DNA from: a virus
IMG/VR virus record: IMGVR_UViG_3300042503_002860
Span: 47,653 to 111,652 of that record
Direction: 5' to 3' (one strand)
DNA length: 64,000 nt
In this document: piece after piece, positions 1 to 64,000 of the stretch
Numbering within the stretch: position 1 is the first letter of the stretch
Layout: every line of letters begins with the position of its first letter
Made by a program: the position numbers and the translations under genes
The notes under the pieces: model-generated
Told to the model about the DNA's origin: nothing
Databases searched by the model: none
Seen by the model: the letters and a program-made list of their open reading frames with translations, nothing else

Positions 1-750
1 CAGATCACAACCACGTCCAGGTACACCCCTGGTAGTAGTCAATGCTGCGGGTAAAGTAGTATTTACAATCTCGATCCGGTCTTTTGATAGTTGGTCAAGT
101 GAGGATACGCCACAATCCCTTCTAATTTTATAAATCGTCCAGAATATCTCTTTCAGATTATTGATGTGCTTGAAGGCGTTTTTCTGTACCTGTGGAGGCA
201 AAACTGCTAAATCCTGGTAGTAGCTTTTGCCGTCCCTAAACTCTAGGAGATGTTGCCAGATATCGGAAATGTGATCTCGGAAGTATTCTAGATTAGCTAC
301 TTTATGATCCGTCCTCCTTAACATTTCCGCAGTGATGTCTAGACGGTCGTGTAAGGAGTCCAAATCAGTCTGCCCTCCTAAATGTACCTGAAACCCGGTA
401 ACGTGCTGTATATAGGCACGTAGTCCAATATGCCCAATAGAGACTAGAGATTTTATTGCTTCGGAGTTCCTTTCTATTTCTGCATAGTAGGCAATTATCC
501 CAAAAGCATAATTGCTGTCAAAAAGATTCTGATGCCCAAAGACATCTAGCAGATATTGAGATTCTGTCTTTTTGTAAAAACATTGAAGCGGTTCATAGTT
601 AGATAATGTTTGTCTTACGTTATTGACTAATCTACCTACTGTAGTTTGATGCACTCCAGATAGTTTAGCGATCGCTTCCTGATTTAACCCAGTTTGACCA
701 CCATCCAAGGCAATGAAATACTGGTCATCCTTAAAAAATTGGTACGGCAT
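1..750 (-). CDS. HTH-containing protein, C-terminus outside window
   Basis: An uninterrupted minus-strand frame runs from ATG at 748-750 to the window edge (250 codons, no stop seen). I do not recognise the family. Residues about 22-42 (motif LNQEAIAKLSGVHQTTVGRL) look like a helix-turn-helix: 'QEAIAKLSG' then 'TTVGRLV'. The rest is mixed alpha/beta with charged helices and no membrane segment. The first 720 codon-bases translate without interruption and contain one HIP1 site (about 668-675), so the gene looks host-adapted. It follows the small HTH gene at 756-980 by only 5 bases, so the two are probably co-transcribed. A DNA-binding or antirepressor-like role is inference only. Confidence 0.75.
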   Translation of the reverse strand, partial: MPYQFFKDDQYFIALDGGQTGLNQEAIAKLSGVHQTTVGRLVNNVRQTLSNYEPLQCFYKKTESQYLLDVFGHQNLFDSNYAFGIIAYYAEIERNSEAIKSLVSIGHIGLRAYIQHVTGFQVHLGGQTDLDSLHDRLDITAEMLRRTDHKVANLEYFRDHISDIWQHLLEFRDGKSYYQDLAVLPPQVQKNAFKHINNLKEIFWTIYKIRRDCGVSSLDQLSKDRIEIVNTTLPAALTTTRGVPGRGCDL

Positions 751-755
751 ATGTT

Positions 756-980
756 CTATGGTTGTGTTTGCTGTTCTAACGCTTGTTTCATAACCTGAAA
801 TACTTTCTTGATTCTGGAATAGCTTGCTGTTTCATAGCCAGAATCAATCCAAATGCGGACTCGTTTATAGCTAAAGCCTGTCTCACTTGCTAATTGTCTT
901 TTAGACCATCCCAACTGCAAGCGCATCAATTCCAGTGTTTCATGCAACTTGTTAATGTCAACCTGTCTTAAGTCTAACAT
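756..980 (-). CDS. Small helix-turn-helix protein
   Basis: A 74-residue protein of unknown family. Residues about 20-45 (LGWSKRQLASETGFSYKRVR) have the spacing of a helix-turn-helix: 'SKRQLASETG' followed by the recognition-helix-like 'YKRVRIWI'. The tail is rich in K and Q. It lies 5 bases upstream of the partial HTH gene ending at the window edge, suggesting a two-gene unit. Upstream (981 onward) is a long AT-rich ORF-less region which must hold its promoter. It could be a repressor or accessory regulator of the phage, but nothing in the sequence identifies its target. Confidence 0.65.
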   Translation of the reverse strand: MLDLRQVDINKLHETLELMRLQLGWSKRQLASETGFSYKRVRIWIDSGYETASYSRIKKVFQVMKQALEQQTQP

Positions 981-1639
981 AAAAAAAGTCCTAAAAAGTC
1001 CACTATCTAAAATATATCAGAAAACGTGCTTTCTTTATAAAAATAAATAAAACAGCACCATTACACTATAATTTCCTATCTGTCAATCAGTAATTTTTTG
1101 AAAAACTCTATTTTTGCACGATACTTCAAATCTTTATACAGTAATAGTTTTAATGCCAGACGGTAGGAATAAACAAAGGTATCTGCACTATAGTATACAG
1201 ATATACAGCAATATAAAAAATACTTAAATAAATAGCTGAAACTATTGATATATAAAGCTTTTCACTTTTAATGTTTTTTAGTAAGTGATGTTATTAACTG
1301 TAGGGTGATCCAAAAGTTCTAAAAACGATAGCTTATATATTATGATTTTCTCAACTTTTGGATCACCTTAGCTTTTTTTGCTATTTTTCTCAGTAAATTA
1401 TAAGTAATCCGTATTAAAAATAACTTTAGTAAAAAACATATTAAAAACTATATTTTAACTCCTAGAATACTTATATAAAGCCCACTCTGTTATTACAAGT
1501 CGGCGCGGAAATTCCAATTAGCTAACTATAAACACTTAATTAGGTAATTTATAAAACAGTAAGCAGTTAGTATAGTAATTATGTACTAAAGTAAAAATTG
1601 ACAGCACAAATGTTTGAGCATTTTTAGTTAAAAAAACTT
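981..1639. other. AT-rich intergenic region without ORF
   Basis: No convincing ORF on either strand. It holds the long inverted repeat at 1304-1367 and, at 1244-1263, a TATATAAAGCTTTTCA-type motif that recurs beside the matching hairpin near 52.85 kb. Runs of A and T dominate; I see no tRNA. Confidence 0.6.
1304..1367. repeat. 15-bp inverted repeat, left copy of a two-copy hairpin
   Basis: GGTGATCCAAAAGTT at 1304-1318 is perfectly complementary to 1353-1367, with a 34-base AT-rich loop. The same GGTGATCCAA-ended hairpin recurs at 52862-52912, about 51.5 kb away. No T-tract follows either arm, so it is not a standard intrinsic terminator. Confidence 0.85.
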
Positions 1640-2565
1640 TTTAATGCCCGGTTTTCTATTTAATTTTTTAAGCCGTAATAAACCCTATGGATAACTGACA
1701 TCCTATCCACTAGATGTCAAGGGCTATAGCTGGCTGTTAACCTACAGCCAGAGTTACTTTAGTTTCTTCAAATTAATCAGGTTGCGAGCCGTCATTCTTT
1801 TTAGTCCCCTCAGATAAATCTGTTTTACCCACAGATGGGAGTCAAATTACCTTTTAACCAATAGGCTTGTCTGTTTTTGTTTAGGATTCGCGGTCTTCAA
1901 CATACTTCATCCAAGACGCTAAGTGTCGTTTAGCTGCGTCCTATTTACTTGATCAGCTAGGTTACTGATATGTGGGTGTTTTTACATCTTGCTCTGATGG
2001 TTTTTGCGCTTATACAGTCGCACTTTCGATACCCAATAGAATTTGCTAACATCTACACCGCCGCACCTGGAGTCATTTATTTCTAAAAGTAGTTCCCATT
2101 GTCGTTTCAATCCAACTCCCTATTAAGAGAGTATTTATACATTCCCCTTGTCTAGTTAATACCTAATGTTCATGGAAATCGCGCTCAAATATGGATCTAG
2201 TTTTTTGGTTCAATCCCTTCAGTAAAGTCTCACTACCTTACTAAATTTTTGATATCCCCTCAAGTCCGCCCAATTATATTGTCCCCATTTCAGGGTATCG
2301 TCATGGCCAACGCAATCTGCACTACTTTTTTATTGATTCACTTTTAATCCTTACAGGATTTAGGTCTCAACTAGAATCCGCCACGCGCACGCATACGGAC
2401 TAGAAGCAATTTCCAATTAAAAACTAAATGAGAGTCTTTAATTTTCAAGCCGGGTAATGACTTCACCGACTCATCTTGCGTTCCTTACTGGTCTAGGGCT
2501 TTTATAATAAACGCTGAGGTGTGTTACAACGCTCGATTGTTTCGCCTATCAGATTTATTCGATTA
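1640..2565 (-). ncRNA. Candidate long structured non-coding RNA
   Basis: About 0.9 kb without a plausible ORF on either strand, less AT-rich than its flanks. A strong promoter (2571-2599) points leftward into it. On the minus strand many local stems can be read: GCGTT/AACGC near 2510-2475, AATTAAA/TTTAATT near 2440, AATCCT/AGGATT near 2353, GACGC/GCGTC near 1940-1915, an 8-bp CTGGCTGT/ACAGCCAG near 1725-1750, and TGACATC/GATGTCA near 1696-1719. Large phage-borne RNAs such as GOLLD and ROOL are known precedents of this size and setting; membership in either family is not shown. The 3' end is a guess. Confidence 0.4.
2104..2140 (-). repeat. Solitary CRISPR-repeat-like 37-mer, copy 1
   Basis: Read on the minus strand it starts GTATAAATAC, has an imperfect ACTCTCT/AGGGAGT stem and ends GGATTGAAAC, the usual 3' end of cyanobacterial type I/III CRISPR repeats. 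It differs from the second copy at 2717-2753 at 2 of 37 positions. No further copies occur at repeat-spacer periodicity on either side. It lies inside the candidate ncRNA. Confidence 0.55.
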
Positions 2566-2570
2566 AATAT

Positions 2571-2599
2571 AATATAACACGGGATAAAATAAATGTCAA
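2571..2599 (-). promoter_or_regulatory. Strong sigma-70-type promoter for candidate ncRNA
   Basis: On the minus strand TTGACA (2594-2599) and TATATT (2571-2576) are separated by exactly 17 bases. The predicted start is near 2564. It lies directly downstream of the terminator at 2610-2642, so it opens a new transcription unit, and no ORF follows it. Confidence 0.7.
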
Positions 2600-2609
2600 C
2601 CCCATATAA

Positions 2610-2642
2610 AATAAAAAAACCTAGTAATTTTGTACTAGGTTT
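2610..2642 (-). terminator. Intrinsic terminator after the small gene/repeat unit
   Basis: On the minus strand AAACCTAGTA and TACTAGGTTT form a perfect 10-bp stem with a 6-base loop, followed by a T-rich tract. It ends the unit containing the 89-residue gene and the CRISPR-like repeat. Confidence 0.8.
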
Positions 2643-2716
2643 GAGTTCTTATTACTTAGAATTAATTAAAACTAGGGGCTTTTCTGTTGCGGTTTCTGAT
2701 ATCTTAGCTGGTTTAT

Positions 2717-2753
2717 GTTTCAATCCAACTCCCTATCAAGGGAGTATTTATAC
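2717..2753 (-). repeat. Solitary CRISPR-repeat-like 37-mer, copy 2
   Basis: Minus-strand reading starts GTATAAATAC, contains a perfect 7-bp stem (ACTCCCT/AGGGAGT, loop 4) and ends GGATTGAAAC. It sits about 50 bases downstream of the stop of a small gene and about 75 bases before a strong terminator, so it would be transcribed as a single repeat plus a spacer-like tail. The arrangement resembles solitary repeat units of RNA anti-CRISPRs; that function is inferred. Confidence 0.6.
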
Positions 2754-2802
2754 CATAAGCTTGTGTTTTATGGTTTCTAAATTCATTTTAACACAAATGT
2801 GC

Positions 2803-3072
2803 TTACTTGACTTCAAATACATAACCAGATTCAGTTACTTTGACTAATCTCAATACAGTATCAGTCCCGTCTTTTTTCAGGCTACCTTTCCACGCTAGGC
2901 AACCAAAAGATGTTTTATCTCGAATGTCTTCCGCTTCCTCTAAAAGCTGTTTGCATCTAGTATTATACTTTTTCCAAACATCCTCTATTTTGCAGGATGT
3001 AAACTTAGCTACAATTTTGTTATTAGCAGCTAAGATATGGTATTCTGTTTTTTCTGTATTTCTTAAAGTCAT
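2803..3072 (-). CDS. Small protein of unknown function
   Basis: 89 residues, unrecognised. The start has a good ribosome binding site (AAGGAG about 8 bases upstream on the minus strand). The protein is charged, has two cysteines (near residues 27 and 58) and a beta-rich C-terminal half, and no membrane segment. It is followed within 50 bases by a solitary CRISPR-repeat-like element and then by an intrinsic terminator, so it is the only protein gene of its unit. Small proteins next to repeat mimics are candidates for anti-defence functions, but nothing in the sequence proves this here. Confidence 0.65.
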   Translation of the reverse strand: MTLRNTEKTEYHILAANNKIVAKFTSCKIEDVWKKYNTRCKQLLEEAEDIRDKTSFGCLAWKGSLKKDGTDTVLRLVKVTESGYVFEVK

Positions 3073-3419
3073 CTTATTCTCCTTATTTTTTTTTAACTTG
3101 ACACAACTCGGGATAATGCCTAATTTTAAGAGTCACCTATTTAAGGCGATGTTTGGTTTACCTTTGTTTTTTAACCACACTAATAATATAACAGCATTTA
3201 AAATTAATGTCAAGCATTTTATAAAACTATTTTAGAAGTATAAAATATTATACATAAGTTATAAATATTTAAATGTTATACATAATACACTCGGATCAAG
3301 ACTTATACAAAATCGGGATATCTCACAATCCAGAAAACAAAACCATTCTAGGTAAATCAGAATAGTTTAGGCTGTGTCCTGAAACCTTAGAATGGCTAGA
3401 TGAATTTTTGAACAAACAC
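3073..3419. other. Intergenic region with inverted repeat after the tail operon
   Basis: No gene. At 3343-3395 an 11-bp inverted repeat (CCATTCTAGGT and ACCTTAGAATGG with one bulge) lies downstream of the minus-strand tail operon and may act as its terminator or RNA-stabilising hairpin. TTGACA at 3099-3104 and TAATTT at 3122 make a plus-strand promoter-like pair with no gene behind it. Confidence 0.5.
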
Positions 3420-4052
3420 TTAACTTCTAATTCTGTTTACTGAAGGAAACCCACCAAATCTTAAAGTATGCCCGTGATATTGTTTACACGCGTCTAAATC
3501 TTTTCTACAGGCTCTATTAGCTGGTGTAGTAGGATTGCCAAAGATGTCAAAATTAAGATTAATAGGTGCTTGACAATCTTGATCGCCTAATTGCCACTGG
3601 CATCTTTTAGAATATACCCTAGCTGGTAGTTTCTTTCTTTCTAATGAGTAGGGAGTTAGGGAAAATGTAAATTGATTTTGATATTCTCCAGTGTACTGAT
3701 TAATCTTTAAATTTAATTCATAGAATTGTGTAGAGTCAGCCGTAGGTTTATCGTCTAAAAACATAGGCTGCGTACGTTTTACGTTTACGTCCGCACCGAT
3801 AACAAAATAATTATCAATTACATCTCCAACTAAACCAGATATATCAGAAACTATTAAGGATGCACGTGCTTCTACACTTTCACCTGATTTGCTAAAACTA
3901 CTAATTTTACAAGGAAAACCTTGATAAATAGTGTTACTAAAACTTACAGTTCCATAGTTACAGATTTTAATATCAAAATCTTGGTTTCTGATATTAATTA
4001 AATCTATAAATATTTCGGTGTCTAGCTGTTGGGCATTGGATATTAAACTCAT
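3420..4052 (-). CDS. Minor tail protein L-like (tail tip)
   Basis: 210 residues from the ATG at 4050-4052; the longer frame upstream is not coding-like, and the chosen start gives MSLISNAQ. It resembles the lambda gpL family that joins the tail tube to the tip complex. The C-terminal part carries four spaced cysteines (RCQWQLGDQDCQ, then ACRKDLDAC), matching the gpL C-terminal domain that binds an iron-sulphur cluster in lambda. It is the last gene of the leftward tail-tip operon. Cargo-like fibre fragments have been inserted between it and the other tip genes, which is unusual since L normally lies next to M and K. Confidence 0.75.
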   Translation of the reverse strand: MSLISNAQQLDTEIFIDLINIRNQDFDIKICNYGTVSFSNTIYQGFPCKISSFSKSGESVEARASLIVSDISGLVGDVIDNYFVIGADVNVKRTQPMFLDDKPTADSTQFYELNLKINQYTGEYQNQFTFSLTPYSLERKKLPARVYSKRCQWQLGDQDCQAPINLNFDIFGNPTTPANRACRKDLDACKQYHGHTLRFGGFPSVNRIRS

Positions 4053-4080
4053 AATTTTCCCACAAAGATAATTAAAAAAT

Positions 4081-4535
4081 CTAAGGTATGTGTGCTGAAT
4101 ATAAAGAAACATGATCCACGATATATCCATTAGCAGCACTAGCAATTCCAAAAGAATGAGTGTGAGTATCTTGCGCTCCTAGTCCGTAGATACTCGCATT
4201 AACTGCTGTGCCATTAGCAATGGTAGTCCTAATCGGTGTAAGAAACATAGGCACTCTAAAAGGAAAATAGAGGAATAGATTTCCTACTTCCGGAGACTGT
4301 AATCCATTAGTTATCAACTGAGCGTATCTCTGACACTTAGCTAATTCAACAGCGTAATCATCAGAAGTAAAAGCAGTAGCACTACTGCCTTCTTCTAGTT
4401 TTGGGCGTGAGATTACCCATGTTCCTGAAGTTTGCGCTCCTACCCTTAGTCTTACTTCCAATCCATTTGATACCTCAGCAGGTAATGTTACTGTAGCTGT
4501 ATATCTTGTAAGTGTGGAGTTAACAGTCCATGTAA
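4081..4535 (-). pseudogene. 3' fragment of a tail-fibre gene
   Basis: The frame matches the C-terminal part of the two intact fibre genes (shared motif [16 protein letters not shown], then PKLEEGS) but has its own distal end finishing SAHIP. Homology stops abruptly near 4535, where the sequence switches to the intergenic segment (CTACCTCAACTAAA) that in the intact cassette lies at 6310-6340. No ATG precedes the frame; only an internal TTG would start it. It looks like a silent donor cassette left by recombination between tandem fibre genes, able to supply an alternative receptor-binding end. A short expressed protein of 126 residues cannot be excluded. Confidence 0.7.
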
Positions 4536-4557
4536 CATGGTTTACAAGCTACCTCAA

Positions 4558-4986
4558 CTAAATTTTAACTAAATTACTAAAATGCAATTCTTGAACTGCA
4601 TTATTCCAAAGCGTTTTTTCTTGTTCACTTAACACATACCCATCATTAATTAACTCATCAAGACTATCTTTTAATGCTTGTTCTGTTCTAATATTTGACA
4701 GGACAGTAATTAAATTAACGTAATCAACAGATAAAATATTGTCTGTTTTAGCCTCTTGTTTCAAACGTAAATAAAGCGGCTTTAATTCACCTGCTAAAAC
4801 ACTACTATAAAGACCATCCCAATCCGGTAGCATAGGTAGAATAATAACATCAGCAGGCTCAGGGGTGTTGCCTTTAGCTAACCACGCTTCATATAATTGC
4901 CAGTCACCGTTCTGACCTTGGGGAATTGTTGCACCATCAAATAAACGAATTATTTGATTTGGGTTGGAAGTTAGTTTGTAAGTCAT
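4558..4986 (-). CDS. Tail-fibre-associated protein, copy A
   Basis: 142 residues, close paralogue of the protein at 6330-6755. The N-terminal motif ([20 protein letters not shown], then [12 protein letters not shown]) is the pattern seen in many phage fibre assembly or fibre-proximal proteins, where a 'DGAxIP' segment precedes an aromatic 'YxAWLAxGNTP' motif. The C-terminal half is helical ([18 protein letters not shown]). It lies 4 bases after the fibre gene ending at 4991 and before the fibre fragment, so each fibre gene is paired with one of these. Chaperone for fibre folding is likely but unproven. Confidence 0.65.
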
Positions 4987-4990
4987 AAGT

Positions 4991-6310
4991 CTAGGGGATA
5001 TGCGCTAAAAATGTAGTAAGGTTTAGGGATGCAGCAGCACCGCCAGACGCAGCACTTCCTATTTGAGTACGCAAAGAGTTTTTTGTAGTAGTAATACCAA
5101 CAATTACGTAGGAATTAAAGAAATTGCTCCAAGTACTAGAAGTGATAGGGGCAGAAAACATTTCAACAGGAAAAGTAATAATAGGTGAATGTCCTCTAGC
5201 ACCAAGTTCGCCATACCAAACAAAATCCTGAGTAATATTTAAAGCGTAGAAATGCCTTAAGCATCGCAGCAATTCCGTAGAATAGTTACCGCAATTAAAG
5301 TCAGTAGCACTACTGCCTTCTTCTAGTTTAGGTCTAGCAATTACCCATGTACCGGAAGTTTGCGCTCCTACCCTTAGTCTTACTTCCAATCCATTTGATA
5401 CCTCAGCAGGTAATGTTACTGTAGCTGTATATCTTGTAAGTGTGGAGTTAACAGTCCACGTACCTGAAGCTATAAGTGTCTGCGTAGGTGTGGCAATCGT
5501 TCCATGAGTATCTGATGTGGTGGTTGGTCTAAATAGTTCCCACGTCACAGTAGATAATTGTGAGTTACTCAGTTCTACACTTAGTGTTACAGTTTTCCCA
5601 CTAAGTTTGGCTGTGTCTCTACTTTCTAATCTTTGTAATAAATAAACCGCAGTAGTTAAAGTTGCTCCTCTAATTGTGAGAGATTGATTAGACCTATCAA
5701 ATACATAGCTAGGATTACCACCAGATGCAGCTAAACACCATTCTGACTCGCCAGGGTAGCCTAAAGAAGCTGTGGGAAGATTAAGAGAATTAGGTATAGT
5801 CCCAGATGCCGCACCTTGGATCACAGCCAAAGCAGGATTTTTTAAATAATTAAGACTATTTAATTTAAAAGAAAGATTTAACTTAGCAAAATTTACCGCA
5901 CCATCTGCTATTTTATCAGTCGTAATTGATCCATCAGCTATAGTATCCGTAATAATTTCTGTTTTCTGTTCTATAAACGTTGCTGTTATTTGCCATAAAT
6001 AAGTACCTTGTTGAATTACACTCCACTTATCACAAACATACTCCTTATAATTATAAGGAGTATATTGTGTGTCTAATGGTCGCCATCTAAATTTTGTAAT
6101 TCCACCATAGCTAGTGAACAGGTCAATTATTTCATCTTTATCCGCCGTGCTTAAATTAGGGATTATTAACTCTGTAGTAGTTCTAGCAGAGTTAGGCGAT
6201 ATAACCATTAAACCATAGCCATCACCTAATTTAGTATTTTGAATTTGAGCTTTTACCTCTTGACTAAATTCCCATTTAGTTGGTGGTAATATTAATATGG
6301 GTGATGGCAT
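4991..6310 (-). CDS. Minor tail protein M-like domain fused to a tail fibre
   Basis: 439 residues. Residues 1 to about 120 look like the lambda gpM minor tail family ([18 protein letters not shown], then [10 protein letters not shown]). A linker with the repeated '[19 protein letters not shown]' motif, common in phage fibres, joins this to a beta-rich fibre (residues about 150-439) ending in a distal tip ([12 protein letters not shown]). The fibre part is about as similar as a paralogue to 6781-7773 and to the fragment at 4081-4535; the distal ends differ most, as expected for receptor-binding tips. The fusion would attach the fibre directly to the tail tip complex. Confidence 0.75.
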
Positions 6311-6329
6311 GGTTTAGAAACTACCTCAA

Positions 6330-6755
6330 CTAAACTTTAACTAAATTACTAAAATGCAACTCTGTAACAGCATTATTCCAAAGCGTTTTTTCTTGTTCAC
6401 TTAAATCATACCCATCATTAATTAATTCATCAAGACTATCTTTTAATGCTTGTTCTGTTCTAATATTTGACAGGACAGTAATTAAATTAATGTAGTCAAC
6501 AGACAAGATAATATCTGCTTTTGCTGCTTGTTTCAAACGCAAATAAAGCGGCTTTAAATCACCAGCTAAAACACGATTATAAAGACCATCCCAATCAGGA
6601 AAAATAGACGCGACAATAACATCAGCAGGTTGTGGAGTGTTACCCTTAGCTACCCACGCTTCGTATAATTGCCAGTCGCCGTTGTTGCCTTCAGGGATTG
6701 CGGCACCGTCAAATAATCGGATTATTTGACTAGGAAATTGACTTAATTTGTACAT
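6330..6755 (-). CDS. Tail-fibre-associated protein, copy B
   Basis: 141 residues, paralogue of 4558-4986 over the whole length (same [18 protein letters not shown] and [18 protein letters not shown] blocks). It follows the fibre gene at 6781-7773 by 25 bases, and is followed by the gpM-fibre fusion. The fibre/partner pair is thus duplicated in tandem. Role as fibre chaperone or fibre-bound protein is inferred from pairing and the N-terminal motif. Confidence 0.65.
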   Translation of the reverse strand: MYKLSQFPSQIIRLFDGAAIPEGNNGDWQLYEAWVAKGNTPQPADVIVASIFPDWDGLYNRVLAGDLKPLYLRLKQAAKADIILSVDYINLITVLSNIRTEQALKDSLDELINDGYDLSEQEKTLWNNAVTELHFSNLVKV

Positions 6756-6780
6756 ATTTTTGTATTAAAGAAATTGTGAT

Positions 6781-7773
6781 TTAAGGAATATGTGCTGCAA
6801 AAGACCCTAATGACAAATTTGCTCCAGCACCACCAGAGTTTACGTTTCCTATTTGAGTAAAATATCCTTGTTTAGTCGTGTAATCAACCATCACGTAGGC
6901 ATTCTCCCCACCAATCCAATAAGTATTCAATCTTATCGGTGCTTGAAACATTTCTACTGGAAAATTAATAATAGGGCTGTGACCTCTTGCTCCTAGTTCT
7001 CCATACCAGACAAAAGATTGAACAAGATTGTTCAGCGTATAAAAATATCTTTGGCATTTTTGCAATTCAACGGCGTAATCATCACAAACAAAAGCAGTAG
7101 CAGTAGATCCCTCCTCTAGTTTAGGTCTGGCAATTACCCATGTACCGGAAGTTTGCGCTCCTACCCTTAGTCTTACTTCCAATCCGTTAGATACCTCAGC
7201 AGGTAAGGTTACAGTAGCACTATATCTTGTAAGTGTTGAGTTTACTGTCCATGTTCCACTTGCCACAACTGTCTGAGTAGGGGATGCTATTGTACCATGC
7301 GCATCTACTGTAGTGGATGGTCTAAAAAATTCCCACGTCACAGTTGATAATTGTGAATTTGATAGTTCTACACTCAAAGTCACTTGCTTTGAGCGCAATC
7401 TAATTGCATCAATGGATTCTATTCTTTGTAATACATGAATAGCCGTAGTTGATGCTGCACCTCCTAGAGTTAAAGTTTGATTAGCCGTGCTAAAAGCGTA
7501 GGTAGGTGTACCACCAGATGCAGCAATACACCACTCTGTTTCACTAGGGTATCCTAAAGATGCCGTAGGTAAAGTAAGAGAGTTAGTGAGTGTACCTGAT
7601 GATCCAGCACCTTGGATCACAGCAAAAGCAGGATTTTTAAAATAATTTGGATTATTTAATTGAATAGCGACACTCAGTTTAGCTGGTGTCACTGCACCGT
7701 CTGCTATCTTAGCCGTCGTAATTGATCCATCTGGAACTGTACCACTACCAGAATTATTAATGATGATTCCCAT
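6781..7773 (-). CDS. Tail fibre protein
   Basis: 330 residues with an N-terminal 'DGSITTAKIADGAVTPAKL' linker motif typical of phage fibres, then a beta-rich body sharing long blocks with 4991-6310 ([44 protein letters not shown]). The tip (from about residue 245) shares [18 protein letters not shown] with the neighbour but then diverges and ends LGSFAAHIP. Its start overlaps the stop of 7773-8642 by one base. Likely receptor-binding side or central fibre; the shared body and variable tip are the mark of a cassette that recombines. Confidence 0.75.
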   Translation of the reverse strand: MGIIINNSGSGTVPDGSITTAKIADGAVTPAKLSVAIQLNNPNYFKNPAFAVIQGAGSSGTLTNSLTLPTASLGYPSETEWCIAASGGTPTYAFSTANQTLTLGGAASTTAIHVLQRIESIDAIRLRSKQVTLSVELSNSQLSTVTWEFFRPSTTVDAHGTIASPTQTVVASGTWTVNSTLTRYSATVTLPAEVSNGLEVRLRVGAQTSGTWVIARPKLEEGSTATAFVCDDYAVELQKCQRYFYTLNNLVQSFVWYGELGARGHSPIINFPVEMFQAPIRLNTYWIGGENAYVMVDYTTKQGYFTQIGNVNSGGAGANLSLGSFAAHIP

Positions 7774-8642
7774 TATACAATCTCCGTAATTCTTGCAAAT
7801 CCATTGGCACTACTCCATATTCCTCTAATTTCACCTGAATAATCCTCACCATTAAAAGTTGCAAAAGATGGTGTATTCCCTACTCTAGCAGGTAGAAAGA
7901 TAGAAAAGTTGGTTGTACTAGCCGCACTAGCATTTAATACAATATATAAATCTGAAGCTGAGTCATTAACAATAATTACAGTTTTTCTATCATTGTTAGC
8001 TACTAATAATATTACTGACGTTGCGCTACTGGCGACGTTAGATATTGTTGATGTGGCTGCAAAAGATTGAACTACAGAAATAGATCCTGAAGGTGCTTTT
8101 GCTCCCAAAGATGCCGGAATTTTACCGTCAATACTACTTAATGAGTTATTACCAGTAGTTTGTAAGGCACTTGTAGACGCACCAGTAGGTAATGACACTG
8201 TACCGGAAATATTAGCAATTGAGCCAATAGTATTTGTACCGCTATTAATTCCTACAGAAGTTGGTGGTGTTAATGTTGTTAATTGTGCAGCAGGTAATAC
8301 TACAGGCACACTACCACTAGCTAAAGCCTGACCTAAATTAGGTAATTTAGTATTTATACTAGCTAAATTACCACCAGATTCTAATGCAAGTGCAGATGTG
8401 TTTAAATTAGTTCCTGCATTAGCAATAAAGCTAGTGTTGGTGAAAGTAAGATCAGGTGCGGTACCAATATTAAAAGTAGGGATAGTAGTAAACGCTGGTA
8501 ATGTACCACTAATTCCTACATTCCAAGTCCCTAATTGTACTGCCGTAAATTCAGGGACATAAGGATCTGCAAGTGTTCCGCTTCCTGTAGCTTTTCTGTA
8601 GGCTGTTGCGCCTGTCACATCTATATACGGCTGATGTGCCAT
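7773..8642 (-). CDS. Phage tail structural protein
   Basis: 289 residues, low in charge and rich in Ser, Thr, Ala and Asn. The central part (NLASINTKLPNLGQALASGS followed by VPVVLPAAQLTTLTPP) is a segment found in a widespread family of phage virion proteins of siphoviruses, often encoded between the J-like tip protein and the fibres. The C-terminal domain (ILLVANNDRKTVIIVNDSAS, then GEIRGIW) looks like a small beta-sandwich. It is tightly spaced between the J-like gene (3 bases) and the fibre gene (1-base overlap). Probably an adaptor between tail tip and fibre. Confidence 0.7.
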   Translation of the reverse strand: MAHQPYIDVTGATAYRKATGSGTLADPYVPEFTAVQLGTWNVGISGTLPAFTTIPTFNIGTAPDLTFTNTSFIANAGTNLNTSALALESGGNLASINTKLPNLGQALASGSVPVVLPAAQLTTLTPPTSVGINSGTNTIGSIANISGTVSLPTGASTSALQTTGNNSLSSIDGKIPASLGAKAPSGSISVVQSFAATSTISNVASSATSVILLVANNDRKTVIIVNDSASDLYIVLNASAASTTNFSIFLPARVGNTPSFATFNGEDYSGEIRGIWSSANGFARITEIV

Positions 8643-8644
8643 TT

Positions 8645-10978
8645 TTAAAATTCTCCTGTAAACACTGTGAAATATTGATTACTTACGTCTGCCGTCGCTT
8701 GTGGTGCAGATGGTGCTTCTACAAAAGTGCTAACTTTATTATTAGTTGTGATAGCAGCTACCCTCACATAGAAGAATCCGTTACCTACATTTTCCCACCT
8801 AGCTGATAGTTCAGTAGTTACTTGAGTAGAACCCCATTCAGCCGTTGCACCTCTTTTAAATTCAACTTTATATCTATCAGTATATGGTTCTTCTATAGTA
8901 ACACCATTTACTTCCTTTGTAGGACGTTGCCACGATGCAACAAGTGTAAAACTTGTTCTTTCACCGTAGTTAATTCTTTGTATTCGGCAAGCAACATCTC
9001 TAGGTGGTGAGGCTACTATTGGTAGTCTTGCCACCGGAATAATTACTGGTACTTTTATCCCTGATTCAATCTGATTGTAATAATCTGCACTATAAGTTTT
9101 AGCAGTAATATCAAAAACATTCAGATTATCTTCAACTGGATTTACTTCTGTAATTCGGTAAAGCTGTGTCCTGCTTATAGTATCTATTATTTGCCAAGGT
9201 GATCCCGGTGCAGGTAAATCTGTTAAAGGTGTAGCTAGATTAATTTCTGTAAATGTTCCTGCCCCATTGCTAATTAACCTTTCTACAACTGTTTCATCTG
9301 GTAATGTTAATAAAATCTTTTTGTCTGTACTCCCTGTTAATGCTAATGGTGAATCAATTATTATTTTTGTGCTAGTTACATCTGAAACTAAACCACCGTT
9401 TCTAATTCTATTTTTAGCACTATCCGCCACTTGGATTACATCACCAGGCGAAAAAAACATAGCACGTGTTCTGACTCTACAAGTCAAAGTTATATTATTA
9501 GGTTGTGATCCTAAAATAGTCCGTCGTCCCGATCTAATAGCTGCGCCTCGCCGGGTTTCTCCTAATAAAGCATACTCTTCTACTTGCACGCCATAACGTT
9601 GAATTGCTGAAATATCTTCTACTATTTCTGGTATTAATTCCCAGTCTTCAATTGTAGATTGGTAAGATACCTTAGCAACTGTTGTGACTGTATTTAATTC
9701 TGGCGTTTGATAAGCAAATTTACCATCTTCTACATCAGCATTAGTGAGGACTTTAGGTAACGCTATTGTGGGTCTGTCTTGCCAAAAACTAATCTGTGAT
9801 CCGTTCCAATATGGTTTTGCATACATACTAGAACAGATAGCGCGAATCATTTCTAATACTATTTCCTGACCGCCTGACCCTAAAATAGTATTAAATAAAA
9901 ATCTACGTTCCGTCCCACCACCACCATTAGATACAAACTGATTATTATAGACACTACATTGATATAAAGCATATTTATCTATATATTGACTAGGAATACC
10001 TAAATTAAATCTTGGCTCTGTAAGCAACTTCCAGACCACCCAAGCAGGGTCTGCCGTTGCTCTATCCGGTGTATAAAAGCTACCATTCCAACCACCGCTA
10101 TAATCAATTCCATTATCAGTTGTATTGATAGTTGCATTAGTTGGGATGTCGCAAATCATCCCTCTCACTTTTGCCCATATTTCTGGAGTAGATTGAAAAG
10201 TTTTTGCAGGAAATTGTACACTTAGTAATGCCGTATTTAAGTAGGCTATTCTATCGCTCGTAATTTCCGTATAACTAATCCATCTTAAATTAGCTGTTAT
10301 GTAGCTGGTTTTTGGCGGAATTGGACTAGGCGGTTCTTGAGGATATAGCTTTACTACCCTAACTTCAAAATAACTTTCATTTCTATTAACAGCAAAACGA
10401 TAATTAAACGCAACTTGATCAGAATATCTAGCAGTGATATCTTGTGAATGTCTTAGTACAAACGCACCATTAATACCTTCTTTTATATATATTTGAAACC
10501 CTATGCTTGTCTGTCTAATATCGCCATTTGCATCATTATATTGCAACTGGAAACCAAGTCTAACTTGAATTTCTGTTAAATCAGCATTTGATATAGTTCG
10601 TGTTTGCGGAAGCCCAAATTTAACTTCGACATTCAGAGGATTGTCTGAAAAAGTAGCATCTATTAAATTATATGCTTGTCCTGTGGAAAGAGTACCATTA
10701 GTACTGCTGACAGTCACATTAGCAAAATTAAAAGAGCCGTCCGGATTTTGAAAAGGCGTTTTGTCAAAATAAACCCCTTGAAACCCGCCAATTAGTCCCC
10801 CAATGGGGCCCTCGCACATTCCTAAAACTAACTTAACATAATCATTAGTTACCCCTGAAATAGAGTCAATGATTTGTTGTCTAACTTGCTGTGCTTGCTG
10901 TTGAGGTGAGGAGCTACTACCACCACCACCGCCAAATAAACCGCCTGAACCTGACAAATTTTTTGTCATATTTTTCAA
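8645..10978 (-). CDS. Tip attachment protein J-like (central tail hub)
   Basis: 777 residues. The opening has a Gly/Ser-rich stretch (residues about 8-25), then an N-terminal hub region (VLGMCEGPIGGLIGG, FDKTPFQNPDG) characteristic of the lambda gpJ / host-specificity protein family. A large central beta region and a C-terminal fibronectin-III-like domain (PPRDVACRIQRINYG to FFYVRVAAIT) follow. At 777 residues it is shorter than lambda gpJ (about 1130), so receptor binding has probably passed to the separate fibres downstream. It follows the I-like gene by 5 bases, as in lambda (K-I-J order). Confidence 0.85.
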   Translation of the reverse strand: MKNMTKNLSGSGGLFGGGGGSSSSPQQQAQQVRQQIIDSISGVTNDYVKLVLGMCEGPIGGLIGGFQGVYFDKTPFQNPDGSFNFANVTVSSTNGTLSTGQAYNLIDATFSDNPLNVEVKFGLPQTRTISNADLTEIQVRLGFQLQYNDANGDIRQTSIGFQIYIKEGINGAFVLRHSQDITARYSDQVAFNYRFAVNRNESYFEVRVVKLYPQEPPSPIPPKTSYITANLRWISYTEITSDRIAYLNTALLSVQFPAKTFQSTPEIWAKVRGMICDIPTNATINTTDNGIDYSGGWNGSFYTPDRATADPAWVVWKLLTEPRFNLGIPSQYIDKYALYQCSVYNNQFVSNGGGGTERRFLFNTILGSGGQEIVLEMIRAICSSMYAKPYWNGSQISFWQDRPTIALPKVLTNADVEDGKFAYQTPELNTVTTVAKVSYQSTIEDWELIPEIVEDISAIQRYGVQVEEYALLGETRRGAAIRSGRRTILGSQPNNITLTCRVRTRAMFFSPGDVIQVADSAKNRIRNGGLVSDVTSTKIIIDSPLALTGSTDKKILLTLPDETVVERLISNGAGTFTEINLATPLTDLPAPGSPWQIIDTISRTQLYRITEVNPVEDNLNVFDITAKTYSADYYNQIESGIKVPVIIPVARLPIVASPPRDVACRIQRINYGERTSFTLVASWQRPTKEVNGVTIEEPYTDRYKVEFKRGATAEWGSTQVTTELSARWENVGNGFFYVRVAAITTNNKVSTFVEAPSAPQATADVSNQYFTVFTGEF

Positions 10979-10983
10979 GTTCC

Positions 10984-11589
10984 TTATGCACTATAGCTAG
11001 ATGTGATTTCGACAGATAAAACTTGAAAGTTTTTAACTAAAACCTCACCAAATACTAAAGGTATAGGCGTACCTTCTTTAGTCATATATCCTGGACTTTG
11101 GAAGAAAGAGGATCTTCTATCATCCATGCTTATTTCACTTGGATCATTATTCATATGTGTGCTAGGATTACCAAAAAGCACAGATTGTAACAACCCTGTT
11201 GCACCTGATATAATCAACCCCCAGCCTAAATTCACAGCTATAGCACCAACGCCTGTAATAGTTGTCAACGCTATCCCAATCCCAATCATGGCAACGCTAG
11301 TGATGAATTTCCCAACCTCTCCAGATCCTTGGATAGCTGGTGTGATTTCTACAGTTAACCCTGTAATAGGTAATAGTAATTCTGGTGAATTTTCATCAAC
11401 TTCTCTTTCCCAATTAGGTGCTTTAATAATAATTGAATAAACCCAATCAGTACCTAATACATAATGTTTGAAGTTTTCAAAATAACAACATAGAAAGTTG
11501 ATTGTTTCTCTAACCGTATGCACATCAGCTTGTAATTCTGGTAAAAATTCCTTACCTAAAGCACCATTTAATTTAATAGTAGTTAGCAT
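10984..11589 (-). CDS. Tail assembly protein I-like
   Basis: 201 residues, overlapping the K-like gene by 7 bases and preceding J, exactly the position of lambda gpI. An N-terminal beta-grasp-like region (MLTTIKLNGALGKEF) is followed by two hydrophobic segments (about residues 95-140: SVAMIGIGIALTTI and LGWGLIISGATGLL) and a C-terminal PSTHMNNDPSEI-type motif then PGYMTKEGTPIPLVFGEV, both hallmarks of the family. It is needed for tail tip assembly and, in lambda, is not found in the virion. Confidence 0.8.
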   Translation of the reverse strand: MLTTIKLNGALGKEFLPELQADVHTVRETINFLCCYFENFKHYVLGTDWVYSIIIKAPNWEREVDENSPELLLPITGLTVEITPAIQGSGEVGKFITSVAMIGIGIALTTITGVGAIAVNLGWGLIISGATGLLQSVLFGNPSTHMNNDPSEISMDDRRSSFFQSPGYMTKEGTPIPLVFGEVLVKNFQVLSVEITSSYSA

Positions 11590-12341
11590 ATTTCTTTTAA
11601 TCTCCCATGTAAAAGTGTTCTTTTACGCCAATAATCAGCATACTGCTCTATTCTTGACACTGATGAATCTGATGGGGAATGAAGAATAATATTTTCTTCT
11701 GGTTTGACCATAACTATAGCATGATTTACTTTCCTACCACCTTTTAAAGCCACACCGAATACATCATATTTTTGTGGTTGTGTTCCTAACGGCAGCAAGT
11801 TAAATTTGTCCATACTCCAAGGACAGTCATAATCTGTTGGCGGAAAGTTTTCCAATTGAGTTCTATGAAATTCCCCAATATCCACATTTAAAGTTCCCAA
11901 TAGATACCTTCGGACAATTGCAAAACAGTCAGACCGTCCCCAATGAAATCTAGTGTTTAAATAAAATTCTAAATCTTGTGGTTTGTAGTCTTTTTTCTCT
12001 AGTGGAAACGGATCTGGATTGTTAGCCTCATAATAGTCCCACACATCAAAACCAGAATGATAAAGAATAATAGGTTTTTGGCTTTGATGAGCAAGTTCAA
12101 TATCTGTATAGGTAAAATACCCCGACTGACCTTCTTTATGGTGTGTATGCCAAATAGCCGTAATATCTGAGTAGTTAAATTCCGCTAAGTCAGTAGCGGC
12201 TATTGTAAAATGATTTGTTGGATCATCATGAATGTTATTTAAAACAATGGCATTACCATCGATAACAATGCCACAGATTTCCTTATCCGTCCCTAAAGCA
12301 GCCGTTTTAATTTGTAATTTAATTAAGTCTGGTATTAGCAT
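11583..12341 (-). CDS. Tail assembly protein K-like: JAB/MPN plus NlpC/P60 peptidase
   Basis: 252 residues with two peptidase domains. Residues about 1-110 are a JAB/MPN metallo-isopeptidase: Glu in 'EICGI', 'WHTHH' and 'TYTDIELA' supply the E, HxH and D of the JAMM motif. Residues about 120-245 are an NlpC/P60 cysteine peptidase: Cys in 'GRSDCFAIVRRYL' and His in 'KVNHAIVMV'. This two-domain architecture is that of lambda gpK. It probably processes tail tip components and/or cleaves cell-wall peptides at entry. It heads the leftward tip operon; the divergent portal gene starts 80 bases away, so both promoters lie in 12342-12420. Confidence 0.85.
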   Translation of the reverse strand: MLIPDLIKLQIKTAALGTDKEICGIVIDGNAIVLNNIHDDPTNHFTIAATDLAEFNYSDITAIWHTHHKEGQSGYFTYTDIELAHQSQKPIILYHSGFDVWDYYEANNPDPFPLEKKDYKPQDLEFYLNTRFHWGRSDCFAIVRRYLLGTLNVDIGEFHRTQLENFPPTDYDCPWSMDKFNLLPLGTQPQKYDVFGVALKGGRKVNHAIVMVKPEENIILHSPSDSSVSRIEQYADYWRKRTLLHGRLKEIC

Positions 12342-12420
12342 AGAATCATTTTTTAGCTATCACTAAATATAGCACACATAGATAAATGCTACAATAAAAT
12401 AAAAGTTAAATCAATAAAAT

Positions 12421-14331
12421 ATGTTAAACACTAATATTCTTTCTCCCAAAGTCCAGGCATTAGTATCAACCTGGATAGGGATGGTACAACAGTCAGATAA
12501 AAACATAGCTAACACTTATGTAGAAATGCTTAAGGATTCGCCAGTAGCCAGCGCGGCTAACGACTTGCGAATAATGTTAGGTGTTTCCATGTTAGATAAA
12601 TACCAGCATCCAGACCCAGACATTCAACATTTTGTAAGAACGTCTATCAACGCAATGGAGGGTAGTTGGTTAAATGTTGTCTCACAAATGCTGACATTTA
12701 TTCCTTTTGGTAAATCGTTCTCAGAAGTAAGTTACAAGATTAAAAAAAGAAAAGCCCATTTAGATATTATCAGAACAGTAGATCCTAGATATTATTGGTT
12801 TGAAGGCTTTAACGGACAAATAAGCCGGGTACATTATCTAAGGTTTAGCGATATCTATATTCCCTATGAAAATGGTATTCATTTAATTAACCAGCCTTAC
12901 ATTGCTTTAGGTGGCGATCCTCATGGCGTGGCTATTTGCCGTCGTGCCTATCCTTACTGGGAACTAACAAAAGTAATCAACGCTTGTATGGCTGTGGCAT
13001 CAGAAAGACAGGCTACCAAATTGTTAGTAGGAAAAACTGACACTGGTAATAATTCCGTTAGCATGATTAATCCTGAAACTGGACAGCCTTATATAGATCC
13101 AAATACAGGTGAACCTAGATTATTTAATCAGGGTTATGTGATGTCTAGAAACTTAGAAGATATCAAAAATAATTCCTATGCCGTGATTGATCTAGCTGAT
13201 GAAATTGAGGCGATCGCACATGAATCCGACGGTCGTTTCTTCATCAATATCTTAGGCTACCTAGAATCAATGATTATGCTATCCTGGTTAGTCCCTCGCA
13301 CAGTTACAGGAACAGGAACAGTCAGCAGTGGTGATAGTAACCTAAACGAAGGGCATCAAAACATTCTTAGATTAGTGACTAGATCCCAAATGCAGATAGT
13401 AGGGGAAGCATTAGTAGAGCAAGCGATTCGTCCAATGTTGGAGTTTAACTTTGGCGAGTTAGACGACTATGGCACTTTTCCCCTTGTCATAGAAGATAAT
13501 ATAGACACAATCACGCTATTAAACATCATTAATAATTGTGTGAATACCGGAACTTTTAGCAAATATGATTTAGACGTACTCAATAAAATGAGAACATTAG
13601 CAGGTATCACAGCCTTAGAAGAATTACCTAATGAGGAGGTAGAACTCAACCAAAAAAAGTATCAACTTGACTTATTAACTAAGTCAAAGAACCAAGAATC
13701 AACTAACTTTACCTGGAATAAAAAAAGCCAACGTTATCACTATGCCAACGGTTCTAAGAAAGGTCGGTTTGTTAAAGAAAGTCAGATAGAGCAGTTAACA
13801 GAACAAGCGATTAAAGATCATTTAGAACTAGGCGAAGTTGTGAATAACGCCTTATTTTCTGGAAAAATTAACGTTGCTAGATGGGAACGGCAAACAGCAG
13901 AACTATTAAGAAGTTTAGCTATCTATCAATATGCTTTAGGTATAGGTGGCGCAAAACAAATGGACTGGCAGGACTACTCATTAATTAATGGTCAATTAAA
14001 TCTTGAGTATCAATATCTGCGTAGATTTTCACGAGATATTTTAAGAGGCAATCTATCTGAAGCACAGATAGAAGCGCGTATAAAAATGTACTATAACAAA
14101 ACTAATCACTTTAAAGAACGCGGCAGACTAGAAGGGCATAAACGTAATGGTTATTTATGGGAACGTAGAGTAATAGCAGCAAACCATAGCTGTGATGATT
14201 GTATTCGTTATACTGGGATGGGATGGGCGCAAATTGGTACACTGCCTAACCCTGGAGAAAACTGTCAATGTAAGTCTAATTGTAAATGCGTAAAATACTA
14301 CTCAAACTCACTAATAATGCCAAAACTATGA
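12421..14331 (+). CDS. Portal protein fused to a MuF-like head morphogenesis domain
   Basis: 636 residues. Residues 1 to about 400 resemble the Mu-type (DUF935) portal family: NDLRIMLGVSMLDKYQHPDP, 'WFEGFNGQISRVHYLRF', 'PYWELTKVINACMAVASERQ'. The C-terminal third (about 470-636) is MuF-like: helical, ending in a Cys-rich cluster 'HSCDDCIRYTG' and 'GENCQCKSNCKC' that probably binds zinc. Portal-MuF fusions occur in several phage lineages. It forms the DNA channel of the head and binds terminase. It is oddly placed: on the plus strand, between tail-tip genes and the tape measure, 25 kb from the terminase, so its gene has been moved and inverted relative to normal synteny. Confidence 0.8.
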   Translation: MLNTNILSPKVQALVSTWIGMVQQSDKNIANTYVEMLKDSPVASAANDLRIMLGVSMLDKYQHPDPDIQHFVRTSINAMEGSWLNVVSQMLTFIPFGKSFSEVSYKIKKRKAHLDIIRTVDPRYYWFEGFNGQISRVHYLRFSDIYIPYENGIHLINQPYIALGGDPHGVAICRRAYPYWELTKVINACMAVASERQATKLLVGKTDTGNNSVSMINPETGQPYIDPNTGEPRLFNQGYVMSRNLEDIKNNSYAVIDLADEIEAIAHESDGRFFINILGYLESMIMLSWLVPRTVTGTGTVSSGDSNLNEGHQNILRLVTRSQMQIVGEALVEQAIRPMLEFNFGELDDYGTFPLVIEDNIDTITLLNIINNCVNTGTFSKYDLDVLNKMRTLAGITALEELPNEEVELNQKKYQLDLLTKSKNQESTNFTWNKKSQRYHYANGSKKGRFVKESQIEQLTEQAIKDHLELGEVVNNALFSGKINVARWERQTAELLRSLAIYQYALGIGGAKQMDWQDYSLINGQLNLEYQYLRRFSRDILRGNLSEAQIEARIKMYYNKTNHFKERGRLEGHKRNGYLWERRVIAANHSCDDCIRYTGMGWAQIGTLPNPGENCQCKSNCKCVKYYSNSLIMPKL

Positions 14332-14513
14332 AAAACACCACTGTATTACCGGGAATATTTGCCACGCTTAGTACCATATTAGCCCTAGCTGTATTGTATG
14401 CCCCTAACTTATCAGATGCTAAAAGCAGTGGCGCGTTCAATATTTCCCTAGCTTTAGCTTCAGGCAGTGCCGGATTAGCAGTATCAGATAAAGAAAAGCA
14501 TGACCACAACTAA
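14328..14513 (+). CDS. Small membrane protein, holin-like
   Basis: 61 residues from the ATG at 14328, which overlaps the portal stop as ATGA; this overlap decided the start. Two hydrophobic segments (about residues 6-26 and 36-52) with a short connector and a charged tail (SDKEKHDHN) give a class II holin-like topology. No endolysin gene is adjacent; the only wall hydrolases in the window are inside the tape measure protein and the K-like protein. Holin function is inferred from size and topology. Confidence 0.6.
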   Translation: MKNTTVLPGIFATLSTILALAVLYAPNLSDAKSSGAFNISLALASGSAGLAVSDKEKHDHN

Positions 14514-14673
14514 ATTCACTCCTAAACCTGAAACATTACCACCCATAGGTGATCTGATGACAGAATTAACTTTAAATACAGATGTAGTAGAAAACATCCT
14601 TAAAGAGTTCATAGATAATCCGCCTATACCAGAATTAGCTAATTTAATATTAGCTGAACCCGATGATGATTAA
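14500..14673 (+). CDS. Small acidic protein of unknown function
   Basis: 57 residues from the ATG at 14500, overlapping the holin-like gene by 14 bases and ending just before the bidirectional terminator. Acidic, Pro-rich at both ends (PKPETLPPIGDL, then PPIPELANLI), helical in the middle. It is the third gene of the plus-strand portal unit. I do not recognise it; the tight overlap and clean coding frame support it being real. Confidence 0.55.
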   Translation: MTTTKFTPKPETLPPIGDLMTELTLNTDVVENILKEFIDNPPIPELANLILAEPDDD

Positions 14674-14710
14674 TATTTGTAGTAGAATATGAGAACCATC
14701 TTTTTAATCT

Positions 14711-14754
14711 CAAAAAAAGCAGTTAGCTAATCATAGCTGACTGCAATTTTTTTA
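14711..14754. terminator. Bidirectional terminator between portal unit and tape measure
   Basis: GCAGTTAGCT (14719-14728) pairs with AGCTGACTGC (14735-14744), one G-T wobble, 6-base loop. An A-tract lies on the left and a T-tract on the right, so it stops transcription from both convergent operons. Confidence 0.85.
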
Positions 14755-14770
14755 TGTTGATTTAGATATA

Positions 14771-17700
14771 TTATCTGTTGTAAGGATTACCACGATTAAT
14801 AGAACCGCCTACTCTCATTTCCCGACGAATACCATCTGATACCATCGCTTGTACAGCCTGTGACAGTCTGTAGGTATCTACTTCAGAATCACTGCCAACC
14901 TCAACACTTACAGGAACATTTATAGTTGTCGTATTGCCAATCTTAGATGCCATACTACCGTTACCACCTGCACCTACAACACCACCATTAGCAAACCCAG
15001 CCACACCGCTTTGCAACTTATTCCAAATAGCGGTTTCTTTGTGGTTAAGAACCCGTTCACCTTCAGAAGCAACTATTAAATGAGGCTTACGTCCAGTAAT
15101 AGATCGCTCCTTATTCATTACCCCAACTATCCCGCCATCAGCAAACATTGGTAAAGTAGCAAAACCAAAATCTGTAGGAATAGCATCAAATAATCCAGGC
15201 GTAGGATTAAATCCCATAGAATTGGCATTAAACACAGAACCAGAGAGAATATCAAAAGTGCCACCAAGAAGACTGCTAAAAATATCACCACCCGCGTCCA
15301 TTGCTGTGTTTGCCACAGTTTGACTACTTAATGTTAAAGCAGCTTGCATCAACATTTGCCCAGCTTGGTTTAATGTCATACCTGCCAGGTTGAGTCCATT
15401 AGCACCAACACTCAAATCAGCTAAACCTTTAACAGCATTTATACCATCAGTTGGTTTTTCATCTTTCTTTTTATTTCCAAACAATCCCTCAGTCCAACCA
15501 AATAGAGCATCAGTCATGCGTTTAGATGCCATATCAGCTAGAGGATCAAGGAAACCTTTCATAATAGAGTTAAATAGATCACTTACGGACTCGCCAAACC
15601 CTTTTGTACTTAATAGGAACTCCTTAAACCCGCCCCTAAAGCTACTTGTGACACCTTTAACCACAGTTCCTAACTCAGAGAATTGTAGTTTAATAGCGTC
15701 TAGTTTTGCTTCATTAGTCAGCTTGAGATTTTCCCGTAAAGTATTAATCTGTTCATTAGTTAACTTATTAGCTTCCGTAGCTTCAGCGTTCTTTCTAATA
15801 AAATCATCTAACTGAAGCGTAGCCTTAGCAAAATCCATCTGTTGATTATTAATAGCCAATTGCTTATCAATCTTTTCAGCACGGAAATCAAGACCATAGG
15901 CTTTGAGTAGAGAACTTCTAGACTCTTGTACACCTTTAAATGAATCCTGGATAAATTGCACTCTTTCTAATAATCTAGAAGGAATATTTGCATTTTCAGC
16001 AATACGATCATTTTTTTGTTTTAACTCAATATTTTGTTTATTGCGTTCAAATTCTTCCTTAACGTAGTCCCTTCTTTTCTTAGCTTCTTCAGAAGAAATA
16101 GACCGACTATTTTCTTCATTTGTAATAGCATTAAGTTTTTCTTTATATTCATTCTCGGTATTTAATAAAGCTAGGTTTGCTTCTAAATCAGCAGTTCTAG
16201 CAGACCTTGGATCAAGTGGGTTTAATTGCTGTAATAGTTTACGCTGTTCAACTTGTTTTTGGAGTAAACTAATTCGGAGTTTTTCAGTTTGTAATGTAAC
16301 TCCTGTTCGTCTAGATATTTCCTCTCTATTAAATTGTTCTACTCTTGCTTCAAGTATTTTAGGAGTATTTTGATTTAATTCAGCTAATGCTTTTTTAGCT
16401 TGTATATTCTGAAGTACAGTAGTTTTAAAGACCTCGTTATTTGTATTAATTGCGTTAAGTGCCTGTTCAGGACTGTCTGGAAATTTCTCTAAAGATGCAA
16501 CAAAAGCAGCTTTTAGTAATTTTTCATTGTCAATTACACCTTGAGTATCACGAACTGTTTTTTCTAACGCTTCTCTCTTTTTCTCTAATGAACGAATAAG
16601 CTCTTGATAGCCAATCAAGAATCGTTCAACATTACTCATGTTGGGAGACAAGCCCTCTCTTATAGTTTTCCAAATATCTAAATCAGTATCTTTCATACTG
16701 CTTTGAATTTGAAACATAGATTCAGTAGTTTGTCTAAGTAAACGATATAACCCTAACAATTGCTGTGTTCTGTCTGTTAATAGCTGGGACTCAGTATTCA
16801 TAGAGTTGGCTGCATTTTGTCCATCGGCTGTATTGAATTTAAGATTTGTTGCATCTGTAACATTTGATTGCATTTCGTCAGGAGTAAGAGTCCCGCCAGT
16901 ATTAACTAGTTGATTCAACCTATTAAGATTTTCTTGATAAGTCTTTAAGAAATTACCATGTTGTCCTTGGGGTGTTCCTTGTCCTTTATATGCACTTCTA
17001 TTCTTACCCGACTGGATACTGGCATAATGTAGTGCAAGTTTATTTAATACAGATGTATCTACTTGACCTTTCAAAACTTGATCTAAAACACCTCTAGATT
17101 TTAAGGAATGAATAAAATACAAATCTTGCATACCCGGGCTAAAGCTTGGTTGATCCTGACCTTGATAGTCTGTCAACTTAAACATATCCGGCATGGCATT
17201 TTTACCAAACTGTTTTTTAGCCGCTTGGATAGATGCGTTAAAGTTCATCATCTGATAGCGTCCGGCTGCAGTGCTACTGTTGTTAATCCACTTAATCCAA
17301 GTTGGTTTCCTACCAGTTCCCACATAGGGATGTTTAGAGAAATCAGTAACATTCTCACCACCAATCGTTAGACCATAGCCAAAGTTCCTAGTATTTTTTC
17401 TAAAATCAGAACCCTCAGCATTAGCCACAGCATTAGCCAAAGCTAAAATATACTTATTCTTACGCAGTTCATAAAGTTGTTTACCAAGTGGGGTTAGTTT
17501 TGCATACTCTTCAGGGCTTAAGTCATTACCACCTTGAGATATTCCTGAAGAATTTTTAATACCTATCGTACCAGGTACAGGCGGTAATATGGGAACGGGT
17601 TGTCTTTTTGGCAACGGCTTAACCTGTGATGCGACATTCTTAGCTATTTCTACCGCACCAACAGCTTGATCAAAGACAAAACTCTTAATACCCGTACTCT

Positions 17701-20700
17701 TTAATGCTTGCTTAAATTTATTAAATTCTGCTTCGTTAGCAAATACAATACAACCACTAGAGCCAGGATCAACAAGTCTGTCCTTATCAATGTGGAAACC
17801 AATAGCGGTTCGTTCTGTTTTAAAATCAGGTTCAAGTCTTATAAACTCATTCCCCATTTTAGCCTTATTGCCGCTAGGAGTAGTTTTACCAAGTCTATAA
17901 CTACCAAACTCTACAGGTTGTTTAGACCCTGCTTTTGTTTCACCTGCACCACCAAATATTTGAGTATCCGCCTTACCTGAATTAACAATAAATCTATCAA
18001 CTATCTTTCCTTGTTTAATGACGGCTAACTGGATTTTTTCTAATCCAAATTCATCTTTTTGTCCCAATCGCTGCATCCTGATTACAGATTCACCCTTGGA
18101 CTGACTGGCAGGAGTAACAGTATTAGCTTTAGTTTTAGCAGTTGCCGGAGGTTGGGAAGCGATCGCACCATAATCACCCTTAGCTAAATTAGCAAGGAAC
18201 ACTTGAGGGTTAATATAGCGTCCGTTTGCCTTAACCCCAAAATCTAGATGATGTCCTAATACATTACCCAGTTTTTGCCCAGCTTGTACTTGTACAGGTT
18301 TGCTCAAGTCACCAAGAGTATTTTTGATACTATTAAGTGCTAAGTGTCCATACTCTATAGTTATCTTTGTACCCGATGGTAATATACTATTAACAAACAC
18401 AGCAGCATCTTGTCCGCCCCATTTTTGCAATTTAGCTACACCTGCAAGACTAGCAATAACTTCTGCACCAGCACCACCCTTAACACGACTGTCAAAATCA
18501 ACCTTATTGTGTAAACGTCCTGGACGTTGACCCATGACACTTTGTCCAAAGGTGGGTTTATAGTTAATCAAATCTTGGATAGTCGTATTTTTAATAGGTG
18601 ATGTAAATTGATTTGCTACTGTAGGTATAACCGTTGGTGCTGGTGTTGCTGATGCTGCATCCTGTGTTGTAGGTGGCGTTATAGCTGACGATACAGCCGA
18701 TGTTATACCACCAAACACACGACCTACAGTGTTTAGTAAATTACCTGCCCAGTCAGAAGAGTTATTTTCATTAGTGACTTGATTTAACTTACCTAAAGTT
18801 ACATCTAACTTAGTTCCTACGCCCGTCACAGTATCACCAAGTCCCTTAAAGGCATCGTTAAGACCACTAGTAGCTATTACTGCGTCTTGTCCTAAAGACT
18901 TCACAACCTCTTGCACATCAGAGTTTATACCAACAACACTACCCTGAACTGTTCTAAGTTGATCGTCAAACTCTTTAATTTTATCCTCATCAAAAGGAAC
19001 TATCTTACCTGGTAGACTTCGTTGTAATTCACTAGCACGAAGCTTAATGTCATCAATATTATTTTGATAATCAATTTCCTGTTTTTTAGCATCTAACTGA
19101 CGTTTTTCCATCTCCGTAGTTTGAGAGATAATATTAATAAGCCCCTCAATAAATTGAGTGTAAATGTTATCGCCAGCACCTATCAAAGCTTCTCTAAGCT
19201 TGTTTTGCATCCTAGATCCTTCTAGGGTTTTTTGTGCTTTTTGGAACTCTATGCTTACCGCTTGCGCTTCCCTAACAGAAGCTCTATAGTATTCAGCTAC
19301 TTGTTTAGTCTGGTCAATCAAAGCCTGTTTCATATCACGCTGGGCTTTGGCCATTTCTTGTGAGTTTTGAGCTAATGCCTCTCTATCTTTAGTAATATCG
19401 CCTCTTAACTTATCAAATTCCGCTTGTGCTTCATTTAAGTTAGTACCACCAGCCGCAATAACTTGGCTTATCTTGTCTAAGGCAGCTTGATCACTATTAA
19501 TCTTTTCAGTTAATAAAGTGCGTTGGCTGCTTAAATCAGCTAGTTGAATATTTGATAATTCCGGTGCTATTTGTTGCGCTGTTCCCGATGATGCGTAAAT
19601 TTTAGCCTGACTTAAATTAGACTTAATCCTATTAGCAGATGTAGCACGCTCAAATCTAGTATTTGCATCCTTAACAGCATTGGTAGCTTGGGTATATAAA
19701 GCCTCTTCCATAGGTCGGACATCAAACGGTTTTGCCCCAGCAATCATGTTTTTAAGCTGGTCAATTCGTGCTTGAGTCTTTTGGACAGCAGCAGGAATTA
19801 AATTTCCTGTAACACCTTCAACCGCGCCTAGCTGTAACTTTTGCTTATATTCTTCTTCCTGTTTAAGCATCCGTTCCAACATAGGCAACGGTGATCCAAA
19901 GCTATTAACTAGATCCTCACGTTTTTTGTAAAGTTGTTGAATTAATTGCTTAACCTCACCTTGTTCCTTACGAACCTTATCACTCGGTAACGCCTTGTTT
20001 AGTTCTACACTTCGTTTAGTTGCTGCCTCTAGTTGTTTGTCAATATTTTTAATCTCTTTAAAATCAAACGCACGTTGTATAGAGGTTTTGATAATGATCT
20101 CCTGATTTTTCCTTTGATTTTCTAATGCTTGTAATTCCTCTTTAGCTTTTTCATATTCTTCTTTAATTTTTTTATCCCGTCTATTAAAGAAAGTAGGTAC
20201 AGTCAACTTTTCAAATTCAGCTTTCTTTTGCGGAATTTTTTTATCAAGATCCTCCATAATTTTTCTATTTTCTAGACGATCACCTACTTCAAACTCAGAG
20301 GATTTGATAGCCAAAGTATTCCGCATCTGTTTAGACTGATTTTCTAAGTTTTTAAAATCAGCACTGTTTTGTATATCTTTAATTTCTTGAGGACTAGCAC
20401 CTCTAGCTTTTGCATCGGCTAATACAGCTAATCTTCTATTGTTGTTATCCTCAATTTGTCTGTTAAGATTTGATATATCTTTGTTAGCATTAAATTTTTG
20501 TTGCTGTTCTATTGTCAGTGGTTTGATATCAGCTACAAAGTCACTAGGTTTACCAGTAAATCCTTGACTAGACGCAAACTCTTTTAAGTTTTGGATATTT
20601 TTTTCTTGATCCTCAAAATATTTGATAACCTGTTGTTGCGCGTTAGTTAATCGGGCGTTTGGATCTTCTGTATCAAAATAGCTTTTTATTCCTTTGTTTT

Positions 20701-23700
20701 CTGGTTTGTTAAGAAACTCTTTTTGTTTGTCTGTTAGTTTAGGTGCAAATAAGTCAAGAGCCTTAGTGGCTAATGTTATAGCAGCAATGAAAGCAACAAC
20801 CGCAGTAAGAATAATAGTAAGAGGGTTAGCAAAAAGAGGTGCTAAAAGCATAGCTAGTTTACCTATAAGAGGTACTGCCATGAGTGGCCCGGATGCACCT
20901 GAAGCAATCAAGGCAGCATTGGAAGCCATAGCGGTAGACGCAGCCACAGAAGCCGCAGTAGTAGCTGAAGCTAAACCTACATTAGCAGCATACGCAGCAC
21001 CAGCACCAGCCACACCTAAAGCACCTACACCAAGAAAATCCATTACTGGATTAGCTTGACCTTTATTTCTTGCCTTGATTGCATCATCCCATTTAAAGTC
21101 ACCACCACCCCAGAAGCTTCTAATGTCAAGCTGTACGCCTTTAGAAGGTAATGTGTCAGCTAGTGATCCGCCTAACTTTTTAACATTGTTAGTTGCTTTA
21201 TCAAAGGAGTCCGCCGTTTTTTGAACATTGGCTCTAATCTCAGTCAAACCGTTATTTAGTTCCTTAGTTGCTTCCTTGAGTGAATCACCCATAGGATTGC
21301 TAAAGTCACCTTTAGAGAACATCAAGATAGCAAAAGCGACCCCTATATGAGTTAATGCTTTTCCTAAGAATCCTAATGAAGCCGCAAACAGTTTATTTCT
21401 TGCAATTCCGGCATCCATAGCTGCATTAGCCGCACCCATTGAAGTTAGCATTAATTCACTAGCAGCTTTCATTGTAGTCATGAAGCCTATAAAAGCCTTT
21501 GCTGAACTACTGAACATTCCTGCGGCTGCACCAACTACACTCGTGATCATTGGCCAAAGAGCCATTTTTACTAAAGCCGTAGCTTGTTCAAACATGAACA
21601 CCATTGCTAGTAGTTCTACAACTCCTGGAGGAATGACTTTAAAAAACCCACTAAATACACCTTTAAGCCCGTCAATTATATTACCCGCTTGTTCAGCACC
21701 TTGTACTAAGCTGCCAAACATAGATGAAAAGCTAACATTACCATCACTCATAGACCGCATAACAGAATCTATAGTGCTAAAAAGTGCTACAACAAGATTA
21801 CCTACACCACTATTCATGTTAGAAATTAGGTCTTTTTCTGCACCTAACCAGTTGTCAGCAACATCCGCAGTAATGCCAACAATTAAAGGCATCATGTTAG
21901 TAGCCATAACTGAAAAAGTTGCCATTAATAGGTGTTGCAAAGATCCAAGTAAAGTAACCAAGGGTTTAAACTTAGTCATAATTACTGTTAACCCTATTGC
22001 TATGGTTGCAGCAAAACCAATGGCAAAAGATTGACCTAAAGGTATTAATGCTCCAAGACTCTTACTGAACAAAGATAAGCCATCAGCAAAAGTGCTAACA
22101 AAGAAACCTAGAGTTCCGCCTAACTTATCAGTAAATATTGTGGTTATTTCAAAACCCACATTACCTAGTTTATTTAATGCAACAACTAGCCCACCCGCTT
22201 GACTAGCAGCCGAATTACCATAATCTTGTTTGAGTACCTTAGCAACTTTAGGTAAGATATCCTGAGATAACACACTACCAGATGAGATGAGAGCGTTCAT
22301 TTCTGGTACTGACACACCCATAGCCTTAGCAAATACACCCATAGCTGGCGGGAATTTTTCGCCTAATTGCTGTCTTAATTCTTCCATTGACAGCTTACCT
22401 TTAGCCAGAATTTGAGTATAAGCCATGAAGACTAAACTTGCATCTTGACCAGTAATACCTAACGCGCTTAGAGATGCTGTTATACCTTCAAACAAATCTC
22501 TGACACCTTGTCCTTCCATCTTACTATCTCTAGCTGCAATAGCTAATTGAGAATAAGAATTAGCCGCTACTTCAGAAGGAACATTCATTTTATTAGCAAT
22601 GTCTTTGGCATACTTAAATTCTGCCTCGCCACCTGCCTTAGAGCCGCCTAAGAAAGTAAACCTTCTTTGTAATACTTCTACTCGCTGAATACCGTCCATT
22701 AATCTAGCGACATGGGGTGAAACCATACTAACAGCCGCACCTATACCACCAATAATCGGAGCTAGAGGTAAGAATAAGGGACTTAAGGAAGCAAACAAAG
22801 ATGTTACAGGTGCTAAAGTTGCAGCAATAGACCCCATAAATTGCAACACATTCGGGAAAGTTGCGTCAGCTTCTTTTGGATCGCTAAACAGAACTTTTTT
22901 CACACCAGATCCCATCTGGTTGTACATTTCCTTAAATTGATCCTGGGTAGCTACAGTACCCCGACTCATGCGCTTAAATATGACTCCAACAGCATCACCA
23001 AAGTTAGCTTGACCTAGTGCTTTTTTAGCATTGTATTCCAGGTCGTCTTTAGCGTTAGCAAGGTTACGTACAGAGTCTTTAAAACCTTCGGCTATAGATT
23101 TACCCATATCAAAGCCTTTTTCCTTAAACTTAGCTTGTAAGCCAGTTAAGGATGCCATCAAACCCGCGGTAGCCGTATCTAAAAGTTTAGGATCGATGTT
23201 TTTAAGTTGCTGTGAAGACATACCAGCTTTTCTCAAGCCTTCTAGTAATAAGCCTTTCATAGCTTCTTGATCATTACCAGCATAGGCTTCGGTAAGTCTG
23301 CCAACAAAACCAGTAGAACGTGGAGCATTAACCAAACTTTGACGGAAAGTATCTAACCCACCAGAATCTCGCATCTGTTGGAAAGTTTTAAAAGCTACGC
23401 CACGCTCACTTAAAACCTTTGCTGTAAGTGAGTCTAATTTACCTTGTGCTTTATCATCACCTAAAACTGCTCTAGAACGTTCAATATCACCCATTGCTTG
23501 CATAAGTTTACGCTCATTATTGGTTGCCGCAATAGGATTATTTAGAATGTTTTGGCGTGCTGCGTCTAACTGTGCATCAGTCATAGCATCACGGGTAGTT
23601 TTATTAACTCCACGTCTGCGTAACGCTTGTTTTGTCATAGCATCTAGCACTTGTGGAGATATAGGACTGAACTGCGATACCCCTTCTAAAGCCTTTTCTA

Positions 23701-26700
23701 CTTTGTTTCTTTGAGTACCAAGAGAGTTAATTGTATTTACTATTGTTCCTGATTGTTGTTTTAGTTTATTCCCTGTTAATCCTTGTATAACAGAAGTAGG
23801 AATCATAGGAATATTGAGATTTTCTAAAACACTGTCTATGGCAGTATTACCTAAATTCTCAATTAATTGTTGACTCGCTTGAGTACCTTTAGCATTACCT
23901 AATCCTGCTTTTTTGCGATTAGCCGATGTTTGTTCTTGTAAAACTTGTTCAACAGTAGGAGCTTGGTTTCTAGGATTTGATCTTGATGATTGATCCAAAC
24001 CTAAGATCCCACCAAAAGTATTCATGAACATTCCAAACATACCTAGTCCCATTGATGCAAGACCACCACCACCAACAATTGATGGTAAAGGGAACATGCT
24101 AGGGACAGGATTCATCATCTGGGATATGCCACCTAGTATCCCGTGTGTTTTTTGTCCAGATAACGAAGATAAATCTATTCTGGTAACAGAACTTAGTAAT
24201 TTTGTTAAGAAACCACCGGGTTTTAAGACATCATTATTAAGTAAGTTCTTAATAATTGCGTTACCCAAGCCTAAAGTTAAGCCACCAAGTACAGGTATCA
24301 GTGGTTTTAGCATGGGTACAAGTTGCAATGTCTTGGGTATGAATTTCATAAACCAAGGCATTATAGAGCGAGTTTGAGACAACAGACCTTGATAAAGTGG
24401 CTGTTTTAAAGTATCAGCAAGAGAGAATAACGCCGCGTTTACAGCATTACGCATCACCTGGCCTAATGAAGCATAACCAGAAAGTGTGCTTTGACGGACA
24501 CTATCACTAACAGCAGTAAATAAATTAGTAATTAAGTCTTTACCCAGACTCAAATACTGACTCATCATTGTTGGTGGTACTGGAGGTATGGGCGGTGTAG
24601 GGGGTGTGGGTGGTGATGGCGGAGATGGCGGTGTGGGTGGTGATGGGGGTACTGGAGGTACTGGAGGTACAGGAGGTACTGGAGGTACAGGTCTAGGAGG
24701 AACAGGAGGTACAGGAGGTCTAGGAGGAACAGGAGGTCTAGGAGGTACAGGAGGTACAGGTCTAGGAGCAGTAGTCCAAGGATCTGGAATTTGTGAATAA
24801 CTATCAAATAACCGGGACATATTACCAGCCATTAATGCATTTAAGTTAATACGTATGGGTGGGTAGGGCTGTGTAGCTTGTGTTCTAGTTGATAAGTGAG
24901 GTCTTGTTTGCTGAGTTTGCTGAACTGTACTAGCTAAATTAGTTCTTTGCTGTCCTAAGTTTCTATTTGTTGCAGGCACATTTTCAGTATTCTGTGCTTC
25001 ATAGTCTTCAGGTAGAGAATTAACAGCTCGCTTAGACTGTTGTAATATACTTGATATCTGTGGTTTAAAATAATTAGATAAGCCAAGGTATGCCGCTATT
25101 GATTTACCTTCTATTACACCTTCTGCTAAATCTTGGGCAACATTAAGATCCTTTGATTTGTTATACTTACCTTCTTTGTAACCTTTAGCAATTGTTTGAT
25201 GATATGCGTCTATATTAGCCGCATAGTTAGCTACAAGAGCTTTTTGAGATTCTGTGGCTGTCTTACTTTCATTAACTGTTTTAACCATTAAATCAGCAAT
25301 TCTCTTGTTAGCTAAGACTAAAGCAGCCACAGCACCATCTTCAAAACCCTCACCAAAATCTAGACCCATTTCTAGCATAACTTTTGATGGGGATGCAATC
25401 CCAAATATTCTTTTAATCGTAGATAATATACCTGTAGCAAACTTAGTAACTATCCCTAAAACGCCACCATTTGCAGACAAGAATCCTTGTCCAAAAGAAG
25501 TTATTAAATTAATACCAATGTCTTTTAAACTTCCGCCTTTGCTAAATGCAGATTTGGCACTGTTAAATAAATTGCCTAAAATAGTATCACTGCCAAAGTC
25601 TTTTTTAACACCTGATAATAGATTAGATAGAGGGTTTGCAGGTTGATCAAACTCTTCTAGATAAGATTTAATTTCTGGGTGTTGTGTAAACGCATTATAG
25701 TCAGCATTTGAGTTAAAAGCAGTGCGTGCTTTTTCTTGTAACTGTTTAAGTTTTTCAGATGAAACCGTGTGTGATTGAATGTAAGGTTTTCCACCAATAA
25801 TGGAATGTGCCTTATCAGATAATTGAAATTCTTTTTGTTGTGGATGACCACTCAATGCAAAAAGAGTATTATTATCATTGTCTACTTTTCCATAACCCTT
25901 GTACTTGTCTAGATACTTCAAGCCCATGTTTTGAGCTAACTTAGGATGTTTCAATAAGAAATTATTTAATTTGGTAGCAATACCGAAGGGTGTACTAAAC
26001 CCAGTCATTAAATTTGTATCGTGCGTCCAGTCATAGACATCGCTTATCTGTAACCCACCCTCTTTATTGCGTCCATAATTAAAACCGCCTAAAGTGTAAT
26101 GTAAATTTTTAAATCCGGGTATTTGACTAACTTCATTGCCTACAGTACCACTACCCACTTCCCAATTTGAAGGAATTTTAGTTGTTTTATTTTTTGAAGC
26201 AAAGTCAAGCATAGACCTGTACATTACTGCTAGTTCTGCCTCTCTAGCAGTACGCCCCTGCAATTTATGAACATCAGTATTTCCTTGATAATAAGCACCT
26301 AAATGTTTAACTGGTTCTGATAGTTTATTTCCTAGTATGCCAGTATTTCCCAGTGCAACCATAGATGCGCCAAGTATTGATCCAAAAGTTGTCTTTTTCT
26401 CATGTTTATTGCTTTGCTCATAAACACCCTTAGTAGCTTTAGCACTACCATCAACGGCATTTTCAACAATGGAATCATATGTATTAATGTTCTCAGAATT
26501 AAATAAATCTAATTCTTTAATTCCCGTATCCACAGCTTTCGCTAATAACTGACTAGCACCTGATACATCAACAACACCTTGTTTAATACCAATAGCCAGA
26601 CCTGACGCAATCATTACACCCAAGGCAATCATCACCTTTGAAGGTGAACTAATGCCCATGTTTTGTTTAATCTGATTTTGAATAGCGTCACCAGTAGTAT

Positions 26701-29700
26701 TTATAGCTTTAGAAGATAAGGCAACCGTGCTTAATATACCTTGGCTCAAACCTTCGTTAGTCTGTTTACCGATCTTAATGAAATTATTTAAGGGTGAGTG
26801 AAGTTTTGCACCTAGTGACCCCACAACATTAGCTATTCCTTGAGGTGCGCCATAATCTGCAACACTAGAAGCTATAGCATCTTTCACTGGTAAACCCTGA
26901 CCAACTTTAGATTTAGATTTTCTATATAAATCTAAAGGTACAGACAAAGTATCAACAACAGCATCAACACCATAACCAGCAGTTGCAAAATTAGAATTTG
27001 CACCAGTACCTAAACCTGTAGGTACAACCTTCATGACACTGCTAATGGCTCTTACTATTTCACTCTTACTGAGTTTAAGGTCTTTCAAATTGTCATTTAA
27101 AACACTCTTAAACGTAGACATATAATCAAGGGAAGTATCAGCTTGTAACTTCGCCTTAGTTTGTCCATGAGCTTGAGTAACAGCTTTAGTAATAGCACTA
27201 TTTCTTAATAATGCGGTCATACCAGCTTGAGCAGCATCAACGGCACTGACAGTCATCGGATTAGCACCAAGACCTAACGCGCCAGCTTTAGCAATATTTA
27301 TAGTGTGATCAAAAGCCGCTCTAGGTGTAGTCAAAGTTTTATCAGCAACAATGCTATTTACAAAATCTTTAGCAGACCCACCTACAGACTGAAATAAAGT
27401 TTCACTAGGGTTTGCTGCATGCCGTTCTCCAACCTTACCTAGTATTTTCAATCCCGTATCCGTAGCACTTAGACCAGCACTTCCATACGTGCTAATTGAT
27501 GTAAGTCCAGGTATTACACTGGTTGCACCAAGAGCTGGATCAGCAAAGGTTTTTACTGCACCTACAATATCAGTTACAGTTGATACCATTTGTCTTGCAC
27601 CTTGAGCAACCTTGCTATTACCTTTTTGCATTCCCAAAAACAAACCCGAAGTTATCATCAGACCCATCTCAAACATCAACCAAGATGGTGACTGGATCTG
27701 CATTTTGGTTTGGACTACTTTAATAAAGTCATCGAGCATAACACGGGCAGCATTGGACACCCCACCTGCACCATGTTTAATCCCGTTTTGCAAACCTTTA
27801 GGAATTTCTACTCCATGCTGTTGTGCTAACTCTGTATAACCCTTTAATTGCTGATCAAATAGTTTTTTGTCAGCGAGGTTTAACTTGCCTTCTAAATGTC
27901 CCGCGTTTTTTCTATTATTTTCTAGAGGTGATTTAGCTCTGCCGTGAATCCCGCTTAATTCACTATTAATATCTTTGCTAAAGCCAGCATCCTCACCCAT
28001 TTTTACATATTTATCAACAGTAGCAACGGCTTCTTTAGAGCGACTAATAAAAGTAACAACTTCAGCTCTTGCTGATTTAAGTTCTTCATGCGTACCTACT
28101 GCGGTAGCTTGTTTAACTTTCGCCTGTATTCTCTTATATTCATCTGCAAAATATTTTTTAATAGATGTTAATGCTTTATCAATCTCATCTAAGGAAGTCT
28201 GAGCATATTTTTTTGTATTAGCTGTTTTATCAGAAGAAACAGGCGGTAAAGGTATTAATTTATTTTCGGCTGCCGTAGCATCTTTATAGCCTTGGGATAT
28301 ATCAATATTTTTAACTATTTCAGATTGAATTGTTTGGAAAAGTGGCTTAATCTGCTCAGGAATATTAACAGGAATTGGTTCTAATTCCCGTTTTTTAGCT
28401 GGTGGGGGTAATGGTACTTTATTTTCCTTAGCTGGTGGCTGCTTAGGTAAAGGTGCTGAATCTTTCCAAGGATCTGAAATAACTTCAGAAACAAAAGGTT
28501 TACTGGTTTTAGATTTTGATACAGCTTGAGATTCAGATTTCATACCTATGGAGGCATCACTCAAAGCTTTAGCAGCATTTTTTAAATCGGCTGCGGCTTC
28601 TTTAAGTACATCTGAAGAAGATTTAACAACAGGTGTAACAGGCTTATTTAATACACCTTTACTTAAAAAATCTTTAATGATAGGTGCTGTATTTGGTAAT
28701 AATTTATCAAAGGCAATCTCCACAACTTTTTTAGATTCAGAAGCCAAACCTTGACCTATAAACGTACTTGTAGAATCTTTTTTACCACTTTCAGCCGCAT
28801 CAAAGAACCAGCCTACAGCATTTTGAACACCAGATGATGAGTTTTGAGTAACTGAACTGGCCGATTTTCTAACTTGTCTAATAGTCGCTAATTTAGCCCT
28901 TTGAGCAATACTCTCAACACTAATATTAATACTGTCAGAAAATGCCGTATTTATTTCTGACACTGTACTAGAAATAACGCTGGGATTATCTTTAGCTATA
29001 TTTTCTTTAAATGATTTAACTCCAGACTTACTACTTTTTTTAGTCTTAATTCCTACACCAAAAGAATTTAAAAAACTATCTGCCGCCTTTTCACCAACAT
29101 CACTCATATCAATGTTAGCGTTTTTCTTAATAGATTGGCGCATCCCTTTAGATATTTCTGAACCAAAACCCATTGAGATTCCTTCAAGAAACCCAGTCAA
29201 TAAATCTTTACCTGGTTTTAAAATAATACTAACTGCTTGGTCTATTTGACTATTACCCGTAATTTCTTTAATACCTCCAAACATTGTTTTTAATTCTTCC
29301 ACTACTTCTTGAGTGTTAGCATTAACAACACTGTCACTAGATTTTACGCCTTTAGATATTGCATCAATAAAAGCATTTTCAATACTGCTAGAAACACCAC
29401 TGATAGCACTAAGAATACCTTTTTCAATTCCTTCTGCTATCGATTGAGAAACTTCTTGCTTAGAAGAATCTGTAATCTTAATATCTAGATTTTCTTCTGT
29501 TTCAATTATGTATCGCTTACTAGATAAATTACCCAATCTTTGTTCTAATTCATCTAATTTAGTAACATCAGTATTAACAGCTATGGGGTTGCTATCAAAA
29601 TATTTATTAACTTCCTTAAGGTGCTGTACTTTAGTATGTAAATGTTTATTTAAATCAACAAGTTGATCGTCGTCAACATTAACAACAATCGGATTATTAT

Positions 29701-29923
29701 TAAAATATTTATTAACTTCTTTAAGGTGTTGTACTTTAAGATTTAGATGTTTATTTAAGTCAGCTAAACTATCATCGTCAACATTAATTTCTAAATTAAT
29801 TTTATCAAAACTTTTTTCAATACTTGCAGCCGCTTCATAGGCTTTCTTTTTAGCCTGTTCTAGAGATTTTTCTAATTGTGCAGTATCAGCACACAATTCA
29901 ACAATTAACTCACCTAAATTCAT
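14771..29923 (-). CDS. Giant tail tape measure protein with three peptidoglycan-cleaving domains
   Basis: 5050 residues, start with GAGGAG ribosome binding site. In order: coiled N-terminus; three SPSxxM...G..G repeats near residues 744, 1093 and 1509; a DxYDxxH segment near 1296; a poly-Pro linker at about 1718-1780; the tape-measure core near 2420-2575 (KDIANKMNVPSE, KGKLSMEELRQQLG); several hydrophobic segments at about 2500-2900; long coiled coil at about 3080-3660; M23 peptidase at about 3774-3914 (LHNKVDFD, EYGHL, GHHLDFG); L,D-transpeptidase-like domain at about 3938-4090 (SSGCIVF); lambda-endolysin-type transglycosylase at about 4151-4334 (NAEGSD, TAAGRYQ); coiled coil; and a Gly-rich C-terminus (FADGGIVGV). 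It sets tail length and would open the host wall at entry. The last zinc-ligand His of M23 is replaced by Asp (HLD). Confidence 0.93.
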   Translation of the reverse strand: MNLGELIVELCADTAQLEKSLEQAKKKAYEAAASIEKSFDKINLEINVDDDSLADLNKHLNLKVQHLKEVNKYFNNNPIVVNVDDDQLVDLNKHLHTKVQHLKEVNKYFDSNPIAVNTDVTKLDELEQRLGNLSSKRYIIETEENLDIKITDSSKQEVSQSIAEGIEKGILSAISGVSSSIENAFIDAISKGVKSSDSVVNANTQEVVEELKTMFGGIKEITGNSQIDQAVSIILKPGKDLLTGFLEGISMGFGSEISKGMRQSIKKNANIDMSDVGEKAADSFLNSFGVGIKTKKSSKSGVKSFKENIAKDNPSVISSTVSEINTAFSDSINISVESIAQRAKLATIRQVRKSASSVTQNSSSGVQNAVGWFFDAAESGKKDSTSTFIGQGLASESKKVVEIAFDKLLPNTAPIIKDFLSKGVLNKPVTPVVKSSSDVLKEAAADLKNAAKALSDASIGMKSESQAVSKSKTSKPFVSEVISDPWKDSAPLPKQPPAKENKVPLPPPAKKRELEPIPVNIPEQIKPLFQTIQSEIVKNIDISQGYKDATAAENKLIPLPPVSSDKTANTKKYAQTSLDEIDKALTSIKKYFADEYKRIQAKVKQATAVGTHEELKSARAEVVTFISRSKEAVATVDKYVKMGEDAGFSKDINSELSGIHGRAKSPLENNRKNAGHLEGKLNLADKKLFDQQLKGYTELAQQHGVEIPKGLQNGIKHGAGGVSNAARVMLDDFIKVVQTKMQIQSPSWLMFEMGLMITSGLFLGMQKGNSKVAQGARQMVSTVTDIVGAVKTFADPALGATSVIPGLTSISTYGSAGLSATDTGLKILGKVGERHAANPSETLFQSVGGSAKDFVNSIVADKTLTTPRAAFDHTINIAKAGALGLGANPMTVSAVDAAQAGMTALLRNSAITKAVTQAHGQTKAKLQADTSLDYMSTFKSVLNDNLKDLKLSKSEIVRAISSVMKVVPTGLGTGANSNFATAGYGVDAVVDTLSVPLDLYRKSKSKVGQGLPVKDAIASSVADYGAPQGIANVVGSLGAKLHSPLNNFIKIGKQTNEGLSQGILSTVALSSKAINTTGDAIQNQIKQNMGISSPSKVMIALGVMIASGLAIGIKQGVVDVSGASQLLAKAVDTGIKELDLFNSENINTYDSIVENAVDGSAKATKGVYEQSNKHEKKTTFGSILGASMVALGNTGILGNKLSEPVKHLGAYYQGNTDVHKLQGRTAREAELAVMYRSMLDFASKNKTTKIPSNWEVGSGTVGNEVSQIPGFKNLHYTLGGFNYGRNKEGGLQISDVYDWTHDTNLMTGFSTPFGIATKLNNFLLKHPKLAQNMGLKYLDKYKGYGKVDNDNNTLFALSGHPQQKEFQLSDKAHSIIGGKPYIQSHTVSSEKLKQLQEKARTAFNSNADYNAFTQHPEIKSYLEEFDQPANPLSNLLSGVKKDFGSDTILGNLFNSAKSAFSKGGSLKDIGINLITSFGQGFLSANGGVLGIVTKFATGILSTIKRIFGIASPSKVMLEMGLDFGEGFEDGAVAALVLANKRIADLMVKTVNESKTATESQKALVANYAANIDAYHQTIAKGYKEGKYNKSKDLNVAQDLAEGVIEGKSIAAYLGLSNYFKPQISSILQQSKRAVNSLPEDYEAQNTENVPATNRNLGQQRTNLASTVQQTQQTRPHLSTRTQATQPYPPIRINLNALMAGNMSRLFDSYSQIPDPWTTAPRPVPPVPPRPPVPPRPPVPPVPPRPVPPVPPVPPVPPVPPSPPTPPSPPSPPTPPTPPIPPVPPTMMSQYLSLGKDLITNLFTAVSDSVRQSTLSGYASLGQVMRNAVNAALFSLADTLKQPLYQGLLSQTRSIMPWFMKFIPKTLQLVPMLKPLIPVLGGLTLGLGNAIIKNLLNNDVLKPGGFLTKLLSSVTRIDLSSLSGQKTHGILGGISQMMNPVPSMFPLPSIVGGGGLASMGLGMFGMFMNTFGGILGLDQSSRSNPRNQAPTVEQVLQEQTSANRKKAGLGNAKGTQASQQLIENLGNTAIDSVLENLNIPMIPTSVIQGLTGNKLKQQSGTIVNTINSLGTQRNKVEKALEGVSQFSPISPQVLDAMTKQALRRRGVNKTTRDAMTDAQLDAARQNILNNPIAATNNERKLMQAMGDIERSRAVLGDDKAQGKLDSLTAKVLSERGVAFKTFQQMRDSGGLDTFRQSLVNAPRSTGFVGRLTEAYAGNDQEAMKGLLLEGLRKAGMSSQQLKNIDPKLLDTATAGLMASLTGLQAKFKEKGFDMGKSIAEGFKDSVRNLANAKDDLEYNAKKALGQANFGDAVGVIFKRMSRGTVATQDQFKEMYNQMGSGVKKVLFSDPKEADATFPNVLQFMGSIAATLAPVTSLFASLSPLFLPLAPIIGGIGAAVSMVSPHVARLMDGIQRVEVLQRRFTFLGGSKAGGEAEFKYAKDIANKMNVPSEVAANSYSQLAIAARDSKMEGQGVRDLFEGITASLSALGITGQDASLVFMAYTQILAKGKLSMEELRQQLGEKFPPAMGVFAKAMGVSVPEMNALISSGSVLSQDILPKVAKVLKQDYGNSAASQAGGLVVALNKLGNVGFEITTIFTDKLGGTLGFFVSTFADGLSLFSKSLGALIPLGQSFAIGFAATIAIGLTVIMTKFKPLVTLLGSLQHLLMATFSVMATNMMPLIVGITADVADNWLGAEKDLISNMNSGVGNLVVALFSTIDSVMRSMSDGNVSFSSMFGSLVQGAEQAGNIIDGLKGVFSGFFKVIPPGVVELLAMVFMFEQATALVKMALWPMITSVVGAAAGMFSSSAKAFIGFMTTMKAASELMLTSMGAANAAMDAGIARNKLFAASLGFLGKALTHIGVAFAILMFSKGDFSNPMGDSLKEATKELNNGLTEIRANVQKTADSFDKATNNVKKLGGSLADTLPSKGVQLDIRSFWGGGDFKWDDAIKARNKGQANPVMDFLGVGALGVAGAGAAYAANVGLASATTAASVAASTAMASNAALIASGASGPLMAVPLIGKLAMLLAPLFANPLTIILTAVVAFIAAITLATKALDLFAPKLTDKQKEFLNKPENKGIKSYFDTEDPNARLTNAQQQVIKYFEDQEKNIQNLKEFASSQGFTGKPSDFVADIKPLTIEQQQKFNANKDISNLNRQIEDNNNRRLAVLADAKARGASPQEIKDIQNSADFKNLENQSKQMRNTLAIKSSEFEVGDRLENRKIMEDLDKKIPQKKAEFEKLTVPTFFNRRDKKIKEEYEKAKEELQALENQRKNQEIIIKTSIQRAFDFKEIKNIDKQLEAATKRSVELNKALPSDKVRKEQGEVKQLIQQLYKKREDLVNSFGSPLPMLERMLKQEEEYKQKLQLGAVEGVTGNLIPAAVQKTQARIDQLKNMIAGAKPFDVRPMEEALYTQATNAVKDANTRFERATSANRIKSNLSQAKIYASSGTAQQIAPELSNIQLADLSSQRTLLTEKINSDQAALDKISQVIAAGGTNLNEAQAEFDKLRGDITKDREALAQNSQEMAKAQRDMKQALIDQTKQVAEYYRASVREAQAVSIEFQKAQKTLEGSRMQNKLREALIGAGDNIYTQFIEGLINIISQTTEMEKRQLDAKKQEIDYQNNIDDIKLRASELQRSLPGKIVPFDEDKIKEFDDQLRTVQGSVVGINSDVQEVVKSLGQDAVIATSGLNDAFKGLGDTVTGVGTKLDVTLGKLNQVTNENNSSDWAGNLLNTVGRVFGGITSAVSSAITPPTTQDAASATPAPTVIPTVANQFTSPIKNTTIQDLINYKPTFGQSVMGQRPGRLHNKVDFDSRVKGGAGAEVIASLAGVAKLQKWGGQDAAVFVNSILPSGTKITIEYGHLALNSIKNTLGDLSKPVQVQAGQKLGNVLGHHLDFGVKANGRYINPQVFLANLAKGDYGAIASQPPATAKTKANTVTPASQSKGESVIRMQRLGQKDEFGLEKIQLAVIKQGKIVDRFIVNSGKADTQIFGGAGETKAGSKQPVEFGSYRLGKTTPSGNKAKMGNEFIRLEPDFKTERTAIGFHIDKDRLVDPGSSGCIVFANEAEFNKFKQALKSTGIKSFVFDQAVGAVEIAKNVASQVKPLPKRQPVPILPPVPGTIGIKNSSGISQGGNDLSPEEYAKLTPLGKQLYELRKNKYILALANAVANAEGSDFRKNTRNFGYGLTIGGENVTDFSKHPYVGTGRKPTWIKWINNSSTAAGRYQMMNFNASIQAAKKQFGKNAMPDMFKLTDYQGQDQPSFSPGMQDLYFIHSLKSRGVLDQVLKGQVDTSVLNKLALHYASIQSGKNRSAYKGQGTPQGQHGNFLKTYQENLNRLNQLVNTGGTLTPDEMQSNVTDATNLKFNTADGQNAANSMNTESQLLTDRTQQLLGLYRLLRQTTESMFQIQSSMKDTDLDIWKTIREGLSPNMSNVERFLIGYQELIRSLEKKREALEKTVRDTQGVIDNEKLLKAAFVASLEKFPDSPEQALNAINTNNEVFKTTVLQNIQAKKALAELNQNTPKILEARVEQFNREEISRRTGVTLQTEKLRISLLQKQVEQRKLLQQLNPLDPRSARTADLEANLALLNTENEYKEKLNAITNEENSRSISSEEAKKRRDYVKEEFERNKQNIELKQKNDRIAENANIPSRLLERVQFIQDSFKGVQESRSSLLKAYGLDFRAEKIDKQLAINNQQMDFAKATLQLDDFIRKNAEATEANKLTNEQINTLRENLKLTNEAKLDAIKLQFSELGTVVKGVTSSFRGGFKEFLLSTKGFGESVSDLFNSIMKGFLDPLADMASKRMTDALFGWTEGLFGNKKKDEKPTDGINAVKGLADLSVGANGLNLAGMTLNQAGQMLMQAALTLSSQTVANTAMDAGGDIFSSLLGGTFDILSGSVFNANSMGFNPTPGLFDAIPTDFGFATLPMFADGGIVGVMNKERSITGRKPHLIVASEGERVLNHKETAIWNKLQSGVAGFANGGVVGAGGNGSMASKIGNTTTINVPVSVEVGSDSEVDTYRLSQAVQAMVSDGIRREMRVGGSINRGNPYNR
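24588..24775. repeat. G-rich short tandem repeats encoding the poly-proline linker
   Basis: The plus strand shows iterated GGAGGTACAGGA and GGTGGTGATGG units; on the coding minus strand they encode PPVPP/PPTPP repeats. Unit number can probably change by slippage without changing frame, since the periods are multiples of three. Confidence 0.85.
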
Positions 29924-29941
29924 AATAATAATCTCCTCTTA

Positions 29942-29987
29942 TAAAAAAAGATTGTAAATTCGTAATTAAAATTCGTAATTTACAATC
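29942..29987 (-). terminator. Terminator/attenuator between tail chaperone and tape measure
   Basis: On the minus strand GATTGTAAATT and AATTTACAATC form an 11-bp stem followed by a run of T. It overlaps the stop of the frameshift product and lies 19 bases before the tape measure start, so it should lower tape measure transcription relative to the upstream structural genes. Confidence 0.75.
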
Positions 29988-30396
29988 AAGGTAATAGCAG
30001 ACTCAACGCGGACAGAACAGGAGCAGACAAACCATTAGTTTTAATTAACTCGGTAATAATCGCTTCTGTCCGTTCACTGACTTTCCGATTATTCTCTTTA
30101 ATTTCGTCTGCAAAGGGCAACAAGTCCACAAAATCAATACTCGGATCTGTTTCTTTTTTGAACCCGTTAAACAGTCCAGACCATCCGATAGCGTGAACCC
30201 TTGCCTCAATGTTTGACTGCTCTTTCCTGTTCTTTTCGAGTGCTTCAATACACTCAAAAACTATATGAATAGGCTGATCGAGAAAGGTATCCCAATCAGC
30301 AAATCTAGGGTCTAATATCCTGTAAGATTGGATTCTCCAGTAGATGCTACTCCAGTCAATTGGACTGGTTGCTGTTGCTCCCCCTGGACAGCCGCA
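29986..30396 (-). CDS. Tail assembly chaperone T-part, read by -1 frameshift
   Basis: This frame has no usable start codon. It opens just after a TAA at 30397-30399 and runs to TGA at 29986-29988, giving a clean helical sequence (ILDPRFADWDTFLDQPIHIV, FVDLLPFADEIKENN). It overlaps the end of the upstream gene in the -1 frame, between the tail tube genes and the tape measure, which is the lambda gpG/gpT arrangement. The product would be a G-T fusion of about 386 residues that loads the tape measure protein. The five-G run at 30380-30384 is the best slip site. Confidence 0.7.
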   Translation of the reverse strand, partial: CGCPGGATATSPIDWSSIYWRIQSYRILDPRFADWDTFLDQPIHIVFECIEALEKNRKEQSNIEARVHAIGWSGLFNGFKKETDPSIDFVDLLPFADEIKENNRKVSERTEAIITELIKTNGLSAPVLSALSLLLP

Positions 30397-31145
30397 TTAG
30401 TTACAGGTGCTTCTACTTGCCAACGACTGCGCTCATTTTCATAGAATTTGTAAATAGCCCCTACAAATTCATTACTACAACCTTTAGTATCTTCTTCTGT
30501 CCAATCTTCAGTACCAACCTGATATTTTTTCTCAGCTTTGTTGTACAAGAAACCAGTCACAGCTTCCAGATTTTCAGACACAGGCAATACATTAATATTC
30601 AGATAATCTTGCTCATTAGCAGGTTCATGATTACCGTTAACAACTACTAAGCAATCACCAAATTTAATTACCTGTCTATCTTTCAGATAAAAGTTAACAG
30701 GCGCAATTTTAATCTGAGTAGAATTAAATGCTACAGGTACTAACAATTCCACAGGGAAAGCTACCCGTTTTTGGATTAATAAAGTAGCTATAGCAATAGA
30801 AACAGAAGCACTATCAATGGCACTTAAAGAATTTAACTCAGTAAAATCTTCAATGTAGTCATAAATCACCGCAGAATTATCAACCTCAACACCACTATCA
30901 GCGTTGCGAGTTGGAGACAATAATTCTTGAGCCTCAGCAATAGTTACACCACGATCTACAGAGATTTTTTTAACTAATTTAGAAGCAATAATCGCTGCTT
31001 TTTGACGTTTAGCGTCAATCATATCCACAGCACTAGCTTCGCCAACAGTTAAAGATCCGCGCTTTTCTAAATAGATAATTCCTGATAGATCATCACCAAC
31101 TGGTACAATTTCGTATCTTGGTTTTTTATTAATTACTGGACGCAT
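30312..31145 (-). CDS. Tail assembly chaperone G-like
   Basis: 278 residues from ATG at 31143-31145 (MRPVINKKPRYEIV); the longer upstream frame overlaps another gene and is not coding-like. It lies directly upstream of the tape measure gene and extends by -1 frameshift into a T-part, so it fills the lambda gpG role of binding the tape measure protein before tube assembly. It contains 'DLSGIIYLEKRGSLTVGEAS', and a helical N-terminal half, with a low-complexity QGEQQQPVQ stretch at the slip site. Longer than lambda gpG (about 140 residues), in line with the unusually long tape measure. Confidence 0.7.
   Translation of the reverse strand: MRPVINKKPRYEIVPVGDDLSGIIYLEKRGSLTVGEASAVDMIDAKRQKAAIIASKLVKKISVDRGVTIAEAQELLSPTRNADSGVEVDNSAVIYDYIEDFTELNSLSAIDSASVSIAIATLLIQKRVAFPVELLVPVAFNSTQIKIAPVNFYLKDRQVIKFGDCLVVVNGNHEPANEQDYLNINVLPVSENLEAVTGFLYNKAEKKYQVGTEDWTEEDTKGCSNEFVGAIYKFYENERSRWQVEAPVTNAAVQGEQQQPVQLTGVASTGESNLTGY
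30378..30387 (-). other. Putative -1 ribosomal frameshift site
   Basis: On the minus strand the zero frame reads CAG GGG GAG. The GGG codon can re-pair one base back in the five-G run at 30380-30384. The -1 frame is blocked 13 bases upstream by TAA and open for about 130 codons downstream, so the shift has to occur near here. Confidence 0.6.
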
Positions 31146-31371
31146 ATTCAATCTCCAAATTATCATCTGAGTCTGCAAAAACTTGATAGGTTGCCACCAT
31201 CTGAACTGAATCAGGGATTTTAATTTTGTAGGTAGATTTGTCATTAGAAACAATAATTTCTCCAGATAAACCACCCCTAAAAACTGCCGCACCACAAAGC
31301 AACCTATCTTGAGCAATGCGGCAGTTGATTAAGATAGCCAGTAAACCTGTACTATCTTTCAAAACTTTCAT
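31129..31371 (-). CDS. Small tail-module protein
   Basis: 80 residues, unrecognised. It starts on the last base of the tail protein at 31371-32129 and overlaps the chaperone gene by 17 bases, so it is translationally coupled on both sides. Beta-rich (GEIIVSNDKSTYKIKIPDS) with two Cys near residues 17 and 26. Position between tube protein and chaperone suggests a role in tube or chaperone function; alternatives are open. Confidence 0.6.
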   Translation of the reverse strand: MKVLKDSTGLLAILINCRIAQDRLLCGAAVFRGGLSGEIIVSNDKSTYKIKIPDSVQMVATYQVFADSDDNLEIEYASSN

Positions 31372-32129
31372 TAGAGGTTATAGGATGGGAAACCATTAGC
31401 TAAACCACCAGAAGCATAATAGGCAGGTGTCCAAATCCAATCGTCTTGGAACTCTAAAGTAAATGTATACTTCATTACTTCCATTGGTGTACCTGTCAAG
31501 TTTAAAGCGGTAGATTTAGCAGCACCTTCAAATCTAGATCCGTTAGGATAGGTAGCGATAGCATACAATTCACGGTTCATGTACACAGGATCAAAGTGTG
31601 TACGTTTAATAAATTGTTCTAAGGCAATATCACCTACATACTCAATACCTTCTACAGATATTTCCCGTTTAGAACGGATAATAGCAGAGCTAGTACCAGA
31701 ACCGGATTGAGAATGGGTGGTATCAACAACAGTAGGAGAAGGCTGTAACCCAAAGCTGGTAATTCCCAATAATGGGAACATATCTTGCACTAAACGAGAT
31801 GTAGAATTGACGGCAATGGGATCTAACAGAGGTGCAATACTCAAAGTAACGGCAGTTGTACCGTTGAGAGTTGCGTTAGCTAACACTAAAGCCTGTTGTC
31901 TGTTAAGAGGATTAGAAGGTGCAACAAAATTTAAAGAAGTACCCGCAGCAATTGTGTAAGTAACACCAGCAGTAGTAGCAACACTGAGAGTAGTAGCACC
32001 TTCAGCCGCACCAGATGGAGCGGTAATAGTTGCACTGGTAACACTCCGAGTATTTTCAGGTAGCAACTTCAAATCTAAAGTATAGTTTTGAAGAATTACA
32101 GTTTGTACGGGACGATTAGCAGTTGCCAT
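31371..32129 (-). CDS. Major tail tube protein candidate
   Basis: 252 residues, beta-rich with an inserted Thr/Ala-rich loop (residues about 30-110) and a conserved-looking core (REISVEGIEYVGDIALEQFI, 'PMEVMKYTFTLEFQDDWIW'). In siphoviruses the gene just before the tail chaperones encodes the tube protein. The preceding gene at 32171-32782 could also be a tube or decoration protein, so the assignment between the two is not certain. Confidence 0.6.
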   Translation of the reverse strand: MATANRPVQTVILQNYTLDLKLLPENTRSVTSATITAPSGAAEGATTLSVATTAGVTYTIAAGTSLNFVAPSNPLNRQQALVLANATLNGTTAVTLSIAPLLDPIAVNSTSRLVQDMFPLLGITSFGLQPSPTVVDTTHSQSGSGTSSAIIRSKREISVEGIEYVGDIALEQFIKRTHFDPVYMNRELYAIATYPNGSRFEGAAKSTALNLTGTPMEVMKYTFTLEFQDDWIWTPAYYASGGLANGFPSYNL

Positions 32130-32170
32130 AGTTTAAAAATCCTATTTGAGATTAAACAAAATTAAAAAGA

Positions 32171-32782
32171 TTAAGCAGTTCTAGCTACGCGGATATTGCT
32201 ATAGAAAGCATCTAAATCCACGCTAGGGGCATTACCTTGAGCATCAACTAAGTTAATAATTGCACTAGCGTTAGCTGCCGTACCTGCTGTACCATTCAAA
32301 CTACCGTTATAAAGAAACAAAGTAGGACGGATAGAGACTACAGATCCCGACTTAACGTAGGTTAAGCGAATACCCCAAGTAGTTGGAGTAATGGCAGGAG
32401 GTGTAATTGTTAAAGTTGTGCTGTTAGCAGATGAACTACTAGCAGAAGGCGCAACGCTTAAAGTAATAGATGTAGTGCTATTAACAGCAGTTACAGTGTT
32501 AGCAGAAATAGTACCACCGCCACTATCTACTGTTACGACATCACCCACTCGCACAGATGCAAAACCATCAGCAGTAGTAGTGGTAATAGTGGTGTTACTC
32601 GCTACTAAGTTACAGCCAGCTACATTAAACGCGCTGGGAGTAATAGACGCATGGTTGAAAGGAAGAAAGTAAGACTCTTCTGAACCTGTATCAACTTCTA
32701 CCGCAGTACCCGCATTGATAACCGCGTTAGTTGAGTTTGTAGTAACAGATTTTGGACGACTAAAATCTAAAGTGATGGGCAT
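32171..32782 (-). CDS. Virion structural protein, tail tube or tube-associated
   Basis: 203 residues, low charge, Ser/Thr/Val/Ala-rich beta protein. Residues about 75-130 (VRVGDVVTVDSGGGTISANT) look like a small Ig- or adhesion-type insert of the kind also seen in the head protein at 35550-36482. Located between the tail terminator (4 bases) and the next tail protein. It could be a second tube subunit or a tube decoration. Confidence 0.55.
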   Translation of the reverse strand: MPITLDFSRPKSVTTNSTNAVINAGTAVEVDTGSEESYFLPFNHASITPSAFNVAGCNLVASNTTITTTTADGFASVRVGDVVTVDSGGGTISANTVTAVNSTTSITLSVAPSASSSSANSTTLTITPPAITPTTWGIRLTYVKSGSVVSIRPTLFLYNGSLNGTAGTAANASAIINLVDAQGNAPSVDLDAFYSNIRVARTA

Positions 32783-32786
32783 AACA

Positions 32787-33155
32787 TTAAATTACAATAG
32801 GGTCAAAAATGAGGATTCTGCTTTGTTCTAAAGTGTCTGACGCTGCCGGAAGATGGGTATAGCGAGTCACATTAAAACGTTTTTCAATCTTGGAAACTGC
32901 TAGAGGTAGATTAGAGTTTTTAGCCCAATTCCTCAAAGTCACTTCCCATAATTGTGGTTTGTACTTATACCCGGCACTAGTAGCCATAGCTACAGTATCG
33001 GGAGTTTCTTTAATCAAACATTCAAGCCCGTTACTAGAAGAAGGAGGTTGAGAAGAACTCCCATAAACCCAAACGGAGGGAGTTCCATTTGAGTAAACAC
33101 CTAGCTCCGTAGCTAACAAAGTGGTTAAAATCCTTCTTAAATCAGCTACTTTCAT
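32787..33155 (-). CDS. Tail terminator protein candidate
   Basis: 122 residues, helical start (MKVADLRRILTTLLATELGV) then beta strands (WEVTLRNWAKN, RFNVTRYTHLP). Size, position between the gp10-like gene (14-base overlap) and the tube genes, and fold pattern fit the tail terminator (lambda gpU-like) that caps the tube. No direct motif proves it. Confidence 0.6.
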   Translation of the reverse strand: MKVADLRRILTTLLATELGVYSNGTPSVWVYGSSSQPPSSSNGLECLIKETPDTVAMATSAGYKYKPQLWEVTLRNWAKNSNLPLAVSKIEKRFNVTRYTHLPAASDTLEQSRILIFDPIVI

Positions 33156-33537
33156 ATTGCACCTGATAAGAATTTTTTAACGCACCTGTATCAACGATAT
33201 CTCTAGGAGAATCAACAATAGCACCACTTTTTCTAACTGTAGTGCGCGGCCATTGCCACCTAGTATCGCTAATATTTAATTGACAGTTTTCACCAAATCC
33301 TTCGGACATTTTTAAAAATGCCTCTTTGAAGCTTTCGGATTGGGAAAAACCATCAGCATAATTTTCTAAAAAATCATATTCTTTGATAGCTACATCTACC
33401 CAAGGTCGGGCAGGTTTTACATTACCATTAACAGAAGTTGTACCCTCATGAACCATAGCAGCATAAGGTGTATTCCAAGAATGAATTGCCTTAAGTTTTT
33501 TAGGAATATTAATTTGATTCCAGTTAACTTCTACCAT
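33142..33537 (-). CDS. HK97 gp10-like neck protein
   Basis: 131 residues. 'YAAMVHEGT', 'RPWVDVAIKEY' and the C-terminal 'IVDTGALKNSYQV' match the pattern of the HK97 gp10 family (tail component / head-tail connector), whose members end in a 'DTGxLRxS' motif. It lies between the stopper-like and terminator-like genes, as in many siphoviruses. Confidence 0.75.
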   Translation of the reverse strand: MVEVNWNQINIPKKLKAIHSWNTPYAAMVHEGTTSVNGNVKPARPWVDVAIKEYDFLENYADGFSQSESFKEAFLKMSEGFGENCQLNISDTRWQWPRTTVRKSGAIVDSPRDIVDTGALKNSYQVQYESS

Positions 33538-33541
33538 TTCT

Positions 33542-33967
33542 TTACACCTTACTAGCTATGGTTAAAGTACCTTTTATATACTTATTTCTAGATATTAAAT
33601 AATTAGTAATCCGATTTTGAACAACTGGTTTGAATCTCCAGATACCGACGGTTTCCATTCCTTGGGCATCAGTTAAAACTCCCGTTGCTATAGATTCATA
33701 ACTGATTTCTGGAGGTAACTCTGAAGTTAATCTGCCTTTAAGTCGCATCACTTGTTGTCCTATTTCTGCCACTTCAGGAATAACGCTAGGTTGAGAGTCA
33801 TTGCTTACCGTTGCTGTCACCACAACATTAGTAGAACTTTCAACTAAATTCCCCACAGCATCCTCAATAAATTGTCCGCCACCCACTTTAAAAGTTAAGA
33901 TTAAATTAGTCGCAAAATGCGGCTGATTTACATAACCAATAGTTTGGGAAACATAGGACTCTATCAT
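33542..33967 (-). CDS. Head closure (stopper) protein candidate
   Basis: 141 residues, mostly beta (LILTFKVGGGQF, VVVTATVSND). Contains LKGRLTSELPPEISYE. Position between the head-tail adaptor and the gp10-like protein suggests a neck stopper that closes the portal channel. Its start codon overlaps that of the divergent adaptor gene on a CATG, leaving no room for a promoter between them. Confidence 0.55.
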   Translation of the reverse strand: MIESYVSQTIGYVNQPHFATNLILTFKVGGGQFIEDAVGNLVESSTNVVVTATVSNDSQPSVIPEVAEIGQQVMRLKGRLTSELPPEISYESIATGVLTDAQGMETVGIWRFKPVVQNRITNYLISRNKYIKGTLTIASKV

Positions 33968-34379
33968 GATTTACTTTGCTGATTTTATTGTTAAATATCC
34001 AGAATTTGCAGGTGAGGAAACTAAGTTTGATTTATTTATGACTGATGTTTTGTCAGAAATAAATATTTATAATTGGGGAACTTTAAGAAACACAGCAACA
34101 GAATTGCTAATAGCTCATAAAATCTCCATTACTAAACCTAGTGAGAACAGCGACTACACGGCAGGAACATTAAGAATTTTAGAAGTAGAAGATGATTCTT
34201 ACCGAGTGGAATTACAACAGTTAGCCAACAACAGTTATGCTTTGAGTAAATACGGATTGGAATACCAACGACTCTTAAAAATAGTTACCTATTCCAGTGA
34301 TGAAAGGGCATCTTTTACAAAAGGAACTTCCATCACTGGAACAACAGGTACTAACAAGATCCGATGGTCACAGTACTAA
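33966..34379 (+). CDS. Head-tail adaptor (DUF4054-like), inverted
   Basis: 137 residues resembling DUF4054-type head-tail connectors: 'FIVKYPEFAG' at the N-terminus, a helical body (TATELLIAHKISI), then 'SYALSKYGLEYQRL' and the C-terminal 'RWSQY'. It sits between major capsid and stopper genes where an adaptor is expected, but on the opposite strand: start shared with 33542-33967 as CATG, stop overlapping the capsid gene stop by 4 bases. A promoter must lie inside a neighbour. Confidence 0.7.
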   Translation: MIYFADFIVKYPEFAGEETKFDLFMTDVLSEINIYNWGTLRNTATELLIAHKISITKPSENSDYTAGTLRILEVEDDSYRVELQQLANNSYALSKYGLEYQRLLKIVTYSSDERASFTKGTSITGTTGTNKIRWSQY

Positions 34380-35536
34380 GCTACTTCCACTTTTCTTGCA
34401 CCGATAAACCGAGGATCGGGTACTAAGGGGAAACCGCGACCAGCTACAGTAATTTTTTCTTGGGGTGGTTCTTTACTAACTATTTCAGTAGTTGTAACTA
34501 AACCACCTGCAAAGTTATTAGATGCAGTGGGTACAATTGCCCGTTCAATATAGTTATCGGTTGCAAAGAAATAGTGGTTAGCTGGGATGTAAGGAAGTGT
34601 TTGAGTGCCGGACACAGTTGCACCACGTTGGTAGTAGAAAGCATCAGATACGATGATCTGAGTAGTTCCATACTGACCACCACCAGCAATTAAACGCTTG
34701 TTAATTGCGTCACTTACAGCCTCTAGAGATGGAGGAGGTAATTGACCAATAGCAGTAGCGTCTGGTGCGCCAACTTCCATTAACACGCCAGTATTACGAG
34801 CTACAATTGCCTTAGTGCTGTTCTGATTCCGTAAATCATTAGCTGTTTTACGAGACATGACAATAAACGGAGGGAACTTCTTCAGGTTGTTGTAGTATTC
34901 GTTCATGTGGTTAACAATATCGTTGATACCGTTAGCTGTTACCCAATTACTCCATACTGCCGAACCTGTCAAAGCAGAAGCTAGATTACCGTTAGGGATT
35001 TGACCAATGTAACTAAGGTTAGCAGTAATGCCTGATACAGGATCAGCGTAATTACAAGCACCTGTACAAGCAACCTGTAAAGACATTACAGTATGTAAGT
35101 TAATTAGAGATTGGGTAAGCATTGCCGGAACAGCTAAGAACATATTGCGAATAGCTTCGGCAGCTTGACCATTACCAGTTAAAGCTAATTGTTCAGCCTG
35201 ACGGGCAACAATAAAATCCTCTTCAGTGATTAAACGAGATTTAGCAAGTTTAAAGTTACCAAAAGTTTCTTGAGTAACAGTGATGCGCTCGCTATCTTTA
35301 GGGATATCGCCATCAGTTGCCACAACATAACCCACAGTTGGGGTATAGGAACGCAACTTTAATAATGCCAGGATAGGATCTGAGTATTGGACAAAAGGAA
35401 AGAAGCGATTTAATGCAGGGTCAGGATAACCGTCGCGGTAGACCTCGCCTGTACTGGAGACTGTAGATAGCTGCAAGTCAATAGCACGCTGAACTACACC
35501 AGGTTGATTGTTTACTAATTCAATAATTGAAGGCAT
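34376..35536 (-). CDS. Major capsid protein (HK97 fold)
   Basis: 386 residues. The N-terminal arm, an E-loop-like region ('YVVATDGDIPKDSERITVT'), long spine helix (DFIVARQAEQLALTG, EAIRNMFLAVPAMLTQ) and C-terminal 'AGRGFPLVPDPRFIGA' fit HK97-fold capsid proteins of the lambda gpE-like group. It follows the decoration protein by 13 bases and the protease/scaffold gene before that, the standard head order. Confidence 0.82.
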   Translation of the reverse strand: MPSIIELVNNQPGVVQRAIDLQLSTVSSTGEVYRDGYPDPALNRFFPFVQYSDPILALLKLRSYTPTVGYVVATDGDIPKDSERITVTQETFGNFKLAKSRLITEEDFIVARQAEQLALTGNGQAAEAIRNMFLAVPAMLTQSLINLHTVMSLQVACTGACNYADPVSGITANLSYIGQIPNGNLASALTGSAVWSNWVTANGINDIVNHMNEYYNNLKKFPPFIVMSRKTANDLRNQNSTKAIVARNTGVLMEVGAPDATAIGQLPPPSLEAVSDAINKRLIAGGGQYGTTQIIVSDAFYYQRGATVSGTQTLPYIPANHYFFATDNYIERAIVPTASNNFAGGLVTTTEIVSKEPPQEKITVAGRGFPLVPDPRFIGARKVEVA

Positions 35537-35549
35537 CTTCTAGCACCAC

Positions 35550-36482
35550 CTAAACTAAATTGATTTGAGAATACAACGCAGTCAATTGACCATCTATGTA
35601 GGGAAGTCGGTTTAGATAAACGTCGGTATCTATGTATAAACCGAAATTTTGACTTTCTCTGTATAACAAGTCAATGGGAATAGATGGGGAAAGCATACCT
35701 AAATTATCAGGTAAACTTGTGGATACACCTAAAGGCATACCTAAAGGAACAGATACAGCAGCCGCGCTAATAGTAACTACATCAGTAGCAGTATTAACAG
35801 CAGAGATAGTCCCTACCGTAGTATTTGGTGCAAGATTAGCAGCCGAAGCAGTAACAGTACCATTAGTAGCAGTATCAGCCGCAGCTAAACTATATACACT
35901 GGTAAAATCTTTAGCCCACAAAACAATATCTGTGCTAGTGCCAGAACCAGCTATAGCTAAACCACTAACTAAACTAGATAGATAAGGATTAGCATTGATG
36001 GCTACGATTAGCTTATTAGCTACATTGGTGTTAGTTGCAGTCAAAGATCCGCCACTATCACCACTAACAACGGTATAAACTAAAGCTTGTCCGTTGATGG
36101 TTAATGTGACAGTATCACCAGCAGCCCAACCACCACTAGTAGAAGCAACGTTAATCCGTGCAGATGGGGGAATAATAGAGAGGACATCGCCAGGTATAAA
36201 AATACCCGCAGTACCAGATTTAAAGGTAACGCTTGTACCACTGGCAGCAGTGGCAGCAACGGTTGTCATGCGTGGTAAAATCCGAGCTTTTGCAGAACCA
36301 GGAATACTACCAGCAAAAAAACCAGGGGCGAAAATCTTGACCAGTTTTCTAATAGCACCTTCTTTACCAGTGACATAGTCAGGATCTAAAGATTGATAGC
36401 GAGTAGCAATAGCCTCGGATCTAGCTAGTACAGGTAAAAACCCTGATAACTCGTCATCGTAAACGTAAGTTTCGTGTCTCAT
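35550..36482 (-). CDS. Capsid-associated structural protein, decoration candidate
   Basis: 310 residues. Conserved-looking ends (MRHETYVYDDELSGFLPV; LYIDTDVYLNRLPYI) flank a repetitive Ala/Thr/Ser-rich beta insert (about 75-240) with 'WAAGDTVTLTINGQALVYTV', an Ig-like or adhesion-like pattern. Between protease and major capsid genes, so head decoration or minor capsid protein is likely. The insert may be displayed on the capsid surface. Confidence 0.6.
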   Translation of the reverse strand: MRHETYVYDDELSGFLPVLARSEAIATRYQSLDPDYVTGKEGAIRKLVKIFAPGFFAGSIPGSAKARILPRMTTVAATAASGTSVTFKSGTAGIFIPGDVLSIIPPSARINVASTSGGWAAGDTVTLTINGQALVYTVVSGDSGGSLTATNTNVANKLIVAINANPYLSSLVSGLAIAGSGTSTDIVLWAKDFTSVYSLAAADTATNGTVTASAANLAPNTTVGTISAVNTATDVVTISAAAVSVPLGMPLGVSTSLPDNLGMLSPSIPIDLLYRESQNFGLYIDTDVYLNRLPYIDGQLTALYSQINLV

Positions 36483-36493
36483 TTTTTATAACC

Positions 36494-37690
36494 TTACATA
36501 AAGATAGGTGATTGATTTACAGTTTTAAGCAATTCCGCCGCATGGGATTCAATCTGTTTAGAATCAATTTGTCCAGGATTAGAAACTGGTTCTTTCACAG
36601 ATTGTTCAAGATTGATTAGCGGTTTAGCTCGTTTTTCAATCAAACTTAAGTGAAAATCAATATAGCCAAGTTTGTCGGTTTGGGACTTAGTATGAATCTC
36701 AATATCCTCACTGGGAACAGTAGAGAATAATTCATTGAACTCACTACCGGACAATTTAGCTTGAGATACTAAATCTTCTGCTTTTTGACGTAAATCATAG
36801 TAACGACTAGCTACTAATTCTTTTTTCTCAAAATTAGAAATGATTTCAGCTTTTTGTTCTAAGAGCCATTCAAACTGTTTAACTTGTTCAGCTAACTTAC
36901 CATTTTCGCTAACTAGGATTTGTTGTTTAGCTTGCAGGTTGCTATTTTCACTAATTAAAACTTCCTGTTTAGATTTTAGGGAAGCATTAATATTGTTAGC
37001 CTCTGATAATGCAGACTTAGTAGATGCTAACTCTAATTCTAAGGATTTAGTATCAGGTTGATTCATGGTTTTTTCTTGTAATTGTGGATAAAAATTGGGG
37101 TTTCCATCAATAGTTACATTGTCTAGTTCCACAAAAGATTTACCATAACCCACTGTAGGATCTGAGGGTATATCTTCTGATGAAATTTCAAATAAAACTA
37201 TTTTTGTGGCTTCTAAAAGTGCTTTTTTAGTTATCTTTCTATAACCATCTTCATCAATAGAATATTCAGCAGGCGTAATAACCTTGTATTCTTCTACCAT
37301 GTAGCCAAAGCTAATTCCGCCGCAAGTTCCATCTTCAATATCGGATATAAATTGATCGGCTAAAGCATTTTTAGATAACTTTGTTATGCAAGTACCTTTC
37401 TCACCATCTAAAGATACACTTCTAATAATGCCGATCTTCTGACCACGAGCATGGTTTTTAAGGAAAGGACAAGCATTGCTAGTAACTCTAGTCAGATCCC
37501 AAGCTTCAGGATCATGGGATAGGTACTCATCAAAGATAACGCTTGCGCCATCTGGAAGTTCTGAGTAACTATATCTTTCACAGATATTACTTTTAGAAGT
37601 AAAGGAAAAACCGACAGTTCTTTCTTCACGGTTCAATTGTAAATCTGTAGATAAAAATTTAGTTAATAACGATTTATTTTTTGTAGCCAT
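36494..37690 (-). CDS. Prohead protease with C-terminal scaffold
   Basis: 398 residues. Residues about 20-190 are an HK97-type (S78) protease: His in 'FLKNHARGQKIG' and Ser in 'CGGISFGYMVEEY' are the expected catalytic pair. Residues about 210-330 form a coiled coil (LASTKSALSEANNINA, KLAEQVKQFEWLLEQK) typical of a scaffold, so protease and scaffold are fused as in several siphoviruses. It heads the head gene order and has a divergent XRE gene upstream. Confidence 0.8.
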   Translation of the reverse strand: MATKNKSLLTKFLSTDLQLNREERTVGFSFTSKSNICERYSYSELPDGASVIFDEYLSHDPEAWDLTRVTSNACPFLKNHARGQKIGIIRSVSLDGEKGTCITKLSKNALADQFISDIEDGTCGGISFGYMVEEYKVITPAEYSIDEDGYRKITKKALLEATKIVLFEISSEDIPSDPTVGYGKSFVELDNVTIDGNPNFYPQLQEKTMNQPDTKSLELELASTKSALSEANNINASLKSKQEVLISENSNLQAKQQILVSENGKLAEQVKQFEWLLEQKAEIISNFEKKELVASRYYDLRQKAEDLVSQAKLSGSEFNELFSTVPSEDIEIHTKSQTDKLGYIDFHLSLIEKRAKPLINLEQSVKEPVSNPGQIDSKQIESHAAELLKTVNQSPIFM

Positions 37691-37828
37691 AAAGTGAAAA
37701 TTTTTATAACTACAACCATACTAGCAACAATAATATATATTTTCATATTAGTATTAGTGAAAACCACCAATAACCGCGATTTTCACCAATATTCATGTAT
37801 AATAATCAATGAAGTTACAATTTAAAAT

Positions 37829-38092
37829 ATGACTATTATCACGGATGCCAATGTTTATGATAACCTCACAGCAGAAGAAAAAATAGGGATACACATTTTT
37901 ATCTGTAGAGAACAGAAAAATATGTCTAGGAAACAGTTGGCCTCTAAAGTAGGAAAAACTGTAGAAGTCATATCTGCAATTGAAAACTTGTTTCAGCATC
38001 GCGAATCTAGAAGACAATCAATTGCCTATAGCGAAATTGAAGCTATAGCACGCGCCTTAGATATACCTATAAATCAAATTCTCCCTAAATGA
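37829..38092 (+). CDS. XRE-family helix-turn-helix regulator
   Basis: 87 residues with a Cro/CI-type HTH at about 29-84: 'MSRKQLASKVGKTVEVISAI' (helices 2-3) and 'IEAIARALDIPINQIL' at the C-terminus. No dimerisation domain beyond the HTH. It is divergent from the head operon (start 138 bases from the protease start) and one base before the propeller gene. It could repress the late promoter in 37691-37828, where a GTGAAAA/TTTTCAC inverted repeat lies at about 37757-37788. It is one candidate for the repressor that reads the ten operators at 43-47 kb. Confidence 0.8.
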   Translation: MTIITDANVYDNLTAEEKIGIHIFICREQKNMSRKQLASKVGKTVEVISAIENLFQHRESRRQSIAYSEIEAIARALDIPINQILPK

Positions 38093-38093
38093 T

Positions 38094-39497
38094 ATGTACG
38101 ACATTACCCCCAACTCTCTAAAACTAAGCTGGGAAAATGCTCTCAGCTTTGAATCCTCTTATGTTGCCCAAAACTACTACGGTGGTGTAGATGAGAAAGG
38201 CAACAGAAACCAAATTAACCAAGTTACTAAAACCCAGACACTCTCTTTAGTAGTCCCTAGAGATGATGAATATTTAGAAATAGATAATTTTCTTACCACT
38301 AACTTAGGACAACCCATAATTTTTAACGGTGCATTATATTGCTGTGAGTCTTTTAAATGGACTTGTCAGAATATGCAAGTATTCACATTAGAACTGAGTT
38401 TAGTCCAGGTTTTCCGTCCCGACGTTACAGACCGTGATAAGCTAAAAATTAAATATTTCCCCTTAACACTTATTGCAGACTTTAAAGCTGCCCGTCAATA
38501 TAATTATGGTACTTTAACAGATACATTAACTACACCTAACGGTACTTATCCAGGTAACAATGCTTTTTATGGTGGTGTATTGCTATCAAACAATAGAGTA
38601 TTTTGTATACCGTTTAAGTCAACAACGGCGAGAATATATAATTCATCTACAGACACATTAACTACTCCTAGCGGCACTTATCCAGGTAATGATGCTTTTG
38701 CAGGAGGTGTTTTACTACCTGATGGACGGGTATTCTGTATACCTTACAATGCCACAACAGCTAAAATATACAACGCTACTACTGACAGCTTAACCACACC
38801 TAATGGCACTTACCCAGGAGGACAATCCTTCTATGGTGGCGTACTATTACCAGACGGACGAGTATTTTGTGTACCGTTTAGATCCACAACAGCAAGAATA
38901 TACGATCCAACCACTAACACATTAATTACACCAAGAGGAACTTATCCAGGAAACGCCGCTTTTGCAGGTGGCGTACTGATGCTAGATGGTAGAGTGTTTT
39001 GTATACCATTTAATTCCACAACAGCTAGAATATACGATCCATCAACAGATACAGTAACTACACCTAATGGTACTTACCCAGGTGGAGGTGCTTTTATCGG
39101 TGGTGTACTATTACCAGACGGACGAGTATTCTGTGTATCATTTAATTCACCCACTGCAAGAATCTATGATCCAACTACTAACACGCTAATCACGTCTAAT
39201 AATGACTTTACTGGTAACAGTTCTTTTCTTGGTGGCGTATTGTTGCCTGATAGTAGAGTATTTTGTATCCCACATAATGCTACTAGTGCAAGAATATATA
39301 ACTCTGTGAGTGATACTGCAATTGTACCTAGTGGTGTTTATGCGGGTAGTGGTGCTTTTGCAGGTGGTGTGTTATTGGCTGACGGTAGAGTGTTCTGTGT
39401 TCCGCACAATTCGACTACTGCAAGGATCTATGGATCTGCTCTATCACCAAATCTGCCAATGGGAAGGACACATTCTGCATTTGATAATAAACTTTAA
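38094..39497 (+). CDS. Minor tail protein with C-terminal seven-bladed propeller
   Basis: 467 residues. Residues 1-120 look like a minor-tail module of the same type as the N-terminus of the fibre at 4991-6310 (both end in a 'W.i/f...T.' strand pattern). Residues about 144-451 are seven tandem 44-residue repeats with consensus TYPG..AF.GGVLLPDGRVFC(I/V)P.(N)STTARIY, the size and signature of a kelch-like beta-propeller. Seven units close one propeller. Such a domain on a tail module suggests binding to a host surface glycan or protein. It is transcribed with the XRE gene on the plus strand, apart from the other tail genes. Confidence 0.75.
   Translation: MYDITPNSLKLSWENALSFESSYVAQNYYGGVDEKGNRNQINQVTKTQTLSLVVPRDDEYLEIDNFLTTNLGQPIIFNGALYCCESFKWTCQNMQVFTLELSLVQVFRPDVTDRDKLKIKYFPLTLIADFKAARQYNYGTLTDTLTTPNGTYPGNNAFYGGVLLSNNRVFCIPFKSTTARIYNSSTDTLTTPSGTYPGNDAFAGGVLLPDGRVFCIPYNATTAKIYNATTDSLTTPNGTYPGGQSFYGGVLLPDGRVFCVPFRSTTARIYDPTTNTLITPRGTYPGNAAFAGGVLMLDGRVFCIPFNSTTARIYDPSTDTVTTPNGTYPGGGAFIGGVLLPDGRVFCVSFNSPTARIYDPTTNTLITSNNDFTGNSSFLGGVLLPDSRVFCIPHNATSARIYNSVSDTAIVPSGVYAGSGAFAGGVLLADGRVFCVPHNSTTARIYGSALSPNLPMGRTHSAFDNKL
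38523..39446 (+). repeat. Seven tandem 132-bp coding repeats
   Basis: Each unit encodes 44 residues; the middle five units are most alike, the last two more diverged. Near-identical stretches (such as GGACGAGTATT) make slippage and recombination between units likely. Confidence 0.85.
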
Positions 39498-39502
39498 CAC
39501 AT

Positions 39503-42217
39503 CTAACTAAAAGGATTGTGGATCTTACCACCAACAAAGCTACTACGCGGAGTAGATTCTTGTAACTCACCAAAAGCACCATCAGCACTATCCACAATAT
39601 CGTTAGTCAGTGGTTTCTTACTACCATCAAATTCATGTAACGCCGCTAAAAATTGATCATTCCACGCACCCCTAAATAGTTTCACCTTTCCATCTTTAGC
39701 AGCAATAGCTAAAGGCATAGCGCGTGTTACTTTATCACCTAACGGCTTAACACCTCTAGCATCAAATCCTACTAACTGCCGTTTAAGCGATGACTCGTAA
39801 CGTTTGCCAGCACTACCGCCTTCTAATTCCCAGCGCACCTTACAAGCAGTTCCATCTTGTTGCGCGATTTTCAAAACTGAATTATCTCCGTCATCCGCCG
39901 ATACCTGTTCCCAAAAACAATCAAGTACATAATAGATACCTTGGTATAGCTTGATTTTAGTCCGTACACTGTAGAAACTACTTTTTGACGCTGTAGCCGA
40001 CGACGTAGCGGCAAAGTCCCAAAAAGCCACAGTTTGACCACCAGCCGGAACAGAGTTAACCACTTCAAACCAATGACGATTAAATATAGTACCCGCTTCA
40101 TATTTAATTTTCCAATTACCTTTTAATAGTCGCTCCATCTCCACAGGATGCAATGATAAAAGGTTTTGCAGATACTGAGGATTAGATTCTAATAGATGCG
40201 GATTATCATATACAGTCCCCTTGATAAAAGTAAAACTTTTTGGTGGTGCGATCGCTGCCAAGTCTGGAAATTGATCCATTAATTCCTGTTCTGTATCACC
40301 CCAATGAATCTCACCATTGATCCGGTAAAAATACCTCAAAACTCCCGATCTTTCTTCGATAGGGTAGCCAGTATCTTGATCAATGTACCAAGCTACTAAC
40401 TTTGCTACCCATGAATCGGCATCAGGGTTACAAGTTGCATCAATACGAGGTCTAACGCCACAGGTTGATCTATTCCGTGAGAACAAAAACCAGAATTGAC
40501 GCTCTGTAAATTTTGTTAACTCGTCAAAGCCAAGATGACATATCTGTGAACCTGGATATTTATCCTCAACATCTTTTTCATATTGAGCGTGTCCAAAACT
40601 GATAGCACTACCAGTAGGAAAAACCCAGTCTAGTTGATATTCTCTAGCTTGGGCTTTAGGAATTAATTTATATAAATTTCTTGACTCATCCCATAACCCG
40701 CCTTCGTTAGTTATCTCAGGTCGAGTCCGTCTTAGAATAACAGAGCCATAACCCGGTACTTTTAAGAATTTAGACGCTTTTAAGAGCATTGAAAAGCTGT
40801 TATGGGTGACGTTATATCCGTCGGTAATGTAAAGATGATTAGGATTAGAGACAGTAATACAGCGACAGTAAACTTTTTTACCTAACTTTTCAATATTTGT
40901 AATAGCCTTCCCAACCCAAATATTAGGCTCATGACTCATTGCCGCTTCTATTTTGCGAGGCAAGCTAAATAAACGGTGGCGATTGTTACCCTCAACTGAT
41001 ACTATATAAGCCATCCGTTTTTCACCTTCATAACCTTTGGTATAGCAAACACCTTGCTTTTGGCGAATCTTAGCAATAAAACCTAATGACCTCACTAAAT
41101 TAGCTACGTCTTCCGCTAATTCTAGTGATACTGTGCAATAAGAAACCTCATTTTTTTCCACAGTTGCAGTTGCGGCATAGCCATCAGTGTCAAACAAACC
41201 TTGAGCTAAATTCCATCTAAACCCTAATGATTCCTTCAAATAACCTTTAGGAATAAATTTCTCATGAGAATATTTGCCCATTAGTCCAGTATTAACAGCC
41301 CAATTCCTTACCCAGTCATCCTTAATAGTTATATACGCAAAGTAAGGTTGCTGACTTTGTTCTGACTTATCTCTAATACTGTACTTCTCTAATAGCGATA
41401 AACATCTTTCTTGTATCCAAATATCCGCAGTACAAAAACCAATCCCATTAGTTTTTCTTCCCTGGATCATCCCGTCACCAAGCAAAACACCGTATAAATA
41501 AGCCCTATCTTCACGCCCTCTTGTTATGTGTGTGTAGTTAAGCGGTGCGGTAATAGGAATTATAAACCTTCTGTCTTTTTGAATTTCTTGAAATAACCAT
41601 TCAGTATCTCTAACTCTAGCCCTTGAAATGTAGTTAATATTCCAATTAGTCGCATCATTGTTATCAAGTATTAGCTTTTTGCCTTCTCTAGTTTTCTTTC
41701 TACTATCTTGCCTTGCTTCCCAAAAACCCCACAAATGATCACCAGAACACTCAACGCTAGTCTTATCTTCAAAAGTTACTTTATAAACGTCTAACAGTCC
41801 ACGCTCATGGACTTGAATAATTTCTTGAGCGTGTCCGTCAGGATTCATGATCCTATCACCTACCGCAACTTCAGAAAATCCTTTCCATTCACCATTCCAC
41901 ATTAATACTTTACTATCCATGTCTCTAATTTCTTTGGGTACTAAGTGAATTATATCATGATAGTAGTCCGCCGTAAATCCTAAAATATTTTGGAACGCCC
42001 ACCCTAAACCATAACAGCTTTCCGCCTTCCCACTACCTGCGGCTCCACCATATATGCACACATCGGCAGGTGTATTATAGAACATTTCTTGCGCGCCTGG
42101 TGAAGGTGCAGGAAGATTGACCTCAAAATCAGATGTGTCTACCATCTGATTATCTATAGTGGCTTTTTTAATTTTTTTTATATTCTTAGGGTTAAGTCTG
42201 CCAAAGGATAAAGTCAT
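39503..42217 (-). CDS. Terminase large subunit with an intein in Walker A
   Basis: 904 residues before splicing, about 495 after. The host protein has an ATPase with Walker A 'GGAAGSGK'+'S' (split by the intein after Lys64), Walker B 'ICHLGFDELTK', a coupling motif region 'RIDATCNPD', and a C-terminal RNase H-like nuclease region with Asp in 'VAFWDFA' and 'QLVGFDARG' and late acidic residues 'DIVDSADGAFG'. It cuts and pumps DNA into the prohead. Without splicing the ATPase cannot work. It lies 25 kb from the portal gene and 7.8 kb from the small subunit. Confidence 0.9.
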   Translation of the reverse strand: MTLSFGRLNPKNIKKIKKATIDNQMVDTSDFEVNLPAPSPGAQEMFYNTPADVCIYGGAAGSGKAESCYGLGWAFQNILGFTADYYHDIIHLVPKEIRDMDSKVLMWNGEWKGFSEVAVGDRIMNPDGHAQEIIQVHERGLLDVYKVTFEDKTSVECSGDHLWGFWEARQDSRKKTREGKKLILDNNDATNWNINYISRARVRDTEWLFQEIQKDRRFIIPITAPLNYTHITRGREDRAYLYGVLLGDGMIQGRKTNGIGFCTADIWIQERCLSLLEKYSIRDKSEQSQQPYFAYITIKDDWVRNWAVNTGLMGKYSHEKFIPKGYLKESLGFRWNLAQGLFDTDGYAATATVEKNEVSYCTVSLELAEDVANLVRSLGFIAKIRQKQGVCYTKGYEGEKRMAYIVSVEGNNRHRLFSLPRKIEAAMSHEPNIWVGKAITNIEKLGKKVYCRCITVSNPNHLYITDGYNVTHNSFSMLLKASKFLKVPGYGSVILRRTRPEITNEGGLWDESRNLYKLIPKAQAREYQLDWVFPTGSAISFGHAQYEKDVEDKYPGSQICHLGFDELTKFTERQFWFLFSRNRSTCGVRPRIDATCNPDADSWVAKLVAWYIDQDTGYPIEERSGVLRYFYRINGEIHWGDTEQELMDQFPDLAAIAPPKSFTFIKGTVYDNPHLLESNPQYLQNLLSLHPVEMERLLKGNWKIKYEAGTIFNRHWFEVVNSVPAGGQTVAFWDFAATSSATASKSSFYSVRTKIKLYQGIYYVLDCFWEQVSADDGDNSVLKIAQQDGTACKVRWELEGGSAGKRYESSLKRQLVGFDARGVKPLGDKVTRAMPLAIAAKDGKVKLFRGAWNDQFLAALHEFDGSKKPLTNDIVDSADGAFGELQESTPRSSFVGGKIHNPFS
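40799..42025 (-). mobile_element. Class 3-type intein with LAGLIDADG homing endonuclease
   Basis: Residues 65-473 of the terminase precursor. The first residue is Ala, the last two are His-Asn, the +1 residue is Ser. Block B is SGDHLW with Trp163 two residues after the His; block F is KVYCRC with Cys451 where class 1 inteins have Asp; block G has Thr471 before HN. These three form the WCT signature of class 3 inteins. The endonuclease motifs are 'YGVLLGDGMI' (about 242-251) and 'LAQGLFDTDGY' (about 337-347). About 38 residues precede the usual block A-like segment (DSKVLMWNGEW). Confidence 0.85.
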
Positions 42218-42267
42218 TTTAAGGATTAAAATACTGGTTTATCTTAGTATATAAAATATTTTCTAAA

Positions 42268-42429
42268 TCATTTTTGCAATGGTGACATTCTTGCCTGACC
42301 TAAAGGGCATATTTTGTCTTTTAACTTAACCTTGCAGCAAGCTGGGCATCTCACGCCTTTAGGATCTTCTGCCTGTTCTGTACAGGTTTTAATTTGAGAG
42401 TCTACAGCGTCTTCATTAAGATAAAGCAT
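42268..42429 (-). CDS. Small zinc-ribbon-like protein
   Basis: 53 residues from ATG at 42427-42429. A 'RCPACCKVKLKDKICPLG' segment gives a CPxCC knuckle and a second CP motif 9 residues on, similar to the Com-type zinc-ribbon peptides found in some phages, though the fourth ligand is not clear. Between the DnaJ-like gene and terminase, with a terminator hairpin just upstream. Function unknown; DNA or RNA binding is possible. Confidence 0.5.
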   Translation of the reverse strand: MLYLNEDAVDSQIKTCTEQAEDPKGVRCPACCKVKLKDKICPLGQARMSPLQK

Positions 42430-42435
42430 AAAAAA

Positions 42436-42455
42436 TGGGGTGATAGTTCACCCCA
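42436..42455 (-). terminator. Terminator after DnaJ-like gene
   Basis: TGGGGTGA and TCACCCCA form a perfect 8-bp stem with a 4-base loop followed, on the minus strand, by a T-tract. Confidence 0.8.
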
Positions 42456-42460
42456 TAATT

Positions 42461-42946
42461 TTATCCTACTTTGATATTTTTATTAAACTTGCTGGCGTTG
42501 GTGCATCCGTACTTTTTGGCTAGTTCTTCCAGGCTGTCCGGTGATGACTTGCCGTAATACTTGCCAATCTTAAAATACCAACAGCCGCGCTTAGAGTGCC
42601 ATGTACAGCCCGCTTGTTTGATTTTGTCCTTAACTGGTTTTGTGTCACCAGTTATCCAGATCCAAGTTCCTATTAAACCTATCTCTACTTCCATATTGAG
42701 AGATAATAGTTCAATGATCTTGTCCATCAAAGCTTTTTCAATTTCTTGGTTGTATTTGTATGTGTACTCTTGACCTTGATCATCCTTACTAGTTTGACCA
42801 TTGCAGTTTTTTAATGCAGCTTCATAAGCATTGTTTAACGCTTTCATTGTCTCCAGATCCCCGCCTAAGTCTGGATGATGTTTCACAGCTAATTTTTTAT
42901 AGTTAATTTTGATTTGTTCTACGGTCATTCCTGAGAAGTTAAACAT
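42461..42946 (-). CDS. J-domain protein (DnaJ-like)
   Basis: 161 residues. The N-terminal 45 residues are a truncated J-domain with the HPD motif (KKLAVKHHPDLGGD), which stimulates DnaK. The C-terminal domain (WIWITGDTKPVKDKIKQAG, then WHSKRGCWYFK) is the one found on J-proteins of phages and mobile elements, of unknown function. First cassette of the operator-controlled array: its promoter contains the 14-bp operator and it ends in its own terminator. It may recruit host DnaK for replication or assembly. Confidence 0.8.
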   Translation of the reverse strand: MFNFSGMTVEQIKINYKKLAVKHHPDLGGDLETMKALNNAYEAALKNCNGQTSKDDQGQEYTYKYNQEIEKALMDKIIELLSLNMEVEIGLIGTWIWITGDTKPVKDKIKQAGCTWHSKRGCWYFKIGKYYGKSSPDSLEELAKKYGCTNASKFNKNIKVG

Positions 42947-42997
42947 TGTTTTACCCTTTATTCTTTGTTGTTTTTTTTTGTTTTATCCTGTATGACT

Positions 42998-43027
42998 AAT
43001 ATAGTGGATAGACTATATTTTTGTCAA
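42998..43027 (-). promoter_or_regulatory. Promoter with embedded operator, copy 1
   Basis: Minus-strand TTGACA (43022-43027) and TATATT (42998-43003), 18-base spacer, with the operator ATAGTGGATAGACTAT at 43001-43016 overlapping the -10. Drives the J-protein gene. Confidence 0.75.
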
Positions 43028-43058
43028 CAGGATTTTAGAAAATATTTTAAGTAGCCTA

Positions 43059-43283
43059 TTACTTTATTTGTTTGGAATCTCTTAGCCATTGCCAAACATC
43101 GCCAGCTAAACCACAAAACACTACTTCACCATCTTTCAAAATGTAGCGTCGTTGCAAGCTGCGACTAATTAAATTTTCATGTTCTCTAGTAGTCATATTT
43201 AAGCAACCGAGAACAGAATATAAACTCATATCTTTTGTATCTAACATTTGCTTTGTTTCCTTAGAAAATTTAGTATGCTTCAA
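43059..43283 (-). CDS. Small protein of unknown function
   Basis: 74 residues, basic at the start, 'GEVVFCGLAGDVWQWLRDS' near the C-terminus. It overlaps the stop of 43270-43647 by 14 bases and so is the second gene of that cassette. Unrecognised; soluble, no membrane segment. Confidence 0.5.
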   Translation of the reverse strand: MKHTKFSKETKQMLDTKDMSLYSVLGCLNMTTREHENLISRSLQRRYILKDGEVVFCGLAGDVWQWLRDSKQIK

Positions 43284-43647
43284 TAATTACTATGTCACCA
43301 GTTAACCAGCATTTTTCAACGCTACCAGATACACTACCGCCCCAAAACTCCATAAACCAGGGAGGAGTATTTTTAAGTGCTTTATCTGCACTTTTTTGAC
43401 TTTTATATGTAGCATACACGCCACCAAAAGCAGTGATCGCCCATGTTTTTTTACCTGTCAAAATATTTAGTAATCGTACGACTTTAGGCTGATCTAGCCC
43501 CTTGGCTTCTGCCTCTAATTTTTCTAGCTTACCTTCCAGAATAATTAATTGATCAATGTAAAATCTAATTCCGTCACTGATAAGTTTTAAAGTAGCTTCG
43601 ATTTGGTGTTTGAGTGTACGGATTTGGTAAGAAATTGTGGTGGTCAT
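43270..43647 (-). CDS. Small protein sharing an N-terminal module with 43794-44282
   Basis: 125 residues. The first about 46 residues (MTTTISYQIRTLKHQIEATL onward to GKLEKLE) form a coiled coil nearly identical to the start of the protein at 43794-44282. The C-terminal part is unrelated: 'WAITAFGGVYATYKSQKSAD' and 'PPWFMEFWGGS'. Preceded by a promoter with operator copy 2. The common module probably oligomerises or targets two different effector domains to one partner. Confidence 0.6.
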   Translation of the reverse strand: MTTTISYQIRTLKHQIEATLKLISDGIRFYIDQLIILEGKLEKLEAEAKGLDQPKVVRLLNILTGKKTWAITAFGGVYATYKSQKSADKALKNTPPWFMEFWGGSVSGSVEKCWLTGDIVIIEAY

Positions 43648-43685
43648 CTTGTTTTGTTTCTCTGTTGTTTTAACCTTATGTATCT

Positions 43686-43714
43686 ATACTAGTGGATAGA
43701 CTATTTTTTGTCAA
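43686..43714 (-). promoter_or_regulatory. Promoter with embedded operator, copy 2
   Basis: Minus-strand TTGACA (43709-43714), 17-base spacer, TAGTAT (43686-43691). Operator TAGTGGATAGACTA at 43690-43703. Confidence 0.75.
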
Positions 43715-43754
43715 TAGGTTTTTCTAAAATAATTTAAAATATTTTTTTTGCAAT

Positions 43755-43788
43755 AAAAAACCCTAGCAACTTATTAGCCGCTAGGGTT
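43755..43788 (-). terminator. Intrinsic terminator
   Basis: AACCCTAG (43759-43766) pairs with CTAGGGTT (43781-43788), followed on the minus strand by T-tract; ends the cassette 43794-44282. Confidence 0.75.
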
Positions 43789-43793
43789 AAGGA

Positions 43794-44282
43794 TTAAACA
43801 ACACCATCTATGATGTCGGAACGCTTTGCTAAGTATTCATAAAATTTTTCTTGCTGTACTTGTGGAAGATTAGAAGCTTTCCACTGGTTATTAAAGTAGT
43901 CGCGTTCTGCTTTAAACAGAATCGCGTAATTTATAAAATACTCGCTGTACTCTTCACGGAGTTTAATTAATCTGTCTTCATTTTTATTTCTTTTTAAAAC
44001 CTCTTTTCTGAAGACATAACGCCATTCATAATTAGGTACACTACGCATTGCCCAAGCTAAATAGTCTGTAGGAATGTCACGAACGCAACTACCCTTGTAT
44101 TTTCCAAAGGTTACTACTTTTGCGCTGTCTGGAGTGTTAAGACTGCTTTCTAATTTTTCCAATTTGCCCTCTAAAATGATAAGTTGATCAATATAAAATA
44201 AAATACCATCTGCAATAAGTTTTAAAGTAGCTTCGATTTGATGTTTGAGTGTACGGATTTGGTAGAAAATTGTAGTAGTCAT
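43794..44282 (-). CDS. Small protein: shared coiled-coil module plus FGKYKG domain
   Basis: 162 residues. Residues 1-46 match the N-terminus of 43270-43647. Residues about 55-80 (VVTFGKYKGSCVRDIPTDYL, then WAMRSV) match the short 'FGKYKGxxxxDIPxDYLxW' domain found in exonuclease-associated and phage accessory proteins. The C-terminal half is helical and charged. Own operator-bearing promoter and own terminator. The mix of a conserved head and swapped tail suggests recombination within the coding region. Confidence 0.65.
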   Translation of the reverse strand: MTTTIFYQIRTLKHQIEATLKLIADGILFYIDQLIILEGKLEKLESSLNTPDSAKVVTFGKYKGSCVRDIPTDYLAWAMRSVPNYEWRYVFRKEVLKRNKNEDRLIKLREEYSEYFINYAILFKAERDYFNNQWKASNLPQVQQEKFYEYLAKRSDIIDGVV

Positions 44283-44317
44283 CTTGTTTGTTTCCTGTGT
44301 TTTAACCTTATGTAACT

Positions 44318-44346
44318 ATAATAGTGGATAGACTATTTTTTGTCAA
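44318..44346 (-). promoter_or_regulatory. Promoter with embedded operator, copy 3
   Basis: Minus-strand TTGACA (44341-44346), 17-base spacer, TATTAT (44318-44323). Operator TAGTGGATAGACTA at 44322-44335. Confidence 0.78.
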
Positions 44347-44385
44347 TAGGTTTTTCTAAAATAATTTAAAATAGTTTTTTACAAT

Positions 44386-44410
44386 AAAAAACCCTTGTAA
44401 CTTAAGGGTT
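44386..44410 (-). terminator. Intrinsic terminator
   Basis: AACCCTT (44390-44396) pairs with AAGGGTT (44404-44410), T-tract follows on the minus strand. Confidence 0.7.
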
Positions 44411-44439
44411 TAATAATTTTATCTAGTTTTTTAAAGTAA

Positions 44440-44670
44440 TTAAAGTAAAACAAACTGCTGCCCAGGTAGTTGTCTCACTAAGCCAGCTAGTTCAAACTCT
44501 AGCAAGATATTTGATATAGGAAAATCAAAGTTTTTCTGTATTTGAGAGTAACTGAGATGTTTCTTTTCACTTTCACAAAACAACACGGCTATATCGTTCA
44601 TTGCCTGTTCAGTTTGTGCTTGAGTAGGTTGCTGGTGAGTAGGTTGGTGTTTACTTTTAGCTTTAGCCAT
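44440..44670 (-). CDS. Small winged-helix protein, DprA C-terminal-domain-like
   Basis: 76 residues. After a Q/T/K-rich N-terminus (about 25 residues) a winged-helix-like region follows whose end, 'SNILLEFELAGLVRQLPGQQ', is the pattern of the C-terminal winged helix of DprA ('LLELELxGLVxxxPGxxY'). No DprA Rossmann domain is present. Own promoter with operator copy 4, own terminator. It could bind DNA, or compete with host DprA for its partners; the second idea is speculative. Confidence 0.6.
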   Translation of the reverse strand: MAKAKSKHQPTHQQPTQAQTEQAMNDIAVLFCESEKKHLSYSQIQKNFDFPISNILLEFELAGLVRQLPGQQFVLL

Positions 44671-44718
44671 TATCTTGTCTCCTGTTTTCTTGTTTTCTTG
44701 TCTTATCCTTATGTACCT

Positions 44719-44747
44719 ATAATAGTGGATAGACTATTTTTTGTCAA
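44719..44747 (-). promoter_or_regulatory. Promoter with embedded operator, copy 4
   Basis: Minus-strand TTGACA (44742-44747), 17-base spacer, TATTAT (44719-44724). Operator TAGTGGATAGACTA at 44723-44736. Confidence 0.78.
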
Positions 44748-44776
44748 TAGGTTTTTTAAAATAATTTTTTACAATA

Positions 44777-44802
44777 AAAAAACCCTGAGTTAATCAGGGT
44801 TT
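44777..44802 (-). terminator. Intrinsic terminator
   Basis: AAACCCTGA (44780-44788) pairs with TCAGGGTTT (44794-44802), T-tract follows on the minus strand. Confidence 0.75.
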
Positions 44803-44806
44803 AAGC

Positions 44807-45181
44807 TTAAAATTCAATTAGGTCAGAATCAATTATTTCAGGATTATTTCTGAGAAACCAATAAGCTTGTCCTCTGGTTTTGAAAGTGTAAACAGTTGGA
44901 TGCCATTCTTTTATTATATATTTGTATTTGCCTCTACCAAAACCAGAATCATCTTTATAGGTCATTTCAGTAGGCGTGTTGCGTTCAACGTTTTCCTCCA
45001 TGTATTTTTGAGCCTCTTCATGGTTTTTAAAACCCTGTTCAAACTCATTCATGTTGTAATAACGATAATCTGTTACTGTGTATAGTGGATTTGAAAAATC
45101 ACTAGTGTGAATGGGATGAGACAGCAAAAAATTAATTTTTTTATTTAATTCGCGTTCTTGAGTTTTAGTTAAAGTAGTCAT
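44807..45181 (-). CDS. Small protein of unknown function
   Basis: 124 residues, charged, with aromatic-rich segments (VTDYRYYNMNEFEQGFKN, KYKYIIKEWHPTVY). No recognised domain and no membrane segment. Monocistronic cassette: operator copy 5 in its promoter and a terminator directly after the stop. Candidate early or counter-defence protein by context only. Confidence 0.6.
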   Translation of the reverse strand: MTTLTKTQERELNKKINFLLSHPIHTSDFSNPLYTVTDYRYYNMNEFEQGFKNHEEAQKYMEENVERNTPTEMTYKDDSGFGRGKYKYIIKEWHPTVYTFKTRGQAYWFLRNNPEIIDSDLIEF

Positions 45182-45218
45182 CTTATTTTGTCTCTTTTTG
45201 TTTTGACCTTATGTAACT

Positions 45219-45247
45219 ACTATAGTCTATCCACAAATAAAAGTCAA
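45219..45247 (-). promoter_or_regulatory. Promoter with embedded operator, copy 5
   Basis: Minus-strand TTGACT (45242-45247), 17-base spacer, TATAGT (45219-45224). Operator in the other orientation, TTGTGGATAGACTA, at 45223-45236. Confidence 0.72.
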
Positions 45248-45287
45248 TAGGTTTTTCAAAATAATTTAAAATATTTTCTTAAAATAA

Positions 45288-45313
45288 AAAAAACCCTTGT
45301 AACTCAAGGGTTT
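45288..45313 (-). terminator. Intrinsic terminator
   Basis: AAACCCTTG (45291-45299) pairs with CAAGGGTTT (45305-45313), T-tract follows on the minus strand. Confidence 0.75.
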
Positions 45314-45324
45314 AATAGTCTTAT

Positions 45325-45465
45325 TTAGTTTTTTTGGTTGATATGATTGTTTACAATCGCTTTTAGTTCTTCTAGAGTCTTTGCCATTAGAAGATGATAA
45401 TTATTGAAATCTTTACTCTCTGCTACATATCCCATGTAGGTCTTATGAATTATATAGTTATCCAT
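45325..45465 (-). CDS. Very small protein of unknown function
   Basis: 46 residues from ATG at 45463-45465 (MDNYIIHKTYMGYVAESKDF). Clean frame between a promoter with operator copy 6 and a terminator, so it fits the one-gene cassette pattern of this region. The AGAATAAAAC leader is a weak ribosome binding site. Unrecognised; probably a helix plus short strands. Confidence 0.55.
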   Translation of the reverse strand: MDNYIIHKTYMGYVAESKDFNNYHLLMAKTLEELKAIVNNHINQKN

Positions 45466-45509
45466 CTGTTTTATTCTCCGTCGCTCTGTTGTTTTGACCT
45501 TATGTATTT

Positions 45510-45538
45510 ACTATATAGTCTATCCACTAATTTGTCAA
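45510..45538 (-). promoter_or_regulatory. Promoter with embedded operator, copy 6
   Basis: Minus-strand TTGACA (45533-45538), 17-base spacer, TATAGT (45510-45515). Operator at 45516-45529. Confidence 0.75.
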
Positions 45539-45576
45539 TAGGTTTTTCAAAATAATTTAAAATATTTTTTAAAATA

Positions 45577-45602
45577 GAAAAACCCTTGAGTTACAAGGGT
45601 TT
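45577..45602 (-). terminator. Intrinsic terminator
   Basis: AAACCCTTG (45580-45588) pairs with CAAGGGTTT (45594-45602), T-rich on the minus strand. Confidence 0.7.
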
Positions 45603-45607
45603 TAGCT

Positions 45608-45781
45608 TTATTCTTGTTCTTGTTCTTTAGCTTCAGCGCGTTTACGCCTCATGTGTTCCCTATTGGCAAGTCGTTTTTTCTCCCTTTGCGCTTCACTCAT
45701 ATTCTGTTGCCACTTACGCTTACGGGCTTTACCCTTTTCAGTGGCGTTGTATTTGGCTTGGGCTTCCGGATCATAAGCCAT
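45608..45781 (-). CDS. Small, highly basic protein
   Basis: 57 residues from ATG at 45779-45781. Very rich in K, R, E and Q (KGKARKRKWQQNMSEAQREK). One long amphipathic helix is likely, as in small phage proteins that bind nucleic acid. Promoter with operator copy 7 and its own terminator. No further identification. Confidence 0.6.
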   Translation of the reverse strand: MAYDPEAQAKYNATEKGKARKRKWQQNMSEAQREKKRLANREHMRRKRAEAKEQEQE

Positions 45782-45817
45782 AGTGAAAATCTCCTAGTCA
45801 TCTTGTTTATCACTATA

Positions 45818-45846
45818 TGTATAGTCTATCCAATTTTCTCTGTCAA
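45818..45846 (-). promoter_or_regulatory. Promoter with partial operator, copy 7
   Basis: Minus-strand TTGACA (45841-45846), 17-base spacer, TATACA (45818-45823). The operator is reduced to TTGGATAGACTA at 45822-45833, the most diverged copy. Confidence 0.65.
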
Positions 45847-45892
45847 TCGTACGGGTATAAAAAATAAACTAAAAAATATTTTAAATTAAGTA

Positions 45893-45921
45893 TTGACTTT
45901 TATTTGTGGATAGACTATATT
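45893..45921 (+). promoter_or_regulatory. Promoter with embedded operator, copy 8 (plus strand)
   Basis: TTGACT (45893-45898), 17-base spacer, TATATT (45916-45921). Operator TTGTGGATAGACTA at 45904-45917. Preceded by an AT-rich UP-like stretch (AATATTTTAAATTAAG) that recurs before copies 9 and 10 and the 52-kb promoters. Confidence 0.78.
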
Positions 45922-45949
45922 TAAAACATAAGCAAAGAAGCAAAAAACA

Positions 45950-46210
45950 ATGTACGTTACTTTTGAAACATCTGACGGTCAAAAAATCACAATTGATATC
46001 ACAAGGGTTAAAGCTTGGGACACAGAAGATTTAGTTCACACTGCTTGCGAGCAACTAGGACTAGAGTATGTAGATTTTTCTAGGAGATCAAAAAAATTGA
46101 AAGGCACGGTGACACCAATAGACTGGAGACCGCTAATCCAGGAGTACAGATCAGAAATGGTCATTTTAAAAAGACCACCCAGAAAAGGTGTGATTCCCGT
46201 TCCCTGGTAA
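45950..46210 (+). CDS. Small protein of unknown function
   Basis: 86 residues, beta-rich start (MYVTFETSDGQKITIDIT), basic C-terminus (LKRPPRKGVIPVPW). First plus-strand cassette, divergent from the basic protein gene; both promoters carry the same operator back to back. Ends in its own terminator. Unrecognised. Confidence 0.6.
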   Translation: MYVTFETSDGQKITIDITRVKAWDTEDLVHTACEQLGLEYVDFSRRSKKLKGTVTPIDWRPLIQEYRSEMVILKRPPRKGVIPVPW

Positions 46211-46221
46211 ACAAGATACAC

Positions 46222-46253
46222 AACCGCTTAGGCTTAAACTTAAGCGGTTTTTT
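46222..46253 (+). terminator. Intrinsic terminator
   Basis: AACCGCTTA (46222-46230) pairs with TAAGCGGTT (46241-46249), T-tract follows. Confidence 0.85.
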
Positions 46254-46314
46254 ATGTTTTATTCTCAGTAAGATATTGTATAAAAAAGAAACTAAAAATA
46301 TTTTAAATTAAGTA

Positions 46315-46343
46315 TTGACTTTTATTTGTGGATAGACTATATT
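46315..46343 (+). promoter_or_regulatory. Promoter with embedded operator, copy 9 (plus strand)
   Basis: TTGACT (46315-46320), 17-base spacer, TATATT (46338-46343). Operator TTGTGGATAGACTA at 46326-46339; nearly identical to copy 8 including the upstream AT stretch. Confidence 0.78.
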
Positions 46344-46398
46344 TAAAACATAAGGAAAAACAAGTAAGACAAAAACAAAAACAAAGGGGACAAACTAA

Positions 46399-46665
46399 AT
46401 GACAGCACTACAAAACCAGTACAACACACTAACTGTTAAAATTGCTGAATTAAAAGATCAACGCGATCAACAACAATGGTTACAAGCAAAGATAGACTTA
46501 ACAGTTAAAATAGCAGAATTAGAAAATCAACAAAAAGTAATAGCTAGTAAAATAATAAAAAACGGTGGTGAACTTCCACAAAAAGCCAAACAGAAAAGAC
46601 AGCCAACAAAACAAAAAGCAAATAACCTATTAGCTTACGCTGAACATCTAAAAAGCCATTTCTAA
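46399..46665 (+). CDS. Small coiled-coil protein
   Basis: 88 residues. Residues 5-55 contain two related heptad-rich segments (LTVKIAELKDQRDQQQ and LTVKIAELENQQKVI), so a small internal duplication forms a coiled coil. The tail is basic (KAKQKRQPTKQKAN). One-gene cassette with promoter copy 9 and own terminator. Probably oligomeric and nucleic-acid-binding; unproven. Confidence 0.6.
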   Translation: MTALQNQYNTLTVKIAELKDQRDQQQWLQAKIDLTVKIAELENQQKVIASKIIKNGGELPQKAKQKRQPTKQKANNLLAYAEHLKSHF

Positions 46666-46687
46666 TAAAACTTAATAAAAAAAAAAC

Positions 46688-46719
46688 AACCGCTTAAGCT
46701 CAAGCTTAGGCGGTTTTTT
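46688..46719 (+). terminator. Intrinsic terminator
   Basis: AACCGC (46688-46693) with an inner TAAGCT/AGCTTA stem pairs with GCGGTT (46710-46715), T-tract follows. Confidence 0.8.
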
Positions 46720-46790
46720 GTATCCATATCACAAATACTTAGTATTCATAATATGCTATAGTGGTGTTAAATGCTATAGGGACTAAATAT

Positions 46791-47066
46791 ATGACTAAAA
46801 CTTTAGATGATTATATGCAAGTTATCCTAGTCCAACAGGTAGCGTTTATCAGTCAAGCCCAAGATATCTATAAGCAGTCTGGAAGGTCTAAAGACGCTAA
46901 GAATATTTCAGAACTGATGTCAGGGTTATCTATCTTTACAGAGTCCATAGGGGCTATGAACGAGGTAGGAATAGCTAGTATTGATATTGAATCTATAAAA
47001 GTATTGATCAATAAATTGGAACTGGAGATGTATTACCAAGAAAATGCAGATGTAGATGATGAGTAA
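46791..47066 (+). CDS. Small helical protein of unknown function
   Basis: 91 residues from ATG at 46791; the frame extends 10 codons upstream but the chosen start is preceded by a GGGAC/AG-rich leader and gives MTKTLDDYMQ. Helical and acidic at the C-terminus (YYQENADVDDE). Unlike its neighbours its promoter region (46730-46780) lacks the operator and shows a GCTATAG direct repeat instead. Unrecognised. Confidence 0.55.
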   Translation: MTKTLDDYMQVILVQQVAFISQAQDIYKQSGRSKDAKNISELMSGLSIFTESIGAMNEVGIASIDIESIKVLINKLELEMYYQENADVDDE

Positions 47067-47085
47067 GAAGGTATATAAATATAAT

Positions 47086-47116
47086 AACAACCGCTTAGAG
47101 TAATGTTTAAGCAGTT
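47086..47116 (+). terminator. Imperfect intrinsic terminator
   Basis: AACCGCTTA pairs with TTAAGCAGTT with a mismatch, followed by a short T-tract. Confidence 0.55.
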
Positions 47117-47193
47117 GTTTTGTATTTGTCGTGGTAAAGTGTATAACACATTTACTCTTTGTTTCATATCCTAAAAATATTTTAATTTAGTGC

Positions 47194-47222
47194 TTGACAA
47201 ATAATAGTGGATAGACTATATT
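47194..47222 (+). promoter_or_regulatory. Promoter with embedded operator, copy 10 (plus strand)
   Basis: TTGACA (47194-47199), 17-base spacer, TATATT (47217-47222). Operator TAGTGGATAGACTA at 47205-47218. Consensus-like and probably strong when not repressed. Confidence 0.8.
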
Positions 47223-47250
47223 TATTATAGAAACAAAAAAGGTAAACAAA

Positions 47251-47433
47251 ATGACTACTTTAACAACCAGAGAACAATTAAAACAAAACTACATTTTAGC
47301 AGATCACAATTATCAACTAGCCTATGCAGAGTACATGATTAATGGTGATTTTACAAAACTTAAAAAAGCAGAGACAGCTAAAAAGAAAGCGTTTAGCCAA
47401 TTACAAAAACATATAAAGGCAAACTTTAAATAA
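47251..47433 (+). CDS. Small helical protein of unknown function
   Basis: 60 residues, Lys- and Gln-rich helix (KLKKAETAKKKAFSQLQK). The last plus-strand cassette, ending 6 bases before the stop of the convergent PLP-fold gene. Downstream of the strongest operator-bearing promoter. Unrecognised. Confidence 0.55.
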   Translation: MTTLTTREQLKQNYILADHNYQLAYAEYMINGDFTKLKKAETAKKKAFSQLQKHIKANFK

Positions 47434-47439
47434 AAAATT

Positions 47440-48144
47440 TTAACCCATTACATTCCAAAACAAAGGAACACCTTGCCCGTACTTTTTAACATACTCCCAC
47501 CCTTTAGCATCGTAATTAGAACAAGATGGAAAGGGTGGTTTTATTTTAGAGTCTTTGTCGAATGTCAAAGGATGCTTATATATTTTAGCATTACCCATTT
47601 TACTTACATCTAATGATTTACCAACTTGGATAACATTAAACGTAACATTAGAGGTAAACCCTAATTGCAAGGATCTAGATAAAACACCACTCCCACCAAC
47701 ACACCAAACCTCAGTTATATTTGAATGTGTTCCTTGTATTTGTCTGGCAACTTTAGCTATTTCACTAAATGACAATGGTGTTTCTAATCCAAAAGGTAAA
47801 AGATGTGCGCCTGTATCACTACAATAGGCTTTTGCTTTAGATATAACATTACTCAAGTAGCCATAAGGAACTTGTATTATTGTTGCACCTGCTCTTTTAG
47901 CTTCTAATGTTCTAGCGTGAGGTGTTTTCCTCTTAGCACAAAATATAGTAACTTTTACGCCTACTTCTTTTCCTGCGTGAGCAAGAGCTATTTGCGCCCC
48001 ACCATATACGGGTGAAGTATAAACTACTTCACGATAGCCTTTTATCAATTGATCTGAAAAACGCCTCTTAGTTCCGCCAGGTATATAATCGTCCCTGACT
48101 ACTAAGATTCCGTCATGCTCTTTAATGATTGGTTCAAATCTCAT
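47440..48144 (-). CDS. PLP-dependent enzyme-fold protein (tryptophan synthase beta/ACC deaminase type)
   Basis: 234 residues, shorter than cellular members (about 330). The N-terminal 'DDYIPGGTKRRFSDQLI' places a Lys where fold type II enzymes bind PLP, and 'VWCVGGSGVLSRSL' resembles the Gly-rich phosphate-binding loop. Middle part 'AHAGKEVGVKVTIFC' and 'EAKRAGATIIQVP' fits the fold. It overlaps the methylase stop by ATGA coupling. Such a protein next to ParB-like and methylase genes recurs in phages; a role in DNA base modification is plausible but not shown. Confidence 0.7.
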   Translation of the reverse strand: MRFEPIIKEHDGILVVRDDYIPGGTKRRFSDQLIKGYREVVYTSPVYGGAQIALAHAGKEVGVKVTIFCAKRKTPHARTLEAKRAGATIIQVPYGYLSNVISKAKAYCSDTGAHLLPFGLETPLSFSEIAKVARQIQGTHSNITEVWCVGGSGVLSRSLQLGFTSNVTFNVIQVGKSLDVSKMGNAKIYKHPLTFDKDSKIKPPFPSCSNYDAKGWEYVKKYGQGVPLFWNVMG

Positions 48145-49106
48145 AAAACTTCACCGTATTTATTGGCTACGGAATCATCTACAAAAAGAGAGTCGTCAAT
48201 GTAAACGTCACCAAAAACGTCTTTAATGTTTTTTGGATCGCCTTTATAAAAAACTAACACATTTTGATGAGTCTTTCCCAGCTTTCTACCTGATTGAAAT
48301 TGTTTAGTTACTCTAATAGGTAAACTACCAACAGAAGTTACTAAAATTCCTTCATTATATAGAGTCATTCCCCCATCATGAAATGCAGTAATAGTATCAG
48401 CAACAAAGTTATTGTAAAATCCTTTTTTATCTCTAAAGTCTCCTACAACAAAACAGGCAAATCTATCATCTTTCAACTGTTTAATACAGTTGGCAATAAT
48501 AACACGATAGTCTTGTATAAATTCTTTATAAGGCAGCGTACTTAAATCATTTTCAAGATCCGAATATACTTCTAAATCACCATAGGGAGGGCAACTAAAA
48601 ACTAAATCAAACTGTTTGTTTTTAGTTAAAATGTTGATATTTCTTGAATCCCCATTAATCCATGCTGGCGGGTTATTGGGACAAAGATTTTGACCTTGTG
48701 GTGTATTAGCTTCGACCTGTTCTTTTCTTAACTCAATACCTGTGTAATGGTAGCCTAAATAATTGGCAACAATACCTCTTACAGAGCCACCAGCGAACGG
48801 ATCTAAAATAGTACCGTTTTGAGGGCAAAACCAGCGATAAACTAACTCGCAAAGGACGGGATCAAATATTGAGGTTCCTGATTGAGTTAATGCTTCAGTC
48901 GGATAAGCATACTCACCTTTGGGAACAGTTTCACTGTTCCCAAAGCCTCTTGATGGTTCTGATTGTTCTTTATTATTTTTCATATTTTTTTTAGGTGCTA
49001 GGCGATCGCACATCCCCCCCCTATTTTTGCTGCGTTGCTGTTGATATTTGACATTTTCGCCTCTCATTAAATCTTGACCGAATGTACGAGCAAAGTTTTT
49101 CTTCAC
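48141..49106 (-). CDS. Phage DNA methyltransferase
   Basis: 321 residues from a GTG start at 49104-49106 that overlaps the previous stop. Motif I 'ILDPFAGGSVRGIVA', motif IV 'SCPPYGD', and 'YTGIELRKEQVEAN' identify an amino-methyltransferase (N4-cytosine or N6-adenine). The region 'SIFDPVLCELVYRWFCP' is the segment that in other phages directly follows a ParB-like domain in one polypeptide. An eight-G tract (49014-49021) inside the N-terminal part, followed by ATG, could alter the frame or provide a restart. It protects or marks phage DNA. Confidence 0.82.
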   Translation of the reverse strand: MKKNFARTFGQDLMRGENVKYQQQRSKNRGGMCDRLAPKKNMKNNKEQSEPSRGFGNSETVPKGEYAYPTEALTQSGTSIFDPVLCELVYRWFCPQNGTILDPFAGGSVRGIVANYLGYHYTGIELRKEQVEANTPQGQNLCPNNPPAWINGDSRNINILTKNKQFDLVFSCPPYGDLEVYSDLENDLSTLPYKEFIQDYRVIIANCIKQLKDDRFACFVVGDFRDKKGFYNNFVADTITAFHDGGMTLYNEGILVTSVGSLPIRVTKQFQSGRKLGKTHQNVLVFYKGDPKNIKDVFGDVYIDDSLFVDDSVANKYGEVL

Positions 49107-49213
49107 GGAATAGCCCTCCCTTTGGAATCACCTCTAGTATGGTCTTTTGAATACGACATAGATGGCATTAAAGAACCGCTTGGCACTGCTAAGTAACGTG
49201 CCTTGCTGCTCAT
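49103..49213 (-). CDS. Small ORF linking ParB-like and methylase frames
   Basis: 36 residues (MSSKARYLAVPSGSLMPSMS start). Its ATG follows an eight-G tract (49214-49221) and overlaps the ParB stop as ATGA; its stop TGA overlaps the methylase GTG. The sequence looks like the linker between the two domains of fused ParB-methylases, so the three ORFs may be one ancestral gene split by frame changes, kept by coupled or frameshifted translation. It may instead be a free peptide. Confidence 0.5.
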   Translation of the reverse strand: MSSKARYLAVPSGSLMPSMSYSKDHTRGDSKGRAIP

Positions 49214-49938
49214 CCCCCCCCATTCGGAATTAGCTGATCGCCACGACCTAATTCACTTTGAATACCTAAAGCAAGCCATTCACGTTTGCGCTTCTGCCAA
49301 TAGCCTTGTCTTGCATCCAAAACAGAAAACGGTGGCACTATAAACTTGTCTGCCAATGTTTTCTTTCCAGATTCGTTTTCCGTATCTTTGTCTTTATCAT
49401 TGTCATTAGCACTACCGTCTTTGTCATTACTACTTAATTCACGTCCTTTATCAACAACTACTTCTTTTTCTTGATATTCTGTATTTTCTAATGACAAATA
49501 ACTACTCAAATCCTCACTATCAAACCCTGTCAAAGTTAGATCAAAAGACATTTCATTTAGAAAGTCCATGTCTATCTTTAACAAGTCAGGATCAAAGTCT
49601 GTATTCATTGTTAGCTTATTATGCTGTACACGATAAGCTATCTTTTGTTCTTCAGTTAGTCCTAATACCTGAAATGTAGGAACAGATTTCAGATTTAAGA
49701 TATCTACAGCCGCTAAGTATCTCCCATGACCTTCTAATATTTCTCCATTCTCATCTATGGCAATAGGATCTAAGAATCCAAACTCAGTAATAGAATTGGC
49801 AATTTGTTGTATTTGTTCTGGCGGGTGTAGTTTACTGTTCTTAGCATACATGATAAGTTCCTTGGGATCTCGCCATGTAACTGTTAATTGATTTTTTGTA
49901 GTTGTGGACTTTACCCAACCTGGTTGTTGCTTAGGCAT
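49210..49938 (-). CDS. ParB/Srx-fold protein of the phage methylase system
   Basis: 242 residues. Residues about 28-110 are a ParB N-terminal-like domain: 'LHPPEQIQQIANSITEFGFL', 'GEILEGHGRYLAA', 'ILNLKSVPTFQV'. After an acidic D/N/K-rich linker the C-terminus 'PPFSVLDARQGYWQKRK' plus 'WLALGIQSELGRGDQL' is a segment typical of phage ParB-methylase fusions. It ends at an eight-G tract. It is probably a DNA-binding/CTPase-like or nuclease module guiding the methylase, rather than a partition protein; no parA gene is seen. Confidence 0.78.
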   Translation of the reverse strand: MPKQQPGWVKSTTTKNQLTVTWRDPKELIMYAKNSKLHPPEQIQQIANSITEFGFLDPIAIDENGEILEGHGRYLAAVDILNLKSVPTFQVLGLTEEQKIAYRVQHNKLTMNTDFDPDLLKIDMDFLNEMSFDLTLTGFDSEDLSSYLSLENTEYQEKEVVVDKGRELSSNDKDGSANDNDKDKDTENESGKKTLADKFIVPPFSVLDARQGYWQKRKREWLALGIQSELGRGDQLIPNGGG

Positions 49939-49995
49939 ATTGTTTACATTGCTAGACTTGTTTTACTGTAACATAGTTGATACACAAAGACTTTT

Positions 49996-50550
49996 TTACT
50001 CATCATTACTAACAGATTTGGGATCTATAATTTCATAACCTTCTCTTGTGAGTTTATCAGCCGCAGCGTTCATGTCAATGAAGTATCTAATCCCTCTACC
50101 TTCGTTAATGGCGTTAGTCAGTTTTGTTAACGCTTGTGTCAGTTGATTTATTTCAGATGCGTTATGTTTAGAAACTGCTTTTTTCCTTTCCTCAACTGGC
50201 AACTGTAGATCCTCTTCTAATTGCTTTGCTCGTGCCTCGATTAATTTGGCAACATAGTTTCTCGCCAATCTTTGAACTTGATAATTCTCAGTGACAATCT
50301 GTGATAACTCATCTGATATCTTGTCAGATGTTTTTTCTATGGTCTTTTGCTGAACAGCTTTTTTTAAATCCTCTTGATATCGTTTTCGCTGCTCAACCCA
50401 AAGGTCTTGACGTACCCAAACCTCAACAGTTGCTTTATTATATCCACACGCATTAGCTAAGTCTCTAATGCCTATAGGCTCTTCACTTTCAACATACCGA
50501 CGACGGCATTGCTCTTTAGTCCAGGGTTTAGGTAATTTATCCCATCTCAT
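49996..50550 (-). CDS. Terminase small subunit
   Basis: 184 residues. An N-terminal HTH (IRDLANACGYNKATVEVWVR) is followed by a long helical region (KTIEKTSDKISDELSQIV, RNYVAKLIEARAKQLEED), the usual architecture of TerS, which recognises the packaging site. It precedes the ParB-methylase operon in the same direction, a linkage common in phages. The packaging site may lie in or near this gene; the folded element at 50647-50708 is 97 bases upstream. Confidence 0.7.
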   Translation of the reverse strand: MRWDKLPKPWTKEQCRRRYVESEEPIGIRDLANACGYNKATVEVWVRQDLWVEQRKRYQEDLKKAVQQKTIEKTSDKISDELSQIVTENYQVQRLARNYVAKLIEARAKQLEEDLQLPVEERKKAVSKHNASEINQLTQALTKLTNAINEGRGIRYFIDMNAAADKLTREGYEIIDPKSVSNDE

Positions 50551-50646
50551 TTTATGTTATCTCCTATATAGTATTTTATATTAAAACATAAAAAAGTCTT
50601 AGTAGTATTATACTACTAAAACTATAAAATAGAATAGACTACACAA

Positions 50647-50708
50647 GTGGGCGAACGTCGGTTTCATACCGTGTGTTTAAGTGGCTTGTCTGCTTAAACC
50701 TAGTCCAC
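50647..50708. other. Three-way-junction-like folded element upstream of terS
   Basis: GTGGGC (50647-50652) can pair with GTCCAC (50703-50708, one mismatch), enclosing two hairpins: CGGT/ACCG (50659-50671) and a 7-bp GTTTAAG/CTTAAAC (50675-50699). It is not a tRNA since only two arms are enclosed. Candidate structured leader, or DNA packaging site. Confidence 0.5.
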
Positions 50709-50750
50709 GTTTTAAAGACATAAGCATATTACTTAATTTAAAATAAAAAA

Positions 50751-50774
50751 AGCTAGTAAAATAAATTACTAGCT
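50751..50774 (-). terminator. Intrinsic terminator
   Basis: AGCTAGTAA (50751-50759) pairs with TTACTAGCT (50766-50774), T-tract on the minus strand; ends the three-gene unit 50783-52062. Confidence 0.8.
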
Positions 50775-50782
50775 GTTTATAG

Positions 50783-51298
50783 TTATACTTTTTTTAACAG
50801 GTTACGGATACCCTCAGAGTATCCTCTACCGTGTCCTAGTTTTTTCACAACTTCCCACTGGTCTTCAGTCAGTTTAATGTCCTTCGACACCCCTAGATAA
50901 ACCTTGTTATTGTAGCTGTTTGGATTCTTCCCACGTCCATCGGGTAATGGGATTTTTACAGTTAATGTCGTGGTGCAACTACCATTACCGTTAAGTTTAT
51001 CGTAATCTGGAGTTTTAATTACTTCTTTTTTTACCTTAACCCCCGTTAGTGTATGAGTATACCAATCAGTCTTTTTGCTGTGTGACCATAACTGTCCAGG
51101 GTTCTCATAAGCTGAATAACTGGGAATGAAGCCACCCCAAGCATCGTAGAGAATGACAAGTTCTGTCCCCACTTCTATTTCAGTAAGTATATTGTCATAA
51201 TTTGTAGCATTAATTTTTTCAAATTCAGCTACTGATAAATTAGAGTGTGATGTATACGCTTTAGTAGCTGTATATACTTCGGTTTTGTAGCTAACCAT
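50783..51298 (-). CDS. Protein of unknown function
   Basis: 171 residues; N-terminal beta-rich half (VSYKTEVYTATKAYTSH, IEVGTELVILYDAWGGFIPS), C-terminal 'VYLGVSKDIKLTEDQWEVVK' then 'GHGRGYSEGIRNLL'. The end resembles a small ribbon-helix-helix-like tail (KLGHGRGYSEGIRNLLKK), so it may bind DNA. Overlaps the previous gene by 8 bases; third gene of an operon with a palindromic operator. Not recognised. Confidence 0.6.
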   Translation of the reverse strand: MVSYKTEVYTATKAYTSHSNLSVAEFEKINATNYDNILTEIEVGTELVILYDAWGGFIPSYSAYENPGQLWSHSKKTDWYTHTLTGVKVKKEVIKTPDYDKLNGNGSCTTTLTVKIPLPDGRGKNPNSYNNKVYLGVSKDIKLTEDQWEVVKKLGHGRGYSEGIRNLLKKV

Positions 51299-51476
51299 TG
51301 TGTTCCTCTAAATATTTTACAATCTCGCTTAAATCGTCAAGTCTGCGTAAATCAGACTTTCTTAGTTCATTAGGAAAGCAAGAAAGTTTTCTGATGTCTG
51401 CTGTGGTTTTTATTTTGTGACCAGAAAGACGGCTAATTAATCTGTGATAGCCGTCACGGCCATAGTTATGCTTCAT
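51291..51476 (-). CDS. Small protein of unknown function
   Basis: 61 residues if started at ATG 51474-51476 (MKHNYGRDGYHRLISRLSGH), which overlaps the upstream stop by 11 bases; a longer start at 51515 is also possible. Basic, helical. Second gene of the 50783-52062 operon. Unrecognised. Confidence 0.5.
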   Translation of the reverse strand: MKHNYGRDGYHRLISRLSGHKIKTTADIRKLSCFPNELRKSDLRRLDDLSEIVKYLEEHNG

Positions 51477-52062
51477 AATCTTCTCTATCTCTGGCATCCC
51501 ATTTGCCAGCACCATATAGCTGATCTAAAGCTTTTTCGGTAGTTCCTCTACCATCATTGGCTTTAAGCCAATTTGAATAAGCTTTGTCTGCCTCATGTGC
51601 GAACTTGTAAAGAATGTCATAATCGCAAGAAAGGTTTGTAGATCCGCCTAACCAGCGATAAACCAGTTTGGCTCTGACTTCATCAACACTGCAGGAGTAA
51701 CCTGCTTTGATTTTTTTAGTGTACATATCTACTTTTTCCTGGATATCAGTTCCAGGTTTTAACTTGTTATTATCTTTCAACCAATTTAAGCAAGTCCTTA
51801 TGTATGCACTTAAGTCAATATTTGGAGTTTTTACGTTGTTTAAGATGTTTTCTATGTCTTCCCATGACATCCGATACATAAACTCTTTAAAAGTATCATC
51901 AGAGTTATATCTAAGTTCTGCAAAAGTTTTTCCTTTTTGCGTAATGTATAGTCTGACTAGCCCATGTTTTCGCCAAGCTTTAGCACTAAAGCTTGGATTT
52001 TGATTAATTAAGTCTGCAAGTGTTTCAGGTGAGAGTTCAGATAGATTTTCTTGCGCTTTCAT
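51466..52062 (-). CDS. Protein of unknown function
   Basis: 198 residues, helical and charged, Trp-rich (SYMSW-type region 'FMYRMSWEDIENIL', 'YIRTCLNWLKDNNKL', 'GAGKWDARDREDYEA'). No recognised motif. First gene of an operon read from the promoter at 52103-52131, which contains a 9-bp palindrome. Probably an early phage protein. Confidence 0.6.
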   Translation of the reverse strand: MKAQENLSELSPETLADLINQNPSFSAKAWRKHGLVRLYITQKGKTFAELRYNSDDTFKEFMYRMSWEDIENILNNVKTPNIDLSAYIRTCLNWLKDNNKLKPGTDIQEKVDMYTKKIKAGYSCSVDEVRAKLVYRWLGGSTNLSCDYDILYKFAHEADKAYSNWLKANDGRGTTEKALDQLYGAGKWDARDREDYEA

Positions 52063-52097
52063 TTGTTTTATTCTTTGCTTGGTGTTGCTTGTTTATA

Positions 52098-52131
52098 TTT
52101 CTATATTAGGGTATATAGAAAATTAAGTCAA
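52098..52131 (-). promoter_or_regulatory. Promoter with second-type palindromic operator, copy 1
   Basis: Minus-strand TTGACT (52126-52131), 17-base spacer, TAATAT (52103-52108). TTTCTATAT (52098-52106) and ATATAGAAA (52113-52121) form a perfect 9-bp inverted repeat across the spacer and -10. Confidence 0.78.
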
Positions 52132-52187
52132 TACTTAATTTAAAAATATTTTTTATACTTGTACGCAGAAAACAAACATAAAAAAAA

Positions 52188-52205
52188 CATCCAGATAACT
52201 GGATG
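52188..52205 (-). terminator. Intrinsic terminator
   Basis: CATCCAG (52188-52194) pairs with CTGGATG (52199-52205), T-tract on the minus strand; ends 52214-52675. Confidence 0.78.
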
Positions 52206-52213
52206 CTTGTTTT

Positions 52214-52675
52214 TTAAAAAGGTAAATTTTCTGGAGTGATATCTAAGCCGTCTTTTTTCATTTGTCTTAACCAGGGGCGTAAGTATTGAGAGTCTATGAT
52301 TTGTTGTCTTTCTTTTTCAGTAAATCCTACAATGTAAGGTTTAAAATCTAGACCCTCTTTCCAAAAACTAAGTTTACAAATCTCTTTAATCACTTCCTGT
52401 ACAGTACCTTCTATGGGGTTTCTGTCCATTGTTTCGTAAGTTCTACCTCTTTTTATTAAGACTTCACTTACGCTACCACCATCCATATCAAGACAGTATT
52501 TAGAGTGTTTAATGGTGATGTATAAGCTTCCTTTACTAGATTCTACATCGTTGATTTCGTATCCGTATTTTTTGAGTTGACTTACAATCCATCTACAAAT
52601 GAACTTTTGACCCGTGTTTAATTCCTCAGAGTAGTTGTTTACCCAAGAAGAATTAAATTGTATAAGAGGAGTCAT
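52214..52675 (-). CDS. Protein of unknown function
   Basis: 153 residues, mixed alpha/beta: 'QKFICRWIVSQLKKYGYEIN', 'GSLYITIKHSKYCLDMDGGS', 'TEKERQQIIDSQYLRPWLRQ'. No recognised domain. One-gene unit with the second-type operator in its promoter and its own terminator, like the operon next to it; the two are likely co-regulated. Confidence 0.6.
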   Translation of the reverse strand: MTPLIQFNSSWVNNYSEELNTGQKFICRWIVSQLKKYGYEINDVESSKGSLYITIKHSKYCLDMDGGSVSEVLIKRGRTYETMDRNPIEGTVQEVIKEICKLSFWKEGLDFKPYIVGFTEKERQQIIDSQYLRPWLRQMKKDGLDITPENLPF

Positions 52676-52713
52676 TTGTTTTATTCCTTGTTTGGTGTTG
52701 CTTGTCTATGTTT

Positions 52714-52744
52714 CTATATTAGGGTATATAGAGAATTAAGTCAA
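52714..52744 (-). promoter_or_regulatory. Promoter with second-type palindromic operator, copy 2
   Basis: Minus-strand TTGACT (52739-52744), 17-base spacer, TAATAT (52716-52721). CTATAT (52714-52719) and ATATAG (52726-52731) form the inverted repeat; the core TAGGGT is the same as in copy 1. Confidence 0.78.
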
Positions 52745-52841
52745 TACTTAATTTAAAAATATTTTTTATACTTGTACGTAAAGACAAACATTCATAGGTC
52801 TATTTACAGCTTTGCCGCCAGGACTCATAAAATCAGACCAG

Positions 52842-52941
52842 TTGCTATATAAAGATTTCAGGGTGATCCAAGATTCGTAATAGATATAGAATTTTACGAA
52901 CTTTGGATCACCTTTAAAAGTATTGCTATATAAGGCTTTCA
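52842..52941. repeat. GGTGATCC hairpin flanked by direct repeats, right copy
   Basis: Arms 52862-52880 and 52894-52912 (GGTGATCCAA ends, 17 of 19 complementary). On both sides lies a direct repeat of the form TTGCTATATAA(A/G)G(A/C)TTTCA (52842 and 52922). The same hairpin ends and a related flank motif occur at 1244-1367. Confidence 0.8.
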
Positions 52942-53223
52942 AGTTTTAAGAGATTCTAGTAAATAGCTAGGATTTCATCTTAGGAGCGATCGCTCACCAT
53001 CCCAAACTACCCAAATCAACAATCTTACCCTTAAAACACATAAGCAATATTAACTAAACTATATCTATACACTAAACTATATAAGCGTGTTAATTAAAGT
53101 AGTAACAAATTTACACAAAATAGACAAAATTGTTCCCAAATTACCCAAAATTTACAAATTACCCACAAACGATTATAACCGGGGTTTGATGCCCGGCTGG
53201 TAGTCTAGCTTTTTTTATTGATT
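52942..53223. other. AT-rich region downstream of the replication gene
   Basis: No ORF. Contains direct repeats: ACTAAACTATA twice near 53054-53081 and AAATTACCCA-type units near 53137-53165, plus a CCGGG/CCCGG hairpin at about 53179-53196 that may end the replication gene transcript. One HIP1 site at about 52985. Iteron-like, but too few copies to call an origin. Confidence 0.5.
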
Positions 53224-56200
53224 TTAGACTGTTAGAAACGCCAGTTGCCTGCGCTGTTGTAACTGTTGAAAGACTGGTTTGCTCACTTGTTTATCTGTGG
53301 TTTCCGTAGCAATTCCTAGATGAGCCTTCCATAGGGCATCACCACCTTCATCCCCACTAGGATTATAGAAGTAGCTAAACATTCCCTCGTCTCTATTCTC
53401 GTATTGTGCTACCCAGCCAGTCCAAACTCTAAGAGTCAATTGATCCTCAGTGATGGTGTAGTTATTGAGAGGTGCATTACCATTAGCTGCTTTACCTGCA
53501 CCAGCCTCACGGTTTCTGCCTTTTTCCACATTCCAACCAATGCAAGTAAAGAACTTAGAAATGTTTGTAGCTGCCATGTCTGGACGGACATCTACATCAA
53601 AGCCAAAGGTTTTTTTGACATAGGCGCGGTTTTCTACTAATACCTTATTAGTTTTGATAATGATTGGCATACGGTTGTGAAAAAACATTACAGGTCTACC
53701 ATTATCAAGTTTTCCCCGCTTAGTAGCTTCCTGAAGTAATACATTTGCAAGTCCCTTGATATCCATAGTATTGATCATAAAATCAATACCAGCTTTCATA
53801 CTCATAGGAGTATCTTTGATTGACCTACTAGAAGAGTTGATCATGTTGCGGAACTCTTCAGCCATATAGATAATTTTGGCAATATCCTCTTGGCCATTAG
53901 TCATCGCACATCGGAAGCTAAAGCCATAAACTAACTTCCGGCGTGTCTTAGAACGTTTGCCCAATGTCCTGCGGACTAACTCCAGTTTTTCATCTTCATT
54001 GTACCCATTGCACCAACCGTACCCACCTTCTACTTTCACACCCAAGGAATAAAGAATACCTTTCAAATCTTTAGCCCGTGCGGTATCTTTAGGCATGGTA
54101 TCTTGATTCTTTTCAATAGAATCCAATAAGGCTAGATCGGCATTAGCTATTTCTACAAGTTTCTTTTCTTTTTGCGCTTCGCCGTATTCTTGCAAAGTAG
54201 CAATAAACTCTGCGTCTGATTCAAAGTCTTGATGATCAATTGTGTAGCCTTTTTCTTGCATCCGTGCTTTTAAATTAATACGGAACTCTTGAGCAGCATA
54301 GAAACTTTCCTCTAAAGAATCTTGCCACCAAGCTAGAATGTCCTTATCTAATTCTGGAAACTGTGCAGCTATACGCGCCTCAATTTCACTATGCTGTAAT
54401 ACTTTCATATCAGCCCAAGTCTGCATTAAGGCAGCCTTAGAACCATCATAACTGCGTCTTACTTCCTCAAAGTTTTTTTCAATGTTGGTAATATCACCTT
54501 TAGTCATGCCCATAGAAGAACGACGTGCAGCCCAAATAAACCGAACTACATTATCCCGAACCCGTTCTAACTGTTGTAGTGTGTTATCCATCCCCATGAT
54601 GCCCATGTACACACCGTATACACAGTCAAGTCCTAAATTATTCCAGTCAGTACCAGAATCAATTACTGGAGATATAAATATCACACCTTTACAGCACGCA
54701 CTAATGACGGCATGAAGATTATCTACAATATGATGATCTGGATCATCGCTAAATTGACGGGTATCTGCGTCTAAAATCCGTCCTAATTTTAGATCACGTA
54801 AGTAATTACCAAAGCCTTGAGTAGCCCAGTAAAATTTAGAAGATGATTGCTTAATATCTGTGAAAAACAAAGCCTTATGTGTGCTATCTTTAGCAGCTAA
54901 ACGACGGTTAACTTCGCTGTTCAATCCATCGCGGGCATCAGTAAATATTGCTTTACGTCCTTCTTCCTTAAACTTGCAATAAGAGTTAAGGATCACATAG
55001 CAGTTGTATTTAGCCTTGGTTGCTTCGGCATCATACTCTTCACCCCCGCACCAATGCTGAAATAAATTAATAGTTGATACTCTTAAATTGGCATCAGCTA
55101 ATATAATTCTGCCACCTGCTTTATAGATAGCTACCACAAGAGTTTTTAAAGCAGTAATAGCTTTTTGTCTATTTTCTGCAATAGTGCCTGATTCAATTAA
55201 ATATTTTACAAAAGACTCTGTTTCATCAATGACTAGTGTTGCATCTTTCCAATCATCAATTTTAAAGTCAGGCAAATAACCCTGTTCATTTGTCCCTTGA
55301 CACAGAGTATTAATGGTGATAGCTAAACCCTGTTTTTTAGCCGCTTCATATTTCTCAGAAGCACTTCTGTAATGTGGTGCTTTGTAGTCAACAATATTTA
55401 ACCGTTTAGCCGCTTGTCTGGTTAGTTGCTCACGGTGCGCGATCGCTAATAATTTGCCCTCACTCCAAGCCTTGACCTGGTTAGCCAGAACCTCGGTTTT
55501 ACCTGTTCCCATTTCCGACACAAACGCCACTAGCTTGCGGTTCTTAGCAGTTGCCTCACATTCTTTGACAACATCACTAAACCATTTACGATTAGCTGTG
55601 TGTCCATATAATAAAGCTTCTTTATTCTTACGATTACCCAGCATCTTAGGGGTAATTACTTGTGTAACACGCACCCAGTAATAATGAGCCGACCATTCAA
55701 TACCTTTCTCATCAATCACAACTACAGTAGGTTTGTAGTCTTTAATCTTGGTATCCTTATTATTTTTTCTTAGTAGATTACGCGCAACTTGAGAATAATA
55801 CCCAGCGCGTAAGTTTTCCGCTAACATCCGGTCAGTACCGGGGGCGTTAGGTGTAAAGTTAAAAGTAAATCCATTCTCACAAGCGTATTCTGCCAATAAA
55901 TGCAGATTTACGGCGGATGTCTCTTTATTCACATAGCACACACCAGGTATACCAGTATTCAGTATAGCTAAAGCATGAGTAGGACAAGTAGTTATATATA
56001 TAGATTTGTTTTCATTCAAGAAAGTAATAGCATTATTCCATCCGTTTTCGGATGCACTGTAAAGCAAAGGCAAGTCTGCAAAAGTAAGCTGTTGTGGTTT
56101 TTGTCTTAGACCTCGCACAGCCTCTTCAATCAAGTTAGTAATAGTGCGGTTGTGCTTGAGGTGAGCGATCGCGTCCTCACCAATTTTAGTCTCTTGTCTG

Positions 56201-57642
56201 GAAGTCAAATAGGATTCAAACTTATCAACATGGCGGGCATGGGGTACATTTGTACCTTTCTCAAAACTAGTAAAAGTAGTCCAGACTTTTTTAATTAAAT
56301 CGTTCTCACTGGAATTAAAAGTCTTATCTACCCATTGACGGAATAATTCTTCTGCCGATTCTTTAGCGCGTAACGGTGAACCACTAACTAAGTATTGCGC
56401 CTCAAGTAAAGACTTAGCGACGTACTTAGCTACTTTGTGAGAGCGACCTGTACCGTCAGGAGTGCCATTTTCAACGTGCTGTTTAACAGCGTAATCTACA
56501 AACTGTAGTAAGGAAACAACCTCACCCTTGATTGATTCTGCACGACGTTTGATTTCCTTGGGTGATAAGCCTTGTAATTGCTTTTCACGTTCTGCCTTGT
56601 TAGCTTCGATTCTGGCCTTATCCTCTTCAGCTTTAGCTGCTAGTCTGGCTTTGTAGTCAGCATAGGATTCGTATGGGTGAAAGCGTTGTTTCCACTCAGA
56701 GGAAAGGATAGTTTCAAAAGCTTGAACGCCAGTAGGGTATGTATCAAATACAAACTCTTTACCAGACTGTGCTTTATATTCTCCTAACTTGGGGAATTTA
56801 CCAATTTGTGCTTTTAAATCTTCATAGTTATAGATATCATTGATTTCCAGAATAGAACACTCTCTACCTGTTTTTTGGTGCTTAAATCCAGGAATACGCA
56901 AGATTAACGTTTTTAAATCTTTTATAATATGCTGAATAGTCTTCTCATATCCATCAAAACCGGAATTTCTGAGCATTTGTGCTGCCAATTCCGCTGCCTC
57001 TTCAAAACTAATAGGTTCATGTAATATGTAATCATTGTGTGGTGACTTATTGCCAGAATCACGTACTAAGCTAGGTTTAGGTAATCCTAATCTTTCTAAG
57101 TATTGTAGTTTTTCAGTAAATGATTCTGTATCGTCGTTTTCTATTCGGATGATTCTTGTAGTACCATCTCCCCACTTATCAACTTCATCCGCAGTTGTGC
57201 TGGAGTCAATACTATTAGGGGCAAAATACAATGTATTGCCTTTATGCGCTTCTATACGAAAAACTCTAAGTAGATGTTCTTTACCATATACCCCATTATC
57301 TTCCTGTAAAGGAAATCTAAACTGAGGTTTACCACTTTTTTTAGAGTATTCTACTAATTTATTATGTATTTCTGTGCGTTCTGCCAAATCTTTGGCTTTA
57401 TAAGCATCTTTAATATCTTGTCTACCGTTCGGAGCGTGGTAGTAAATGTTTGTATAAATATCCTGGTATTTATCTACTTCACCTGGTTTCTTTGCCCTTA
57501 TAAGCTTACGTTCCCCTCTTCTGAGGATAAAGCTATGATTCTCTAGTAGATAATCAAACGGTAGGCAGGAAACGTAAGAAAAAAATATTTCTTGAGAATC
57601 AGAAAATTCTGTGTTGGATATTGTGTTATTTAAAATATTCAT
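53224..57642 (-). CDS. Large cyanobacterial replication protein (CyRepA1-like helicase)
   Basis: 1472 residues. The N-terminal third resembles a primase-like/telomere-type polymerase region (LRVFRIEAHKGNTLYFAPNS, LVRDSGNKSPHNDYILHEP). A helicase follows from about residue 700: Walker A 'SEMGTGKTEVL', motif Ia 'LLAIAHREQLTRQAAKRL', DEAD-type 'LVIDETESF', later motifs 'GVIFISPVIDSGTDW' and 'QQLERVRDN'. This layout is that of the large plasmid replication proteins of cyanobacteria. It is expected to start and drive replication of the element. Ends KDxx-free with a charged tail (QQLQQRRQLAFLTV). The annotation to the named family is from memory and needs a search. Confidence 0.75.
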   Translation of the reverse strand: MNILNNTISNTEFSDSQEIFFSYVSCLPFDYLLENHSFILRRGERKLIRAKKPGEVDKYQDIYTNIYYHAPNGRQDIKDAYKAKDLAERTEIHNKLVEYSKKSGKPQFRFPLQEDNGVYGKEHLLRVFRIEAHKGNTLYFAPNSIDSSTTADEVDKWGDGTTRIIRIENDDTESFTEKLQYLERLGLPKPSLVRDSGNKSPHNDYILHEPISFEEAAELAAQMLRNSGFDGYEKTIQHIIKDLKTLILRIPGFKHQKTGRECSILEINDIYNYEDLKAQIGKFPKLGEYKAQSGKEFVFDTYPTGVQAFETILSSEWKQRFHPYESYADYKARLAAKAEEDKARIEANKAEREKQLQGLSPKEIKRRAESIKGEVVSLLQFVDYAVKQHVENGTPDGTGRSHKVAKYVAKSLLEAQYLVSGSPLRAKESAEELFRQWVDKTFNSSENDLIKKVWTTFTSFEKGTNVPHARHVDKFESYLTSRQETKIGEDAIAHLKHNRTITNLIEEAVRGLRQKPQQLTFADLPLLYSASENGWNNAITFLNENKSIYITTCPTHALAILNTGIPGVCYVNKETSAVNLHLLAEYACENGFTFNFTPNAPGTDRMLAENLRAGYYSQVARNLLRKNNKDTKIKDYKPTVVVIDEKGIEWSAHYYWVRVTQVITPKMLGNRKNKEALLYGHTANRKWFSDVVKECEATAKNRKLVAFVSEMGTGKTEVLANQVKAWSEGKLLAIAHREQLTRQAAKRLNIVDYKAPHYRSASEKYEAAKKQGLAITINTLCQGTNEQGYLPDFKIDDWKDATLVIDETESFVKYLIESGTIAENRQKAITALKTLVVAIYKAGGRIILADANLRVSTINLFQHWCGGEEYDAEATKAKYNCYVILNSYCKFKEEGRKAIFTDARDGLNSEVNRRLAAKDSTHKALFFTDIKQSSSKFYWATQGFGNYLRDLKLGRILDADTRQFSDDPDHHIVDNLHAVISACCKGVIFISPVIDSGTDWNNLGLDCVYGVYMGIMGMDNTLQQLERVRDNVVRFIWAARRSSMGMTKGDITNIEKNFEEVRRSYDGSKAALMQTWADMKVLQHSEIEARIAAQFPELDKDILAWWQDSLEESFYAAQEFRINLKARMQEKGYTIDHQDFESDAEFIATLQEYGEAQKEKKLVEIANADLALLDSIEKNQDTMPKDTARAKDLKGILYSLGVKVEGGYGWCNGYNEDEKLELVRRTLGKRSKTRRKLVYGFSFRCAMTNGQEDIAKIIYMAEEFRNMINSSSRSIKDTPMSMKAGIDFMINTMDIKGLANVLLQEATKRGKLDNGRPVMFFHNRMPIIIKTNKVLVENRAYVKKTFGFDVDVRPDMAATNISKFFTCIGWNVEKGRNREAGAGKAANGNAPLNNYTITEDQLTLRVWTGWVAQYENRDEGMFSYFYNPSGDEGGDALWKAHLGIATETTDKQVSKPVFQQLQQRRQLAFLTV

Positions 57643-58012
57643 GTTATAATACCTTCAACGAATCAAGAATTTTTTCTAAACATATTTTATCACCTGTTAG
57701 CGAGTAATGGGTGATATTTTTTTTATATTTTTGTAAAATAGCGTAAGACAGATTGTAAAATAGTATAATTAAATACTGATATATCCAGTGTTTCATGGCT
57801 GTTGCACCTTAATGGGATTTTTCAAAGGTAACACAGCCAAATATTTTAAACCTGTGGAAAAACCTGGGGAAAACTCTGTAATGCGGGTTTGCGTGATGTG
57901 GGTAAATCTCGAAACCCTTACTGTGTATGAATAAAAAAATTTTGTAATTTTTAGTAAACTTTTTAAGGTAACAAAAAACCCGCCTAAGTGTTTAAGCGGG
58001 ATTAGTATAGTG
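57643..58012. other. Intergenic region with a DnaA-box-like site, candidate origin
   Basis: No ORF. TGTGGAAAA at 57853-57861 is the complement of TTTTCCACA, the cyanobacterial DnaA box. TGTAAAATAG occurs twice (about 57730-57765). Promoter of the replication gene must lie here. A terminator for the ATPase gene is at 57972-58000. Confidence 0.5.
57972..58000 (-). terminator. Intrinsic terminator after the ATPase gene
   Basis: CCCGC (57979-57983) and GCGGG (57996-58000) with further inner pairing, followed on the minus strand by six T. Confidence 0.8.
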
Positions 58013-59014
58013 TTATTCTTGTGTGGGGTTTATCAAAGTTGGTTGAATCCAGATAATCTTTGAATCCTGTAATTTTTCGCCACAAGGCTGATTTCTCCAG
58101 TGTCCACGTCTCCAATGAGTTATAGGACTTTCATGTTTACCTGTTGTACTCTGTCTCTTTATAACCCTTGTTTTATTATCTACATCTAGTTTAATGTACG
58201 AACGCAAACTTAGTTGCTTGCTCTTTTTTATTTTACTTTGCCCAAAACCTTTTGATTCTACATAAGTTACTTCCTTGTTCTGCTGTGTTTGAAAAAAGAG
58301 GAATAAGTTAGTGACAAAAGAATCTATCTGGGATAAAACAGTGTAACCATCTTCTTTCATCTCATGCCCAAACCTTAATATATTCCCATTATTTCCTTCA
58401 AATTGAATTATACCCTCCGCTACCGATTCTCTGTTAGGATCATTCCTAACAATCCAGTCTAAATCGAAAAAACTATAGTATAAACTTGGGTAATTGCAAC
58501 TAACACATTTACCTTCTAAAGTAGCAATCCAGTTGTAACCCTCTCTGTTGATGTCTACATCTGTGTCCTTATATTCCATTATGTAATCAGGTACTTGATT
58601 TAGGTTATTATCATACCCATGAGGATAAAAACTCAATAAAATATGTGTCACCTTAGCATTTGTTTTACCATCTGAAAATATGTTATGACTATTGGGTAAT
58701 AGCTTAAGTTCAACTTTATGACTTTTGCCCCTAGTAACATTACAGATAAAAGGAGTGTCAAACGTTTGAAATTTAAGCTCAATAGCAAGTTGATCTCGCC
58801 CCGTCATGATGTCATCAACCTCAAAGTTAATGCGTCTATCTTGATACGCAGTAAATTGGGGTAAAACTCTTGACAGTGCAATCCGCAAGGCATCAAGTAC
58901 ACTAGATTTACCTACACCGTTAATACCAACGAGTAGATTCATACCTGGTTGAAACTCAAAGGTTGCTTGCTCAAAAGCACGAAATTGAGTGAGAGTAAGA
59001 GATTTAATTTCCAT
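58013..59014 (-). CDS. RecF/SMC-like AAA ATPase with unusual C-terminus
   Basis: 333 residues. The start 'MEIKSLTLTQFRAFEQATFE' and Walker A 'LLVGINGVGKSSVLDALR' are those of RecF/AAA_23-type ATPases. No signature motif or Walker B is evident, so only the first lobe is present. The C-terminus 'ITHWRRGHWRNQPCGEKLQD' plus 'IIWIQPTLI' is a motif I associate with unrelated phage/plasmid proteins. It may be a fusion or a decayed ATPase. Located downstream of hsdS and possibly defence-linked; it is not the missing hsdR. Confidence 0.65.
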   Translation of the reverse strand: MEIKSLTLTQFRAFEQATFEFQPGMNLLVGINGVGKSSVLDALRIALSRVLPQFTAYQDRRINFEVDDIMTGRDQLAIELKFQTFDTPFICNVTRGKSHKVELKLLPNSHNIFSDGKTNAKVTHILLSFYPHGYDNNLNQVPDYIMEYKDTDVDINREGYNWIATLEGKCVSCNYPSLYYSFFDLDWIVRNDPNRESVAEGIIQFEGNNGNILRFGHEMKEDGYTVLSQIDSFVTNLFLFFQTQQNKEVTYVESKGFGQSKIKKSKQLSLRSYIKLDVDNKTRVIKRQSTTGKHESPITHWRRGHWRNQPCGEKLQDSKIIWIQPTLINPTQE

Positions 59015-59194
59015 TGTTATAATACTGTCACAGCTATCTGTTCAGTAATTTTTACTATAATTAGTACAGCAATATGCTGACTTTAACAGTTTATAGCTAT
59101 TGCATCATATTCGGATCATGTATCAATTAAATTTTACTTTTCTTAAAGAATTGACTTATTAAATGAAGTGAAAAATAAACATTGACTAAGTATA

Positions 59195-60544
59195 TTAGGC
59201 TGCTACTTTAATTTGTCCCGTAACTGCTGCTGTAATTAGTGCTGTGCGTCGTTCTTGTAAAAGTTCGATAGTATTCTTAGTCACTGAGTCTAATTTAGAT
59301 AATTGAGAGCTATATTTTTGAATAGATTGAATTAATTTTTCTTGCTCATCTTGAGGTGGTAGAGGAATCCAAAAATTACCTATATCTTCAAAAGTTAAAC
59401 CTTCACGAGAAATTCCCTCTTGATTCAGAAACACTTGCGTTTGTCCCACGTTACTAGCTAATACAGCATTAAGGTAATCTGATTTAATAGTTTTAAAGTT
59501 TGGTCGAATAATACAAACGTGCTGATTAACATTACCTTGTGATATATCTTCTGGAACTACACAACATCTTCCAATAGATGCGCCTGTTATATTAATTAGC
59601 ACATCATACGGTTGAACGCGACTACTTGACATTTCAGCATCAATTTCTTCTGTAATATAGACAAGTTCACTAATAACTAACCCTGTAAATAGAACATTTT
59701 GGCTTCTTATAAGTGGAATACCTTCTGTTAGATAAATTTCTGATCCGCCTTTAGGAGTTTTCCCACTACCTATTTTTTCTGTAATTTGTTTCAATTTCAC
59801 TATATCCCAATGTTTGGGTATTTTACCTATATATTCAACACCAGAATCACGCATAGGAACATCAGGATTTAACCCACAAGTGATAACATTAGTAATTAAG
59901 GATTGACGCTTTTCTGTTAGTAAATCAAGCAGACGTTCTTTAGCTGAAATAAGTTTGTCTATTTTGACAGTTTCATGATCAAGATAATTTGCGATCGCAC
60001 GTTGTTCAGAAAGTGAAGGTAGCGGAATTAAAACTTCACCATATTTCTCCGCACTAAAGTTTTGAATAGTAGCTTGGATTGTACCTTTATGTATTTGTGT
60101 CCAGTAAATATTAGATTGCGTGAAAAAAAATAAAAAATCAGGAATCAGTAAATTATAATTACAGCGAAAACGAATTAAATAGCCTGCAAAACAGGCTTTA
60201 CCCCATTCTTTTCGGTAAATAAATGTTTTACCAACAGTTGCACCACTTCTTGCAAGTAAAATATCGCTTTCTTGCAGCAAATATGGTTCAGCAACTTGGG
60301 GTGGCAATGATTTAAAAGTTTCTGAACGCAATGAGCTATCTTCCTTAATATCTGTGATACGTATAAATCTAGGGAAGTTAGGATCATCTTCTAGAGCAGC
60401 TTCATTTGCACCGTAGGCTAAAGGTTCATTGGTTAAATATTTTAATTTTACCATATTCCAAACGATTGGAATATTTTGAAACCAATCAAAATCGGAACTA
60501 TGAAAGCGAGTCTCACACGAATTAAATGTATTAGAAATGCTCAA
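59195..60544 (-). CDS. hsdS: Type I restriction-modification specificity subunit
   Basis: 449 residues with two target recognition domains (about 25-165 and 240-390), each followed by a conserved helical region ('IPLPSLSEQRAIANYLDHET' and 'IPLPPQDEQEKLIQSIQKYS'), the standard HsdS duplication. It sets the bipartite DNA target of the HsdM methylase. Overlaps the hsdM stop by 4 bases (ATGA), so the two are translationally coupled. Not truncated. Confidence 0.92.
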   Translation of the reverse strand: MSISNTFNSCETRFHSSDFDWFQNIPIVWNMVKLKYLTNEPLAYGANEAALEDDPNFPRFIRITDIKEDSSLRSETFKSLPPQVAEPYLLQESDILLARSGATVGKTFIYRKEWGKACFAGYLIRFRCNYNLLIPDFLFFFTQSNIYWTQIHKGTIQATIQNFSAEKYGEVLIPLPSLSEQRAIANYLDHETVKIDKLISAKERLLDLLTEKRQSLITNVITCGLNPDVPMRDSGVEYIGKIPKHWDIVKLKQITEKIGSGKTPKGGSEIYLTEGIPLIRSQNVLFTGLVISELVYITEEIDAEMSSSRVQPYDVLINITGASIGRCCVVPEDISQGNVNQHVCIIRPNFKTIKSDYLNAVLASNVGQTQVFLNQEGISREGLTFEDIGNFWIPLPPQDEQEKLIQSIQKYSSQLSKLDSVTKNTIELLQERRTALITAAVTGQIKVAA

Positions 60545-62562
60545 ATTATCACCTCATGAAGCAAACGCATAAACTCTTCCTCCATGCGTTTGATATCAGC
60601 ATCAATTTCAGCCAAAGATCGCGGAGGAGTGTACTTATAAAAATGCCGATTAAAATTAATCTCATAAGCACTGCGAATTTTTTCACCATCTGCCCAAGCA
60701 TCATTTACGTGCGGTTCAACCTCACGACAAAAATAATCCACAATTTCATTTGTCAAAGAGATATTTTCAAAATCCCTTAATTGTGTATCTGGCTCATACA
60801 TCCGCTCTACCTTGCCCTTGGCATCTCTAAACCAACCCCAAACACGGGCATTAGGTTCATTAGTAGCTTTACGTTCCTTGAAAATAACCCTCTCAGCTTC
60901 TACATTACGCTCTGTAAACACATCTCTAAACAGCTTGCTTTCTGCCTTTTTCCACTTACTACCACGCTGCTTAATTAAAGCATTCATCAACTTATCAAAC
61001 TCACTCCAATTAGGACGGGGTTCTCTTCCTAACTCTCTATCTATTGCTTGTACATCATCTAACAAGTGAGGAACAGCATCTAAAAATCTGCTTTTGCGTT
61101 CTACATCCATTTGGTAAAGCAAACGTAACGGTCTTTCAATGGGAACACGATGATAACCAAAATCTTCATTATCAAAAATCTTGCTGGTTTCACTTTCCTC
61201 AAATTCCCCATAGTCGCGCACCACAGCCGCAATATCTTCTTCACCCATATAACGGCGTTTATCCCCCAAACTGCGGCGCATAGGTAGCCAACGAGAGCGA
61301 GAATCTATTAATTGAATCTTGCCTTTACGGTGTTTTTGCTTGCGATTAGTAACAATCCAAATATAAGTACCAATTCCAGTGTTATAAAACATTTGCTCTG
61401 GTAAAGCTATAATCGCCTCTAACCAATCATTTTCAATAATCCATTTACGAATTTCACTTTCACCACTACCCGCACCACCAGTAAACAAAGGTGAACCATT
61501 GAAAACAATAGCCAAACGTGAGCCATTTTTCCCCGCTTCCGGTTGATATGGCTCAAACTTACTAATCATGTGCTGTAAGAATAGCAAAGAACCATCATTA
61601 ACTCGTGGTGTACCTGCGCCAAACCTACCAGCAAAACCAAATTTTTCGCTTTCCCGTTGTACTTCTTTTTGTTGCCGTTTCCAGTCCACACCAAAGGGGG
61701 GATTAGCTAAAAAATAATCAAAATGTTCACCAGAATATTGATCATTAATTAATGAATCACCATAACGAATATCACTTTTTTCATTACTTTTTAATAACAA
61801 ATCTGAAGCAGCAATAGCATAAGCACGGGGGTTAAAATCCTGCCCAAATACATATAATGTTGCAGTTTTATGGTGTTCACGCAAATAAGTTTGGGCTTCT
61901 GCCAACATTCCACCAGTACCACAAGTTGGATCAAGGAGTTTGCGAATAATCCCCGGTTGAGTCAAAATATCATCATCAGGATCAAATAAAATATCCACCA
62001 TCAAGCGAATCACTTCTCGTGGTGTAAAGTGATCACCTGCTGTTTCATTAGCTGCTTCATTAAATCTGCGGATTAAATCTTCAAATAACAACCCCATCCC
62101 GATATTATCAACAGCATCAGGATGGAGATTAACATCACAAAATTTAGATACAACGAGATAGAGAATATTAGCCTCGCGCATCTTCTCAATTTCGGCAGGA
62201 AACTCAAATTTCTCGAAAATTTCGTAAACGTTTTTTGAGAAACCTTTAATGTAGCTAATGAGATGTTGATCTATATTGTCAGGATCACCTTTAAGCTGCT
62301 CAAAATTAAGTTCTGAACGATTATGAAACCGTTGTTTTGCTACGGCATTTAGCCTTGCATCTAGGGCATCACCCGTGAGTGTATCCTTCCGCTTGTGATA
62401 TTCTGCTAATACTTGGGGTTTAGTTGAAGCAAGCACACAGTCAAAGCGACGCAACACCGTCATTGGTAACATTGCACGCTCGTATTGCGGTGGCCGATAA
62501 GGACCACGTAACAAGTCAGCAATTTGCCAAATGAAGTTGGAGAGTTGGTGATGGTCTGTCAT
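60541..62562 (-). CDS. hsdM: Type I restriction-modification DNA methyltransferase subunit
   Basis: 673 residues. N-terminal HsdM helical domain (LSNFIWQIADLLRGPYRPPQ), motif I 'LLDPTCGTGGMLAEAQ', motif IV 'YFLANPPFGVDW', so an N6-adenine methylase. With HsdS it forms the active methylase. Long C-terminal extension after about residue 500. Promoter-like TATAAT at about 62582 on the minus strand. No hsdR lies on either side within the window, so the pair may act as an orphan methylase or depend on an R subunit elsewhere. Confidence 0.93.
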   Translation of the reverse strand: MTDHHQLSNFIWQIADLLRGPYRPPQYERAMLPMTVLRRFDCVLASTKPQVLAEYHKRKDTLTGDALDARLNAVAKQRFHNRSELNFEQLKGDPDNIDQHLISYIKGFSKNVYEIFEKFEFPAEIEKMREANILYLVVSKFCDVNLHPDAVDNIGMGLLFEDLIRRFNEAANETAGDHFTPREVIRLMVDILFDPDDDILTQPGIIRKLLDPTCGTGGMLAEAQTYLREHHKTATLYVFGQDFNPRAYAIAASDLLLKSNEKSDIRYGDSLINDQYSGEHFDYFLANPPFGVDWKRQQKEVQRESEKFGFAGRFGAGTPRVNDGSLLFLQHMISKFEPYQPEAGKNGSRLAIVFNGSPLFTGGAGSGESEIRKWIIENDWLEAIIALPEQMFYNTGIGTYIWIVTNRKQKHRKGKIQLIDSRSRWLPMRRSLGDKRRYMGEEDIAAVVRDYGEFEESETSKIFDNEDFGYHRVPIERPLRLLYQMDVERKSRFLDAVPHLLDDVQAIDRELGREPRPNWSEFDKLMNALIKQRGSKWKKAESKLFRDVFTERNVEAERVIFKERKATNEPNARVWGWFRDAKGKVERMYEPDTQLRDFENISLTNEIVDYFCREVEPHVNDAWADGEKIRSAYEINFNRHFYKYTPPRSLAEIDADIKRMEEEFMRLLHEVII

Positions 62563-62671
62563 GTGCGTCTGTTGTTGATCTACCTATTATATCTACTTTT
62601 TAGGTAAGCAGAGCATAATAATAAAACAGATTGCACAGGTAAAGTCACTCTGTCAACAGTGGGGGTATAGT

Positions 62672-62698
62672 GGGATGCGGGATGCGGGATGCGATCGC
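62672..62698. repeat. Three GGGATGC tandem repeats running into HIP1
   Basis: GGGATGC at 62672, 62679 and 62686, then GCGATCGC at 62691-62698. Located between hsdM and the repressor gene; a small slippage-prone cyanobacterial repeat, no function seen. Confidence 0.8.
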
Positions 62699-62722
62699 TC
62701 ACTTCACTATAAGCATAACCCT

Positions 62723-62914
62723 TTAACTCCCCTGTGACTTACCACCAGCAGGGGAATCTTTTTTTTGCAACCAATCTTTTATGGCCTCTTCTAAAGCCGC
62801 AGTTTGCGTCATTTCCAGCCGCGCACAGGCAATTTCAAAGGCGATTTTTATGTCTTTAGGGACTCTTCCCCTAACTTCTCTAGTTTCTTCTGTCATCCTA
62901 ATTTTAAAGCCCAA
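62723..62914 (-). CDS. Arc-type (ribbon-helix-helix) repressor of the V-K CAST
   Basis: 63 residues. N-terminal strand and helix pattern (MGFKIRMTEETREVRGRVPK, 'IKIAFEIACARLEMTQTAAL', then 'EEAIKDWLQKK') fits Arc/MetJ-like proteins. It is divergent from cas12k. In type V-K CRISPR-associated transposons a small MerR- or Arc-type regulator sits exactly here and represses cas12k. Four 8-bp direct repeats overlap the cas12k promoter 45 bases away, the type of site ribbon-helix-helix proteins bind in tandem. Confidence 0.78.
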   Translation of the reverse strand: MGFKIRMTEETREVRGRVPKDIKIAFEIACARLEMTQTAALEEAIKDWLQKKDSPAGGKSQGS

Positions 62915-62958
62915 GCTTGCGGTTTTTATTTTTGCACAGTCTTTGAGAAAAAAATCAT

Positions 62959-62994
62959 TTGCGCTATTGCGTCATTACGTCATTGCGCTATAAT
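62959..62994 (+). promoter_or_regulatory. cas12k promoter with four 8-bp direct-repeat operator
   Basis: TTGCGCTA, TTGCGTCA, TTACGTCA, TTGCGCTA lie head to tail at 62959-62990. The last overlaps TATAAT (62989-62994); TTGCGT at 62967-62972 is a -35 at 16-base spacing. Binding of the Arc-type protein here would block cas12k transcription. Confidence 0.72.
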
Positions 62995-63022
62995 TAGGGA
63001 AGGTAAAAAAATCAAAGACACT

Positions 63023-64000
63023 ATGAGCGTTATTACAATTCAATGTCGCTTAGTTGCTGATGAAAGCAGCCTCCGTCAACTATGGGAATTGATGACTGAA
63101 AAAAATACACCATTCATCAATGAAATATTGCTACAGATAGGAAAACACCCAGAATTTGAAACTTGGCTAGAAAAAGGTAGGATACCTGCTGAATTACTCA
63201 AAACACTGGGTAATTCCCTCAAATCTCAAGAACCTTTTACTGAACAACCTGGACGTTTTTACACCTCAGCGATTACCTTAGTGGATTATCTGTATAAATC
63301 CTGGTTCGCTTTACAGAAACGCAGAAAGAACCAAATAGAAGGGAAACAGCGTTGGCTAAAAATGCTCAAAAGTGATCAAGAACTAGAACAAGAAAGTCAA
63401 TCTAGTTTAGAAGTAATCCGTACTAAAGCTAGTGAACTTATCACTAAATTTGCACCTCAGTCAGATAGCGAAGCGCTCCGTAGGAATCAAAATGACAACC
63501 AGAAAAAGGGAAAAAAGACTAAAAAATCCACAAAATCTAAAACATCTTCCATTTTCAAAATTCTTTTAAACACTTACGAAGAAACAGAAGATATTCTTAC
63601 TCGTTGCGCTCTTGCATATCTACTCAAAAATAACTGTCAAATTAGTGAAGTGGATGAAAAACCAGAAGAATTTACCAGAAATAAGCGTAGAAAAGAAATA
63701 GAAATTGAACGCCTAAAAGATCAACTCCAAAGTCGCATTCCTAAAGGTAGAGATTTGACAGGAGAAGAATGGTTAGAAACTTTAAAAGTTGCTACTTTCA
63801 ATGTTCCGCAAAATGAAAATGAAGCAAAGGCATGGCAAGCAGCACTTTTAAGAAAAACTGCTAATGTTCCCTTTCCTGTAGCTTATGAATCTAACGAGGA
63901 TATGACATGGTTAAAAAATGATAAGAATCGTCTCTTTGTGCGGTTCAATGGCTTGGGAAAACTTACTTTTGAGATTTACTGCGATAAGCGTCATTTGCAC
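63023..64000 (+). CDS. cas12k: Cas12k, 5' part (window edge)
   Basis: 326 codons are visible, roughly half of the protein. The start 'MSVITIQCRLVADESSLRQL' and later blocks 'FYTSAITLVDYLYKSWFALQ', 'ILTRCALAYLLKNNC', 'RIPKGRDLTGEEWLETL', 'NDKNRLFVRFNGLGKL' align closely with Cas12k (C2c5) of Scytonema-type CASTs as I remember them. Cas12k is a nuclease-dead effector that guides Tn7-like insertion with TnsB, TnsC and TniQ. The start is fixed by the AGGGAAGG ribosome binding site about 20 bases upstream. The tracrRNA and CRISPR array would be expected to the right, outside the window. Confidence 0.93.
   Translation, partial: MSVITIQCRLVADESSLRQLWELMTEKNTPFINEILLQIGKHPEFETWLEKGRIPAELLKTLGNSLKSQEPFTEQPGRFYTSAITLVDYLYKSWFALQKRRKNQIEGKQRWLKMLKSDQELEQESQSSLEVIRTKASELITKFAPQSDSEALRRNQNDNQKKGKKTKKSTKSKTSSIFKILLNTYEETEDILTRCALAYLLKNNCQISEVDEKPEEFTRNKRRKEIEIERLKDQLQSRIPKGRDLTGEEWLETLKVATFNVPQNENEAKAWQAALLRKTANVPFPVAYESNEDMTWLKNDKNRLFVRFNGLGKLTFEIYCDKRHLH

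Follow-up and report, generated by a model that had tools for sequence, protein, structure and literature searches.

A cluster of promoters with a common palindrome

The stretch of DNA analysed here (the window; 64,000 nucleotides, positions 47,653 to 111,652 of the 111,652-bp virus record IMGVR_UViG_3300042503_002860) carries between 43.0 and 47.2 kb a series of small genes and ten promoters that share a short palindrome, referred to below as the core:

42998..43027, (-) strand: promoter 1, TTGACA-18-TATATT; core 43008-43016, near the -35; drives 42461-42946
43686..43714, (-) strand: promoter 2, TTGACA-17-TAGTAT; core 43696-43704; drives 43270-43647, then 43059-43283
44318..44346, (-) strand: promoter 3, TTGACA-17-TATTAT; core 44328-44336; drives 43794-44282
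44719..44747, (-) strand: promoter 4, TTGACA-17-TATTAT; core 44729-44737; drives 44440-44670
45219..45247, (-) strand: promoter 5, TTGACT-17-TATAGT; core 45222-45230, flipped relative to promoters 1-4; drives 44807-45181
45510..45538, (-) strand: promoter 6, TTGACA-17-TATAGT; core 45515-45523, flipped relative to promoters 1-4; drives 45325-45465
45818..45846, (-) strand: promoter 7, TTGACA-17-TATACA, weak -10; core 45821-45829; drives 45608-45781 (coordinates read off the sequence)
45893..45921, (+) strand: promoter 8, TTGACT-17-TATATT; core 45910-45918; drives 45950-46210
46315..46343, (+) strand: promoter 9, TTGACT-17-TATATT; core 46332-46340; drives 46399-46665
47194..47222, (+) strand: promoter 10, TTGACA-17-TATATT; core 47211-47219; drives 47251-47433

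Of the ten sites (43002-47218), six match TAGTGGATAGACTA exactly, three differ from it by one base and one by two; the invariant unit is the 9-bp palindrome ATAG-W-CTAT (ATAGWCTAT). The promoter architecture proposed in the preliminary description held throughout: each site sits between TTGACA or TTGACT and a TA-rich -10, with a 17-bp spacer everywhere except at 42998-43027, where it is 18, and seven promoters face left and three right. When the interval 42400-47500 was scanned for promoters, nine of the ten operator promoters were within the ten matches scoring at least 10/12; the promoter at 45822, which has a poor -10 (TATACA), was missed by a simple promoter scan. Overall, the scan of this interval showed no enrichment (27 matches vs. 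21.7 in shuffles, sd 4.7). The ten promoters are not independent, and several are similar blocks, with promoters 2, 3 and 4 being near-copies around the -35 and the core. Between similar promoter flanks the core can be flipped (43690/44322 vs. 45223/45516).

The conserved unit is a 9-bp core

The preliminary description had taken a 14-bp near-palindrome as the recognised unit. This reading had to be abandoned, since the left arm lacks conservation (four of the ten sites depart from TAGT, and relatives differ in the sequence and spacing of the arm) and the 9-bp core is invariant. The 14-mer had no match in a literature search, and in the window it was enriched twofold when up to three mismatches were allowed (15 matches vs. 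a shuffle mean of 7.2, with 15 reached by one of 100 shuffles). The weaker related sequence previously pointed out at 1703-1712 turned out to be a three-mismatch match lacking the core, of the kind expected by chance. A 434-like organization with 4-6-4 halves was also considered and rejected, because in many relatives the left arm stands one base further from the core.

All ten copies of the core in the 111,652-bp record are the operators listed above, confined to 4.2 kb, compared to a Markov mean of 1.9 and a maximum of 6 in 100 simulated sequences. Across eight contigs of the same terminase clade (clade A, window's contig included), 65 of 69 cores were found at promoter distance from a TTGACA-like box, that is, with a box of at most one mismatch located 3-17 bp from the core; for eleven control palindromes of the same composition in these eight contigs the figure was 20 of 115. 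Counting from the -35 side, the exact core was present at 59 of 543 TTGACA boxes and a core one base off at only 7, vs. no exact and four one-mismatch cores after one shuffle of each spacer stretch. This count is a fairer test than the alignment of 32 nonredundant promoters from the eight contigs, which was built on exact cores (64 rows before removal of near-duplicates; 23 profiled, at offsets 10-12) and in which the core is exact and the adjoining bases vary. The 131 promoter-core pairs recorded run over redundant loci and include a few spurious double readings, for example on both strands at 45222 and 45515. The distance of the core from the -35 is mainly 11-12 bp, with other copies at 4, 5, 9 and 16; at offset 11-12, where 51 of the 65 promoter cores lie, it overlaps the -10.

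Mostly single-gene cassettes with changing content

A sequence scan for terminators revealed the following hairpins:

43759..43788, (-) strand: terminator-like hairpin after 43794-44282
42435-42456, 44389-44411, 44780-44802, 45291-45313 and 45579-45603, (-) strand: further terminator-like hairpins after genes
46222-46249 and 46688-46715, (+) strand: further terminator-like hairpins after genes

The scan yielded 13 matches vs. 2.5 expected, some of them being one hairpin read on both strands, and placed a terminator-like hairpin after eight of the ten promoter units; it found none after 43059-43283 or 47251-47433. The earlier claim that nearly every promoter drives one small gene ending in its own terminator holds for most of the units (8/10). 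The genes 46761-47066 and 43059-43283 have no operator promoter of their own. By the same scan, eight of the ten promoter units have a predicted promoter and terminator of their own, the feature that defines a moron or autonomous cassette. An operator common to the cassettes would argue against constitutive expression, as of a moron from a repressed prophage.

As for the products, 42461-42946 is DnaJ-like (7e-6, just below the Pfam cut-off), 43794-44282 matches PF12843 (2.5e-5), 44440-44670 has a DprA winged-helix match below the cut-off, and 45608-45781 is a small basic protein with a homologue in seven of seven relative contigs. No counter-defence family from Pfam or PHROGs was detected among the window genes scanned. 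Comparison within the clade showed that gene content turns over behind the same operator promoter, which marks the small cassette genes as fast-changing. Relatives carry behind the operator a putative ADP-ribosyltransferase (PF01129, E 4e-12), whose stronger PHROG matches are structural proteins and whose weak one is an Alt-like RNA polymerase ADP-ribosyltransferase, and also a sliding-clamp-like fusion protein. The putative ADP-ribosyltransferase suggests that the cassettes of the relatives may have a host-takeover content. We infer that the cassette genes are early.

The operator network belongs to one phage clade

Among close terminase relatives (clade A), 27 of 28 loci had the network, whereas none of 25 loci of the next clade (the 58% clade) and none of 23 others did. 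One terminase locus was counted per contig; two loci found by pattern (L034 and L035) were left out, and one of those counted (L016) comes from a phage almost identical to that of the window. The single clade-A locus without a core, L018, is 5.4 kb long. Four large contigs of the 58% clade held one core copy in total, and Aphanizomenon phage CL131 held one in 112,793 bp, where the control gave 2. As far as these sequences go, the operator network is specific to one phage clade, the members of which are probably viruses infecting cyanobacteria. The sister clade has a spacer motif of its own, TTGAC..ACGGTAGA.

A search of 84,980 species genomes with two short peptide patterns revealed no prophage of the clade, and a terminase search of the genome collection returned 11 distant matches (38-41% identity) with titles such as Lachnospiraceae and Oscillospiraceae. 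This record encodes a large serine recombinase that was not found in seven relatives, several of which are incomplete.

A candidate regulator

The best candidate for the regulator would be a small protein:

37829..38092, (+) strand: XRE (HTH_3) protein, 87 aa, candidate regulator; HTH_3 match 2.6e-9

Its AF2 model (pLDDT 84) had as nearest solved folds C.BclI at the top and then others including C.AhdI, both controller (C) proteins of restriction-modification (R-M) systems, as well as HppE, ClgR and SinR; the sequence profile gave no convincing solved relative (best E 0.006). C proteins (C.BclI, C.AhdI, C.Esp1396I) are likewise small dimers that bind short quasi-palindromes (GACTTATAGTC) near promoter elements. 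The candidate has the small HTH_3 fold of such a controller but differs in site sequence and in its surroundings: its neighbours are head and terminase genes with no adjoining restriction genes, no linked methylase gene or C-box of its own was found (none seen by eye in six upstream sequences), and the region upstream of its gene contains no core, so that the expected autoregulation was not seen.

Homologues of the XRE protein occur in 26 of 33 clade-A pieces and in 0 of 49 others, and in seven of the eight large contigs, the eighth (G013) being without the neighbouring head genes; no match was found in 50,697 named phage records. This joint absence is weak evidence, because next-clade phages also have no recognisable relatives of several other genes. 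The core was absent from three contigs found by the XRE search (L131, L144, L151), which end less than 2 kb past the XRE gene, on the side of the core in L030, and therefore provide no test of the link.

Further proteins of DNA-binding type occur just as universally in the clade, namely the small basic protein 45608-45781, a TerS-like protein (49996-50550) and a ParB-like protein (49210-49938), and some relatives carry additional HTH_3-like proteins. The HTH protein 756-980, previously put forward as a regulator, was rejected because a search of seven relative contigs did not find it; several of these contigs are incomplete, which limits all such absences. The DprA-winged-helix protein was discarded as a universal regulator, being present in only two of seven relatives. 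So was a conserved ribbon-helix-helix (RHH) repressor: PF01402, the only family searched, matched weakly in two of nine records and in none above the cut-off. This record has no relative of the RHH-like genes noticed by eye in G012, G013 and G019, and the RHH-like gene 62723-62902 has none among the relative contigs.

A proposed regulon and its alternatives

Computation defined the core and where it lies in promoters, showed it to be conserved in one phage clade and free in position, and revealed turnover of the genes behind it. We consider it probable that these features reflect a phage regulon built of small cassettes, mostly with one gene each, in which a small dimeric repressor encoded by the phage would act on the 9-bp operator to block all promoters together. 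The preliminary description had already proposed a cassette regulon under one repressor; this is upheld in part, namely for the common operator, the mostly single-gene cassettes and a phage regulon, which is conserved clade-wide. We infer that ATAGWCTAT is a protein-binding operator and that binding represses. Each cassette would have a strong sigma-70-type promoter with ATAG-W-CTAT between or overlapping its -35 and -10, and the repressor would keep RNA polymerase off all of these promoters simultaneously. The candidate XRE protein, on building up, would turn these genes off at a later stage of infection or, alternatively, keep them off in a lysogen, if a lysogen exists. A core that varies in position and is flipped between similar flanks is expected of occlusion by a symmetric binder and not of a contact made by RNA polymerase; a site that slides and flips within the core promoter would thus fit a dimeric repressor occluding the polymerase.

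A host transcription factor might instead read the operator, making the cassettes respond to the state of the host and not to a phage repressor. This is unlikely, even with the phage repressor being a candidate only, given that the site is limited to one terminase clade, is found at 0 of 25 loci of the 58% clade and has one copy in CL131, although clade confinement is a weak argument here. Quite unlikely, too, is a model in which no repressor exists and ATAGAC-TATAnT is an extended element that belongs to one class of phage promoters and makes them stronger or brings in a modified host polymerase. The promoters are near consensus and most copies occupy the one place overlapping the -10, as such an element would, but other copies lie 4, 5, 9 and 16 bp from the -35 and in either orientation; these keep all nine bases even though they could not make the same contact.

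The binder could also be an activator that turns the cassettes on, like some controller and MerR-type proteins. The XRE candidate has R-M controller proteins, which according to PMC3115060 act in activation and repression alike, among its closest folds; the activator reading is nevertheless improbable, for near-consensus -35 and -10 boxes at 17-bp spacing need no activator and sites covering the whole -10 (offset 16) would block the polymerase. Least probable is that a duplicated promoter block spread by recombination and the palindrome has no function. Promoters 2, 3 and 4 could be seen as such copies, and T4-type phages are said in PMC4503421 to shuffle genes via promoter-stem-loop cassettes, but 32 nonredundant promoters keep an exact core amid varying adjoining bases, and the one-mismatch class is almost empty.

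Against the repressor reading, an odd palindrome of 9 bp is short for a classical HTH dimer, and offset 16 would force a -10 of TAGACT or TAGTCT, a poor match. One regulator probably controls all the operator-bearing cassettes, as their common site suggests. A more specific scenario is possible but doubtful, namely that a cyanophage clade adopted an XRE dimer resembling the controller proteins of R-M timing as a concentration timer; some ten swappable host-takeover cassettes would fire at entry and then all be silenced via one 9-bp operator per core promoter, and new genes would be gained by landing behind a promoter-operator-terminator slot. ATAGWCTAT in a promoter offers a sequence handle for fast-changing, probably early genes of little-studied phages. 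If the regulator is confirmed, the network would act as a compact switch for many promoters, and in metagenomic contigs the operator would flag takeover or counter-defence genes of recent acquisition.

Comparison with known systems

Phage P1 also has dispersed operators, those of its C1 repressor, which lie at several promoters across the genome. The present network is alike in this respect and unlike it in that the P1 site is an asymmetric 17-bp sequence and the prophage a plasmid. T4-type phages have PeSL cassettes, consisting of an early promoter and a stem-loop, between short, fast-exchanged ORFs; these are not known to have a shared repressor operator within the promoter. The promoter-hairpin cassettes with short, exchanged ORFs described here resemble PeSLs, a term used in PMC4503421.

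Dispersed-operator phage regulons are already known, and the present network is a variant of them. In SPbeta, as set out in passages of PMC10516654, about ten phage genes, mostly without assigned function, have the short repeated element SPBRE in their promoter regions, where one phage repressor, MrpR, binds it, with ten ChAP-seq peaks. Both systems have one short site in many promoters of one phage (here 10/10 in the record and 65/69 in the eight contigs). They differ in that SPbeta has a 15-bp motif, a repressor of tyrosine-recombinase fold and a proven prophage, and the present clade a 9-bp palindrome, a candidate regulator and no prophage found. In cluster A mycobacteriophages, PMC9283540 and PMC4351075 describe one repressor with many dispersed operator or stoperator copies. 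The many dispersed copies are shared, with a single regulator being putative here; stoperators as portrayed there are asymmetric and oriented with transcription, whereas the present core is palindromic and occurs in promoters in both orientations, with 65 of 69 copies at promoters, in contrast to sites that also lie inside transcription units. Cluster O mycobacteriophages carry many 17-bp palindromic repeats for which a dimeric regulator was considered; in the passages of PMC4351075 concerned, the authors regard a transcriptional role as unlikely, and the repeats lie mostly away from promoters, about a third of them in coding sequence, in contrast to the promoter sites of the present network.

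A nine-base palindrome in ten promoters of the window

Ten sites with at most two mismatches to TAGTGGATAGACTA span 43002-47218, and all ten lie within promoters composed of TTGACA or TTGACT, a spacer of 17 bp (18 bp once) and a TA-rich -10 box, seven of them directed leftward and three rightward, so that the preliminary description of ten in-promoter sites was right in essentials. Another match with two mismatches, at 7311, does not contain the core ATAG-W-CTAT described below, and the weaker related site formerly noted at 1703-1712 is a three-mismatch match of the kind expected by chance. A consensus promoter scan of 42400-47500 placed nine of the ten operator promoters among the ten matches reaching at least 10 of 12 positions; the exception, at 45822, has a poor -10 box, TATACA. 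The scan total (27, against 21.7 in shuffles) showed no overall enrichment, and it is therefore promoter quality, not number, that stands out. Terminator-like hairpins numbered 13 against 2.5 expected, some being one hairpin counted on both strands. They follow eight of the ten promoter units.

The shared operator had been proposed to be a 14-bp near-palindrome with arms ATAGT and ACTAT. Comparison with the same promoters in terminase relatives, where the flanks have diverged, reduced this unit to the 9-bp palindrome ATAG-W-CTAT: the palindrome is constant, whereas relatives have TAATG, TAAAA, TTGTG, AATTG and others in place of the left arm ATAGT, and many of them place this arm one base further from the core. 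The core occurs ten times in the whole record, each copy being one of the ten operators, compared with a mean of 1.9 and a maximum of 6 in 100 runs of a Markov model.

The core is tied to promoters throughout one phage clade

Linkage between core and promoter was analyzed in eight large contigs of clade A, the close terminase relatives (the window's record, G002, G003, G012, G013, G019, G020 and G021). A TTGACA-like box with at most one mismatch was found 3-17 bp from 65 of 69 cores, compared with 20 of 115 copies of eleven composition-matched palindromes used as controls. In the reverse test, 59 of 543 exact TTGACA boxes were accompanied by an exact core and 7 by a one-mismatch core, against 0 and 4 in a shuffle control (one per spacer stretch); these promoter counts include copies by descent, and 64 aligned rows leave 32 once rows within four bases of one another are collapsed. 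A full exact class beside a near-empty one-mismatch class looks like the pattern left by strict selection on nine bases.

In the close clade (terminase identity about 76% or more) the core was present in 27 of 28 loci, with 175 copies in 452 kb, the sole locus devoid of it being a 5.4-kb piece. No core was found in the 25 terminase loci (238 kb) of the sister clade at 58% identity or in 23 loci (355 kb) of more distant terminase relatives. Four large sister-clade contigs held one copy in total, and Aphanizomenon phage vB_AphaS-CL131 (112,793 bp) held one, against two for the control. The cores make up a genuine, clade-wide and very strictly conserved network of putative operators in promoters of cyanophage-related phages. 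In the sister clade (contigs L127, L156, L161 and others) we observed a different spacer motif, TTGAC..ACGGTAGA, repeated at several promoter-like sites; TTGAC lies at most 22 bp upstream of GGTAGA in 12 of 209 copies in that clade (redundant loci) versus 5 of 316 in clade A. This motif is perhaps an analogous operator of other sequence.

The core slides and flips within similar promoters

The core starts 11 or 12 bp from the -35 box in 51 of 65 cases and 16 bp from it in seven, with rarer offsets of 4 or 5 bp (four cases) and of 8, 9 and 10 bp (once each). In window promoters 2 and 3 it adjoins the -35 box; promoters 5 and 6 have it inverted, adjoining or overlapping the -10 box. The 30 bp upstream of promoters 5 and 6 are 70% identical to those of promoter 3 without gaps, and by eye near-identical when one base gap is allowed; the downstream flanks are 64-68% identical. 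A motif that RNA polymerase itself recognises would hardly be free to shift in this manner, while such shifts can be reconciled with a site that works by having a bound protein simply obstruct the core promoter. Mainly because the core slides and flips between similar promoter flanks, we infer that it is the operator of a dimeric repressor; both the repressor and the direction of control are putative. A weak point lies in the offset of 16 bp, at which a 17-bp spacing gives TAGACT or TAGTCT as the -10 box, a poor match.

Candidate regulators

Proteins of DNA-binding type present clade-wide
37829-38092, XRE protein (HTH_3)
45608-45781, basic protein
49210-49938, ParB-like protein
49996-50550, TerS-like protein

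Of 33 clade-A pieces 26 encode the XRE protein, as against 0 of 49 others. The seven without it comprise three further pieces of the window's record plus contigs L013, L031, L034 and L035, which by gene order stop short of its position. Among the large contigs it is present in seven of eight, and in the eighth, G013, none of the neighbouring head genes was seen either. No match was found among named phage records; the HTH_3 proteins of CL131 are different ones that look unrelated, and additional HTH_3 proteins occur in some relatives. The best structure model reached a pLDDT of 84 (two of the five models, 62 and 52), and the predicted fold has the restriction-modification controller C.BclI (32% identity) as its nearest match, then HppE, C.AhdI, ClgR, SinR and others; a sequence profile gave no convincing relative among solved structures. 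No core lies upstream of the XRE gene. Three contigs recovered only through this protein (L131, L144 and L151) contain no core, and as each of them ends within 2 kb past the XRE gene, on the side that holds the cores in L030, they are no test of the XRE-core link. That the XRE protein reads the core is a reasonable possibility, somewhat short of probable. The HTH protein at 756-980, earlier put forward as a binder, and a DprA-winged-helix protein were set aside because they are not universal in the clade, and for a ribbon-helix-helix regulator PF01402, the one family searched, reached the cut-off in 0 of 9 records.

We compared the network with known systems. Controller proteins are small dimers with short quasi-palindromic sites of consensus GACTTATAGTC (PMC4321490), one of which takes in part of a -35 box (PMC3758141); these sites differ in sequence from the core. 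The nearest working model is SPbeta, in which the master repressor MrpR binds a repeated element at the promoter regions of ten genes (PMC10516654). Stoperators, unlike the core, are asymmetric and oriented with transcription (PMC4351075), and T4-type promoter-stem-loop cassettes (named in PMC4503421) resemble the window cluster in their gene shuffling. The CL131 genome paper describes 21 sigma-70-like promoters with variable -35 and -10 sequences, and the text consulted never uses the word 'operator' (PMC6293099). Our literature search found no published description of the element, which does not prove its absence from print. The network is new as a system, of a kind already known.

Genes behind the operators

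For seven of 12 cluster genes examined, a search of seven related contigs, several being incomplete, gave no relative at E 1e-3. Five of these seven genes are the first gene behind an operator promoter; for two (42461-42946 and 43059-43283) relatives do occur in L013, a small contig. A conserved module, the N-terminal 45 aa or so (QIRTLKHQIEATLKLI...), is common to 43270-43647, 43794-44282 and otherwise different proteins, and across the window (43270-44282) and contigs L023 and L031 it is joined to several unrelated C-terminal partners, one of them DNA polymerase III beta-clamp-like. The small basic protein at 45608-45781 is conserved in 7/7 relatives. An ADP-ribosyltransferase-like gene (PF01129, 4e-12), present in five of seven relatives, sits behind the operator in nine loci; its PHROG match to Alt-like RNA polymerase ADP-ribosyltransferases is weak (3e-4), and structural proteins score stronger. 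This placement and the Alt-like match suggest that the cassette genes may be early genes of host takeover. By eye, L011:6952-7137, some 45 kb from the cassette cluster in the same record, is related to a gene that the operator controls in loci L022-L025, and has no operator here.

The source phage

The IMG/VR virus record measures 111,652 bp, of which the window covers bases 47653-111652. Since CL131 is the named phage whose large terminase most resembles that of the record (52% identity, 76% query coverage), the record probably derives from a phage of filamentous cyanobacteria. The terminase (39503-42217) has 904 aa, compared with roughly 490-516 aa for the relatives inspected; the extra stretch of about 400 aa, which the CL131 alignment spans, is by appearance an intein-like insertion. 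The 5050-aa open frame at 14771-29923 probably encodes the tape measure protein; G021 has an open frame of 5860 aa. Elsewhere in the record, bases 9904-15198 (piece L009) encode a type I-C CRISPR effector set (Cas7, Csd1, Cas5d and Cas3) flanked on both sides by repeat-derived open frames, which suggests adjacent arrays; no cas1 or cas2 was noticed by eye among the open frames. Finally, 53224-62562 holds a type I restriction-modification-like block (a 1472-aa protein with a ResIII match, an AAA ATPase, HsdS and HsdM), adjoined by a ribbon-helix-helix-like gene at 62723-62902.
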